A stretch of 64,000 nucleotides of DNA. It comes from Eunapius fragilis. Taxonomy: Eukaryota > Porifera > Demospongiae > Spongillida > Spongillidae. The notes below the pieces were generated by a model. That model made no database searches. It had not been told where the DNA came from and was given only the letters and a program-made list of their open reading frames with translations. The DNA is taken from assembly GCA_963681505.1 (NCBI GenBank), contig OY811987.1:805201-869200 (forward strand). The letters run 5' to 3'. A program made the translations under genes and the position numbers. The first letter of the stretch is position 1. Every line of letters begins with the position of its first letter. Positions 1-64,000 of the stretch are shown here, piece by piece.

Positions 1-25
1 ACCTCATATGAGAATAGATACTCTT

Positions 26-138
26 GTGTGGGTGTGCCCTGATTGGGCATATCCGGTGTGGGTGTGCCCTGTTTGGGCATATCCTGTGTGGGTGTGCCCT
101 GTTTGGACATATCCTGTGTGGGTGTGCCCTGTTTGGGC
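26..138. repeat. 30-bp minisatellite, left block
   Basis: About four tandem copies of a 30-bp unit containing GTGTGGGTGTGCCC and TTTGGGCATATCC. The same unit resumes in the same orientation near 1986-2095, so the array appears to have been split by the inverted-repeat element between the two blocks. Confidence 0.85.
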
Positions 139-1985
139 AGGTCATTTCACAGGAAACAGGACCACCCTCAAACCATCACCATCTCATATCCTTGCACAAC
201 TTTCCATATGTTCTCCGTTTCAAACTACACTAAATTGCTGTATATTTGTATAACCCAAGTTGTTTGGTTTAAAAGTATAACCATTTGAATAATCCTATTT
301 ATTTATTTTTTAATGAGTAGCTCTTGACATCACTGGAATACTTTACTTTATATATTATGCATTGGGCTGGGAAACCTGTTTTAAGTATAGCATCCATTTT
401 GATTCCCTTATGGGTTGTGATAGAGCGGATCCACTACTGTGAGCTGTGTGCTGGCAAGCCCTTGCCGACCGACAATGCAGCACTAAACAGTGGTCCTATT
501 GACCGTTCAATTGATACTTGCGAAAAAAAAATTTGGAAGAAGCTAGCCGTTGCTATAGCAGCTAGAGATACACAGATGTTTACATTGCCCATTGCTGACT
601 TAGCTGTATAAACTCTATCACAACTTTGTAATTGACATCTTGTAACATGTAGAACAAAATGGATGCTATACTTAAAATTCATATGAATCCCACTAAAAAA
701 TAAAGCTAAGCAATCAAGTGCTACTCATTTTTAAAAAATTGTTGTAATTGGGAATATTTTATAATTATCGTAACATATTCATCGCCTTTCTGTAACCCCT
801 TATGCATACCAATAAAGATCTGCATTGCTTTTTTGTTGCATGAGCTAGCACCTATTACTACAGAGCAAATATTGTACTAACCATAAGCATAAGGGGGGGG
901 GGGGGGCTAGGGGGCCACTTTTAATAAGTGCGGTTGATGTGTCACATGCTTTATCAAATTATGACGACAAAGCGAAAGCGAGTGTCAGACATTTATCCCT
1001 CTGTCTTAAAGTTTTTCAGGATGAAAGAAAGTTTAAGAGGTGAACTTTTCAAGCACTGCATGTAATTTAGTTCATTAGTTTTGGATGTAGTTAGAAATGA
1101 GTGCAGATTTAATCAAGAAGCACTGAAATATCATTGAAAGCATTCTGCTCAAAGCAGCAAATCTACAATCCAATGAGGACATGCATGTTGAGGAATCATT
1201 TTTGGAGTTGTATAGTAAAGATTTGGATGGCAAAAGGTTGGTTAGACAACTTAATCTGATTCCTGACTTCATTTCTGAAATTAAAAAAAGACCAGAAAAC
1301 AAAAATCTTAATCAAATCACAAACATTAGAGTATGTGCTGAAATGCTCAAAGCAGTACCACTCACACGTACTCTCTATTCAGAGGTAATAAAACTAGTAC
1401 TTCACTATTCCTATTGCTACAGCTAATGCTGAAAGGTCATTTTCTGCTCTGAGATGAGTTAAAACCTACTTGAGGTCAAGTATGATGCAGGAAAGACTTA
1501 ATAATGTAATGCTGCTTCATTGTCACAAAAATAACTGATTCATTGGACATGTCTGAAATAATTTTAAAAAGACTTTGTATCAGCAAATGATGCAAGGAAG
1601 AATTATTTTGGGAGTTGCTAATGAAAAAATCTCCAGTATATTCGTATTCGTATATTGTTTGTACATTTTTTAGAATCATTCATTACAGCATTTGAAAACG
1701 TGCTCTTAAAACATAAATGACCACGCCTACTTTTATGAAAATTAACTTCAGCCCCCCCCCCCACTTTTAAATAACGCCTCTGCTAACACATAATAGAAAT
1801 CTCCCTTGAAAGTGCTAAAGGTCACCAAATTAATTAATTATTCAAATGGTTGCATTTTATAAACCAAACAACTTGGGGTATACAAATATACAGCAGGTTA
1901 TTGTAGTTTGGAAGGGAGAACATATGGAAAGTTGTGCAAGGATATGAGATGGTGATGGTCCCGTTTCCTGTGAAATGACCTGGTG
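138..1985. mobile_element. Decayed DNA transposon with long inverted ends and hAT-transposase remains
   Basis: The ends are inverted copies about 145 bp long: 138-285 reads as the reverse complement of about 1838-1985, with outer ends starting GGTCATTTCACAGGAAAC. Inside, on the + strand, 1181-1426 and then a shifted frame to about 1530 encode the C-terminal dimerisation region typical of hAT/ZMYM1-type transposases. After the shift it reads ATANAERSFSALR, a stop, then VKTYLRSS and QERLNNVMLLH. A frameshift near 1408 and an in-frame TGA where the family has Arg show that it is dead. Flanking minisatellite blocks suggest insertion into a repeat array within an intron of the following GalNAc-transferase gene. 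Poly-G/C runs at 893-907 and 1752-1762 may mark an inner, second element. Confidence 0.7.
1181..1530 (+). pseudogene. hAT (ZMYM1-like) transposase C-terminal fragment, frameshifted
   Basis: A short open frame (81 codons from 1181) runs into the conserved hAT dimerisation block only after a change of frame near 1408. That block carries NAERSFSALR and ERLNNVMLLH and is broken by an in-frame TGA at about 1455. No N-terminal BED finger or DDE catalytic region is recognisable upstream, so this is a relic and not a source of transposase. Confidence 0.7.
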
Positions 1986-2095
1986 TATCCTGTGTGGGTG
2001 TGCTCTGTTTGGGCATAGTGTGCCCTATTTGGGCATACCCTATGTGGGTGTGCCGTGCGCTGTTTGGGCGTGTCCTGTATGGGTGTGTCCATGAT
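1986..2095. repeat. 30-bp minisatellite, right block
   Basis: Diverged copies of the same unit as at 26-138, in the same orientation (GTGTGGGTGTGCTCTG, then TTTGGGCATA). It ends about 20 bp before the first GalNAc-transferase exon in the window. Confidence 0.7.
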
Positions 2096-2118
2096 GAAAT
2101 GATCACAATATTACCCAG

Positions 2119-3533
2119 AACTGAGCCTGAGGACGTGGATGTGTGGAGGGAAGATGGAGATAATACCGTGTTCCCATGTTGGTCATATCTTCAGGACATC
2201 CATGCCTTACACGTTTGGCGAGGGCAACACATACCAGACTACAGTGGGAAGGTGGGTCTGTATGTATGTGTGTGTGTTGTGTGCATGTGTCATGTGTGTT
2301 GTGTGTATGTGTCGTGTGCATGTGTATGTGCATGTATGTGTTGTGTGTACGTGTGTGTGTTGTGTGCATGTGTGTGTACGTGTGTGTGTTGTTGTATATG
2401 TGTATGTGTGTTGTGTGTGTATGTGTATGTGTTGGGTGTATGTGTGTGCATGCACATACGCTGACTTTGAAAAACCTTAGGAACCTTCGTCGTACAGCAG
2501 AGGTATGGTTGGATGATTACACACAGACCTTCTATGATGCTAACCCTGGTACTTTGGAGGTTGATTTTGGGAAGTGAGTTTGGTGTGCATGTGGGGGGAA
2601 GGAGGTGGGTGGAGCTAAATGTTACTTAATTGTATCATCTAAATGTTTGAGCTACATTCAAGCAGTCCAATATACTATCATCATTACATGATTACATGAC
2701 CACACACACTATCACATGACCACATACACTATCACATGACCACACACACTCTATCAATCTCAGTATTTCTGAGAGGCTGGCACTGAGAAAGAAGTGCAAA
2801 CCATTTCAGTGGTATCTGGACAATGTCTACCCGCAACTTAAGTAAGTACTAACACAAAGCACACTTGTGTTACCCACATGCACATACACCACACACACAC
2901 AACACACAACACACACGCACAGGAATTCAGACTTTAAAGACATCACGCGCAGTCTGATACATCAAGGATCATTGTGCCTTGACAGTCTTGTTGATGGGCA
3001 ACACCATCCTGAACTAAGGCCATGTGACCATGGAAGGCAGCAGTTCCAGGTAAGCCTTTTCTACACATTGCTTGCATTACTCTGTTACCCTTCCCTCCCT
3101 CTCTCCCCTCACCTTCCTTCTTCCCCTCCCTCCCTCCCTCCCTCACCTCCCCTCCCTCCCTTCCTTCCCTCCCTCCTTCCCTTCCTCCCTCACCTCCCCT
3201 CCCTCCCCTCCCTCCCTCCCTCCCTCCCTCCCTCCCTCCCTCGTTCGCCTTTGCCTCCTCTCCCTCCCCTCCTTACAGAGGTGGGCACTTACTTCGGCAC
3301 ATGCTATCATGCAGGGGTCAATGTGCCTCACTCACGATGGTCACACTCTGCTAGAGTCCCCAGTCCTCCAGCAGTGCTCCGGTGGTGCATCGCAACGGTT
3401 CCAATTAGTGCACCCCGGATTTATACAGTACAGCACAACTGATCTGTGCCTGCAGTCACAGGGGAGCACCATACATCTAGCTGCGTGCGACCATAGTAGC
3501 GCTGAACAGGTGTGGACAACTCAAACCACTTGA
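2119..3533 (+). CDS. Polypeptide N-acetylgalactosaminyltransferase, 3' part (5' end outside window)
   Basis: GT27-family enzyme that starts mucin-type O-glycosylation by moving GalNAc from UDP-GalNAc to Ser/Thr in the Golgi. Exons: 2119-2251, 2481-2573, 2764-2841, 2923-3049, 3279-3533; all phases join and 228 codons are visible. The first exon begins in the late catalytic domain ([20 protein letters not shown], the conserved CGG..E..CSHVGHI.R block). The second carries [11 protein letters not shown] and the third [15 protein letters not shown]. The last two form the ricin-type lectin tail with GSLCLDS, QFQ and QVW motifs. Earlier catalytic exons (DxH metal site) lie left of the window, beyond the transposon. 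Introns hold TG and CA microsatellites and a CT-rich tract. The family is clear, the paralogue is not. A possible poly(A) signal lies at 3947-3952. Confidence 0.93.
2252..2474. repeat. TG-rich microsatellite in GalNAc-transferase intron
   Basis: Imperfect TGTGTATG/TGTGTGC repeats fill this intron and create spurious Cys/Val-rich and Thr/His-rich open frames on both strands. Confidence 0.9.
3090..3270. repeat. CCCT-rich low-complexity tract
   Basis: CCCTCCCT repeats between the last two exons of the GalNAc-transferase gene. It doubles as a very long polypyrimidine tract before the acceptor at 3277-3278. Confidence 0.85.
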
Positions 3534-3946
3534 ACATGCAGCTGTGGTGACTGACTGTGGTGGCTAGCTGTCCCATGGGGATGTGTGTGCCTGTAGCTAG
3601 ATGGATAATTTGGAACCCCCCCCCCTCCTCCCCCTTCTCTCCCCCAAAAGCTATGTATCATGTAGTAGTGTGTACTATGTGGTAATTATATACGTGTGTG
3701 TGTGTTGAATGGATACAGTTACCTCCCATATCTCCCTTCCCGCTGGTGACTGGTTTAGTTATGGCACAAGTGTTGTTCAGTTTCACATTCCGGCAGCTTT
3801 GTTTTATGACAGGTGAGGGGAAATGGAACCTTTTTTGCAGTTCACAATGAGACACAAAATGAGCACACGTGACCACAACAGATGGTGGCACACTCAGGAC
3901 ATCTTATGCTTCCTCTTCTGCATCCTGTCCAACAACAGTTTCCCCT

Positions 3947-3952
3947 AATAAA
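3947..3952 (+). promoter_or_regulatory. Candidate poly(A) signal of the GalNAc-transferase gene
   Basis: AATAAA 414 bp after the stop codon and just before the 3' end of the opposing DNAL1 gene. Nothing else is seen between 3534 and 3994 except a short C-run near 3616. Confidence 0.5.
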
Positions 3953-3994
3953 GGTCATCACGCAGTGTAAATGTGGGGTGTGGTTTGACTCCAA

Positions 3995-4966
3995 TTAGTG
4001 CATACCATCCAACTTCTTCAGCTTCGGCAAACGCTTCAGTACCTGTTCCCGCCAGTCCTTCTCAGCAGAGTGTTTCTCTTCAAGAGGGTTGCCTGTGAGA
4101 TAAAAGAACAAAACAAAAGAGCTCGTAATGTCTTCATAATGCAAGACTAGCCTCTCACCAACAAAGACGAGCTCTTCCAGGAGGGGCAGTTCTGCCAACT
4201 TCTGAAACTCTCCCCATTCTTTTACATAATTGTTTGACATATAGAGCACCTAAAAATGTGCAGCAGCAGTGTAGATATAATACTACTGAGGCAGGCAGAC
4301 GACTGAACCTTGAGCTTAGCAAGAACAGTTATTCCTTTTAGCTTCTCTATATTGTTGTATGACAGCCACAGTTGCTCCAAAGTGTCAGCAACTCCTTCCT
4401 AAAGCCAAAAAAAAAAAAAAACTTAGATGAGTATGGTCTGTGATGGGTTCCTGACTGCCATACTAGTCCAGTGAGGTTCTTGATTAGGTTGCGACCAAGA
4501 GATAATATCTTGAGATGTTCTGTGCCAACAACAAAGTCAAAAACATTTAAACTATTACAACGGATCGGTGGGGAACAGTTCCTTACTAAGGCCGTTCAGA
4601 TTTGTTATCTTATCAATGCAGTTCGACGATAACGATAACCACCTAAAAGGGACAACATGCTGTAACTAAAACAACAAAAGATTTAAAAAACAGTCTTACT
4701 CGCAGTTAACCAGGGTCGAAAGAGAGGCATCCATTTTTTCAATTGGTGGCAGCTGCATGTACAGCTTGACCTCCTTGGCTTGAGCAGGATCTTGTCCACT
4801 TTTTTCCGCCTACACGTTACTTAAATTCGATGCGTACGTATCATCTCCTATGTCCTATGACTTACCCATTTCGCTATGGCGTCTTTAATGCTCGTGGCTT
4901 TGGCCTAAGGGATCGTTTAACATTTTAGCACGCACGACCAGGTCTGCAACAGCAGAAACTCACCAT
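3995..4966 (-). CDS. DNAL1: Axonemal dynein light chain 1
   Basis: Leucine-rich-repeat light chain that binds the motor domain of outer-arm dynein heavy chain in cilia and flagella. Exons from the 5' end (complement): 4964-4966, 4866-4904, 4700-4809, 4587-4642, 4464-4519, 4309-4398, 4159-4249, 3995-4092; 180 aa against about 190 in vertebrates. Conserved blocks follow in order: [92 protein letters not shown] and LPKLKKLDG. The first coding exon is only the ATG. Its start codon lies 54 bp from the OTUB1 start on the other strand. Its presence points to a flagellated or ciliated animal. Confidence 0.95.
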
Positions 4967-5020
4967 TTTGAGAAGGCATCACCATGACAACTCTAATTAA
5001 GAGATAAATTGCGGGGCACA
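4967..5020. promoter_or_regulatory. 54-bp shared intergenic region (bidirectional promoter) DNAL1/OTUB1
   Basis: The two start codons face away from each other with only 54 bp between, so both transcription starts and core promoters must lie here or inside the first exons or introns. No TATA box is obvious. Confidence 0.6.
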
Positions 5021-8000
5021 ATGGCAGAACAGCCAAGTTTACTCGAAGATGGTATGTTTTTTTTCTGGATGCTCAAACGCTTCAAGGCAGCGTGTTTACA
5101 GCATTTAATCTGGACGAAAAGACACTAGCGCAGGTGGAAAGGATTAAGAAAGAGGTGTTAGAATCCTTATTTTTCTGACCGTACTAATGCGCGCACTGGA
5201 CCCGCAGGTTTCAGACACGTGCGAACTTGTCGGTGACAAGGAAGACTTTTGTAGCCTCGAGAAAGAGTACACCCATGACGACCACATCTACCAAGCCAAG
5301 ATTCAGGCACGCAATTATGCATAAAATCGCACGAGATAAAAAAGTATCCCACGCACACATTGTTCAAAGGATCTCAAGTCGAAGTACTCGAAACTGCGGA
5401 GGACGAGGGGTGATGGAAACTGCTTTTTCAGAGCATTTGCTTTCGCCTACATGGAGAGCCTTCTGTACGACCCCTCGGACCTCCCAAGGTAGATGACCCA
5501 TAATTATATATAAAAAGCCCCAGCAAAAAGTTCTTGGGCAAGGTTCTTGCCAAGAAGAGCAAGATCTTGGCAGGAGGCCAAGATCTTGCCAGGAGGCTGA
5601 GATCTTGCCATATCTTGGGTAAGATCTTGGCCAAGATCTTGGCCAGAAATTGGCCGGCATAATCTTGGCACCTTGGGCAAGATCTTGGGCAAGATCTTGG
5701 GCAAGTCTTGGGCAAATTGGGCAAGATCTTGGGCAAGTTGGTCAAGATCTTGGGCAAGTTGGTCAAGATCTTGGGCAAGTTGGTCAAGATCTTGGGCAAG
5801 TTGGTCAAGATCTTGGGCAGGAATCTTGTCCAAGAACTTTTTGCTGGGAGCGCTAAAATATCCACACCAATTGCAGGTTCCGTGACGCTATTATGAAGGC
5901 AAGAGATTCTCTCATCGCCCTTGGCTACCCAACTTTTACGCTGGATGACTTTCATGACACCGTGTGAGTTGCTTAGACGTGTTGCCGTGCTTTGATCATG
6001 TGATGCGGCCATGACAGTTTGTGGCCACCTTGGACCAGATTTCTTCAGGAGCAACTATCGAGACTCTCACTCAGGTTGGCCAGTGTGAGCTGTCCAGTTA
6101 CCTTATTCACGATGGCAGTGTGTGGCACACAGACGTTCAGAGACCCCGGCAGCTCAGATTACATAGTGTGCTATCTGAGGATCGTCACGTCAGGGTACCT
6201 TCAAGCCAATGCAGACTTCTACCAAGCCTTTGTGGAAGAGGGAAGGACCGTCAAGGAGTACTGTAATGAGGTGAGCTCAGGTCTGTGAGGAGGCAGCTTT
6301 GCCCACGTGGCTGGGTTAACCCAGTACACCAGAGTACTACAAATTTTAAAACAGTAAATGTCTGTTGACTTAAACATAATGTCATTCTGGGGGTGCAGTA
6401 CTGACACACGTAGTAAAAGTCCTTTTAGAGTCGGGCCGAGCCATGCTAGTGGAGCTATTCATTACGTTGAACAAACTGTACAGATAGCTATACTACTAGT
6501 ATAGTCTGAACAAGCTGTACTGATAGCTATACTACTAGTATAGTCTGAACAAACTGTACTGATAGCTATACTACTAGTATAGTCTGAACAAACTGTACTG
6601 ATAGCTCATAGCCAACAAACCTAGAAATCTACCAGCTATGTTGGCTATAAAAATGAACCTTGTGCACTTAATAATTAGTCAAAAATTTCAAGTTAACAGG
6701 GGGTACTTTTTAAATATTTATTCAATTCGACCATAATTTTGTACCGCATCCAAAATAAAGAATCATATTTTGATTCTACATGTATTGATACATCTAAATA
6801 TACAATATCTCGTCTTCTACTTTTACACTGTCAGTTTGATTTTCAAGAATACATTCTTTACCTTTTAGCCTCATTACTGACGCCACCTTTAGACTGTGTA
6901 AGAACAGTTCTCGCTAAAATAACTGTTCTGAACCATAGTTTGCTTAGTGTTAGATAAGGGCCCAGAGGCCCTTTTGTACATGACTATTGTGTTTTCTGTG
7001 AATTCATTAGTGGCCACACTTGTTAACTATCGTGAATAATAGTCTTGCTCATTAGTATTCAACTCACTGAATTTTTAATAATACGAGATGGTCTGCGGAA
7101 AATAATGTCTAACCTATTTTTTTTGAACCCACAGACACCTTTTATTTTTTAAAAAGAGTGCATAGTTTTTACCTCCTCAATGGTGTCGCGTACTATAGTA
7201 TAGTGTGAACAAACTGTACTGATAGCTATACTACTAGTATAGTCTGAACAAACTGTACTGATAGCTATACTACCAGTATAGTCTGAACAAAACTGTACTG
7301 ATAGCTATACTACCAGTATAGTCTGAACAAACTGTACTGATAGCTATACTACTAGTATAGTCTGAACAAACTGTACTGATAGCTATACTACTAGTATAGT
7401 CTGAACAAACTGTACTGATAGCTATACTACTAGTATAGTCTGAACAAACTGTACTGATAGCTATACTACCAGTATAGTCTGAACAAACTGTACTGATAGC
7501 TATACTACTAGTATAGTCTGAACAAACTGTACTGATAGCTATACTACCAGTATAGTCTGAACAAACTGTACTGATAGCTATACTACTAGTATAGTCTGAA
7601 CAAACTGTACTGATAGCTATACTACTAGTATAGTCTGAACAAACTGTACTGATAGCTATACTACCAGTATAGTCTGAACAAAACCGTACTGATAGCTATA
7701 CTACAGCCTCAAATCAATAGGATTTAAGCCTCTTACTTATCTCGGCCTGATCCTAAAAGGACTTGTAGTTAAGTCACATGGAAGGGAGGAGTAAGGATTT
7801 TGGATGTACTGTGACTTGGAATGACATACAGACTGACAGTGTTTTCCATTATTATTATTTCTTGCAGGAGGTGGAGCCAATGTACGTGGAATGTGACCAC
7901 ATGCATATCACAGCCCTCACCACAGCCCTTGGGGTAGGGGTCAGGGTGCAGTACATGGACCGTGCGGAGGGGGGCCAGGTGAACCAGCACGACTTCCCTG

Positions 8001-8065
8001 GAGGGGTCCCCGCCAGAATCCACATTCTGTACCGTCCTGGTCACTATGACGTCCTGTACCAATGA
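5021..8065 (+). CDS. OTUB1: Otubain 1, ubiquitin thioesterase
   Basis: OTU-family cysteine deubiquitinase, selective for K48 chains; it also blocks some E2 enzymes. Exons: 5021-5051, 5087-5154, 5208-5306, 5370-5488, 5877-5961, 6018-6074, 6133-6270, 7868-8065; 264 aa (human 271). The catalytic Asp/Cys lie in RGDGNCFFRAF and the catalytic His in LYRPGHYDVLY. Other conserved blocks are DYIVCYLRIVTSGYL, EEGRTVKEYCNEEVEPM and QYMDRAEGG. The intron after 5306 would use a GC donor (CAG|GCACGC), the only way found to keep the frame. Introns 4 and 7 contain the 21-bp and 39-bp minisatellites. The stop codon is 91 bp from the STN1 stop codon on the other strand. Confidence 0.95.
5520..5850. repeat. 21-bp minisatellite built on CAAGATCTTG
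   Basis: Tandem copies of a 21-bp unit (TTGGTCAAGATCTTGGGCAA) with diverged outer copies, in OTUB1 intron 4. Each unit contains the 10-bp palindrome CAAGATCTTG, so either strand can form many small hairpins. It produces open frames on both strands (5428-6054, 5504-5833, 5650-5856) that are not genes. Confidence 0.92.
6460..6606. repeat. 39-bp tandem repeat, left block
   Basis: About four copies of a 39-bp unit (TAGTCTGAACAAACTGTACT then GATAGCTATACTACTAGTA) in the last OTUB1 intron. The unit contains the palindrome CTATACTACTAGTATAG. Confidence 0.92.
6607..7190. other. AT-rich segment separating two blocks of the 39-bp repeat
   Basis: About 585 bp of AT-rich sequence with no recognised gene splits the 39-bp array. 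It could be an insertion into the array or the remains of an older intron sequence. No clear terminal repeats were found. Confidence 0.4.
7195..7705. repeat. 39-bp tandem repeat, right block
   Basis: About 13 near-identical copies of the same 39-bp unit as at 6460-6606, same orientation, ending about 160 bp before the last OTUB1 exon. Confidence 0.95.
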
Positions 8066-8156
8066 TATGCTGGAGGTGTTAACCCTTTACTAGCTAGAGT
8101 GTTAACCCTTTGCTAGCTAGAGTGTTAATCCTTTGATAACTGGGATGTTAACTTCG

Positions 8157-9413
8157 CTAGCTGACTGTTTTGTATAATTTTGGTCCGACTGGGTAAATGT
8201 CACTTCTCTCTACAAGTCTGTCAATGGCTGTGAGGATCCTTGAAGCAGGGATGTTCCTGTGGCTTTGGTTCACAAAGTCCACTATCCAGCTCTCAGATAC
8301 ACCATGCACTATTGGGGGCAACAGAGGTGTGTGGTCACATGTCATGCTGGGCAACAGAGGTGTGTGGTCACATGTCATGCTGGGCAACAGAGGTGTGTGG
8401 TCACATGTCATGTTGGGCAACAGAGGTGTGTGGTCACATGTCATGCTGGGCAACAGAGGTGTGTGGTCACATGTCATGCTGGGCAACAGAGGTGTGTGGT
8501 CACATGTCATGTTGGGCAACAGAGGTGTGTGGTCACATGTCATGTCATGCTGGGCAACAGAGGTGTGTGGTCACATGTCATGCTGGGCAACAGAGGTGTG
8601 TGGTCACATGTCATGGGCAACAGAGGTGTGTGGTCACATGTCATGCTGGGCAACAGAGGTGTGTGGTCACATGTCATGTTGGGCAACAGAGGTGTGTGGT
8701 CACATGTCATGTCATGCTGGGCAACAGAGGTGTGTGGTCACATGTCATGCTGGGCAACAGAGGTGTGTGGTCACATGTCATGCTGGGCAACAGAGGTGTG
8801 TGGTCACATGTCATGCTGGGCAACAGAGGTGTGTGGTCACATGTCATGCTGGGCAACAGAGGTGTGTGGTCACATGTCATGTTGAGCAACAGAGGTGTGT
8901 GGTCACATGTCATGCTGGGCAACAGAGGTGTGTGGTCACATGTCATGTTGTGCAACAGAGGTGTGTGGTCACATGTCATGCTGGGCAACAGAGGTGTGTG
9001 GTCACATGTCATGCTGGGCAACAGAGGTGTGTGGTCACATGTCATGTTGTGCAACAGAGGTGTGTGGTCACATGTCATGCTGGGCAATGCTCCATTCACG
9101 CCACCAAACAAAAAATGGGGTTTGAAATTGTGACAGTAGTTCTCTAATTTGGAATTGCCCTTCCCTGATGGTACCCTAGGCTTAGGACAATGGTTTGGGT
9201 GCCAATCCACTCAGAATGGATTTGACTTCTCATATGACAGGCTGGGCTCTCATTCAGAGCGAAATACAAGAGTAAGGGTAAGGGGCTTTCCCTTACCTGT
9301 CCTGGGACTCTTCTGTTGTATGAAATGGAGGATAGATGGGCAGAGATGCTTCTCTTCCACCAGCACCTGGGAGGGAAGGGTAGGGTAGGGTTCGTAATGG
9401 TTGTGCCCCTCTC

Positions 9414-9486
<73 letters not shown>

Positions 9487-9962
9487 CTGGTTCACACTAC
9501 CAGCACTAACCTCGTAAAGATCCGTCATTGACCCCCCATCACCTTCCTGTGTCACTCGGATCAGGTGACCTTCACGTGACAGCCCTGTGATAGCAGCTGA
9601 TACCTCCTGACCCACAAGTGTGCTGTCCAAGTCTCCCTCCGCATCTAGGCAGCTCAGGACCTGTTTGCTTGGCAGGAGGACACATACCTCCTCCCCAGGC
9701 AGCTCCCTCTCACCTCTCTCGTCACAGCCTCTTTTAGCTCACTGTCGCCTTGCAGCTGACTGAGCGTGAAGGGTGGGCAGTCCCTCAGGGTCTTGAGCAA
9801 GGCGCTGGAAACCATTGCTTTGAGGGAGTCCTGGGGACATTGAAAGACAACCACCTTGTAGGGATGCCTTGCTGATTTTAAAACAGGCACACCTTGTTGG
9901 TAACTTGGACCATGTCAGACCTAAATTGAAAGAAAATGGTGCCAAGCATAAAGATACACAGT

Positions 9963-10009
<47 letters not shown>

Positions 10010-10445
10010 CCTCTTTACATGTGCATACTTATGCGCACACCCTCTGCATGCACAAACACCAACACCACCCACCACACTCACCCCAGTGCACCTGGCGGCA
10101 GAACAAAAGGCTTTGAATACACAGTTTTCTTCAACTGGAGAACCTCCAGCCAGTGCAGTGGTTCCACGTTGGGGTCAGACTCCACCACTACCAGAAAGGA
10201 TGAGATGTTTACACCACTTGGGTTACGCCTCTCCACCAACACAACACCCTAACAAATCCTAACTGATATGTGAGACTCGTATGTGACGCTTTCCATTGTA
10301 TACGTAAAGCTTCCCAAACACTGACACCAGGTTTCCAAGCTCAGGCACGACCATCCCTTGATCACTGCCTTCAACCGGTCTCCAGTGACAACAAGGCACG
10401 GTGCCTGTCCCATCGTCAACTGTTGGAGACACACCAGAATGACAA

Positions 10446-10504
<59 letters not shown>

Positions 10505-10540
10505 TGTGTGTGTGTTTGTTTGTGTGTGTGTGTGTGTGTA

Positions 10541-10578
<38 letters not shown>

Positions 10579-10940
10579 TGATACATCTATTGCACACTGC
10601 AACCGAATGGTACGCACTTTCATACTGGATGAACTTGTTTTTCTTGCTAACCATCACAACATCTCCCAAGAGGTGAACGTTGGAGATAGGGTGATTGAGG
10701 ATACAGTACACACCTTTCAAACAATAACAACAACACCGACATTTAATGATAAGTAATTGCTACTGTATAATTACTAGTATACAATGTACACATAATATGA
10801 TATGCTCTTTACCAACCCGAAAACCCTGGATACTCAGGTAACGTTAGGGCGTCTGCTACGTAAAGCTTCACTTTGGCCTGGAATAGCTGGTCCAAACCCC
10901 AAAATCGAACTGGCTGGTACACCAACTTTTGGGCTGCCAT
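8157..10940 (-). CDS. STN1: CST complex subunit STN1
   Basis: OB-fold protein of the CTC1-STN1-TEN1 complex, which binds single-stranded DNA and recruits polymerase alpha-primase for telomere and C-strand fill-in. Exons from the 5' end (complement): 10817-10940, 10618-10713, 10264-10419, 10092-10187, 9714-9871, 9511-9660, 8157-8291; 304 aa (human 368), all phases join. N-terminus: FWGLDQLFQAKVKLYVAD (human FWGLDPVF). OB fold: YCILNHPISNVHLLGDVV, IDDGTGTVPCCHW, FGKLYVYNGKRHIRV. The C-terminal winged-helix region follows (SLKAMVSSALLKTL; ASRILTAIDRLVERSDIY). The start is taken at the ATG before AAQKLVYQP. The last intron holds the 33-bp minisatellite and a CA run. The acceptor at 9872-9873 is the least certain junction. 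Confidence 0.88.
8310..9090. repeat. 33-bp minisatellite in STN1 last intron
   Basis: About 22-23 tandem copies of a 33-bp unit (CAGAGGTGTGTGGTCACATG then TCATGCTGGGCAA), mostly near-identical, a few with a duplicated or missing segment. As the unit length is a multiple of three it stays open in several frames on both strands, giving false proteins of up to 316 aa. Confidence 0.97.
9419..9484. repeat. (CA)n microsatellite
   Basis: About 33 uninterrupted CA units in an STN1 intron. Other CA/GT runs of similar kind lie at about 9964-10008 and 10448-10578. Confidence 0.97.
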
Positions 10941-11033
10941 TGCCTTTTTTATCTCGTCCCCAGCAGGTATTGAAATGGATGAAAATTAATAAACAGACAC
11001 ACGTCCTAGTTAATATTTTATACCTGGTCCAAC

Positions 11034-13055
11034 CAATACGTATAACAAGCGCAACGAAGCGTCTTGTCACAGTAGGCGCAACACACAAACCTCTTGGCAA
11101 AATCAACTGGATTTCGCGAGACATCCACTTTCCGGATATGACTAACTTAATTTAATACGGGAGTTCAACAAGTCAGTACCATGTATTAATGTCGCGTGCG
11201 TGCGTAGTTAACGATTCGGCGACACTTATCTAGGGTTATAATCAATGGTTAGCTACATTTTGTCAATGGTTAGCTACATTTTGTATTATAAGCATATTAT
11301 ACTTCCATGTTATATTATAGGGTACATTTATAAGTGGTGTTCGCAGCACCTACACAGTGTGTAAGAGAGAGCGATTAACTTTCAACAAAACGGTGCATAT
11401 TTAACAGACTCTCTACTTTCTTCCTGATAAGTATAATTTTGTTTTTGAAATAAACAAGCGCACGGGACAATTTTCCAAGCAAATTATAAGTTCGCTTTCG
11501 GTAGTGTTCGTCAACGCAATTGGTCTTTCGGCATGCTAAATAGGTATTGTTCGTCACCTATATTTACGCACTGTGCGTAACGCTAGAACATGTACAACCT
11601 CCTCTTGGTCTGGTGTCAAGGGGGAAGCCCTTCTACTTGCACAATAGATTCTCATATTTTGTTTCCTTTTGTTTTTTATTTATGTGAACTTGATATATGG
11701 TATTGCATGTTTATATAAATAAATTTTTAAAAAAGAAAAAAAAAAAGAACATGTAGTAGTACTACAATCCTAACTATAGTTGGGCGTAGCCCGACTAGTG
11801 TAAATACTTGTTATACAGTATGATCTCAAATCCATACGTAATACAGCACATTGCAGTAAAATTTATGTGCATACGTGCGGCTTTATTAGTGGCAAATCAA
11901 AAGCATACATTGATGCGTGAATTAGCCTTGCCTCCGAACATGCACAAGTATTCTGAATAAGGAAAACAAGTCTTACTGTCAATAGGAAAGATAGAGAAGC
12001 CGTTTTAAGCCCTGAAGCTTAAGATGACTATATTGGAGTAGTCACCATAGCTGTAATTGACACAGGGAGTGTTCTAAATTCCCAAACCATGCACTAGGTT
12101 TCATCGAAAATGAATATATTGTACTGGATGGAGTCCTTCTTACTACCAACACCCCTTCAACTGACAAGCGTACCTTCATTACGTACCTCACAGGCACAAT
12201 TTTCGTTACTAGGTGGTAGCTATTTTACGTCATTGTTTTGCAGCAATAAAAATAGTTAATAGCGCTTGCCCGGTGCACTGAAAACAGCAATATTATGTAC
12301 TCTACCCACGCACAGTGAAGAGTTCTGTGTCCTAGAACAGATGGTCCTAACATCGGCCCTAACAAGTGAGATACTCATAGGACCACGGAGTTCAAAAGGT
12401 CAGATGTGATGTCATCCTGGCGGCAATTAAGAATCGCTAATAAGCCGGATGTTTGGTCAGAAAATATTGCGTCAGACTACGAATACTATTATCAATCTGG
12501 ACAATGAAGGTACGGGTATGTACGTGCCGTACGGGTATGTACGTGCCGTACGGGTATGTACGCGCCGTACGGGTATGTACGCGCCGTACGGGTATGTACG
12601 CGCCGTGTATGTGCAAATGTGACTTACGTGATACGTATGTGCGTGTGTAATGTGTGTATGTGTGTGAATAATTTTGTTAATTACCTTTACCACAGGTGGC
12701 GTTGTTGCCGCTTACGCGTAAGTGTGTCACACACATATGCGCACATTGAACACACTGCACAATGACATCGATGGGTTTTATTATTTTTAAAATTCATCCC
12801 GCGGTTATATAATGGACCAAAGCCGACACCAATATCAATACAAAGGGGGGGGGGGGGGTTGGGGTACATGCCCCTATTTTACTCTCTCTCTCTCTCTCGC
12901 ACCATTTTCACTCGCACTCATCCCTAACTTTTTTCGTGAAAAGTTGTAACGCTACTGGTGTGGATCTCTGGTAAGGAAGCACTTTTTAGTCTTCTTAATA
13001 TTCAGGCCATGTAAGGAATGTGTGATGTAATTACCAGTAACATATTCGTTACCAG
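11034..13055. other. Intergenic region between STN1 and the first WAP/Tg1 gene
   Basis: No gene recognised. 11034-11124 on the minus strand is an open stretch upstream of STN1 that could be a 5' non-coding exon. AT-rich sequence follows to about 12450, then a 19-bp tandem array (12505-12610), a GT/TG-rich patch (12630-12670), a 14-base G run near 12846 and a short CT run near 12880. The missing first exon(s) of the WAP/Tg1 gene may lie here. Confidence 0.5.
12505..12610. repeat. 19-bp tandem repeat
   Basis: Five copies of TACGGGTATGTACGTGCCG, the later copies with CGCG in place of CGTG. It encodes spurious short open frames. Confidence 0.9.
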
Positions 13056-15220
13056 GGGCAACGTACCTGTCATGTCCTCCATCTTCTGGTGGCGTTGGCA
13101 TCTGTAGTGAAATGTGCTCGTCAGATGCCGACTGCTCCCAGAGTGAGAAGTGTTGTTCCAATGGGTGTGGCCATTCTTGTGCCAAGGCCTTGGTCGTTCC
13201 CTACCACAACCCACCGCTCAAGTGCCCCGCCTCTCTCCCTGGATCCTCCTGTACCCCCCCTTGCCTGGCCAATACAAACTGTAGCAGTGGGGAGCTCTGT
13301 TGTCCTGCGAGCTGTGGGTCCACTTGCGTACGAGGGGAAACCCCCACCCCCTTGTGTCCCGTTGTGCTGGACCAGGTGTTGAACACAACTCTAATTGGAG
13401 CCTACGTCCCCAGCTGCGAGGCAGATGGAAGCTTCTCTCCAACACAGTGTCATGGGTCAACAGGATACTGTTGGTGTGTGGACCCAGTTTCTGGAGTCCC
13501 TACTTCAGACATGGTGCGGTTCCAGCACCCACAGTGTACACGTAAGTCTCAACTGGTTTAGTCTTCCCTCCTCACTGCAGTAACCATCCACACTCCACTC
13601 CAGCACTCACGTTCTTCTCCTGCCCCGCCCCCCAAAGTGATGTGGTGGGGACGTGTGATGAGCAGTGTGATGCAGCCACTGGGTGCCAGAGGGGACAGAA
13701 GTGCTGTTCCAATGGGTGTGGTCATGCTTGCACCTCTGGCCTCCTCCCCATCCCCTACATTGCTCCACAACGAGGTGCTCAGGCCCCTTTCTGTGAGGGT
13801 GTCCGTCAGCAGGCCACCTCCAAGGGTCTGTTGGGTGCCTTTGTGCCCCAGTGTGATGGTGCAGGCAATTTCCTGACCCTCCAATGCCACGAGTCCTCCT
13901 GCTGGTGTGTTAACCCAGAGAACGGCCAGCCCACTTCGGACATGGCCTCAGGGTCTGGTGTGGATGCACTACCCTGCTCAGGTATGTTGTGTTGTGGTGT
14001 GATTATGGATGGTTGGGGGTTCATATTGCTCTATCTTACTTCTCCCCCACTTCCTCCCCCACCTCCCTCCTCTTCTCCCTCCTCCTCTCCCCCATCCTCT
14101 TCTCCCCCCTCCTCTCCCCCATCCTCTTCTCCCCCTATCCTCTTCTCCCTCCTCTCTCCTCTCTCCTCTCCTCCCTCTTCTCCTCTCTCCTCTCCTCCCT
14201 CCTCTCCTCCCTCCTCCCTCCTCTCCTCTCTCCTCTCCTCCCTCCTCTCTCCCTCCTCTCCCCCACTGCCTCGTTCTGATTAAAGGTTGTTATTACAATG
14301 GCACAGTACATGCAGCTGGAGACAGGTTTGACAACAATACCTGTGGTGGATTTTGGTATGCGGAAGGGATATGGGTTGAGTGGTGGGGTGGTTGTTGATG
14401 AAGGTGGGAGTGGGTTGGGTATGTGTGTGCCTGACATACCCATGCAACGCATGTATGCACACACCCACAAGCACACGCACATATACGTGCTTTGCCTGTC
14501 AGAGAATGCACCCGCGTTATGTATCATGTCTCCCAGCGTGTGTATGCAGGATAAGCATGTCGTCTGTGCAGACGTTCATTGCAACACTGAAGAGGAGTAT
14601 GTTGAAGGTGAGATGGGAGGTGTGGTGAAGGTGAGATGGAGGTGTGGTGATGGTGAGATGGAGGTGTGGTGAAGGTGAGATGGAGGTGTGGTGAAGGTGA
14701 GATGGAGGTGTGGTGAAGGTGAGATGGAGGTGTGGTGAAGGTGAGATGGAGGTGTGGTGAAGGTGAGATGGGAGGTGTGGTGAAGGTGAGATGGGAGGTG
14801 TGGTGAAGGTGAGATGGGAGGTGTGGTGTTCATTACAGTTAAGAGTCTGGTGTACAATTGGCTCCGCCTACAGCATCAGACTGGTGGAGTGCTATATTGA
14901 TGGTGTGCGTGGTGATTGTGATAGTCCTATCTCTGGTGACAACGGTACTCTTCACGGTACGTGAAGATGGAAACATCACCATGGTCACCGTATGTATTGT
15001 TATTGCAAGGTGGTGGTGGTGGTGGTGAGAAGACAGGGCCAGTTTAGACACATGAGTGTTCCAACGACAGAGGTTAGCTATCAGCCCTAACTTTGGGGGG
15101 GGGGGGGGGGGGTGTTCCAACCTGCAAGTACCTACTCCTCCACAGGAATTTCCAACATTCTCAAAGTGTCCTCCAAGCGATGAAGAAGATGTACCGAAGA
15201 GCAAGGAAATACGAGCATAA
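13056..15220 (+). CDS. Single-pass membrane protein with WAP, thyroglobulin-1 and VWC-like domains (copy A; 5' exon not found)
   Basis: Exons: 13056-13541, 13604-13981, 14286-14355, 14537-14607, 14844-14956, 15010-15072, 15146-15220; phases all join. Domain order: two WAP four-disulfide modules ([34 protein letters not shown]), a thyroglobulin type-1 module ([18 protein letters not shown]), WAP ([15 protein letters not shown]), Tg1 ([15 protein letters not shown]) and a VWC-like half-cystine cluster over two exons (GCYYNGTV, then [16 protein letters not shown]). Then come a membrane helix ([19 protein letters not shown]) and a cytoplasmic tail ([15 protein letters not shown], then acidic residues ending KSKEIRA). 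WAP and Tg1 domains are commonly protease inhibitors, so a surface protease inhibitor or adhesion role is inferred. The WAP/Tg1 exons are bounded by phase-1 introns. The exon with the signal peptide was not identified. Confidence 0.82.
14040..14275. repeat. CT-rich low-complexity intron
   Basis: TCTCCTCCC-type repeats fill the intron before the VWC exons of copy A. Confidence 0.9.
14605..14830. repeat. 22-bp minisatellite
   Basis: About ten copies of GAAGGTGAGATGGAGGTGTG plus GT (22-23 bp), beginning exactly at the splice donor of the exon ending at 14607. The unit contains the donor-like AAGGTGAGA, so the array offers a series of pseudo-donor sites. Confidence 0.9.
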
Positions 15221-15439
15221 ATGTATCATATTTCATTCATTTGACATTGCTGAAATTTCATATTTGGTTTTGTTTTATTGACTTTGTGCTGTTTTTACTG
15301 ACCCCGCCTCTCTTCGAAGAGGCATAAAAAACCGTGCGAGTTTACATCTGCCCTCAGGTGGAAGGGCTGCCCTCCACAGTACAAAGTTTGGCTACTCATT
15401 AGATTATAGTACTGGTCATAGATTGTATAGTGTACCCAC

Positions 15440-16445
15440 AACTTTAAGCACGACACACACGGAGCGATATCGCTAAAGATTCCCGGATTTTTTTTTTCCA
15501 TCATTTATTAGACTACCAACAAATTACGGACAAAATGCAGGAATCGGCAGCAATATTATCGCGTGCGGCTCATGCGGATTATAAAATATAATTACCCTTC
15601 CATGGCCATTGTCCGTGACGTGATACTGCAGCGATGAAGATGATACAGTAATGTAGTAGTACTGTATGCACACGTAGGACTGTTCAGGTACTTGTAAGCA
15701 CGTAGAAGGCGTGGTCAACTTAGGTCGATATACAAGTATGGCCACAGCCATTACTACAGCACTTCTGACCTCCGAGACAATCATCATCTCAAGAGCACTG
15801 ATCGACACATGTACACACGCCGACTGTATCGGGTTTGGGAACAGGACATCCCCGATTTCCTGCACCATCGTAATGAGCGACATTAAAATTATTACCGCAG
15901 TATAAAGGTGGAGATGCAACTATCGCAGTTCGCTAATGCCACGAGGCTCATCACTGCACGTGAGGGAAAGAGCAACAAATTCCCTGCACTAACTCTCGAC
16001 GGCTGTCTTACCTGACAAGATAATGACAATCTGTCGTATATCAGTGCGTGCACGTGCATGCGATATACGAGAAAGAGAAAACCTTTTAAACATATCGCCA
16101 AGACACGTATACATGTCTGGTGCACACCACTACTTACCAGCATTCTCTGTAAGCGCAACTATTTCATACGGTGTCCTAAATTGATTTTATAGTTGTGTAC
16201 CAAATAAACAGGATTCAGAGTGCACTGCAAATGAACTTTTTTTTTTAAACGGAGGGTACAATAGGTTGCGGTGTCATCCTGAGAAGGATCCGGTGTATTG
16301 AAAAGGTATTATAGCGGTGGGTGCAGGGGCCTGTACAGTGTCGCATCATAATAACCGCAACGTGATGCAATACGTTCTTTAGAGTCCCCGCTCCTTTATC
16401 GGTCAGCAAAACATTATTTTCCAACTTGTGAACGATGGAGGTAAT
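15440..16445. repeat. Segmental duplication block A
   Basis: About 1 kb matching 22661-23660 with scattered differences (shared start GACACACACGGAGCG, shared end AACGATGGAGGTAATG). It carries the broken antisense WAP exon. Its last about 110 bp recur a third time at 27958-28075, 430 bp upstream of gene copy B. Confidence 0.85.
15720..15851 (-). pseudogene. Broken WAP-domain exon (copy of 22930-23055)
   Basis: The minus strand still reads [19 protein letters not shown], the WAP core, but a TGA interrupts it just upstream (QCS, stop, DDD). The splice-acceptor AG that precedes the intact copy is GG here. Two independent lesions make this a pseudogene, while its duplicate at 22930-23055 is intact. 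Confidence 0.75.
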
Positions 16446-17781
16446 GCCTTACCTTACTTTTCATCCCCTACGGACGGCCCCATGCAATGAATTTTAAATG
16501 AGCGGATTTTCATTAACTCAATCAACAACCAATTATAAGATACACTGTATTGTACTTCCCGGGATGTATACTACATGCCGCGCTCTCCTGTAAGACGGAA
16601 AGGTACAGAGGGGGGGGGGGGGGGGGGGGGGTGACATTTATGGCTATATAGCTATTCAACAAACATATAAAAGCCTCTTCACTTTTTTAGGAGATAATTA
16701 TAATGAAAACAATAGTACAACATTACAATACACAGAATAATGACATAAATAAAATAATATGAGTTAAGATAAAATAATACATATCTGAGCCACTTAATAT
16801 CAAGTTCCGGCAGACCAGCCCCATCATCGATAGCTGCACCATTTCTCCATTTGGTTCGAGAACCCCGTAAGCACAAATTTGTGGCCCTCAAAATAGCAAA
16901 AGATAGCCTGGATCTTATCCATCCTGCTACTTCTGGATACGATTTCAGTTTTCCATTTTCATAGCCATTGTTTCAGCAAGGGGCGGAGTTTATTAAAGCA
17001 TTCTGCTTCCCTACCTAGAACTCCGTCAACAGAAACAACTAGGGGTATACGAAGGAGGCACGGCGTATTTCTGCAGCACCATGCACAATACCTTCTCATC
17101 TTCTCTTCTTCGGCAGATGATAAGAATAGCAGCAACATCCGCTCTGTGTGAATACGACGGAGCGTCAGTTCAAGGGCTGCCCACCACAGTACTGTACTAC
17201 TCATAGATTACATAGTGTACTCATAACTGAAGCAGAAATTTCGGACAATTCCTGGCCAATTTTGCAAACGTCCGTCACATTTCCCGCGCACGCGTCCATA
17301 GAAATGTATGGAGTAATGTTCATTTTTGAATACCATAAATCAGGGAAAGTCGCTATTTAAGTTTGAAAGAAGCCCCATGATGTATAACATGATAACCTAT
17401 CACTCTGCCATGCAGTTTCAGTCCCTGCTGCTGGCTTCCTCATAAGGATTAGTACTCCTCCATAGAGATGTATGGAAAATTGCTTTTTATAATGATTTTT
17501 TATCACTATTCTTTTTTATTACTCTGAATGTAAGATAGGAAGGTATTGTTTGACTCATTTTAGATTATGCTTATATGATCAAGGTAACTTTCTACCAGGT
17601 TCTCGTGCCCACAGACTTCTTCCTCTGACTTCCTGGGCACTTTTGGTCATGAGGGTACCCACTTCATTTGAATATGTTTAAAAATTAACAAACGCTCATG
17701 GCAGTAAGTTAGGGCTGGCCACGTTGGAAGTAAACGAACTTTAACTGCACGCAAATTTGGTATGTTCTTTGTTTGGGACTA
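16446..17781. other. Non-coding stretch between duplication block A and the hAT-like element
   Basis: Holds a 20-odd base G run (16610-16631), AT-rich sequence, and at 17160-17240 a short match to 15355-15440 (both with AAGGGCTGCCC and CCACAGTAC). No convincing gene; short open frames at 16679-16891 and 16959-17204 are not supported. Confidence 0.5.
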
Positions 17782-17887
17782 CAGCGGCGGATCCAGGGGG
17801 GGGGGGGGGGGGGGGCACTCGGGGCACGTGCCCCCCCCCCCCCTCAATTTATAAATTCATAACTTTTCGGGCCGCGTTTTATTATAA

Positions 17888-18176
17888 CAAGTAAATAAAA
17901 ACATTCTCTATGAGAAAGTTGGTGGCATATAGGATTTGAAGGCAATGGTGGTGTAAAAAGGAAGGAAACAAGGGTCTAGTAATAAGGAAAAATGGAATAG
18001 TCCTATATTTAGCACACGAACAACATATTATATCCTACATATAGAAATGTGCTAAATATAGGACTATTCCATTTTTCCTTATTACTAGACCCTTGTTTCC
18101 TTCCTTTTTACACCACCATTGCCTTCAAATCCTATATGCCACCAACTTTCTCATAGAGAATGTTTTTATTTACTTG
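17888..18176. repeat. Perfect 128-bp inverted repeat with 33-nt loop
   Basis: 17888-18015 and 18049-18176 are reverse complements along their full length, separated by 33 nt. Ends are CAAGTAAATAAAAACATTCT. A partial copy lies at 26113-26170, so this is a mobile foldback or MITE-like family. Identical arms mean recent origin or ongoing arm-to-arm correction. Confidence 0.93.
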
Positions 18177-18212
18177 TTTCATTGATTTTTATTCATACCC
18201 GATTATGAGCCG

Positions 18213-18442
18213 TATAGAGGGGTTGCAGTGTCATCCCGGGAAGGTTCATAACAATCGCCGCCATGTTTTTTGGTGCCCTAACCATTGATTTTTTTCAATA
18301 AGTGTCGAGCACGTACGTTCACGTACGTGACACGCATTTATAAACGATGACGTTTAATAGTTAGGACACCAAAAAACATGGCGGCGACACCAAACAAACA
18401 TGGCGGCAACCTTCCCGGGATGACACTGCAACCCCTCTATAG
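18213..18442. repeat. 230-bp foldback element with 34-bp perfect terminal inverted repeats
   Basis: Ends TATAGAGGGGTTGCAGTGTC (18213-18246) and the exact reverse complement at 18409-18442; an inner inverted pair (18257-18284 and 18359-18386, ATGTTTTTTGGTG) extends the stem. The terminal motif GGTTGCAGTGTCATCC recurs singly at about 16264 and 23473, inside both copies of the duplicated block. Confidence 0.88.
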
Positions 18443-18567
18443 CATATTAAGTAATCCATCTTGATATGAGAGGGAGGTTGTAAAGGTACGACATACCATT
18501 GAGTGACCTTAACTCTTTTCGCCGAGCGAGATGCACGTTCAGGACTATGGCAATATCGCTGTCTTTT

Positions 18568-18850
18568 TTCAGGATCTGCTCGATACCTTTCACGTCGAGA
18601 GGTCCGTTCCTTTTCAGGATCTGAGGGGGCTTTTAAGGGGCGGCCGAAATAGAAGAGAGGTTATTAATTGTCGCCCCAGCGCGATGAACCCACAAACGCA
18701 TTTTGTATCGGGCCAGAAGCAGACAGCACCCTCTCCTCCCCCCTACTAATCGCATCTCGATACCTTGCGCGTCGAGAGATCCGTTTCTTTTCAGGCTCTG
18801 CTCGATAGTTTTCACGTTTGAGAGGCCCGCTTCTTTTCAGGCTCTGCTTT
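18568..18850. repeat. Diverged tandem repeat of about 60 bp
   Basis: Three to four imperfect copies of a unit containing CTCGATACCTT, GTCGAGAGGTCCG and CTTTTCAGG. No coding content. Confidence 0.7.
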
Positions 18851-20439
18851 AATTGTAGTTCCGCTCGGGCTGAATCTAATACGTCGTCTCTAGTTTTGAG
18901 GTACTATGCTCGTCGTTTGGCTTTCTTCTTATCCTGACGTGCATGAAGGCATTTTGAGAAAAAAAAACTTCACTAAGTTACAAAGAGCGTCAAACCTACA
19001 ACGATCGAATAACAAGAATGATTATAGTACGCACGTGCACGTTATTAATAATACATAACCGCCAAAGTTAATTACCACAATGTGTAGTGCCCAGACCGTA
19101 CACATTTGATGTATACTGCTAGTACTTCGTATAAAGAGCGACGTAGGACCTATCCGAGTCGTGTCAGTGCAGTAAGCTATACGTGATTTGCTAACACAAC
19201 CACCGATAATGTCATGTAGCCTCGAGACGTTTTGACCACAGAAGCGAAAATGCCAGTGAATTCTGAAGCCATTGGTGTGATTTTCATTTCTTAAAAGTGT
19301 TCCTATCCCGAGTTATGCGTGGTCAAGAACAAGAACAAGAACAAGAAGAAGAAGAAGAACGAGAAATACGTGGGACTGGGTACGAGTTTCAAAAATTGTT
19401 TTGTTCTCTACAACCACGCGGTTTTGTGACATCAAACAAACACGAAACTGCTTGTTGTTGCCTTCTTGTACGACGACGATAACAAGGTAAGCCATCCGCT
19501 CGTCGGGAGTCTTGTTAGAAGCGGGTCGCGTTTTTTTAATGACATTCATAATCGGGGTCAAATCCTATATGAGAGTTACTAACGTAACTCTCGATAGCTG
19601 CACGATTGCGCTGCCTATTGATATCCGCACGCATGAACTCTACTACTGTACTATATCCCGGGCCCCCCGATACGCGATCATACCCCCCCCTCCCCCCCCC
19701 GCTCTTCGTATCGGGCCAGAAACCGAGCGGCCCCCCCCCCCCTCCCTCCCCCCGCTCTTCGTTTTGAGCCAGAAACCGACAGCACCCCCCCCCCCCCCCC
19801 CCCGCTGAAGCCGACCCCACCCCACCCCCAGCCACACCCACCATCCCTGCCCCCCCCCCCCCCCCCCCTAAAACCTGTATCCGCCGCTGGACTATATAGG
19901 GAGCATGTTTTTGGATCGATAAAAAGCCGTTTGAAGTTTATGGTCTGTCAAACGCGGAGTAGTCCTAGGTCTATTCGATAAACATTATACATAACTACGT
20001 GTGTTTGTTTTCTGAAAAACTAAGGCATCGCTGAAGGCATAATATATAAGTAAGGCATTATAGGCCTATAGCCTTTTATATTCGACCACGTGGTAGCGCT
20101 ATGAGTATATGACGGCTGGCTACTCCCTTCAACCTGGATGTGTTCTTTTTTTGGCTCCCGCTGCAGTGACGGATCTAGGAGCGCGCCATCTCCTCGTCAA
20201 GGTTACTAGGAGCTGACAGCGACCTTCCAGACTTCCTACCTAGCTACTGAAAGGTATTATCTATGTCAACATCTCCTCAATCCGCTTGAGGCCGACTACC
20301 CTGCAATTTAAGGGCTGTCTGTTATAGCATAAACTCCGACGCATTGTCCAGTTTTTGATTCAAGATAGCTGGCATTTAGAACCATCACCCCCTGGGGACA
20401 TATTTCCAATGCCACCTGAGACAAATAATGGATTAGCCA

Positions 20440-20625
20440 TTATTTCCCATCACTGTCCCCTCCTTCATATCACTGTCCCCCTCCTTCCCATCACTGTCCC
20501 CCTTCTTCCCATCACTGTCCCCATCACTGTTCCCTCCTTCCCATCACTGTCCCCTCCTTCACATCACTGTTCCCTCTTCTCCATCACTGTTCCTTACTGT
20601 CCCCACTGTCCCCTCCATCATGTTG
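20440..20625. repeat. 20-bp tandem repeat
   Basis: Imperfect copies of CCCATCACTGTCCCCTCCTT. Confidence 0.88.
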
Positions 20626-21845
20626 TCATATCCTGGCAGACTGTTTTTCCCCCACTGGTATTGTATTCTCAGGGTATTCCCTCCTCCTCCCCCCAATCTG
20701 GTCAGTTAAAAATAACTCCTCCTGAGTGTTAGTGAAGTTTACATACCCAGGTGGTCTGCCAGCAGCTCCGGTTCCAGGCTCAGTGGGGCTGCCAAAATGA
20801 CTGGCCGTCTGGTATGGGCCAGGGATTGGACCCACCTTGATGATAATGTGGCATACCTCTAGCCAGCCACCAGGTGACAAACTCAAATGGAAAGCTTTGT
20901 GTGGTCATATAATGCCTACTGAAATGCAGACTATGGGACATTTTTATTAGGCTGTGTACATGTATGGTGTTGTCACAAGTTTGTATGTTTATGAATCAAA
21001 TGTGTTGTAGAAGGGCAAAGAGCTGGTAATGTATTAGAGAAGTAACTCAGGTCTTTGCAGTTTCATATGTACTGCCCATTGAATTAGGATGTTATTAGTT
21101 GTGTAAACTTCTCCCATCCCTGAGGGCTAGTGAGAGAGATTGTTCCTGACAACTGGAATAGGCTTGTACATGTACATGTAGGCTTGTACTGGTACATGTA
21201 CACCCTTGACTTAATTCAGGTGATCAATGTGAAAGCAGTTCAGGAATTGATTCTCTGGTCGCGGCTAGACCATGCTGTGAATAAGATCTATAAGTTGTCT
21301 GCACTTATGACCTATATATATCAGTTGTCTCTCTTGTTACTCCTGTACTACATGTTTTGAATGAGCTCTGCATGATGTTGCCTGGAGGAGGTCATAATGT
21401 TTGCCTTCAAACATCCATTGGCCTATGAATGTGATAAAATGGTGTGCATTCCAACAGATAATCATGTACATGCATGTAGCGGGCTTTTCCACTGTACTTT
21501 TGTGAACCTGATGTGTAGCAACCATGCACAAGAGTTATTTCAGGGTTTTACATGTAGCTGTTCATATGCATGATATGACGCTTTCCTTGTATATTTTAGA
21601 AATCATAAGTAATGTACATCTCCTTGTAATCACACATGTTGCACAACTGCTATGGACTTCCTCTTTTCTACGCATCATATTACACATTTGCTGTATGCTA
21701 AAACGTATATTGTGGGATCTTGCTTTAACTTCGTGTTTTTATCCCCGAATCCCACGATTATCAAAACCCACTATGGATTTTTGCTGATATGACCAAATTG
21801 CACCAGCACATTAAAAATGATACAGATGGGGTAAATAATCGTAAG

Positions 21846-22292
21846 CTACATGCATACAACAGAAATTTCTCCATGTGCTGTTTGATAGCTTCGAACGCTT
21901 TGGCTTAAAACGTACTCGAACGAAACGGTAAAAAAACCACTACCATTCTCATTCCCGCCTGATGTAGCCACACCTCGTGTTAAAATACTCAATCGGTTAT
22001 CATGATTCAGTAGTTCCACTATTGTGTCGCGTGAGAAATGCACTTTGGTACCTGGGAACCAATAAAACACCCAACTAAATTTGCGCATGGTATGTAGGAT
22101 ATACTTTTGATAGTGTTTCGGCAACAACTGCATGTCAGGACCTGTTGTTATTATACACTGTCTGGCACGCAGAATTTTTAATTTGCGCACTTGCGCTGCA
22201 TCAATCCACATAAGCGTGGGCGTACCGTAGTAGTATCGTGAAGACTCGGTTTTATCTTTGCAGAAACGGAGGTTTGGCCCAATATATCGCAC
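21846..22292 (-). CDS. Hypothetical 148-aa open frame
   Basis: Longest unexplained open frame of the accessory region; ATG start, stop at 21846-21848. Composition is ordinary and no low-complexity repeat explains it, but no domain is recognised, no signal peptide or membrane segment is evident, and it lies among repeats. It could be a piece of a transposable element or chance. Listed so that it can be tested. Confidence 0.2.
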   Translation of the reverse strand: MRYIGPNLRFCKDKTESSRYYYGTPTLMWIDAAQVRKLKILRARQCIITTGPDMQLLPKHYQKYILHTMRKFSWVFYWFPGTKVHFSRDTIVELLNHDNRLSILTRGVATSGGNENGSGFFTVSFEYVLSQSVRSYQTAHGEISVVCM

Positions 22293-22660
22293 TCTTACTA
22301 TTTTAATGTTCTCGTGAGCAGAAGTCTCGTGAGCAATATTTAATATTAAAAAATATTTAAAAGATGACGCAAGGTATTACATAATGGATACGTTTATGAA
22401 ATAATTAATTAGCTCGGTTGTTATTTCTTTAATGGATGCTTAACGTTCTTTTCATGATACATATTATAATCAGACCGATTTTTTTGCGAATACTGAATGT
22501 GTCTGGAATTCAATTAGAAAAAATAATTTTAGTTAATTGATTTGAATTAATAATTTCTTGTCTTGAAACATGATAAATCATTTTTAAAGGTGACAAATTT
22601 ATTCATGAAAACAGAATTCTATCACAATTTTACATATTCACTCGTGTCCTCCATTTCTGG

Positions 22661-23660
22661 CAATGCGACACACACGGAGCGGTATCGCTGGAAATTCCTG
22701 GATTTTTTTTTCCCGTCATTTATTGGACTACGAACAAATTACGGACAAAATGCAGTAATAGGCAGCGATTTTATCGCGTGCGGTTCATGGCGGATTATAA
22801 AATGTAATTAACCCTCCATGACATGATACTGCGGCAACGCGCAGGTTGATGAAGATGATACAGCAATGTACTGTATGCACACGTAGGACTGTTCAGGTAC
22901 TTGTAAGGCACGTAGAAGGCGTGGTCAACTTAGATCGATATACAAGTATGGCCACAGCCATTACTACAGCACTTCTGACCTCCGAGACAATCAGCATCTG
23001 AAGAGCACGGATGGACACACTGGCCGCCTGTATCGGATTTGGGAACAGGACATCCCTGATTTCCTGCACCATCGTAACGAGCGACATTAAAATTATTACC
23101 GCAGTATAAAGGTGGAGATGCAACTAACCAGTACCATCGCAGTTCGCTAATGCCAGGAGGCTCATCACTGCACGTGAGGGAAAGAGCAACTAAAATTCCC
23201 TGCACTAACTCCCGACGGCTGTCTTACCTGACAAGATAAGGACAATCTGTCGTATATCACGTGCAATATATACGAGAAAGAGAAGACCTTTTTAACATAT
23301 CGCCACAAAACCAAGATACGTATACATGTCTCGTGCACACCACCACTTACCAGCATTCTCTGTAAGCGCAACTATTTCATGCGGTGTCCCGAATTTATTT
23401 TATAGTCGTGTACCAAACAAACAGGATTCCGCAGAGTGCACTGCAAATGAACTTTTTAAAGAGGGTATAATAGGTTGCAGCGTCATCCTGAGAAGGTTCC
23501 GGTGTATTGAAAATGTATTATTATCTATCGAGCTAAGATTAGCGGCGGGTGCAGGGGCAAGTGCAGTGTCGCATCATAGCCGCAACGTGATGCAATACGT
23601 TCTTTAGAGTCCCCGCTCTTTTACCGGTTAGCAAAACATTATTGTGAACGATGGAGGTAA
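22661..23660. repeat. Segmental duplication block B
   Basis: Copy of 15440-16445 with the intact WAP exon. At 23660 it joins directly to a copy of the 3'-terminal exon region of the membrane-protein gene (compare 15160-15380), so the order of the two blocks is reversed relative to copy A. That is expected if a whole tandem unit was deleted between them. Confidence 0.85.
22930..23055 (-). CDS. WAP-domain exon (terminal exon of a small secreted protein; 5' exons unresolved)
   Basis: The complement of 23055 down to 22930 reads one complete WAP core in 41 codons plus stop (GCPVPKSDTGGQCVHPCSSD then [18 protein letters not shown], ending ISI). It has eight cysteines in WAP spacing, preceded by a good acceptor (GTGCAGGAAATCAG). 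WAP proteins are usually secreted protease inhibitors or antimicrobials. Upstream minus-strand sequence to about 23380 must hold the signal-peptide exon but no clean start was found. It lies antisense to, and between, the membrane WAP/Tg1 copies; the duplicate at 15720-15851 is broken. Confidence 0.55.
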   Translation of the reverse strand, partial: GCPVPKSDTGGQCVHPCSSDADCLGGQKCCSNGCGHTCISI

Positions 23661-23882
23661 TGTCTTAAAGTGTTGTCCAAGCGATGAAGAAGTAGATGCA
23701 CCGAAGAGCAAGGAGATACGAGCATAAATGTATCATATTTCACTCATTTGACATGAAATTTGGTTTTGTTCTATTGACTTTGTGCTGTTTTTATTGACCC
23801 CGCCCCTCTTCAAAAAGGCATCAAAAATGGTGCGAATTTTACATGTGAGGTGTGGGCCCTCAGGTTGATGGGCTGCAGACCC
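23660..23882 (+). pseudogene. Orphan copy of the 3'-terminal exon of the WAP/Tg1 membrane-protein gene
   Basis: 23664-23722 matches 15166-15220, still reading [19 protein letters not shown] and a stop, followed by the same 3' flank (CATAAATGTATCATATTTCA) and a shared region to about 23882. No WAP, Tg1 or membrane exons precede it, so it marks a lost third gene copy. Confidence 0.8.
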
Positions 23883-24119
23883 AAGGCGGGGGCTTGAGCA
23901 CCCCCAAATTTTTCTATGAGAATAATATTAAATTGTTGACCGTATCAGGTGTAATTAGAATTAACCACTGGTGGCGGCCTGTTCACGCTAAAGTTCATCA
24001 GGACCATCGACAAACGATCCATCGCTTGATTTGAACCCTCATCATTAGCATGCTTAGGAGCGGTATGAATGGAGCTGAACTGTGGTTATTCAAAGTGTAG
24101 CCAACAAATTTATGAACCG

Positions 24120-24660
24120 TAATGCCAGCCGTCACATTATGTTTGGACTTTTCATTTGACTTAATTTGTATGAAAACCAGGCATTCGCAATTTGTGATTG
24201 AACTGCATGCGCATGCGTGGAGAAAAGTCAATCATTTACGTAACGTACGTTACGAAGTCGAAGCGAGCATGTCACTCATCTCCGTGAATGATGAAAATGC
24301 AGCAATGTGTGTTAACATGCAGTTAAAGAGGAATGTGATGCTTGGCTTCGACTCCCAGAGATCAGATCAATAGATGTCATGGTTCCGGCTTTAGATCCTT
24401 TGGCATGGAATGGTAACACACAATTTCCCACTATAATTGCAAAGCTTGCTCAATAGTATCTGGCTATTCCTGCATCATCCACCCCTTCAGAAAGTCTGTT
24501 TTCAAAAGCCAAGTTGATCCAGGCAAGCGATGGGCCTACTTCCCCAACGGCTGGAGGTATCAGTTCTCCTTAAGCATAATGCAAGAATATGCTTCGAAAG
24601 AAATAAGTCAATGAGCACTATAGATGTGCCACTTGCTCAAACTACCATAATTTATAACTG
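24120..24660 (+). pseudogene. hAT transposase C-terminal relic
   Basis: 24122-24373 is open. After a frame change, 24440-24540 encodes YLAIPASSTPSESLFSKAK, the hAT dimerisation signature, and after another shift VLLKHNARICFERNKSM to a stop near 24658. At least two frameshifts. It belongs to a different hAT subgroup from the relic at 1181-1530 (SESLFSKA against AERSFSAL). Confidence 0.7.
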
Positions 24661-27600
24661 ATCTGTTCTGATCGTATTGGTACATGGAGGGGGCGCTGTC
24701 TGGTGTCCGGACTGAAAGGTCAGGCCGGCTGGCCTTTGGCAGCCCTGTTGGACAATAAGGCCTGCGCCCCGAAATATTGAAACGATGACATCATGCATCA
24801 TGACCTAACCAAGCACTTTGTATTTTCGAGCTATATAAGGACTGTCCATTTTAGTATCCATCATATATAAATTTTGTGCCACAACTCTGTAGCGCCCGCA
24901 AGCTGTAGCGTTCGCAAGCTGCGTACCTCAATCGGATGTCCTCCACGGAGAACGAAACAGTGGACCACTGCCAATTTTCATAGGAAAAAGCTAAACGTGA
25001 ATAGGTAGTGGAGGGTTAAGGCTATCCATTATTTAACCATACCCGGGACAGTATATAAAACCACCCCTGGACAAGCTTATCTACACCCCCCGGGACAGGC
25101 TTTAAATACCCTCCGGACAAGCTTCTATTTGGTTACATCTCCCCTGGACAAGCTTATGTTATACCTGCTAACCCCTCTGAGACAGGCATTTATACAACCA
25201 TCCCCCCAGGACATATTTCCAACCACCCCCCCCCCCCCCCCCCCACCCCAAGGACAAGCATACTACCCCCTCGGGACAGGCATTTATACTACCCCTTTCA
25301 GGACATATTTCAAAACCCCCCCAGGACAACGTCATGGTTCCAACCCCCCCCCCCCCCCCCAGGCACCATTTGTTGTCATCTGTATGTACGGTTGAATAAT
25401 GGAATAGCGTATAGACTATAAGTGCGGCCGGCTGAAATGATGGCGCTACAGGTCGTCAAATATCGCTGATTTTGTCAAGGATAACGATACATATGTTGCA
25501 ATAATTTGTTCCAAACGGTAATTCCAGGATTATTAACACATTTGAGATCCATTATAGAGCTAGGCTTACATGATTGAATGGAAGGAAGTTCGTTGCTTTG
25601 TGACATAGTTGGAAGGTTCTTCTTCATCCTTCTATTTTGAGTTAGTTTAAAACCTTACTTTCTCAAGTTCATTAAGTATGCGAAAAATGATCGATCTAAC
25701 TTTAGCGTACAAAATCACCTTGATCGGAACAGCTGACGTCTTAGAAGGTGTCTGGACATTCAATGTGATGTATCAACTTGTTGTTTCACAAAGTATCACG
25801 AAAATCTGACGATCCGAAGGTGATTTTTTATCGCCCGAAACATGGTATGGTCATTAACAGTATGCGCGCGTGTTGATCACTAAGTTTATTTTTTCAGAGT
25901 GTGAAGAATAGAACCTACTGATTGGCTTGTCCAGGAAGTGAATTTCGACAGCTCTCAATCACAAAGGATGTCTTACCTTGTGGACAAAGCCAAAGGCTAC
26001 TCTTGGGACTTGGGAGTATTACTAACAGGGCCGCGGATCTCAATGCGGCTTCATACATTGTTTGGAAGAAAAAAAAACGGCTAACATTGTTACATTGTTA
26101 TTGTATATATTTCTATATGCCACCAACTTTCTCATAGAGAAAGTTTTTATGAGAAAGTTTTTATTACTTGTAATTTGCACTAAGCAGCTTTTCCATCAAT
26201 TTGGAACATATATATGATACACAAGGGTGTCTTCTTGTATCTCCTTTCCCCCAGAACAATGGCAGTAAAAATACAATCTCTATCCCCTTTGAGGTTTCTT
26301 ATCTCTGACCATCTCTCTGGAGATATAGCCAATCCTCTTTGTAAAAGCCTTACATGCCATTTACATGCATGTATGTATAAGTGATACCAAATTTATATTT
26401 TTATGGTTGATTTTTTTGGGTGTTGGCAGAAGTGATTGCTATATAGGCCAGCTGCGATTGCTAGGCCAGCTGTGATTCTTGTTCCGTACTCACTGTAATC
26501 TCTGACTTCACCAATGAATGCTTCCTATTTTGATCATCACTTAAGTGATTTCAAGTTAATTCTCAGGTAGTTAGTACTTCCCTAAGTTATGCACAAGGTT
26601 GAAGACCTTTACTACAGTGTTTTCATGCTGACTGATGTGGTTGCTAAGGCTTGTGGATATTCCCTCACAAACATGCATGTAAGGAAGAGTCAAGCTATTT
26701 TTTTGACTAGGTTTGTGCCATTTTCGGATATTGCAAAACAGCTAGGGTCTCAGATGCCATATACATATCAGAACATCTGTAGCTGATTCAAGCCTTGATG
26801 TCCCTGGAACATCCACTCTGCTACAATGTTTAACACCAAGCTAGGTATCTAAGGTTATAGTGCTGTGTCATAACAATAGGGATGTACTATACAACTGCAA
26901 ATGCATTTGCTTGATGCAGTTCCAGAGGCTGCCTACCTGTCTATAAATATAAGCAAAGAGAAGGCACAACAATTGACAGTTTGTCACCTGTACGATGCAT
27001 GTGAGTGCACCGTGCATATTGACAACAGCATTATATGGTGGGGTGTGTGAAAGAGTGCTAATGTACTTTTAAGGCTTGATTGCACACCCTTAATTAATTA
27101 GCTGGTGAACCACTCCTTCCCACTGGCATGCTTCAGTTATGGACATGAAGTGTTACAAAACCATAGCATAATATTTACTGGTCAATGACTATTAATATAC
27201 ATTAACATCTTACTCTTATGTTTTAGCTATTAATGAAGTAAGACAACCATTTGATACTAGCATTTGAAGTCATTGCTTGCAGGAGCTACACTATTAGCTG
27301 GGCTTTGGGGATACATGGCTGCATCCTCCTCAGAGTGAAATGCCACGCCATGCAAGGCCTGAATTAATGATTCAAACTGGTATATGGTGTCCTTTTTGCT
27401 TGCTCTCTTATAAGACATGGGTTTTTCACACTTTGCAATGCAAGCTGAACGTGTTGACAATGGTACCACATTATACTTGTCATGATTTTCAAAACAGGTA
27501 GCCAGGTTTAGGCCGAAAACCATAGGCGTAGGAACAGCCTTAATAGGGGGCCCAAAGTCATATTATCCATCGATTTTCACCGTACATGGTGATAGGTGAT

Positions 27601-28507
27601 ACCATGTAGGGTGGAATTCAATGAATAATATGACTTTGGGGCCCCCCTCCTATTAAGGCTGTTCCTACGCCAATGAAAACAGCGGGCCGCACTTAGTGGA
27701 CGACATAAACACACTACTTGAAGCTTTAACATTGCCTGTATGTCAGACTTACATGTGGGAAAATAGGCAGCTACATGCAGTTCGCGCATCTTTAATACCT
27801 ATGATCTTGCCGTACCTCATATGCCTATGAAAACATGGCACGTGTATTAGCGTAATTTATCGTTTCAGGTGTGTCTTGAAGCCAGATGATTGCATCTTTG
27901 CAAGGCAGATCGTTGTGTCGATAATGAGGCTATATATAACTGCCATGATTTCCGTAACGCTCTAATTATCAAACTAACTCCGCAACGTGATGTAATTACG
28001 TTATTTAGAGTCCCCGCCCGGCCAGCAAAACATTATCTGCAAACTTTGTGAACGATGGAGGTAATGTAACGTCTTACCTGGGGGGGGGGGGGGGGGGGGG
28101 GGGAATGTTAGTGGAAGGGACAGTTTGACTCTTTGTTCTACTTTTGCATAGGTAATCGGCCGAGTTCAGACTATATTATCGGCTTAATTATTATATTATT
28201 TTTTTCACAGCGAGCAACTCTATTCACGGTAATATGTAAGTTAATGAGTAACCACATGCGCGTCCGTATAACCCTGTTACGTTTTTCTTCGTGTTCTAAC
28301 AGTCGTCGTGTCAGTATGGAGTTCAGGTATGAGTATGGGCCTGCATATTAAATTATCACGCCGCGCGCGTACGTTGACTTGGCATACAGATAGGATTTTA
28401 TTATTTGAAAAAATGAACGATAGTCGAGGGTATTGCGCACCTCACTGACAAGCCAACGAGATGTATAGTTTATACTCCTATGTTTATATGGAACGTCTTG
28501 TTACCAG
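24661..28507. other. Accessory intergenic region
   Basis: Holds C-rich degenerate repeats around CCCCTGGACAAGCTTAT (25070-25380), a partial copy of the 128-bp foldback (26113-26170), the 27.5-kb foldback, a third copy of the block end (27958-28075) and a 24-base G run at 28080-28103. The minus-strand open frame 27257-27523 (88 aa) has no recognised family. The 5' exons of membrane-protein copy B should lie near the right end but could not be identified. Confidence 0.5.
27525..27672. repeat. Foldback element of about 150 bp
   Basis: GGCGTAGGAACAGCCTTAAT at 27525 is inverted as ATTAAGGCTGTTCCTACGCC at about 27652-27672; the stems continue through GGGCCC and AAAGTCATATTAT with small gaps. Confidence 0.85.
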
Positions 28508-31116
28508 GGGCAACGTACCTGTCATGTCCTCCATCTTCTGGTGGCGTTGGCGTCTGTAGTGAAATGTGCTCATCAGATGCCGACTGCTCCCAGAGTGAGA
28601 AGTGTTGTTCCAATGGGTGTGGCCATTCTTGTGCCAAGGCCTTGGTCGTTCCCTACCACAACCCACCGCTCAAGTGCCCCGCCTCTCTCCCTGGATCCTC
28701 CTGTGCCTCCCCTTGCCTGGCCAACACAAACTGTAGCAGTGGGGAGCTCTGTTGTCCTGCGAGCTGTGGGTCCACTTGCGTACGAGGGGAAACCCCCACC
28801 CCCTTGTGTCCCGTTGTGCGGGACCAATTGTTGAACACAACTCTAATTGGAGCCTACGTCCCCAGCTGCGAGGCAGATGGAAGCTTCTCTTCAACACAGT
28901 GTCATGGGTCAACAGGATACTGTTGGTGTGTGGACCCAGTTTCTGGAGTCCCTTCTTCAGACATGGTGCGGTTCCAGCAACCACAATGTACACGTAAGTC
29001 TCAACTGGTTTAGTCTTCCCTCCTCACTGCAGTAACCATCCACATCTCCACTCCAGCACTCACGTTCTTCTCCTGCCCCGCCCCCCAAAGTGATGTGGTG
29101 GGGACGTGTGATGAGCAGTGTGATGCAGCCACTGGGTGCCAGAGGGGACAGAAGTGCTGTTCCAATGGGTGTGGTCATGCTTGCACCTCTGGCCTCCTCC
29201 CCATCCCCTACATTGCTCCCCAACAAGGTGCCCAGTCCCCTTTCTGTGAGGGTGTCCGTGAGCAGGCCACCTCCAAGGGTCTGTTGGGTGCCTTTGTGCC
29301 CCAGTGTGATGGTGCAGGCAATTTCCTGACCCTCCAATGCCACGAGTCCTCCTGCTGGTGTGTTAACCCAGAGAACGGCCAGCCCACTTCGGACATGGCC
29401 TCAGGGTCTGGTGTGGGTGCGCTACCCTGCTCAGGTGATTGGGATGGGGACCAGATTAATGGTAGTCAGATCTGCTAGCATTGAAGGAGGTGGGGTAGAT
29501 AGAGGGAAGGGGGTGGGTAGAGGGTAGTAAGTGGGGCAGATAGAGGGAAGAGGGTGGAGCAGATAGAGAGAAGAGGGTGGGGCAGATAGAGGGAAGAGGG
29601 TGGGGCAGATAGAGGGAAGAGGGTGGGGCAGATAGAGGGAAGGGTATTGAGCAGATAGAGGGAAGGGTGTGGGGTAGATAGAGGAAGGTGGGCGGGATTG
29701 ACACTATTGTCAATGGACTCAATGACTAAATGTGTTCAAAAGGTGAGCAGGTTGCGACTCCATGGGATGTGTATGCGTGTGTGTGCGTGTGTGTGTGTTC
29801 TTGGCACAGAGAATTGGCATGAAGATTAGTATTAGGTCATGGGGGGGGGGGGGGGAGGACAGTAAATTAGAGTTGAAGGTGCTATGAGATCATGAGGGTG
29901 AGGAGGGGGGCATTGAGGCCAGGTGTTGTGTCATCATGCCCTTGTGTTCACATGGAGTTCATGTCCTTGTGTTCATGTCCTTGTGTAAACAGGTTGTGAT
30001 TACAATAGAACTCATTATAACCATGGGACCAGCTTCACTGCAGCAGATGGACATGACACCTGGTATGTTAGTGGCAACAGAGTATGTAATATCACCCTTA
30101 CTTCTGTCACCATAGCACCTGCACTGCTGGACAAGTGATCTGTGAGACCAGTATGTCAACGGGTGGGAGAGGGGAAGAGGGGGGGAGGGGGGAAGGGGAG
30201 AGATATGTGTAATGGCAGAACACCAGGTTGATGTAGTTTAAAGCATGCACTACTGGGGACTAGCTAATGTGTGGCCTGGGGACCAGCTGTGATGCATGCA
30301 CTTCTATGGCATTGTTTTCTCTCAAGCCATGAGTGTCGAGACATTCTTCTCCTGCCCCGCCCCCCAAAGTGATGTGGTGGGGACGTGTGATGAGCAGTGT
30401 GATGGAGCCACCGGGTGCCAGAGGGGACAGAAGTGCTGTTCCAATGGGTGTGGTCATGCTTGCACCTCTGGCCTCCTCCCCATCCCCTACATTGCTCCAC
30501 AACAAGGTGCCCAGTCCCCGTTCTGTGAGGGTGTCCGTCAGCAGGCCACCTCCAAGGGTCTGTTGGGTGCCTTTGTGCCCCAGTGTGATGGTGCAGGCAA
30601 TTTCCTGACCCTCCAATGCCATGAGTCCTTCTGCTGGTGTGTTAACCCAGAGAACGGCCAGCCCACTTCGGACATGGCCTCAGGGTCTGGTGTGGGTGCG
30701 CTACCCTGCTCAGGTATGTTGTGGCGAGATGTGGTGTGTGTGTGTGTGTGTGTGCGTGTGTGGGTATGCACACCTGTGCATGAAGTGCTCCTCTTCTCAA
30801 CAGGTTGCCAATATCGTGGGAAGATGTACGCCAATAAAGAGATGTTTGACTTCGATCAGTGTGGTGGATATTGGTTAGGATTCGCTGCTGACATGCACTT
30901 GTCTGTCTCCTCCCTCCCTCTGTTCACATGCACCCCTCCTCCCTCCCTCCCTCCCTCCCTCCCTCCAGCACGTGTGAGCAGCAGCACGTGGTGTGTGCAG
31001 CCGGCTTGTGTTACCACCCAGCAAGCCCCAGTAACAGTCCTGCTGGGTCAGCCCCCCCAGTGCAGCAACAAGATGGTACCCTGATGGCTTCCTAACCTCA
31101 TGTGTATGACACACGT

Positions 31117-31166
<50 letters not shown>

Positions 31167-31527
31167 GTCTGCACACACACACGCATGCACACACACACAC
31201 ACACACATCAGAAGAAGCAGGACAATGGCATACACTGTTCCTGGCATGTGTGGTGACTGTCATTCTTCTGTCTCTGGCTACAATGGTGCTCTTTGCTGTA
31301 TGTTATGTTCTCCTTTGCTCTTCTGTGCACTTACGTTGTGCCATCTCAACTCAAAGGTGGTGGTAGGCGTGGTCCGAAGACGTAGCCAGTTCAGACATGT
31401 GAAGGTTCCAATGACTGAGGTTAGTTTCTGCTTTGGCAAAACATGTTCCCAACTTTTCCATGCGCAGGAATTAACAACATATTACCCAGCAAATGGTGAT
31501 GAAATGAAACCATCAAAAGTGATATGA
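28508..31527 (+). CDS. Single-pass membrane protein with WAP, thyroglobulin-1 and VWC-like domains (copy B; 5' exon not found)
   Basis: Exons: 28508-28993, 29057-29434, 29993-30062, 30116-30150, 30327-30713, 30804-30873, 30969-31075, 31212-31297, 31357-31419, 31468-31527; all phases join. Order: WAP-WAP-Tg1, WAP-Tg1, VWC-like pair ([20 protein letters not shown]), a second WAP-Tg1 exon, a second VWC-like pair ([23 protein letters not shown]), membrane helix ([20 protein letters not shown]) and cytoplasmic tail ([15 protein letters not shown], ending KPSKVI). It has one WAP-Tg1/VWC unit more than copy A, explained by duplication of phase-1/phase-1 exons. The first two exons and the intron between them are nearly identical to copy A; everything after is strongly diverged. 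Function is inferred as for copy A. Confidence 0.83.
29480..29710. repeat. 23-bp minisatellite
   Basis: About nine copies of GGGGCAGATAGAGGGAAGAG plus GGT in an intron of copy B. Confidence 0.88.
31120..31205. repeat. (CA)n microsatellite
   Basis: Two CA runs just before the exon that encodes the membrane helix of copy B; the acceptor is at 31210-31211. Confidence 0.95.
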
Positions 31528-32405
31528 ACAACCAGCACAGTGCCGCTAATGCAGTGGTTCTTCTATTCATCAACTTGGGTATTTTTTTTTTTTTGTGTGT
31601 GTGTTTTCTCAGGAACCTCTACCACACACGCATCGTGTGCCGCGCTTCTGTTTTTTAACTGCTTATAATAGTCACGTCAAAATATCAATGGTTATGTGTA
31701 CCCGCTGCCTGCATTATATTTTACGCGCACATTGCGTGCAGCAAACATCACTTGGGAGTGGCAGAATTGTATATATGCAGTTCGTAAACATCATAACAAA
31801 AAAACCTTTCAACGCACACAAAGTCCCGAGAATAAGGTGGATTAGCTGAAGAAGAGACCCAGAAGGTGTGCTATGTGTCTCGGCAGGTAAGCGACGGCCG
31901 TGTATGTGAACATTAGCAGCAAAAGGGCGAATATGACCTCTGCGACGCACGAATGAAGGATTTATAACAGTACGTTTGCTCGTAATTAGACAAGCAGACG
32001 GCTAAAAGAGGATACTCATTGCTGTTCTCTCCGATTCTTCCAACATGGGCATGGACGTCAGATACCCCAGTTGGTGGTACTTGCGTGTTAACAGCGACTG
32101 GTTGTTGCTCGCTCGCATTTTACTTGCTTTTCCTCGTCCTCGCTCCACCTGGCGCCCTATGAATTAACTATTTAAAGATATGATAAAAATCGATCATGTT
32201 AGATTTTATGTTAGCATATTAAAAATACTTCTCCAGCACATACAGATCAAAGCATCTTACTTTTAGCTACGAAACAACTTGCACTTCACCTTAAAATGAG
32301 TTGTCTCGCCGGGCGCGGGGTTTATTATCGACGGGTACGATAACTATTATCTACGCAGTTAGTGTTAATAACACGTGATATATATTATATATTTCAGTTG
32401 GAAAA
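31528..32405. other. Intergenic region before PSMA3
   Basis: No gene recognised. The PSMA3 promoter must lie near the right end; a short AT tract (TATATATTATATATTT) is at 32379-32395, 11 bp before the start codon. Confidence 0.5.
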
Positions 32406-33505
32406 ATGAGCTCAATTGGAACTGGGGTAAGGGGAGCATACGTTACTGATACAACGTGCACACATACGCACTGTGCAAGATACACGGCAGTTGACACGCG
32501 GTATTTTATTTTGGCCCTCTCGCCAGTACGATCTATCGGCATCCCAGTTTTCACCTGATGGCAGGGTATTTCAAATAGAATACGCAGCCAAGGCGGTAGA
32601 AAACAGCGGGTGAGTTAAGCTCATGGCAATGGCATTCATCGCTTTTCCATATGTGAATAATACGTGTCCCTAGAACTGCAGTGGCCCTCAGGGGAAAAGA
32701 TGGCGTGGTTTTCGCGGTGGAGAAGCTGGTTACGTCGAGGCTACACGAGCCAGGGTCAAATAAGCGGGTCTTCACAATAGATGAGCACGTTGGGGTGGTA
32801 AGGGTCTCGGTCTCATAGTTGCCTTCGTTTTATCTGTTTAATATTTCTTCTTGTCTATCATTTTAGGCTGTGTCAGGCCTGATAGCTGATGCAAGACAGG
32901 TTTGTGTGATGGAGGAGTAGGGGGAGGGGGGGAAGGGGGGGGGAATATCGATAATCCTTTGAAATTCTATAACCTTAGCCTAACTCTAATCCCAACCTAA
33001 GCCCCCAGCTAACCTGTGAACAGAGATGAAGGTACACAGACTGTCTGGGGATTAGGTTTAGGAAAGGTTATAAAATATTGTCCCCGTAAAATATTACTGG
33101 GATACGAATGCATGTGCATATGCGAGGTGGTTAATTTGTACTGTTAGAAATTGTGGTAATATCAGTTTCTTTTCCCTTCTCCCTCCCCCTCCCCATCCGC
33201 CCATCCTGCCCTTTCAGATAGTCAAGTATGCCAGAGATGAGGCCTCTCAGTACAGGCTAACCTTTGATCAGCCAATACCCATCAAGGTGCTGCAGCTGTG
33301 ATTAGAGCATTTTTTTGTCACTCATATTTATCTGCTGTCTTTACAGACCCTTGTAGACAGAGTGGCTGGTATGATACATGTGTACACACTGTACAGTAAT
33401 GTTCGGCCATTTGGATGTACCCTCATGATCGGGTCCTATGAAAATGGAGTACCCAAGCTGTTTATGGCCGAACCTTCTGGAGTATCATGGGCAAGTGTTT
33501 GTGTT

Positions 33506-33582
<77 letters not shown>

Positions 33583-34491
33583 AGGTATGTGGGTATGAAT
33601 GTGGGTGTGGCAGGCAGTCTTGGTATTGATTGTTCTGTGTACCCCTTTCTTCTGCCACCGTTGCCAGGGCTACCATGCTTGTGCAATAGGTAAGGCTAAG
33701 CAGGCTGCCAAAACAGAGATAGAGAAATTGAAGGTAAGAGTGAGAAGGAGTCTGTAGCTTTGGGAGGGGGTGTTTGGGGTGCTAGCTTGTAGTGATGGCT
33801 CTGAAATCCCCCCCCCCCCCCCCCCCCCCCATCACTCAGGTACAAGAAATGACATGTCAGCAACTCATCAAGGAGGCTGCTAAGATGTATCCTGGTCCAT
33901 CCCCCCTTCCCTCCCTAGTCCCCAAGCCCGTATTTAAGGTTACTGCTTATACTTACAAGGCTTTAGCTCCTAAGAGTGTCCACACCTCTTTCGGAGGCAA
34001 AGTGGCACGTTGTGGTGGTTGCAATTACTAATGTATCAACCTCACAATAGGTGATGATGACCCACCCTTGTGTGGGGTGAACAAAATGCAGTTAAAATGA
34101 AATTCAAATCTCTACTGTTTGTTCTTAATACCCACCTGTGCCTAGGAGGAGGTGTTACCAAAGATCATTATTTACTTAACTTCTTGTCAGTATCTATGCA
34201 GTTCATGATGAGGTGAAGGACAAAGCCTTTGAGTTGGAACTGAGCTGGGTTGGTGATGGTAAGGAGGGGGGGGGGGCTATATCTTATTGTTTAGTTCATT
34301 TCCACCCCCCCACCCCCCCACTTCAGTATCGGGTGGAAAGCATGAGTGTGTACCACAGGATGTGTACCAGGGAGCAGAGCGTTACGCAAAGGTGGAACAA
34401 AGACATCTCTCATAACAGTTTTTGTGTGACCTGTGGTTTTGGTTCATAGGAAGCGCTTAAAGAAGCAGACACAGAAGATGAAGACCTCTAG
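32406..34491 (+). CDS. PSMA3: Proteasome subunit alpha type-3 (alpha 7)
   Basis: One of the seven alpha-ring subunits of the 20S proteasome core. Exons: 32406-32426, 32527-32609, 32674-32797, 32867-32899, 33218-33286, 33347-33490, 33668-33733, 33840-33886, 34191-34258, 34327-34391, 34450-34491; 253 aa (human 255). Signatures: start MSSIGTGYDLSAS, the alpha-type motif [64 protein letters not shown] and an acidic C-terminus. The intron at 33491 has a GC donor (TGG|GCAAGT), needed for the frame and matching the GC-donor consensus. Introns hold a GT run (33501-33580) and a 22-base C run (33809-33830). A poly(A) signal AATAAA lies at 34509-34514; ATG14 ends 135 bp away on the other strand. Confidence 0.97.
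33501..33580. repeat. (GT)n microsatellite
   Basis: About 37 GT units starting about ten bases after the GC donor of PSMA3 intron 6. Confidence 0.95.
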
Positions 34492-34508
34492 TATGAAATA
34501 CCTGACCC

Positions 34509-34514
34509 AATAAA
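34509..34514 (+). promoter_or_regulatory. PSMA3 poly(A) signal
   Basis: AATAAA 18 bp after the stop codon. Confidence 0.7.
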
Positions 34515-34626
34515 GAGGACCATATCCCCTTCATGATATGTTCCCAACAACAACATTGTTACCCTTGGTTACGTGATAAATAAGACAACAACAGACAAAA
34601 ACAGTTGTATATTTAAATTAAAAAAA

Positions 34627-37026
34627 TTATTTCGGTTTGCTGAAGGAACCCAATAGACTACTCAGCTTTCCAAACAGACTGCCATGCGCTCTGTTGCTAT
34701 CTTCAGGGTGCTGTTTCATGCTCGCGTCACTGCCGGAAGACACCACCGGGGGGCTCATTTCACTGGCCCCCAGAGCCGCATAGTCTCTATAAGTACTGTT
34801 GTAGTCCAGGTGCATCATTCTCTCCCTGTAGGAGTCTGGTATTTCCGCTCTCTGAGGCGACAAGGGGTCTCTGTTTGCCACCATATCCAGCAGAGAGGGT
34901 GGCTCCACCTGCTCCCAGTCAATGTCCTCCGTGCTAGGCTGGTCCTCCCCTCCCTCTTCACTCTCGCCGTCCTCTGTAAGGGCAGCGGAGTCACTCACAT
35001 AGGAGACGCTTGGGACGTCGTCCTCGATCGTGCTGCCACTATAGCGCATGTACTCGGGATAACACTCAAAGGGTTCACTCCTTTGCTCAAGGTGGTGGTG
35101 GCGGCATAGAAGGAGGAGGAGGGGATTAATAAGTTAATTAACCACACCCACAACTTCACCCCACACCTTCCTAGCTCGCTGTGCGTGATCAAGGCTAGAA
35201 GATTCTCCAGAGTGTGTCCTGGAGTGAGAGCACTTAGTGGGACACCCTGCAAAAATAATAATAATAATAATTCAGTTACTATGGAGCTGTGGGGATTGGG
35301 GGGGAACCTTTACAGACCTGCGAGAAGCACAAATACATAATGTTGTCATCAAGTTTGGCAAGAGACATTTTGAACTCTGCCACTTTCCTGTCAGGATTTC
35401 CATAAACACTGTGGGGGGGAAATCAACCCCAGCAGTATCTATCAGTGTGTTCAAACACTCTGCATTACTTACAACGGTGACATGTGATTGGAACTGTTTT
35501 GGGCTGTAGTGGGGGCCATGGGGTAAGGCAGTGGCTCGTGAAGGATAGAGGCTATGATACCAGTGAAGTGGGCTACGAAACTTAGTGCAGCGGGCACAGA
35601 GAACTCGAGGAGGGTACGAGGGTCAATCACCTCTCTCATACGGCTATTGTCATCTGAAATGGTGGCAAAGTTGGGACAGTTCTGTGAACGTGTGTCACAC
35701 ACACTTGTACACTTACACCTGCACACTGTAGGTCATAAGTATACACACACACCTCCCCTACCAGCACATAGGCCATAAACACAAACGCCTCACCCTTCTC
35801 ATCCAGTCTTAGCTTTCTGTGTCTGTACTGCCTTGCTGTTTCCAAGACAATAAAAGAGAAGAGGTAAGACCCTCCTTAAGCCCCTCCTCCCCTCACCCCT
35901 TCCCCTACCCCTTCCTTTGCCTTCCATACCTGCTATAATGTACGCACTGTAATCCCCATCAGACGGTAACGAAGCAGTAACGATTCTAATGTTCGGAGCT
36001 GGAACTTTGTGAGTACCACTGAGTAGCCAGTCGTCATCCACCTCAACCACATTATTGCAGTCGATCCGACTCAGCTGTTTATAATCTGTATGTGGGTAGG
36101 GTCACATGCGTGCATGCGAAGTGTAAGTACATCATACATGCCAAGTTGTGCACTAGGTGTGTGACACACACATGTACGTCCCGACTCCTGTGTAGTGAAA
36201 CACATATGCTTTTCATATGGTTGCATATGGCGTCACACGCATTTTGAGGCTATGATCTTGGCATATATGGTACATGTGCATGTGTGTGGGTGTGGTTACA
36301 TGTCTGTGTAGCACACAAGCGTGCAATGCGTGCACAGCATTGTGGTGGTCATGGCATTGTGTGTCATTGTGTGTTGGTGATGGTGTGGGTGGGAACACTC
36401 ACTCACTCCTCGCACCTTCTCCCGTGTCCTCACGGCTCAATGGTTCCACCTCGATAGTAAACACTCTCTCATACAGACGCTGTATGACGCGCTTCCTCAA
36501 CACCTTAAGCTCATCCCTTCGCTGGGCGGTGATCGCAAATTGCCTCTTGCATTCCTCCTGGCGAGACAGCTCCTCCGTTTATTCCCGCCTCACACTTACG
36601 TATATGTACTAACCATGAAACGGTCTTGCTTCTCCCGGAGGTTTTTCTCTCTCACCTTCTTCAGTCTCAGTTCGCGTCTCGTATTGCTTGCCTTTAGCTC
36701 CATCAGCGCGTCATGGCCTTGCGAATTCGACAGGCGTATTTAAATATATATAAATCATAGCGTAATGTGAGCTTTGGCACGTACAGTTCTGATTAACCAC
36801 AGCGCTATCTGTTACAGCTTCGCGAAGCTGCAGTACCCTCCATCTCATGTCGAGAACCTTGCATTGCTAAAAGAACAGTACTTGCACTCGCTTTGAACGA
36901 CTCACGACAGACAACTTACCGTTTCCCAACGAGTAAGCCTGGTTTGCAATAAGCTGTGCAAGGCGTCAATGTCACGGTCACGTAGCTAAACGTGGGTCTA
37001 CTTACTCGTTCAACTGAGCTAAACAT
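34627..37026 (-). CDS. ATG14: Beclin 1-associated autophagy key regulator ATG14
   Basis: Subunit that directs the class III PI3-kinase complex (VPS34-VPS15-Beclin 1) to autophagosome formation sites. Exons from the 5' end (complement): 37006-37026, 36920-36985, 36785-36866, 36614-36717, 36407-36557, 35930-36085, 35762-35835, 35473-35681, 35318-35408, 35167-35246, 34627-35080; 495 aa (human 492). A coiled-coil first half (LELKASNTRRELRLKKVREK) is followed by LPSDGDYSAY, VPAALSFVAHFTGIIASIL, DDNIMYLCFSQ, LGRSEPFE, the acidic segment with DIDWEQV, and a C-terminal amphipathic tail (SLFGKLSSLLGSFSK) like the membrane-curvature sensor of vertebrate ATG14. The N-terminal cysteine cluster of vertebrates is absent from this model. 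An upstream frame YICDKCLAQLNE overlaps the start in another phase, so the first exon is the weak point. Confidence 0.9.
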
Positions 37027-37216
37027 TTATCACAGATGTATCTACACCAAGAAAGTGCCACAAAATAGATAAAACTCTGAAGTGTCAACGCTATCATCAA
37101 GGTCTAGTACCTGAACTTCGTGAAGTCCTCTTTGTTCATGCCCCCTTACTTTGTAATAGAGACGCTAACATAATACGTCATTAATATTGCTGCAGTGACG
37201 TCATTCAAATGCTGTT

Positions 37217-38159
37217 CTATCTGCCCTTATTAGTTTGTGTTTTCTTGTTACTTTTCGCCTCTTCTAGCTCCTCCCCTTCCGGTCGACCTACCAGCAACGC
37301 TGGTAAGGCCTCCAGTTCCTCCTAGATTGGAATAAAAATATTGGCCAGGTACTATTACTATATTCCATTATTATTTTAACCTGGTAAACACTCATTGTAA
37401 CACCTTCAGGTAGATTCCGTTGAATGTACTCTAGAAACACATCCGATGTTGTTCCCGTTATCTGCTTCACCTGCACAAGTGATCTGGTACCATCACCACA
37501 GCAAACCAACGGAAGATACCAAGACTCACCTGCATCAATCTTGAGTGTGTCCTCACCTCATACTGCACCCGGTGCTTCTTGTAGATGTGCGGAGATTTCA
37601 GCACCGTGTACTTCTGAACACGCGTCGGCAGCGCCACTCTGACAAAAGACAGTCATAGGCACACATCACCTGTGACATCATTGGGGGCTGTACCTTCCAC
37701 TGATGTCGATTCCAAGTACTTTTGCTGCAGTAATCAGATACCTGCAGTAGCTATCCAGTACTGCATAGTCTGAACCCTTCACCTGTAGTTTATACATTTT
37801 TTAAAGGAGGGTGTAGTATATTCCAAATAATGCCCCCCACAGACTTTTATGTTAATCTTGCTGTAGAGTCGTTCGGGCACCATCTCTTGTTCGGCACAGG
37901 TCGAAGAGGCCTGCAACGAGTCAGTAGCAGTTTTATGCGCATGCTGGGGGGCGGTGCTGTAGTGGACTTACTGAAGTGGTGGATGAAGAATACGGATGCC
38001 GCCATATGCATTGGATCGGGGTTGGCGCTTTAACAGCATGGCCCGGCTGGCACCACTGCAGCACCCTGTGACGTCAACTGCTTGGAAAGCGTTTCTGACG
38101 ACGGGCACAACATACCTTCCTGTCCAGGAACCGCACACACTTCTGTAAAGTGACTGCAT
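37217..38159 (-). CDS. MRPS10: Mitochondrial small-subunit ribosomal protein uS10m
   Basis: S10-fold protein of the mitoribosome small subunit. Exons from the 5' end (complement): 38116-38159, 37972-38065, 37845-37910, 37694-37782, 37530-37638, 37381-37470, 37217-37321; 198 aa (human about 201), phases join. Conserved: LYSKINIKVKGSDYAVLDSY, QKYTVLKSPHIYKKHRVQYE, and ITGTTSDVFLEYIQRNLPEG. The N-terminal region before about residue 55 is unconserved and basic, in keeping with a mitochondrial presequence. It follows ATG14 on the same strand (190 bp from its stop to the ATG14 start) and is head-to-head with the RCC1-like gene. Confidence 0.94.
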
Positions 38160-38260
38160 GAGAAACGCCAAAAAAAAGAGCAACGTTGAATTGGAATAAA
38201 TGGAGGCGTGGCCATTCTTGTGTGAAATTTTATTGGTGGGGAGGGGCTGGGAGTCCGAGA
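38160..38260. promoter_or_regulatory. 101-bp shared intergenic region MRPS10/RCC1-like
   Basis: Divergent start codons 101 bp apart; no TATA box apparent. Confidence 0.55.
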
Positions 38261-39442
38261 ATGTCTCTGTGGATTTGGGGTAGTGATATCTACGGACGGC
38301 TGGGTCAGGGCACGGAGAACCACCACATATCCAGGCCGACGGAGGTAAAAGCCTTCTCCGGCGTCGGCCTGATAGCAGGGACGTGCGGATCCGCCCACAA
38401 CATTGTGATTGATTCCGACAATCGATGCTACACATGGGGAAAGTGTCACTATGGACAACTGGGACACGGAGAGATAGACCAGAACGAGCTCGTTCCCCGG
38501 CCGGTGGCGGCCCTGAACGACGTCAAAGTAAAATCCGTTGCCGCGGGAGACTCCCACGTCCTGGCAATCACCACTACAGGGCAGCTCTACACCTGGGGGG
38601 TGGGGTTCTACGGCTGCTTGGGCCACAACGACGAAAAGGCGCTAACGCTGCCCAAGCTAGTGGAAGCCTTGAAGGACGAGCACTTGGTGGCAGCCGCGGG
38701 AGGAGCCTTCCACAGTCTCGCCGTGACCACGTCTGGGTCACTCTTTGTGTGGGGACGTAACCACTGCGGACAGATAGGGTTCCCGGCAATGCAAGTGCCA
38801 AACTACGCCGCCGGAGGGAAAAGCACGAAGCTCGTGAGGTTCGACCAGAAGACTCCAAAGAGACTCCCGTTTCCTGCTCCGTGCACGAAAGTCGCGGCAT
38901 GCAACGACCATTCGCTAGTACTATTGGAGGGGAACGCCCTACTATCGTTCGGCGCAAACGACAGCGGGCAACTAGGCAGAGAGACAGGACCGTCAGAGCA
39001 GGTCACGGACCCTTTGGTCGACCCCTATCATTTCAGGATTGATGCCACTCACTTTCAAACCACGCCCATTAAGGGCATAGCCGCCGGGTGGAGTCACTGT
39101 GCAGCTGTGACCGAGAGTGGTCAGTTGTACTGCTGGGGTGATGGCCGCCTTGGTCAGCTTGGAATTGGGCACACCTCTGGGTCCCCCGTGCCAGCCGAAG
39201 TGAAAGCGTTTTCCGTGGGGACCAAAGCCATCCAAGTCACCTGTGGTGAGTCCTTCACAGTAGTCCTCGACGACAAAGGAGGCCTGTGGAGCTTTGGCGG
39301 AGCAGAATACGGGAGGTTGGGACTGGGAGAATGCACAGCCATGAGTGTTCCCATGGAGATCTCGCCAGCACCGCCGAAGGTGAACAGGGTTCAGTGTGGC
39401 ACAAACCACGTCCTAGCGCTCTCACTTGACCTGAGCAGCTGA
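38261..39442 (+). CDS. RCC1-repeat seven-bladed beta-propeller protein, intronless
   Basis: A 393-aa single exon starting MSLWIWGSDIYGRLGQG. The frame is open further upstream (to 38186) but without an ATG. Seven RCC1 repeats close the propeller: GSDIYGRLGQG, GKCHYGQLGHG, GVGFYGCLGH, GRNHCGQIGF, GANDSGQLGR, GDGRLGQLGIG and GGAEYGRLGLG. There are no other domains, nuclear-localisation tail or signal peptide. RCC1-family proteins serve as Ran exchange factors or scaffolds; which one this is cannot be told from sequence alone. It has no introns although its neighbours have 3-30 exons, and its GC and codon use look higher than theirs. Confidence 0.9.
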   Translation: MSLWIWGSDIYGRLGQGTENHHISRPTEVKAFSGVGLIAGTCGSAHNIVIDSDNRCYTWGKCHYGQLGHGEIDQNELVPRPVAALNDVKVKSVAAGDSHVLAITTTGQLYTWGVGFYGCLGHNDEKALTLPKLVEALKDEHLVAAAGGAFHSLAVTTSGSLFVWGRNHCGQIGFPAMQVPNYAAGGKSTKLVRFDQKTPKRLPFPAPCTKVAACNDHSLVLLEGNALLSFGANDSGQLGRETGPSEQVTDPLVDPYHFRIDATHFQTTPIKGIAAGWSHCAAVTESGQLYCWGDGRLGQLGIGHTSGSPVPAEVKAFSVGTKAIQVTCGESFTVVLDDKGGLWSFGGAEYGRLGLGECTAMSVPMEISPAPPKVNRVQCGTNHVLALSLDLSS

Positions 39443-39695
39443 GCTTAGACCTGCTGTAGTGTGTGTGTGTGCTATTTTAGCACACGACCTCTGGTCATAG
39501 CTGGTACCCATTCCTTTTTATAGCACTGTTGTGTATGCATATACACATATGTGATTTTATAACACACCATATCCTGGTCCCATGGAGGAAATATATCAAT
39601 ATCAATTACAACACACATACACAATGGCTGAAGAGTAATGACCCATCACCAAACCCACCTTCAAGTAACATCACATTGCTATGGCCAAGGGTGTG

Positions 39696-40293
39696 TCAGC
39701 TATTTTCCATTGCAAACGATGATGGTACGACGTCTGATAAGCCCACTACCTTGATGCACAGACTACACCCTGAGCAGCAGACAACGGTCACACCTAGTGT
39801 TAGGTCCTCTGCTGTGACTTGGTAGGATTCCCCACAGCGACATGATAGGGAATAAAGTCCTTCTTGTCCATTGTAGTCCATCTGGTCCAACTCAACAACT
39901 TCGCTAATTGGCCATTGCTGAGACAGTTCGAAAGCTATCAACAAAAACACAGAGATTTCCCAGATCATGTTTTAAAAATCGTCACATCCTTATTAAAAAC
40001 CTTTCAATTTGACGTCGTACTCATGCCGAAGACTCGCGTCGGAAAGAACGCTGTAGGCCTTGCTGACTTCGTAAAATTGTTGGATTGCTGCCTCTCTTTC
40101 GATCGCCGATAGTCGCTCGTCGTGTTTGTCAGGATGAAGCTACGTCACCGCCATTCCTGATAAACACATAACGCGGCACGGTGAACCCCTACCCTACCCG
40201 CTTCGTTAAACACTGATAGCTCTTTCGTATCTCCCCCGCTCCTGCATTCCGCGACACACAAAGGACTTTATAGTAGTCTTCCATTTTTGGCAT
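39696..40293 (-). CDS. DNAJC24: Diphthamide biosynthesis J-domain/zinc protein DPH4
   Basis: J-protein with a C-terminal DPH-type zinc finger that supports diphthamide synthesis on elongation factor 2. Exons from the 5' end (complement): 40198-40293, 40001-40139, 39696-39934; 157 aa (human 149). J domain: MEDYYKVLCVSRNAGAGEIR, then the HPD loop in LHPDKHDE, then FYEVSKAYSVLSDASLRHEYD. Zinc finger: LSCRCGESY and CCSGCSL (CxC...CxxC). The start could be the ATG at 40293 or the in-frame ATG nine bases later. It lies 81 bp upstream of the INO80 stop on the same strand, and tail-to-tail with the RCC1-like gene (253 bp). Confidence 0.94.
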
Positions 40294-40374
40294 CGGGTTC
40301 CCAGACTCACATGCGGGGAAAAAAAAAAAAACCAAAAAACGGCAACAAAAAAAAAAAAGCATAATTATTAAAGT

Positions 40375-43300
40375 CTAATAGTCTCCGTTGCAGCTTTCGT
40401 CTCTAATGAGTTCTTTGACATCCTTATGCGATGAAGGTGTGACAGAAATGGTAGGGAGAGGGCTGGAAATTGCAAGACAAGGGTAACCAGCCACTCCACC
40501 CGGCTGAACTGGTGGTGGCATGTAACAAGCAGGCAGGCCGTACACAGCATAGGCAGCATTGTTGGCGGCCAGGGCGCCGGCCATTGCCCCAGCCGAGGCG
40601 GCCGCACTTCTGGACCCACTCATCCGTTTTTTCACCATCTTACCCCTGCCGCCAAGCGGGGCCAACACCTTGGCCTTCTTGTGAGGACGTGCTCCTGATG
40701 ACTTTGAGACGTCGTCCACAGAGGGGTCGGCACCGTCCATACTTTCAGCCATGTCGCCCATTTCACTTGCGTCTCCGTTCACCTCGCTGGTGAACGAGGA
40801 GACGGTGCTGGTTGGTCGACTGAGCAGGGGGGAAGCCGTACCAAAACTGATGGTCTTTGCAAACACCTCGCTGTCCTTGCGGCCCTTGCGTTTCTTGCCC
40901 CTGGTGACCTCATCCACTTCTTGGGCCTTCCTCTCTGCCTGCTTGGCTAGAACTATGGATAGATGATTAATTAGAGAAAAACATTTTTAATTTTTTTTTG
41001 TTGTTTGTTTGTGTGTGGCAACTTAGAAAACAAAACTAGAAAGTTTGCCCATGTGTGTACAAACAAACATGTGGTATTTCACTTCACCCATTAAAAAAAA
41101 ACAAAACAATTTCTATGAGAGGCCATACTATTTGACTGTTCAACCCATCATAAGATGAAGTAAGCATTGAACATCTCTATTGAGCAGAGGGCATCAACCT
41201 CACCCATTGATACCCATCCCTGTTGATATCCATCCCTGTTGATGCCCATCCCTGTTGATATCCATCCCTGTTGATATCCTCTGTGTAAAAAGGGTTTATA
41301 TACCCTGTGTATAACATTAATTAGCAGCGTATAACATATGTATAACGGTGTGTATGTGGAGACATTATATACAATATTGCGTATAACGTCTCCATACATA
41401 TAACAACCCTTTTTACAGTGATCCATCCCTACCCATCACTGTTGATACCCATTTCTGTTGATATCCATCACTGTTGATACCCATCCCTGTTGAAACCCAT
41501 CTCTGTTGATATCCAACCCTGTTGATACCACTTACATCTCGTTTCCATCTCCTCATCATCAAGTAACAAAGACACCACTTCCTTTGGTTTCAATGTATCT
41601 GGTTTAAAATCCCCACCTGAGATAACCATCTTCTGAATCTGATGGACCACACAAGTCATGGTGATGACCACAGACACACCTATAGACCCCCACCACAATA
41701 GTCCCTTACCTCACTCTTTTCCCTGGCTCTCTGAAGTATCCTCTCCTCAATGGAGCCTTTGACCATCAGTCTGTACACAGTGACCTGTTTAGTCTGACCA
41801 AGTCTGTGAGCCCTGTCCATTGCCTGTGTGACAAGGGTACAAAACATGCATTGGTCACAAAAGCACACACAAACACACACAAAGCACACACAAACACATA
41901 CAAAGCACACACACAAAGCACACACACAAAGCACACACACAAACACAAACAGCTACAACCATGCATGCATTCCCTCTCACTTCCTCATACCTGCTGGTCC
42001 ACAGTAGGATTCCAGTCACTATCATAGAAGATCACCTACAGATCATAACCCAAGAGCTTAATGTCATCCACACACACACACACAGTGGTACACTGCTCCT
42101 TACTGTATCTGCAGCTGTCAGATTGATTCCCAATCCACCAGCTCTCGTGCTCAGTAAAAACACAAAGATATCAGATCTGTGTGTGTGGTTCAGCCATGAA
42201 TGAAATGCCCGCAAACCTTTGGAAAAAAAGGTGCACACACTTACTTCTTTTGGAAGTCATCCACCATGTCCCTGCGATCAGATATCTTGGAGGACCCGTC
42301 CAACCTGATGTACTTGTATCGCCTGTAGCACATCACCTCCTCCAGGAGGTCAATCATGCGCGTCATCTGGGAGTATATGAGCACCCTGTGTCCCTCCATC
42401 TTGAGCTGAGTAAGCAGCTTGTCAAGGACAGCCATCTTACCACTGTCATGAATCATATTCTCCTTATCTGCAGGGCAAAATAAACAGGGACCAATTTTAC
42501 CACATAGCACACATCAATGGCTTGTAAGTTCCCCAACCTGGTATGTAGATGTGGGACCATCCATTGGGTGGATAGGCACCTTCCAAGCCTCCAGGGGGCT
42601 TGTAGAGCAAGCTAGGCAGCAGGGGGCGCCCAAGAGGGGGGGGAGGAGGAGGGCTGGTGCCCAGGCCGTGCTGAAGGAGGAGCTTGAGTTCAGGAGGACC
42701 ACCAGACTGCCACTCCTGGTAAAGGAAGGCAGCTGCTCTGTCGGAACAGTACAGAGGAAGAGGTACAGTATGGACCTGTGGAGACAAGTGGAAGTAAGCG
42801 CGTGCTTACAGCTGTCCCCCCCACACATGTACAGCAGCACACCCACACATACAAGCACACATACATACACACTTCCACACACATACCCACATACAGCAGC
42901 CCATGCACACCCCCCCCCACACACACATACTTTTGGTATGTAAGTTATCAGAAAGTCTGGAACAGCGGTGGGCATGCAATGACGCTCCACCTCCACCATA
43001 TCCTTTGACACCTCGTCACTGGTGCCATTTGCAACACCAATTAAATCCATTCTATTTGATGCACACCCCTTGCTAGCACTGGACGGCAGCACACTGTGGT
43101 TTCTGGATGCCCCAAGGGTGGTGACACCGTCTTGCTGGATGCCCAGATCACTGGAAGCAGCCGATGTCTTCATGGGAAGGATCCGATGGGTGCAATGACC
43201 GTAGACGTTGCGGGTGTGGCCAGCAAACACAAGGTCCTTCAAAAGTTCGCTGCAACTGATGGATGGGTAGGACATCCTGAAGCTGGGCCATAGTAGGAGG

Positions 43301-43455
43301 CAAGTATTGGAGCGCCTGCAGACCCAATCCAGCAGTGACAAGGGAGTACACACAGTGTGATGGGTGGCTCACCTCGATTTTGAAGAGGCAGAATGCCAGT
43401 GTCTCTCCCAATACAGAAGATGCACTCTTTCTACCATCTGAAGAACTACAGATAG

Positions 43456-43529
<74 letters not shown>

Positions 43530-44808
43530 GAGGAGTTGGAGTCTGTTTACCACACCAACAACACGCATACCTAGCTGTCAGTGAGCCAATCATTATTGTT
43601 GAAGCCTCCCTCAAGGATAAGTCAGAAAGTCTCAGGAAGGACCAACAGCCTGTGAGGAACAAAAGGAGTCCCCATAACAACCAGGTTTAAGCTGCAGTTG
43701 CAGGCTGCATACCATCACTCTCATTCCCTGTAGTGGTGCTGGATCGGTGGATATTTAAGGGTGTGTGAACACCTATCCCTTCAGTCAGCAGCCTGAAAAG
43801 AAGGAATTAAAGACTGGCACTTCAAAACACCCAGTACAGGGTACTTCAAACCCTTACTTGTTCAACCTATGGAACCCCATCACAAGGCTGTAGTACATGA
43901 TCCTGGGTATGGACAGCTCTTCAGTGGATACAAGTATCGGAGACTTCACATCTCTCCTCTCAAACAGGTCAGGATGGTTGCACACCTAACATAGTGATAC
44001 CCCACACTCAATAATGGAAAACAAAAGGCACCACAATCCCCCCCCCTCACCTTTCTGAACTGCATAACCAGGTTGAGAAGGTGGGAGGTGGAGTCCTTTG
44101 AGGTAGACTGTGTGGTGGCAGAGTGGAGAAGGTCCTCAATGGATATCCTCTGTCGGAGGCCATGGTACAACCTCTTCTGCCTCATGGAGAGATTGCAAGT
44201 GAGATGGACCTCGATCTAACAAGAAAGAGCCATGAAAAGCATCATCTCTACCCCTCACAGCTTTGCCCTAACCTTCTCAGCCATTTCGTGCTCCACGTCT
44301 TTCTTCACCCTTCTCAACATGAAGGGTTTCAGAATCTTGTGGAGACGTGACAGCTGATCTGTGGTTGAAAGCGAAAGTGAAGAGCCAGCATACACAGGAA
44401 GGTCAGCATAACCTACTCTCATCTAGGATACTCTTCTTCTCTGCATGACTCTCAATGTCCTTCGAAAACCATTCATTGAACTCCTCATGGGAGTCAAACA
44501 TGGAGGGCATTATGAAGTGCAGCAGTGCCCAGAGCTAATGGGATAATGGCAATTCATGGTCAGGTGATGTCCAGACAGTCCATAGGACATTCCCCCCCTC
44601 ACTTCTTGCATTGTGTTCTGGATGGGTGTGCCCGTCAACAGGAGGCGGTTCCTGCAGTTGAAGCTCAGGAGCATCTTCCACCTCACACTTCAGGGGGAAC
44701 AAAGGTGCCATTAAAATAGATTCGTTTCCAGAAACACACCCACCACTGCGCACACAGATGCACACACCCACACACACAGATGCACACACCCACACACACA
44801 CACAACAC

Positions 44809-44853
<45 letters not shown>

Positions 44854-47800
44854 TGTGCTACTCTTAATTGCTTGGGCTTCATCCAGTATCATATACTGCC
44901 ACTTAATCCGCTGAAAGTACTTGAAGTCTTGCACCACCTGATCCCACCCACCATAGATGATTTCATAGCCAACACAATCCCATCAAACTAACCAGCTGGT
45001 AACTAGTGATAAGGACATGAAAAGGTGCATCCTCCTTGTATAGAAGTTTCTAATTAGAGACCACTGAAGATTATACTCACTTGCCAATGCATAGTACGCG
45101 CAAACCTGGTTCCAATACTTCCTAATGACTTTCCTCTCTTGGGGACTTCCCCAGTAGGGCAGTGTCTGCAAAGATTAGCAACACTCAAGGCATTGTTGCA
45201 ACAGCAATATATATAACTCCTTGAGGCTCTTCACATAAAGTAACTAACGCATTATGGACCCCCCCTCCCCCCCAATCCCACTTAACAGAGTTATACACAG
45301 GGCATCAGCATGATGTAATACGCTAACAGCCCCCTCCTCCCTCCTCCTTGCAACCTTAAAGCGGGACACGAAACGTGTACACTCCTGCTGCCAGTTGTGC
45401 AGGGTTGATGCTGGTGATATGATCAAAAAAGGTCCCCAAGTANNNNNNNNNNNNNNNNNNNNNNNNNNNNNNNNNNNNNNNNNNNNNNNNNNNNNNNNNN
45501 NNNNNNNNNNNNNNNNNNNNNNNNNNNNNNNNNNNNNNNNNNNNNNNNNNNNNNNNNNNNNNNNNNNNNNNNNNNNNNNNNNNNNNNNNNNNNNNNNNNN
45601 NNNNNNNNNNNNNNNNNNNNNNNNNNNNNNNNNNNNNNNNNNAGAGAGAGAGAGAGAGAGAGAGACAGAGTGAGAGTGAGTGAGAGAGAGACAGAGGAGA
45701 GAAATATGGCACATATCCTAAGGGTTTAAAGAGCAGAGGGGGGGGGGAGCTGCCACACACACCACTGCCCACCTCAGCCAGATGAGCCATGAAGGCTATA
45801 CTCTGCACAGTCTTGCCCAGTCCCATTTCATCTGCCAGTATACCGTTTATACCCTGGTCATAGAGATTGGCCAACCAGTTCATTCCCTTGAGCTGGTAAG
45901 CCTTGAGGTAACCCTTGAACATGTTGGGCTGTGGCAACTCTTTGTCAGAGCTTAAAAATGGGTTAGCCAGACTGTAGTTTCTGTCAACTTTGGGGAAGAA
46001 GAAATGCTATCAGATTCATCCTTGTAAGGGTTCCCCCAACTAACATGATTGTTGGAGGTCAGTTTCCTGTGACTCCTCCCCTGCTTCCTCCTCCATGACT
46101 TGGTCCTCATCTGCCTTGCCAGAAAAGGATTTATGGTTGACCTCATGCCTTTCAATGGCCAACTTGACGTTAACCAGAGCCTGCTCCTTCATCTTGCTGC
46201 TGCTGTAATCATCTGGCTGCTCCAGGTTCACAAACACCCCAGGCCGCACCTCCCTCTGGAGAGGACCATCATCCAACTTTTCAAGGATCTGCTTAGAAGC
46301 ATCTGTTTCACCTGTTTTGTGTGAACTCAGGGTCACCATACAACACTATATTAAGCAGGGGCTGAGGAGAAGGGTGATGAGGAGGGTGATGAGGGTGATG
46401 AGGAGGGGAGGAGGGTGATGAGGAGGGGAAGGAGAGTGATGAGGAGGGGGAGGAGGGTGATGAGGAGGGGGAGGAGGGTGATGAGGAGGGGGAGGAGGGT
46501 GATGAGGAGGGGAAGGAGGGTGATGAGGAGGGGGAGGAGGGTGATGAGGAGGGGAGGAGGGTGATGAGGAGGGGAGGGTGATGAGGAGGGTGATGAGGGG
46601 AGGAGGGTGATGAGAGGAGGGTGATGAGAGGGTGATGAGGAGGGGGAGGGTGATGAGGAGGGGGAGGTGGAGGAGGAGATGGGTGATGAGGAAGGAAGGA
46701 TGAAGAGAAGGGTGATGAGGAAGAGGAGAAGGGGGAGGAGAGAGGAGAAGGGGGAGGAGGAGAGAGGAGACATACCAGTGAGTTTTTTAGCCATGAAGTG
46801 GGCATAAAGTTCTGTCTGTGTGATCAGGAAGTTTAGCTTTCGCTGTTGACGTTTGGCCTTATCACAAAATGGGCACAGAAGCCAGTAAAAGGGAAAACAA
46901 TAGCAACACACACACACACACACAGACATCTACCTCTCTCATTTCATCATCCAGCTTCCTCTGTTCCAGTGCCTCCTTCTCTGCCTTCTTCCTTTGTTCC
47001 TTCTCAATCCTCTCATACCTCTTCCAGTAGATCATGGCTTCCTTCATCAGCCTCCTGACTCTGGGCTGTAGGCTCACATCCTTGCAGGCCCTCTGGGACT
47101 TCTGTGCAGTCTTCTTCACTTCCCTCTGGCACAACTGTGCAACCTAACATGGTTAATGAGAGGGAAAACGCTGACCACACTGTTTCCAATTAAAGCGCAC
47201 CAATTTGAGTTCATGCTAGCTACAACAATTGTGATTAGCATCTCATTAACGGGTAACAGCTGCCATTGTACCCTTTAAACTGGCAAGCCATATGTGTGGT
47301 CAGGGGCACAAAATGAATTGAGGCAAGCCTGAACAAGCCCTCACCCTTTTTGCATTGGCCATGACGGTGTGTCTAGCAGTACTGAACTGTTTGGCCATCT
47401 GTTTAAGAACAAGAATGTCACTCAAATGCGCGTGGCAGTGGAGGGTCCAGTGGCTTACCTTGGGTACCTCTCTCTTAGCTATGAAGGCCCACAGCCTTTG
47501 CCTGTACTTCTCCTTCTCTTCAAGATTTGCTTTCTGCACGTCGCCATCAACCTGGTGTAAACAGTTCTCATTTATGTCAAAACATGGCAGACAGTACATA
47601 AAAGCTGTGAAAACTTTAACTTAAAGCAGAGACCTCCCAACACTCAGAGACATCTCCCTCCCCAGAACACTTAGAGACATCCCCCTCCCCACAACACTTA
47701 GAGACATCCCCCTCCCCACAACACTTAGACATCCCCCTCCCCACAACACACATGCTGTTAAAAAACCAGCCTGCACACAGCCCTGAACCCTTCCTTCTTG

Positions 47801-48675
47801 AGGGAGTCCCCCCCCCCCCACACACACACACACATACCTGGTCACCCAGCTCCAGCAGTCCATGGCATGTCCCGTCGCTCAACTCACTGCTAAGCTTGTT
47901 CAAGTTGTCAAGATAGGGATCATATGAAGAGAGGAGGCCAACTGCCATGTACTGAAACTTGCGCAACTGCAACCCCCACATGTGGAAAAGGAAGTGAGAA
48001 AGATAGTGTGTGTGTGTGTGTGTGTGTTAGTCTGCAAGATGGGCTACCTTAGGATGCTCCTTGAGCCTTTTGCGCCATCTCTTACACCACCTGTGGTGAA
48101 GCTTTAGCATGATTTGAAGTTGTTCTTCCTCACTCAGCTCCAGGTCACGGCTATCATTCTCCTCAAGGAGGAGGTCCTGATGGTCACATATGAAGAGTGT
48201 GCGAGTAAGATGTGTATGTATGGGAGAGGGAGAAGGGAGTGAGACAGGGGGGGGGGGGGCAGGGAGGTAGAGAGTGGTGGAGAGAGGGGGGAATAGTATT
48301 CGAGGGTGGAGGAAATGCCACAGGTATAGGCGCGTTAGGCTACTAACCTGTATCCATGTCCGCTCTTCTGTGACGTTCTTGAAGTTGTAGATACAAGACT
48401 CCGGCACCAGCCGTTTAACAGGCTGCACAGACATGCCTTCGTTCACTACCTCGTCCATGTCGCTCCTATAGCGTCGGTAAAGGGAATAGCCCGCTAGTGG
48501 CGTCGATTCAGTGTAGGAACTCGAGGACTCACCCATCTTCGTCGGGGCACAGCAGGTCGCTGAATACGTTTTCCACCTGCTTTAAGACCCTGTCCAAGTT
48601 CAAAGACTGGTCCAGTTTCTGTATGTGCAACGGGAGCGCGACTCCCTGAATTGCCTCCATACTCGCTCCAGCCAT
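40375..48675 (-). CDS. INO80: Chromatin-remodelling ATPase INO80 (internal exon partly in assembly gap)
   Basis: SNF2-family motor of the INO80 nucleosome-sliding complex. About 30 exons (complement, 5' to 3'): 48533-48675, 48348-48465, 48048-48176, 47838-47966, 47459-47551, 47345-47398, 46934-47143, 46776-46857, 46045-46311, 45773-45987, 45355-~45442 (enters the gap), 45106-45165, 44993-45049, 44852-44937, 44603-44681, 44417-44534, 44273-44358, 44051-44215, 43858-43985, 43713-43792, 43571-43649, 43373-43456, 42931-43315, 42538-42775, 42245-42467, 42104-42176, 41991-42035, 41710-41823, 41536-41638, 40375-40952; about 1440 aa (human 1556). The DBINO/HSA-like region is at 46776-47143 ([32 protein letters not shown]). 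Motor motifs: [29 protein letters not shown] (DEAQ box), [54 protein letters not shown] long insertion separates the two RecA lobes, as in all INO80 proteins. Confidence 0.96.
41205..41530. repeat. Interspersed 16-bp repeats in an INO80 intron
   Basis: Two clusters of TTGATACCCATCCCTG-like units (41205-41280 and 41425-41530) flank an AT-rich stretch. Confidence 0.85.
43458..43527. repeat. (GT)n microsatellite
   Basis: About 35 GT units directly upstream of an INO80 exon (minus-strand acceptor at 43457-43458). Confidence 0.95.
45443..45642. other. Assembly gap (200 N)
   Basis: Exactly 200 N, the usual placeholder for a gap of unknown size, bordered on the right by a (GA)n run. It cuts the 5' end of the INO80 exon that begins before [17 protein letters not shown], so a few codons and one acceptor are missing. 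Confidence 0.99.
46365..46770. repeat. GATGAGGAGGGGGAGGAGG-type minisatellite
   Basis: Purine-rich repeats of 18-21 bp fill the INO80 intron between exons 46776-46857 and 46045-46311. Strong purine/pyrimidine strand asymmetry creates long Pro/Ser frames on the minus strand that are not coding. Confidence 0.9.
47640..47740. repeat. About 26-bp tandem repeat in an INO80 intron
   Basis: Four copies of ACATCCCCCTCCCCACAACA plus CTTAGAG. Confidence 0.88.
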
Positions 48676-49109
48676 GAAGACGCTTTGTTTGCGGACCGCT
48701 TAGCGAAATACTACGCCTGCTTAGCGGGAAACACGCCTGGAAAAAAAAGAAGACAAAATTTCCAACCAGCAGCCGCTGAAAACTACTGCTCTGGTTTCCT
48801 CGCCACACTTTGTACAAAAATACGCTACCTGTGGCTTTTACACGAAAAGCCATCCGACGGCTAGTGACAAGCTTACCCGGTATTCAAAGATACGTCGGAT
48901 CACACTTTCGTTCAATGCTCGACCCCACCCGCGCAGCTGGTTACCACTAATGGGCGGATTCTTTTTTTTTTTTTTTGAACTTACAGTGGGAGGCGGCAGG
49001 CTACCCGCTTTACGAACTACAAAGGAGACAGGTGGCGCGGAATACCTAGTACGCCACCCCGTATGCGGAAGTAGCCGTCCATAATCGTGAGCGGTAATGG
49101 CAACTCAAT

Positions 49110-49457
49110 TCAAAATGGCTCGGGGCAAGTGCCATCAGGAACAATAGGAAATTTCCAACGACAGCTATAACACTCACCACGGGTCGCTATTTCATGAAAA
49201 TATGTCCATGGAATTACAAGGGCACACATATGATCAAGTAGGAAGTGGCGTGTGAGTAGTTTAGATTGCGTGGCGGGCTCAAGGTTGGTAGTAACCCGTA
49301 GCATTCTTCTTGCTAGCTGTAGCAACGATATGTACAGGGCTCGCTCCATCTTGTCAACATTCGCGGGGGCCGCAGGGGTAAATTCGAGCCGTTTTCTTCC
49401 GCATATGGTCCGTCCACCTTGTCGTTTTCTGACATTCCTCCGGCGACTGCTGCACAC
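49110..49457 (-). CDS. Hypothetical 115-aa open frame upstream of MCCC2
   Basis: Minus-strand ATG-to-stop frame (inner ATG gives MERALYISLLQLARRML), ending in a Cys/Pro-rich tail. It lies in the 850-bp interval between the divergent INO80 and MCCC2 genes. No family recognised, no repeats explain it, and it is not an antisense shadow of a known gene. It may be a small real gene sharing the MCCC2 promoter or chance. Confidence 0.25.
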   Translation of the reverse strand: MCSSRRRNVRKRQGGRTICGRKRLEFTPAAPANVDKMERALYISLLQLARRMLRVTTNLEPATQSKLLTRHFLLDHMCALVIPWTYFHEIATRGECYSCRWKFPIVPDGTCPEPF

Positions 49458-49525
49458 TGCGGAAGTAAAAATAACAATAATAAAAATTGTTTTAATAATG
49501 GTGAATTTGATTTTTAGGGGAAGGA

Positions 49526-51235
49526 ATGCTCAGAACGGCATTTAAACGGTGGGGTGTATTCTGTCCCTTGCCACGGTCTACTCAGCTCAGGTTTTACCAT
49601 GGCGAAGAAAGAGCAAGTACGATAGGGTCCTCACTGGAACTGAGAGATGAAGTAAGAAGGAATATTGAGCAAATGAAGTTGATTGTCGGCGACTTGAAGT
49701 CTCAAGTATCCCGGATAGAACTCGGTGGGCGGCCGGCCGACAGGGAGCGCCACACCCGACAGGGTAAGCTCCTGCCGCGTGAGAGGATTAACCTCCTCCT
49801 GGATCCCGGCTCTCCGTTTCTCGAATTCTCTCAGCTTGCAGGCCACCAGCTTTACACCGACGAAGATGGAAAGGAAGAAGAGGTTCCCGCGGGGGGGATA
49901 ATAACGGGCGTGGGCCGGGTGGCGGGTGTCGAGTGCTTGGTGGTAGCGAACGACGCCACCGTCAAGGGTGGCACCTATTTCCCCATCACGGTGAAGAAGC
50001 ACGTACGTGCGCAGGAGATCGCGCTCGAGAACCGCCTTCCCTGTGTCTACCTGGTAGACTCGGGCGGAGCCATGCTCTTGCATCAGAAGGAGGTGTTCCC
50101 TGACCGCGACCATTTTGGTCGCATCTTCTACAACCAGGCACAGATGTCGTCGCTCCGCATCCCACAGATAGCGGTAGTCCTCGGTTCCTGCACGGCAGGT
50201 GGGGCCTACGTGCCTGCCATGGCCGACGAGAGCGTCATTGTGAAGCAGCAGGGCACCATATTCCTCGCCGGCCCCCCGCTGGTCAAGGCAGCCACCAACG
50301 AGTCCATCACCGCCGAAGACCTGGGCGGCGCGGACGTCCACTGCAGGATATCGGGGGTGGCCGACCACTACGCCGCCAACGACAACCACGCCATCTCCCT
50401 GGCGAGGAGGTGCATCAGGAACCTCAACTACAAGAAACCGTCGACAGTCACCACCGAGAGGCCGCAGGACCCGCTGTTCCCGGCGGAGGACCTGTACGGG
50501 ATCGTTCCGGCCAACATGAAACAGTTCTACGACGTTCGTGAGGTTATTGCCAGACTTGTGGACGGGAGCCAGTTCAGCGAGTTCAAGGAGCTGTACGGCA
50601 CGACCCTCGTGACTGGATTCGCTCGCCTCCACGGGTACCCTGTTGGATTCGTTGCAAACAACGGGATCCTGAACTCAGAGTCGGCTTTGAAGGCCACACA
50701 CTTCATCGAGCTGTGCTGCCAGAGGAAGGTTCCCCTCATCTTCCTGCAGAACACAACAGGGTTTGTCGTGGGCAAGAACGCCGAACACGGGGGCATTGCT
50801 AAGAACGGTGCCAAGATGGTGACCGCCGTGGCTTGTGCCCAGGTCCCCAAGATCACCGTCATCATCGGGGGTAGCTTTGGGGCCGGTAACTACGGCATGT
50901 GTGGGCGGGCCTACAGTCCGAGGTTCCTCTACATGTGGCCCAACGCCCGCATCTCTGTGATGGGTGGGGAACAGGCAGCCGGGGTACTGGTGTCCTTGGA
51001 AGCAAAGAAACTGGAGAAGCAGGGACACAAGGTCACAGAGCAGACCATCAACGAGCTGAAGCGGCCGATAGTGGAAAAGTACGACAGGGAGGGGCACCCG
51101 TACTTCTCCAGCTCCAGGCTGTGGGACGATGGCGTCATAGATCCATTGGACACGAGAAAAGTGCTAGCAATGAGCCTGAGCGCTGCACTGAACGCACCAA
51201 TACCAGATACCAAGTTTGGTGTGTTTAGGATGTGA
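49526..51235 (+). CDS. MCCC2: Methylcrotonoyl-CoA carboxylase beta subunit, intronless
   Basis: Biotin-independent carboxyltransferase subunit that carboxylates 3-methylcrotonyl-CoA in mitochondrial leucine breakdown. One exon of 569 aa (human 563). The Arg-rich N-terminus ([10 protein letters not shown]) is in keeping with a mitochondrial presequence. Conserved blocks: [114 protein letters not shown] and the C-terminus FGVFRM. The intronless state and high GC contrast with neighbours; no poly(A) remnant follows the stop. Its stop is 237 bp from that of MDH1. Confidence 0.97.
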
Positions 51236-51472
51236 TGCCACCATTTGTACACAATCTCTTAGTCAACACATTGATGCAGGTTAAGATTATTACAAGGAAA
51301 GCTAAACCTTTCCCTTAGTTATATGTTAAGCAAAGAAGGGGGGTGGGGGGGTGGAATGGAAGACTTGACAACCAAAACTATTAATTTGTTAAAACTGAGC
51401 AAGGCTAGGTCAGCAACTGGGTACACACCAGATCAGAACACCCTACAAGCATGGTCCTCATAGTTTGCACAG

Positions 51473-53872
<2,400 letters not shown>

Positions 53873-54033
53873 TTCTCTCTAGCTGTCGAGTTTGAAACGC
53901 GTGATTTAATAACTATTTTTAAAGGCAAATTAGAGGGCAAGGGTTGAGGGGCAAGGGTCAAATATTTTTCTTGTGCATTGCGTAATTTTTAAAACGTGTA
54001 CGTGGGCGTGGGAGGGCATAATATGGAATTAGT
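53873..54033. promoter_or_regulatory. 161-bp shared intergenic region MDH1/ERMARD
   Basis: Divergent start codons; GC-poor, with no TATA box at a canonical distance. Confidence 0.5.
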
Positions 54034-55256
54034 ATGTGTGACAAGGACGCTGATCGGATATCTTACATTAAAAGCGCAATTTCAGAGAACACTGACGTAA
54101 CTAAATCCTCTTGTCTTGTCAAAGCTCTTCAACAGCCATCAACGCTTCACCCTGGCACAAACAATGGCAGTGATAGAGAGGTTGTGCGCATTGGTGACCC
54201 TCAGAAGGCGGCAAGCTACATGCGTCACATCCCGGAGACCTCTCTTTCGCCATACGTGTCATACCTTTTGACCCGCTCCATTCCACAATCAGGGCTAGCT
54301 ACCCGCCCAGACATCCTTTCAGACGATTGCACGATTGAATGGAGTGGCGTCACACTGCCCGGTGCGCGCATATTAACCATAATAATCTACGGGATTTTTA
54401 CGTTTCCTCACCTCAGCTGTTATAACCACGGAAGATGAGTTTTTTGATGGCGTTATGCAGTTAGGAACCTTAGCAAAATGCGTCTCCGCTAAACTTCTAT
54501 TTCTCAATACGGAGACGCAGCTAAAGGTTTTGCCCGAGGCCTTTAACTGGACCGCTTCCCCTGAAGTAATTTTGCTGCGATGGGTTTATTAAATACCTCC
54601 TCTGCTTCCAATACCTGTAGCTTTTTATACATTGCGTGCAGCTGCTTTTGATGGATGACCCGTGTGCAAACATCACCAGCTCCCTTCTCTGTTGTGCTGG
54701 CCTTGAGAGAGCACTAGGTGACGTAAGTGTCGTCCACTTCTGTGTAACCATAACTGCTCACTGGCCCACCCACCCACTGGTTTTTTATTTATTTTTTAAA
54801 GGTGTATCTCTCTGCTTCAAAAGGTAACACATACTGCTTGGTCACACCCCCTTGGTCACACCCCCTTGGTCACACCCCCACATCATAGTGGCACTGAACA
54901 CTGCTACATTTCCTCTTAGCCTGAACTCACTATTAAACCATACAACCTTCCACCATCAGCTAACCAGTGTCCATCCTTGCTTAGAGATTTGTTGGTCACT
55001 AAGGAACTTGAGGACGTATTTGGAACAACTGTGGTGAGATGTTCCCCCCCCTCTCCCGACTGTACCTCTCGATACCCTGCACAGATAAGCCTCCTACGCT
55101 GCCTCATGGGTCACCCCCTGGGCCTCAACCTAAGAAATGTCCTCTGGCATGGCTTTGTGGCGCCATCAGAGCTGCCAAAGGAGTTAGTCTCGTGACCCCT
55201 CTTCCCTTTTCGGCTGTGAAGGGGAGGATGACCCAACTTCTCCCTCTCATATTCCT

Positions 55257-55306
<50 letters not shown>

Positions 55307-57667
55307 GTATGCACACTTGCTTCCAGTGCTTGTTGCAAACCTGGGGAAGAGGTTCAAGAAAAGCCATACTGGGTCTGGGGAGGAGGGTTTCACAACTGGT
55401 GTGCCTACATTCAAACTCCTCCCCAGACCATATTTGTCTCTGAATGAGGATGCCATTGCATTGTTTCCAGGCAAGGTGTTGATTATATACCTTATATGGT
55501 CTTCAGACAGTGTCTTGCTACAGCTGTTACAGAATCGGAACTGGACGTGGTGAGGGACCTGTTCAGCCATTCCTATTTTGTCTTGCCTTCTATGTTGCCA
55601 CTCTGGCTAGCAGCAGTTAAGGCAGTGGAAGAGAAAAGGTAGGTTGGTCCATTATCCAGCCCCTGCAGATGGGATATGGTGCCCTGATATAAACACCAGG
55701 CCTTAAAACACCCTAACCTCCCGCAGATCAGGTGATGCCCTGGCACTGTTGCTGCCTTGTTTGGAGCATTCCCTTAGGAGAGTCTTTGCCTACGTCAACA
55801 GCTGTCCAGAAAGAGCCATCACTGCAGAAGTAAGAGGTGTTACATCTTGTTCAACGCTATCTCACACACCCCCACCCCTGCACACCTACACACACACCCA
55901 CCCTGCACACCTACATACACACACACACACCAGGCAACTGTCTTGTACACAACATTTGATGAGGTCAGTTTGTGGAGGTATAAAACTGGTACGTGTACCA
56001 CTATAGCTGATTGTAACCTTACAGATCTTGAGTGCACACTTACCTGATGGTTCACCCAATCGGCTCAAGGAGGAGATTGGAACCAAAAAACTGGTAATCC
56101 TTCATAGTCGTGTGGATGCTGCCTTTATGCCTCAGAGCTATATTCAATGCACACTGCGTACACGTGGCATCACATGCTCTGCTTGCACCCATATAAGGAG
56201 ATGCTTTTAGATCTCCTGGTGCACCCCGAGGGGCCAAAGCTGAGGGCCAAGGTCAGCCATGGTGAGGTAAGTAAGGTGCTGGAGAGAAGCCAGAGCTCTA
56301 GCTAACGGCCATTACTTGGAACAGGTGAATTTTAGCAGTGTACCGCAGACGTTTGCCAATCATGTGCTGTGCATGGCAGTGACCTTCTGTGCCCAGTACA
56401 CACCCCAATTGGAGCTCACCTTGGTACCCTAACTCTCACACAATGGCCTTGGGTCTAATCAATGTTTGTGCCTTTCTGTTCACAGCCTGCTGTCATTGCC
56501 AGGTGTCTGTGCATTAAGGAGCAATATGTGTCCCTCTTCCATCCCATCTCATTATTAAAGAAAGAGGTAGCTGAGTGGGTGCAATATGTCCACCTCCTCA
56601 CCTTACACGTACCTCCTCTCCCAACCCTTTACACACCTTCTCCTTACCCATTTTGTACCTCAGCTTCTTCAGTTGGTTACCAACCTGCAGCAGTGGCGGG
56701 AAATCCCCGCCAATGCAAATGAAAGTTACCCAGCAAACCAACCAGACATCTTTGCTGACACACACTGTCATATCTTCGTCCTGCACAGTGCTTATTCATA
56801 CTTATGTCATGCCTGGAGACAGCAGGATGATGTGTGCCTTCATTGCCTGTTAGGAGCATGGTGTGTTGTGTTTGTGTGTGTGCTTCCCCAATACTCAAAA
56901 GGCTACATCCTTCCTCCCTCAAGCCTGTCTCTGGGGACACCCCTAAGTCCCTTGCAAGACCTCATCACACACTTATGGGAGAGGCCCCTCAACACGCTGT
57001 ACGTCTCCAGGCCAGACCTGGAGTTGGTCGGACTACTGCGTAGCATAGTGGCAAATGCTAGCCAATCTGTCTGTCAGGTGACCACACCCATGGGGGGGGG
57101 GGGGGGGGGGTGACAACGGCCATTTTAACCTGACCTATTACAAGCACAGGTTACCACAACAGCTGCTGAAAGGTTTGCACAACTCAAGAGGATGGAACTA
57201 AGGGCAAGACAAAGATCGAACTATGACCGACTGATTTCTAGGTACGTTGACAGTGTGCTGGGGGCTGATCTGCATAGAGCAGTGGGGTGGTGTTCCACAC
57301 CCAGTGTGGCTACCTACCACCAAGCCATGGTAGTGGTGTTGGTGCTGGTGTGTGCAAGTGTCACCTGGCTCCCTCTGGACTCCAGCCGTGTTAGCAGTCA
57401 CACCCGGTGGGTATCAATGTGATTTCTGTATGTTGACCTATTAAAGTGTATGTTGACCTCTTAAAGTGTACCTTGACCTCTCTTTAATGTCCTCACCAAA
57501 GGTTTCTCAAAAAGGTGCTGCAGTTTTCAGAAAACTTTAACTCACAGACATCTCCTGCCAAGAATCGCTGGGCTGAAGCCACCACCCTTTGTCACACACT
57601 GTTCACTCTAGATTTTCCAAGTTCACATGACCAGATCAGGCAGTCAAATTACCCAACCAAAAAATGA
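54034..57667 (+). CDS. ERMARD: ER membrane-associated RNA degradation protein (ERMARD-like, DUF4209)
   Basis: Poorly understood ER membrane protein; the human gene is linked to brain malformation. Exons: 54034-54361, 54417-54565, 54621-54722, 54802-54823, 54960-55033, 55085-55182, 55307-55475, 55511-55638, 55727-55829, 55934-55963, 56025-56093, 56198-56266, 56325-56423, 56486-56566, 56664-57077, 57150-57406, 57502-57667; 785 aa (human about 678), phases join. The hallmark is the DUF4209 motif [20 protein letters not shown] preceded by [20 protein letters not shown] hydrophobic helix near the C-terminus ([18 protein letters not shown]) is the membrane anchor. The intron at 55476-55510 would be only 35 nt. 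A 42-nt stretch inside exon 56664-57077 is open but could also be an intron. The stop is 59 bp from the MRPL11 stop. Confidence 0.85.
55258..55304. repeat. (GT)n microsatellite
   Basis: About 22 GT units running into the acceptor of the ERMARD exon starting at 55307. Confidence 0.95.
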
Positions 57668-57703
57668 GGGGGCCCGGGGGACATGATATATTTGTACCAC
57701 ATA

Positions 57704-57709
57704 AATAAA
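57704..57709 (+). promoter_or_regulatory. ERMARD poly(A) signal
   Basis: AATAAA 36 bp after the stop. A minus-strand AATAAA (57718-57723) lies directly behind the MRPL11 stop, so the two opposing 3' ends share about 60 bp. Confidence 0.65.
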
Positions 57710-57726
57710 TTACTTATTTTATTTTA

Positions 57727-58436
57727 TCATTTTATGACCTCAATACCCATGCTTCTTGCCGAGCCGATTATGGTCTTGCAGATGCTCTGCAGTGGAACAC
57801 GCACGAACGCCGGGTCCTTCTGCTTTATGACAGCTATCTCATAAATATGCCTTAGGGACACCTTTCCAGCTACCTCAGTTCCTATGGAGCAATTCGATTG
57901 GGTGATTGGACCACACCCACCATTGTACATCGTGGTACACTTGCCTGGCTTTGAGCTCCCCCTATCAATACCAGCTGCCTCCTTTAAGAAGTAGGAGATA
58001 GGGGGGCACGTTGTTGTGAAGTTGAAGGTGCGGTCAGACTATGTGAAGGGGGAAAGTGATGGATGGTGTTATATTCTCGCGCACGCTTGCATACTCAAAC
58101 CCTTCGTTCAGCCACGCCCAATTATTACTTTTGCCCATGTGGGTGAAGTGACTCACGTTAATGGTCATTCTTACAGGGATGGGCACCCCTTCCTTTATGT
58201 CCTTAGTCCTGTCGTTGAAGTCCTTGCAAAATAGTCCTATGTTCACGCCCCTCTGGTGCAGCCGAAAGACACTCGTCAGACAGACGAGTCGCACAACTTA
58301 TACTCCCGCACGTTCTAACCTGACCAAGGGCAGGACCCAGTGGGGGAGAAGGGCTCGCTTTGCCGGCAGCAACGTACATGCGCAGAGTTCCCGTTACTTT
58401 TACGGGGCCACGGGCTACACCTTTAGCAGCAGCCAT
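57727..58436 (-). CDS. MRPL11: Mitochondrial large-subunit ribosomal protein uL11m
   Basis: L11 protein of the mitoribosome GTPase-associated region. Exons from the 5' end (complement): 58320-58436, 58157-58252, 57945-58038, 57727-57881; 153 aa (human 192; the C-terminal extension is missing). Signatures: [67 protein letters not shown] and [12 protein letters not shown]. The intron between 57945 and 57881 uses a GC donor (CCAG|GCAAGT); no GT donor keeps the frame. Poly(A) signal on the minus strand at 57718-57723. The start codon lies about 120 bp from the first PRIMPOL exon found. Confidence 0.96.
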
Positions 58437-58559
58437 TCATAATTTATAATTCTTGTTAAGTAATTTTCCCGGGATTTTATAATTTGAAGTCCGCCTCGGT
58501 ATCTTTTTCCCGCCACCGCACTGGAGAACCAGCGGTGTAGCAGGCGGTGAGCCTTTCAG

Positions 58560-60834
58560 AACCCGTTGTACGTCTGTCACCTTGTGCAAACGCCATAAAC
58601 AGGCTGCTGTCACCGCAGCCCGCGGTGTGGAAAGTGTTTCCCAAACAGCAGGCGGCCTCTGATTTTGCCAGGGCATGCCGGGAGGTACGTGCACTGCCTC
58701 TGCTGTATAACTCCACCTCACTCCTTTCATTCTGCAGAACGTCGCGGTGTTTTCGTACGAAGCGGAAGAGTTTGGTCGCCAAGGCCAGAGGAAGTACTTG
58801 GTTACCACATACTACGAATTTGGACAGAAATACTTGTACGGGATGAACCCGTACATACTGGGGATCCTCCAAACCCATACATACTGGGGATCCTTCTGAT
58901 CCCTACATACTGGGGACCCTCCAAACCCGTACATACTGGGGATCCTTCTGATCCCTACATACTGGGGACCCTCCAAACCCGTACATACTGGGGACCCTCC
59001 AAACCCGTACATACTGGGGACCCTCCAAACCCATACATATTGGGGACCCTCCAAACCCATACATACTGGGGACCCTCCAAACCCGTACATACTGGGGACC
59101 CTCCAAACCCATACATATTGGGGACCCTCCAAACCCATACATACTGGGGACCCTCCAAACCCATACATATTGGGGACCCTCCAAACCCGTACATACTGGG
59201 GGCCCTCCAAACCCATACATACTGGGGACCCTCCAAACCCGTACATACTAGGGACCCTCCAAACCCGTACATACTGGGGACCCTCCAAACCCATACATAT
59301 TGGGGACCCTCCAAACCCGTACATACTGGGGGCCCTCCAAACCCATACATACTGGGGACCCTCCAAACCCATACATATTGTGGATCCTCCAAACCCATAC
59401 ATACTGGGGACCCTCCAAACCCATACATACTGGGGACCCTCCAAACCCGTACATATTGGGGACCCTCCAAACCCGTACATACTGGGGACCCTCCAAACCC
59501 ATACATACTGGGGACCCTCCAAACCCGTACATACTGGGGACCCTCCAAACCCATACATACTGGGGACCCTCCAAACCCATACATACTGGGGACCCTCCAA
59601 ACCCATACATACTGGGGACCCTCCAAACCCGTACATACTGGGGACCCTCCAAACCCGTACATATTGGGGACCCTCCAAACCCGTACATACTGGGGACCCT
59701 CCAAACCCGTACATACTGGGGACCCTCCAAACCCGTACATACTGGGGACCCTCCAAACCCATACATACTGGGGACCCTCCAAACCCATACATACTGGGGA
59801 CCCTCCAAACCCATACATACTGGGGACCCTCCAAACCCGTACATACTGGGGACCCTCCAAACCCATACATACTGGGGACCCTCCAAACCCATACATATTG
59901 GGGACCCTCCAAACCCGTACATACTGGGGACCCTCCAAACCCATACATACTGGGGACCCTCCAAACCCATACATACTGGGGACCCTCCAAACCCATACAT
60001 ACTGGGGACCCTCCAAACCCATACATACTGGGGACCCTCCAAACCCATACATACTGGGGACCCTCCAAACCCGTACATACTGGGGACCCTCCAAACCCAT
60101 ACATACTGGGGACCCTCCAAACCCATACATACTGGGGACCCTCCAAACCCATGGGGACCCTCCAAACCCATACATACTGGGGACCCTCCAAACCCATACA
60201 TACTGGGGACCCTCCAAACCCATACATACTGGGGACCCTCCAAACCCATACATACTGGGGACCCTCCAAACCCGTACATACTGGGGACCCTCCAAACCCG
60301 TACATATTGGGGACCCTCCAAACCCGTACATACTGGGGACCCTCCAAACCCGTACATACTGGGGACCCTCCAAACCCGTACATACTGGGGACCCTCCAAA
60401 CCCATACATACTGGGGACCCTCCAAACCCATACATACTGGGGACCCTCCAAACCCATACATACTGGGGACCCTCCAAACCCCTACATACTGGGGACCCTC
60501 CAAACCCCTAGGGCTGTTGCATGGAGCTTCAGTATGTGGGTTTGGCGTTGTGTTATCCTGGGATGATATGTCTTTTTTTTGCCAGATCAACTAAGTTGCC
60601 AAGGCATTTCTATGAGGTCATCACTGAAGGTGAGTTGACATACGTTCCTCCCTTACCACGTAGCATCACACACACACCTCCGTGCATGCGGTGCACATGA
60701 TGCATGTGGATGAGTTATACAGTCAACAAGTAACAATTCAATTTCCTTCTGCAACTGGCACACACACACACTACACATTTCCTCTCTGTCACATTTATGG
60801 ACTCCTAATTAATGCACACACTGTCTTTTTAATG

Positions 60835-60896
<62 letters not shown>

Positions 60897-62047
60897 GGCA
60901 GCCTGCCATCTTTACTTTGATCTGGAGTACCTTAAGGAGTATAACCTTCTTGTCAACGGTGACAAGGCCCTCGAAACCTTCATACAGGTCTGCCTACATC
61001 ACATTACCTTGCCACCTCTGGTGTGAAATGTTTCGGTGATGCAGTACGTGTGTGGACAGCTACACATCAAATACAGGTTATGCTGTGACCACACCCACAT
61101 CCTCATCCTTGACTCAAGTACACCAGAGAAGTTTTCAAAGCACCTGGTATTTCATATGCCTAATGCCGTATTTCGTTCAAATAGTCAGGCTGGTAAGTTT
61201 TTTTTTGGTTGTACAGGTATTAATAATCAAACTCCTCTCTCATCCCATCTATCTCCTTGGCTACTATCACCTTGGCCACATTATCTCCATGGTTACATAA
61301 CAGGAAGTTTTGTTACTAGTATCTGCGATGAGCTGAGGTGGTTAAAAGGATGCGGTGGTCCTAACGGCTTGGCGTACAAACATAAGTTTGCTTGCGTCAC
61401 TAAGTGCAGGCACCCTCTGTGTCGTGTCCCAACGTGTGCGTAAGGAGAGTTAGCTGTGGTACTGGGTAAGCCTTGCTTCTCATGCCCAATAGATGAACAT
61501 CTTCTGTCACTGTTTCTCAAAACTGACACTGGAAAGGACATTCTCATTTGTGATGAAGGTGCTCTTCTTATCTCCTTTCACTCTCCCTCTCCTCTCTCCT
61601 CCCTCCCTCCTCCCTTTCCTTTTCCTCTCCTCTCCCTCCCTCCTCCCTCTCCTGTACTCACCGCTAGTCATCCACCAATTAACCCCCACAGCTGTGTATA
61701 CTAGAAACAGGAACTTCCGGCTTTACCTTTCTTCAAAGCTTGGGAAAAATGTTCCTCTTGTTGTCGCCAAGGAAAACAAATTTAAAGTTAGTGCAGCAGC
61801 TGCATGTGTTGTGTGTGTAGTTATTTCAGTCTTTCTGTTCTTGGTGGTGATAATGGCTGCTGTGTGTGTTCGTATGTATGCAGAGTGCATATGGAGTGGA
61901 CCATGAAAAGCGTAGGAGAAGTCAGACATTCAACACCTTGCTGGACTCACTGATCTGCAATACAAGGTGCAGCCCCTTCCTCCCTCTAACTTACGCTTGG
62001 CCTCAGCTTCGTGTGTGCGTGTGTGTGTGTGTGCGTGTGTGTGTGTG

Positions 62048-62085
<38 letters not shown>

Positions 62086-63921
62086 TGTGTGGTGTGTGTG
62101 TGTGTGCACTTACATCTGGTCCAAAGATTCGAGAAGCACACAGAATTGCTATCATTTCCATCCAGCCCTGTATGCTTGGCCACGCCCACCACTTCCACCC
62201 CTCACCGATCTGAAGTTGATGGCATAGTCACCTCCACTCACACCCACAATGAAAACGGACCATCTCCTTACCCCACATTGGATCTCTTCATCGCTGGGGA
62301 GGTCAGCAGGGGAAGAGGGAGAGCAGGGAGCATCAGAAGGTGGACATTCTTTCCCCAGGGTGGGCCGAGTGTGTGTGTGTGTGTGTGTGTGTGCTTGTGT
62401 GTGTGCTTGTGTTTGTGTGTGTTATTGCAGCTTTGATTGTGCATCTCTCTTTCCTCTCTTTCCCAGGAAGGGTCATTGTTTACGACATTAAGGACAACAG
62501 GTGGTGCGGTAACATCCAAAGAGAACACAAGAGCAATAATATAATGTTTGTGTTACCTAGCAACCTGTGATACCTCATAAATGTATATATATTTGGCCCC
62601 AGGATTGTGGTTGATCTCTCCGTCGGTGTTTTTTACCAGAAGTGTTACGATCCAGACTGCCGAAGAGTGAACTATAGGTCTGAGGGTACTGAGGCCACAC
62701 CTACACTATCATCGCACTGTAATCTACCCTCTCAATTGTTCCACAGAGCGTCCTATTCCTGCTGACGTTAACCCCGTCCACTACCAGCAAGCAAGTGGTC
62801 CCGACTATGAAAATCCTGGGTGCCATGGCAACGATAATTTTTTGGAGGGTTTGAGTGAAATTGAACTTGAAGCCATCTTCAGTGATGGCACTGATGATGA
62901 GTGGGACCAGTCACCAGGGATACAGAAGGACACCTTGTCTGATGATAGTCTCGTGTACAGGAAGGATCGTGGGGATCAGAGGGGTTGTGGGGACCTGAGA
63001 GATCAGAGGGTCAAGGGACAGAAATCAGACCAAGAGCAGAACCTGTTTGGCAGTCCTGATGAATATGGGATCCCTGTTGAGGCATTAGATGCCTTGGAAC
63101 ATGAGTGGGGCGTGGCTGAGGGACGTGGCAGTACTGACATAGCCACACCTACAATACAGGATGACATGCTGAACATGTCTGCAGAAGAGATGAAGTCCTT
63201 TCTTGAGGAAATGGATGAAAGTCACCCCTCACCTCATCACGGTGTGGGTGGAAGTCACCCCTCATCTTATCAGGGTGTGGATGAAAGTCACCTCTCGCAT
63301 CAGGGTGTGGGTAAACATCACCCCTCACCTCATCAGAGTGTGGGTGAACATCACCCCTCACCTCATCAGAGTGTGGGTCAAAGTCACCCCTCACCTCATC
63401 AGAGTGTGGGTCAAAGTCACCCCTCACCTCATCAGAGTGTGGGTGAACATCACCCCTCACCTCATCAGAGTGTGGGTGAAAGTCACCCCTTACCTCATCA
63501 GAGTGTGGGTGAAAGTCACCCCTTACCTCATCAGAGTGTGGACTCTTTCACAGTTGAACAGTTTTGCATCTCTTCCAGTGAGATGGACTCATTTCTTGAC
63601 ATGGAGCAGGAAGCGAAAAGCACACAGGTGCCCTTTATCCATAACCTTGTTGAGGACAAAACGGTGCCTTGTGCACAAGCTCCAACTATCAACCCTGACG
63701 CTGTATCAGCGATGACCTTGACTACTGGTGGGAGTAAGTTTGATATCTGGGACATCCTTCTAGGTGAAGGAGAGACATTGGAGCCCAGTGACCACAGGCC
63801 AGATGAGAACAAGAGTGGCGGCCATGAGCACAGGGAGGAGGAGGAGGAGAACAGTAGCTACGATTGCGATGACCTTGAGCTAGTGACATCATCACAGTGG
63901 GATGCATTTGTAAACCAGTAA
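58560..63921 (+). CDS. PRIMPOL: DNA primase-polymerase PrimPol (first exon not found)
   Basis: Archaeo-eukaryotic primase that reprimes stalled forks in nucleus and mitochondria. Exons: 58560-58684, 58738-58835, 60586-60629, 60896-60987, 61045-61192, 61304-~61354, 61493-61558, 61692-61786, 61884-61966, 62127-62359, 62467-62545, 62603-62685, 62747-63921; about 790 aa visible (human 560). Motifs: QRKYLVTTYYEFGQKY, the catalytic DxE in CHLYFDLEYLKEY, LDSSTPEKFSKHLVFHM (the S.H region of motif II), VYTRNRNFRLYLSSKLGK, VYDIKDNRWCGNI, EHKSNNIM, and the start of the zinc finger FYQKCYDPDCRR. The last exon is long, with an acidic tail and 33-bp (11-aa) tandem repeats. Intron 2 contains the 1.65-kb minisatellite. 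No ATG lies in frame before 58560, so the start exon is upstream, possibly overlapping MRPL11. The junction after 61337-61354 is uncertain. Confidence 0.9.
58847..60512. repeat. 26-bp minisatellite, about 63 copies
   Basis: Near-perfect tandem copies of GTACATACTGGGGACCCTCC plus AAACCC, varying mainly at G/A (GTACAT or ATACAT) and C/T (ACTGG or ATTGG); one shortened unit near 60150. It fills PRIMPOL intron 2. Three units make 78 bp (26 codons) without stops on either strand, which explains the long spurious frames (up to 633 aa). Confidence 0.98.
60839..60895. repeat. (CA)n microsatellite
   Basis: About 28 CA units that also form the acceptor (CACACAG) of the PRIMPOL exon coding for the catalytic DxE. 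Confidence 0.95.
62010..62107. repeat. (GT)n microsatellite
   Basis: Imperfect GT run in a PRIMPOL intron; another lies at 62370-62425. Confidence 0.93.
63215..63545 (+). repeat. In-frame 33-bp coding repeat in PRIMPOL C-terminal region
   Basis: About ten tandem 11-aa units of the type HPSPHQSVGES or HPLPHQSVGES in the last PRIMPOL exon. The unit length keeps the frame, so copy number can change without breaking the protein. The repeat is His/Ser/Pro-rich and likely disordered, between the zinc-finger region and the acidic C-terminal tail. Confidence 0.93.
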
Positions 63922-64000
63922 TGGTCACATTTTGTTAGATCTATTTTTAAATTTTTTTGATCTTCTGCAGACATTTGATATTTTAAGCCAGTGTTGATTC

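Follow-up and report, generated by a model that had tools for sequence, protein, structure and literature searches.

Near-identical inhibitor exons in two otherwise diverged membrane WAP/Tg1 genes of the sponge Eunapius fragilis: a probable case of interlocus gene conversion

In vertebrate paired receptors such as Siglec-11/16, gene conversion homogenises the ectodomain exons above divergent membrane anchors. According to published accounts, the two Siglec genes are neighbours (about 9 kb apart), conversion has recurred across exons 1 to 4 or 5, ligand-binding domain included, the 5' boundary contains a simple repeat, constraint is relaxed on the converted exons, and signalling is opposite, hence the different membrane parts. 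The sponge genes described here, A and B, resemble that pair in lying 15 kb apart (in a common orientation, with relics of their own family around them), in the likely repetition of the copying and in the relaxed constraint on the exons concerned. They differ in that (i) the Siglecs are sialic-acid-binding Ig-type lectins whereas A and B carry WAP/Tg1 inhibitor-type domains, and (ii) Siglec conversion reportedly includes introns and upstream sequence, whereas the A/B match ends at exon edges.

Two further systems are instructive. For the ruminant CEACAM1 paralogues and CEACAM32 (PMC7042247), conversion is likewise reported to affect parts of a membrane-protein gene and is absent from others, but it involves the leader exon and introns rather than the Ig-domain exons, the reverse of A/B. 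For BMP8A/B, DDX19A/B and TUBG1/2 (PMC2720389), a highly similar intron was needed to tell conversion from purifying selection, a principle that we apply to A and B; those are mammalian pairs compared across species, whereas A and B come from one genome. Among the literature matches listed, nothing directly concerned either a WAP/Tg1 membrane combination or gene conversion in sponges. The copying mechanism is already well known; the pattern here is unusually sharp.

A shared block in two diverged genes

Coordinates refer to the window, i.e., the whole 64,000-nucleotide stretch analysed. The two genes are laid out as follows.

13056-15220, + strand: gene A, membrane-anchored WAP/Tg1-type gene
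13056..13541, +: gene A exon 1, phase 1-1; WAP, WAP-like and thyroglobulin type-1; putatively converted block
13542..13603, +: gene A intron 1, within the near-identical block
13604..13981, +: gene A exon 2, phase 1-1; WAP and thyroglobulin type-1; putatively converted block
14286..14355, +: gene A exon 3, first half of VWC-like domain; diverged
14537..14607, +: gene A exon 4, likewise diverged, with the remaining half of that domain
14874..14956, +: gene A exon 5, transmembrane segment; top 19-residue hydropathy 3.17
15010..15072, +: gene A exon 6, juxtamembrane motif QFRHxxVPxTE
15146..15220, +: gene A last exon and stop
28508-31527, + strand: gene B, membrane-anchored WAP/Tg1-type gene
28508..28993, +: gene B exon 1, putatively converted block
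28994..29056, +: gene B intron 1, within the near-identical block
29057..29434, +: gene B exon 2, first copy; putatively converted block
29993..30062, +: gene B exon 3, VWC-like half; diverged
30116..30150, +: gene B exon 4, also diverged, a shortened VWC-like half
30327..30713, +: gene B exon 5, second exon 2 copy, with its own 5' edge (extra MSVE) and its own introns
30804-30873 and 30969-31075, +: gene B exons 6 and 7, second VWC-like domain and stalk
31212-31297, +: gene B exon 8, transmembrane; top 19-residue hydropathy 2.92
31357-31419 and 31468-31527, +: gene B exons 9 and 10, with the stop in exon 10

A simple scan of ~4-4.6 kb upstream of each gene, covering single-exon signal peptides, yielded no convincing first exon (13 of the 14 gene A matches listed fall in one GT repeat), and both models therefore begin at an internal acceptor.

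When the window was aligned to itself with blastn, 13048-13983 matched 28500-29436 at 97.87% identity (937 columns, 19 mismatches, 1 gap). The preliminary description had proposed a mosaic of near-identity and deep divergence with about a dozen differences per exon. The mosaic holds, at 97.9% across exon 1, intron 1 and exon 2 and a synonymous divergence (dS) of ~1.2 beyond; the count is correct for exon 1 (12/486 positions) and overstated for exon 2 (7/378, taking the first of B's two copies). Within intron 1 (62/63 bp) there are no substitutions and a single 1-bp indel. The match begins 8 bp before the first acceptor, in keeping with the few bases proposed earlier, and ends 2 bp past the exon 2 donor. 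Since the block is thus limited on both sides, a single crossover does not fit.

Outside the block we compared seven flank or intron pairs (six between A and B and one between two B copies, a subset of the intron pairs) with 200 shuffles each. Five were unremarkable, their scores being reached by 32 to 186 of the shuffles, and two flanks were marginal (2/200 for the 500-bp 5' flank, 15/200 for the 3' flank), possibly reflecting faint leftover homology. A recent duplication of the whole gene, which the preliminary description had also set aside, is rejected, as the tail exons and introns are too diverged.

Gene B exon 5 supplies a third copy of exon 2, 96.5-98% identical to the other two apart from its own 5' edge. 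In blastn, 30341-30723 matches 13609-13991 of gene A at 97.1%, and 30341-30715 matches 29062-29436, the first B copy, at 97.9%; the corresponding dS values are 0.077 and 0.065. Its 5' exon edge and upstream intron are unrelated to those of the other copies, and each of the three copies sits between different introns. The match between A and B exon 5 continues 10 bp past the donor, and in all three pairwise comparisons similarity ends within 14 bp of the exon edges. Tandem arrays start 61, 49 and 17 bp past the three exon 2 donors, ~5% of random positions lying within 61 bp; this proximity was spotted post hoc and is given no weight as evidence.

Could the near-identity be an artefact of assembly or polishing, through a chimera, a collapse, or reads of one copy overwriting the other? 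The assembly does contain runs of N, one of 200 bp at 45443-45642 of the window and one of 2,500 bp at C14:5515378-5517877. The former is the sole run in the window and lies outside both genes, and there is no N from A to B. The 19 substitutions are copy-specific and evenly distributed over the tract (KS p 0.82), both coding chains are open through to the final stop, and an artefact would have to accommodate three exon 2 copies in three different intron settings. We regard an artefact as very improbable.

Silent sites and the case for gene conversion

Synonymous divergence between A and B is 0.035 in exon 1 and 0.034 in exon 2, against 1.12 in the VWC exons and 1.20 in the transmembrane and tail exons; the uniform divergence that the preliminary description had named as refuting its reading is not seen. 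In counts, synonymous changes affect 7/206 sites in exons 1-2 versus 44/73 in the membrane-proximal, transmembrane and tail exons (Fisher p = 2e-24). Conserved cysteines build the disulphide cores of WAP and Tg1 domains, and one could suppose that exons 1-2 are extremely constrained while the remainder decayed ordinarily, no exchange having taken place. The block, however, holds 12 nonsynonymous and 7 synonymous changes (dN/dS about 0.54), and neither its synonymous sites nor its intron is less alike than its protein. Because intron 1 lacks substitutions and dN/dS is about 0.5, purifying selection on the protein does not account for the identity, and this is the least credible of the explanations we considered.

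The mosaic with its abrupt ends, the contrast in synonymous rates, the preservation of intron 1 and the third exon 2 copy are observed; conversion, and its repetition, we infer from them. The best explanation, which we hold with considerable confidence, is that interlocus gene conversion has acted repeatedly between two genes at either end of a tandem array since decayed, its reach set by where homology persists. A and B would be the surviving ends of an old array of membrane-anchored WAP/Tg1 genes. Long after they split (dS ~1.2 in the unconverted exons), the exon 1-intron 1-exon 2 DNA of one gene would have been copied into the other. Homogenisation would also have reached the two copies of exon 2 within gene B, and at least two events are thus likely. 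The match would stop at splice sites as only the exons and the tiny intron 1 were still similar enough to recombine, the remaining introns having diverged or given way to tandem-repeat-rich sequence. Conversion confined to the inhibitor exons, as first suggested, is strongly supported by the block ends, intron 1, the dS contrast and the unremarkable flank and intron pairs.

The ends of the match also bear on how the copy was made. They would suit a patch from RNA, in which reverse transcription of a partly spliced transcript retaining intron 1 supplied the sequence placed in the paralogue, insofar as similarity stops at splice sites. Yet intron 1 is still present, and the 8 intronic bp shared ahead of exon 1, together with the 10 bp past the A/B exon 5 donor, point to DNA rather than spliced RNA as the template, although some of these bases are splice-signal consensus; an RNA intermediate is most unlikely. 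The other alternative raised in the preliminary description, exon-module transfer, would have DNA bearing exons 1-2 duplicated and then inserted into a gene that lacked them. Both exons are symmetric phase 1-1 modules, insertable with the frame kept, and gene B has exon 2 twice. Such a transfer would nevertheless need insertion breakpoints no more than 8 and 2 bp away from splice sites, and the third exon 2 has a 5' edge and introns of its own. Moreover, A and B share their later domain order and homologous transmembrane and tail exons, implying that they were already one kind of gene. Module transfer is accordingly less likely than conversion, and we consider it improbable.

Under conversion, its limits can be read straight from exon-intron structure, with three embedded copies of one exon within 2-4% of one another, and anyone who used inhibitor exons to build trees or dates for families of this sort would err by a large factor. 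Third-position GC is higher in the converted exons than elsewhere in gene A (168/288 vs 56/121, p 0.03) and gene B (250/417 vs 74/164, p 0.002), which fits biased conversion, though the contrast can have other causes.

Domains and putative function

The WAP domains (PF00095) score 62.9 and 91.0 bits against a profile cut-off of 20.8, with an eight-cysteine core visible by eye in the translation; thyroglobulin type-1 (PF00086) is likewise above its cut-off, and the CWCV motif is apparent by eye. VWC (PF00093) reaches 25.0, 27.2 and 18.8 bits, all below the curated cut-off of 27.6; it is the best profile match for A and the second B copy and is outranked by FnI_RECK and TILa in the first, such that the label is almost, yet not formally, backed. 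Matches to solved structures include nawaprin and anosmin-1, which share the WAP core and short loop between cysteines 2 and 3 (that of A/B resembling nawaprin's), and thyroglobulin and the p41 invariant chain, which share the Tg1 QC and CWCV motifs; none of the 21 sequences listed is, by molecule name, a WAP-Tg1 membrane protein. Judging from domain content, protease inhibition is plausible, and A and B may be multi-headed, membrane-anchored protease inhibitors.

Two different proteins would thus display nearly the same outer part after exon copying, the ectodomain exons being near-identical and the tails diverged; no signalling motif was recognised by eye in either. Somewhat speculatively, and with low confidence, A and B might be an invertebrate counterpart of paired receptors, in which conversion keeps a protease- or ligand-binding ectodomain in register on two anchors and tails, with one target and two outputs or sites. 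If the proteins do share a target and differ in output, the paired-receptor principle would reach past vertebrate immune receptors. An earlier suggestion, that of a family held uniform in its outer part and diverse close to the membrane as a possible recognition or protease-defence system, goes further than the data allow, only two intact genes having been found. The transmembrane and tail exons (dN 0.365, dS 1.20, dN/dS about 0.3) and the 21-codon juxtamembrane exon (dN 0.18, dS 0.79) indicate that divergence near the membrane is mostly age, ordinary under purifying selection, rather than diversification.

Array remnants and a second Tg1 cluster

Sequence around the two genes, the only intact ones of their kind found, includes several remnants.

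15451..16451, - strand: twin of 22666-23667, downstream of gene A; decayed, its WAP frame with an internal stop
22666..23667, -: relative of 15451-16451 (85%), carrying an open predicted 79-aa single-WAP gene
23356-23351, 23199-23100, 23063-22930, -: the predicted 79-aa single-WAP gene (hand-built model)
23663..23876, +: relic C, from an A-like gene that has lost its body and keeps the last exon with the sequence after it; 81% identical to 15159-15370 (gene A last exon and downstream)
27968..28066, +: array-unit remnant upstream of gene B, 81% identical to 16345-16446

As a control we used the other Tg1 cluster, C14, with five genes (G1-G5, 10 pairs). The longest-run test was negative in nine of the 10 pairs (P above 0.05), which counts against the conversion reading; the tenth, G3-G5, is a segmental duplicate. 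G2/G4 (90% over 1.8 kb) and G3/G5 (92% over 2.4 kb) are alike in introns and exons, as ordinary segmental duplicates are, the G2/G4 similarity dropping shortly past the exon after Tg1; the remaining pairs have the Tg1 exon in common and mostly unrelated introns. Within C14 the first 34 codons, a split picked after inspection and containing no intron, are far more similar than the rest (for G2-G3, silent changes of 1/25 vs 23/46), and constraint is a possible cause. On the speculative paired-receptor reading, the cluster may show the same habit on a sub-exon scale. In a codon breakpoint scan of five of the 10 pairs, the observed value was reached by 0 (G1-G2), 15 (G1-G3), 2 (G2-G3), 694 (G1-G5) and 6 (G4-G5) of 2,000 permutations.

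Structure and predicted products of genes A and B

Genes A (window 13056-15220, plus strand) and B (window 28508-31527, plus strand) contain seven and ten recognisable exons, respectively, with GT-AG at every internal border, phase 1-1 for exons 1 and 2, and reading chains open up to the final stop (408 residues for A and 580 for B). Pfam detects WAP and thyroglobulin type-1 (Tg1) domains in both genes, with three WAP and two Tg1 stretches in A and four WAP and three Tg1 stretches in B. A VWC-like exon pair scores slightly below the VWC cut-off in profile searches, and 3′ of it lie a hydrophobic membrane segment (best 19-residue hydropathy of 3.17 in A and 2.92 in B) and then a short tail. Since no signal-peptide first exon was found for either gene, the extracellular orientation of the two proteins is one that we infer.

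Because well-known families of protease inhibitors are found among WAP, Tg1, TIL, and pacifastin domains, the family products would most likely be multi-headed inhibitors, here membrane-anchored. Among solved structures, nawaprin and anosmin-1 match the first WAP of A, in which the loop joining cysteines 2 and 3 is short; nawaprin, however, is not known to inhibit proteases. Purifying selection acts on the juxtamembrane exon (dN 0.18 and dS 0.79 over 21 codons), and the A/B tail thus probably has some role; no signalling motif was recognised in it by eye.

Near-identity and divergence between A and B

Positions 13048-13983 of A and 28500-29436 of B are 97.87% identical, with differences at 12 of 486 positions in exon 1 and 7 of 378 in exon 2, and with no substitutions and a single indel in intron 1. 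This match extends 8 bp upstream of the exon 1 acceptor and 2 bp past the exon 2 donor. Among seven comparisons of flanks and introns, five were at the level of shuffled sequence and two were marginal (scores reached by 2/200 and 15/200 shuffles). Within this block, synonymous divergence amounts to 0.035 in exon 1 and 0.034 in exon 2, versus 1.12 (VWC exons) and 1.20 (membrane segment and tail) outside it, with 1.19 across the five downstream exons; i.e., 7/206 synonymous sites changed inside versus 44/73 outside (counts rounded from the divergence estimates; p = 2e-24). The nonsynonymous/synonymous ratio in the block is ~0.54, and the protein there is therefore under no unusual constraint.

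Use of the intron to tell conversion from selection follows an approach described in PMC2720389. Conversion of ectodomain exons is described for Siglec-11/16, a receptor pair with opposite signalling (PMC5701461), and unequal, exon-by-exon conversion for CEACAM32 (PMC7042247). Given these precedents, the A/B case, most likely one of conversion, belongs to an already described type. Nothing directly on the A/B domain combination or on sponge gene conversion was present among the literature matches listed.

Gene B carries a further copy of exon 2:
30327-30713, second exon 2 of gene B (B5)

B5 differs by 2-4% from the other two copies, those of A and of the first B position (B2), and its first bases encode an extra MSVE. 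Its upstream intron displays no similarity to intron 1 in shuffle comparisons, and in the intron that follows it, similarity to the corresponding intron of A is limited to the first 10 bp. An exon inserted as a whole would have carried the edge of its source along, whereas conversion within a pre-existing exon would have left the edge of that exon in place; the distinct edge of B5 thus makes insertion the less likely reading. With dS of 0.034 (A-B2), 0.077 (A-B5), and 0.065 (B2-B5), a single event hardly explains all three copies.

History of the locus and its relatives in the genome

Between the two genes, the last exon of A and the stretch downstream (15159-15370) recur at 23663-23876 (relic C; 81%), and 15451-16451 recurs at 22666-23667 (85%). 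Each copy of the latter unit contains a WAP frame on the minus strand, which is open in one copy and interrupted by an internal stop in the other:
Window 22930-23356, minus strand, predicted 79-aa secreted single-WAP protein (open hand-built model; PF00095, 44 bits)

The corresponding frame at 15451-16451 has decayed. A piece of that unit (16345-16446) is found again before gene B, at a distance of 0.4 kb (81%). The locus would thus represent a tandem array of head-to-head units, the middle genes of which were stripped of their bodies. At its 3′ end, A shows a clear relationship to relic C (81%) and only a marginal one to B, and the nearest relative of A exons 1-2 is B; parts of A therefore have different nearest relatives.

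Across the genome searched (219 Mb, 24 contigs; window at C17:805201-869200), the best candidates alone were scored, giving lower bounds of at least seven WAP stretches over the cut-off, all seven found within the A/B locus, and at least 11 Tg1 stretches (five in the A/B locus, five in a cluster on contig C14, and one at a further C14 site). Contig C2 holds one weak WAP-like stretch carrying four stops (E 0.002). The cluster served as a control:
G000:C14:5505796-5541149, cluster of five Tg1 genes (G1-G5)

Besides Tg1, TIL domains and one pacifastin domain score over the cut-off in G3, and the homologous exons of G2 also score for pacifastin, a domain recently argued to be ancient beyond arthropods (PMC13388995). 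Two of the gene pairs, matching at 90% across 1.8 kb and at 92% across 2.4 kb, resemble ordinary segmental duplicates. Other pairs have mainly the Tg1 exon in common, most strongly in its first 34 codons, and a run-length test was negative in 9 of 10 C14 pairs; this sub-exon patch is only suggestive of a parallel to the A/B pattern.

Repeats and an N run in the window

Window 17880-18185, foldback element with two 131-bp, perfectly complementary arms
Window 8316-9087, large minisatellite (33 bp x 23 copies)
Window 58846-60507, large minisatellite (26 bp x 64 copies)
Window 45443-45642, run of 200 N (an assembly gap or withheld sequence), the sole N run in the window

All 40 foldback copies scored (of 1,504 first-look candidates; own copy included) are 99-100% identical and match across nearly the full length, on many contigs; the element is a very young, abundant mobile family. 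Tandem-repeat arrays also begin at window 14042, 29483, and 30730, i.e., 61, 49, and 17 bp past the three exon 2 donors; such proximity to an array is seen for ~5% of random positions.
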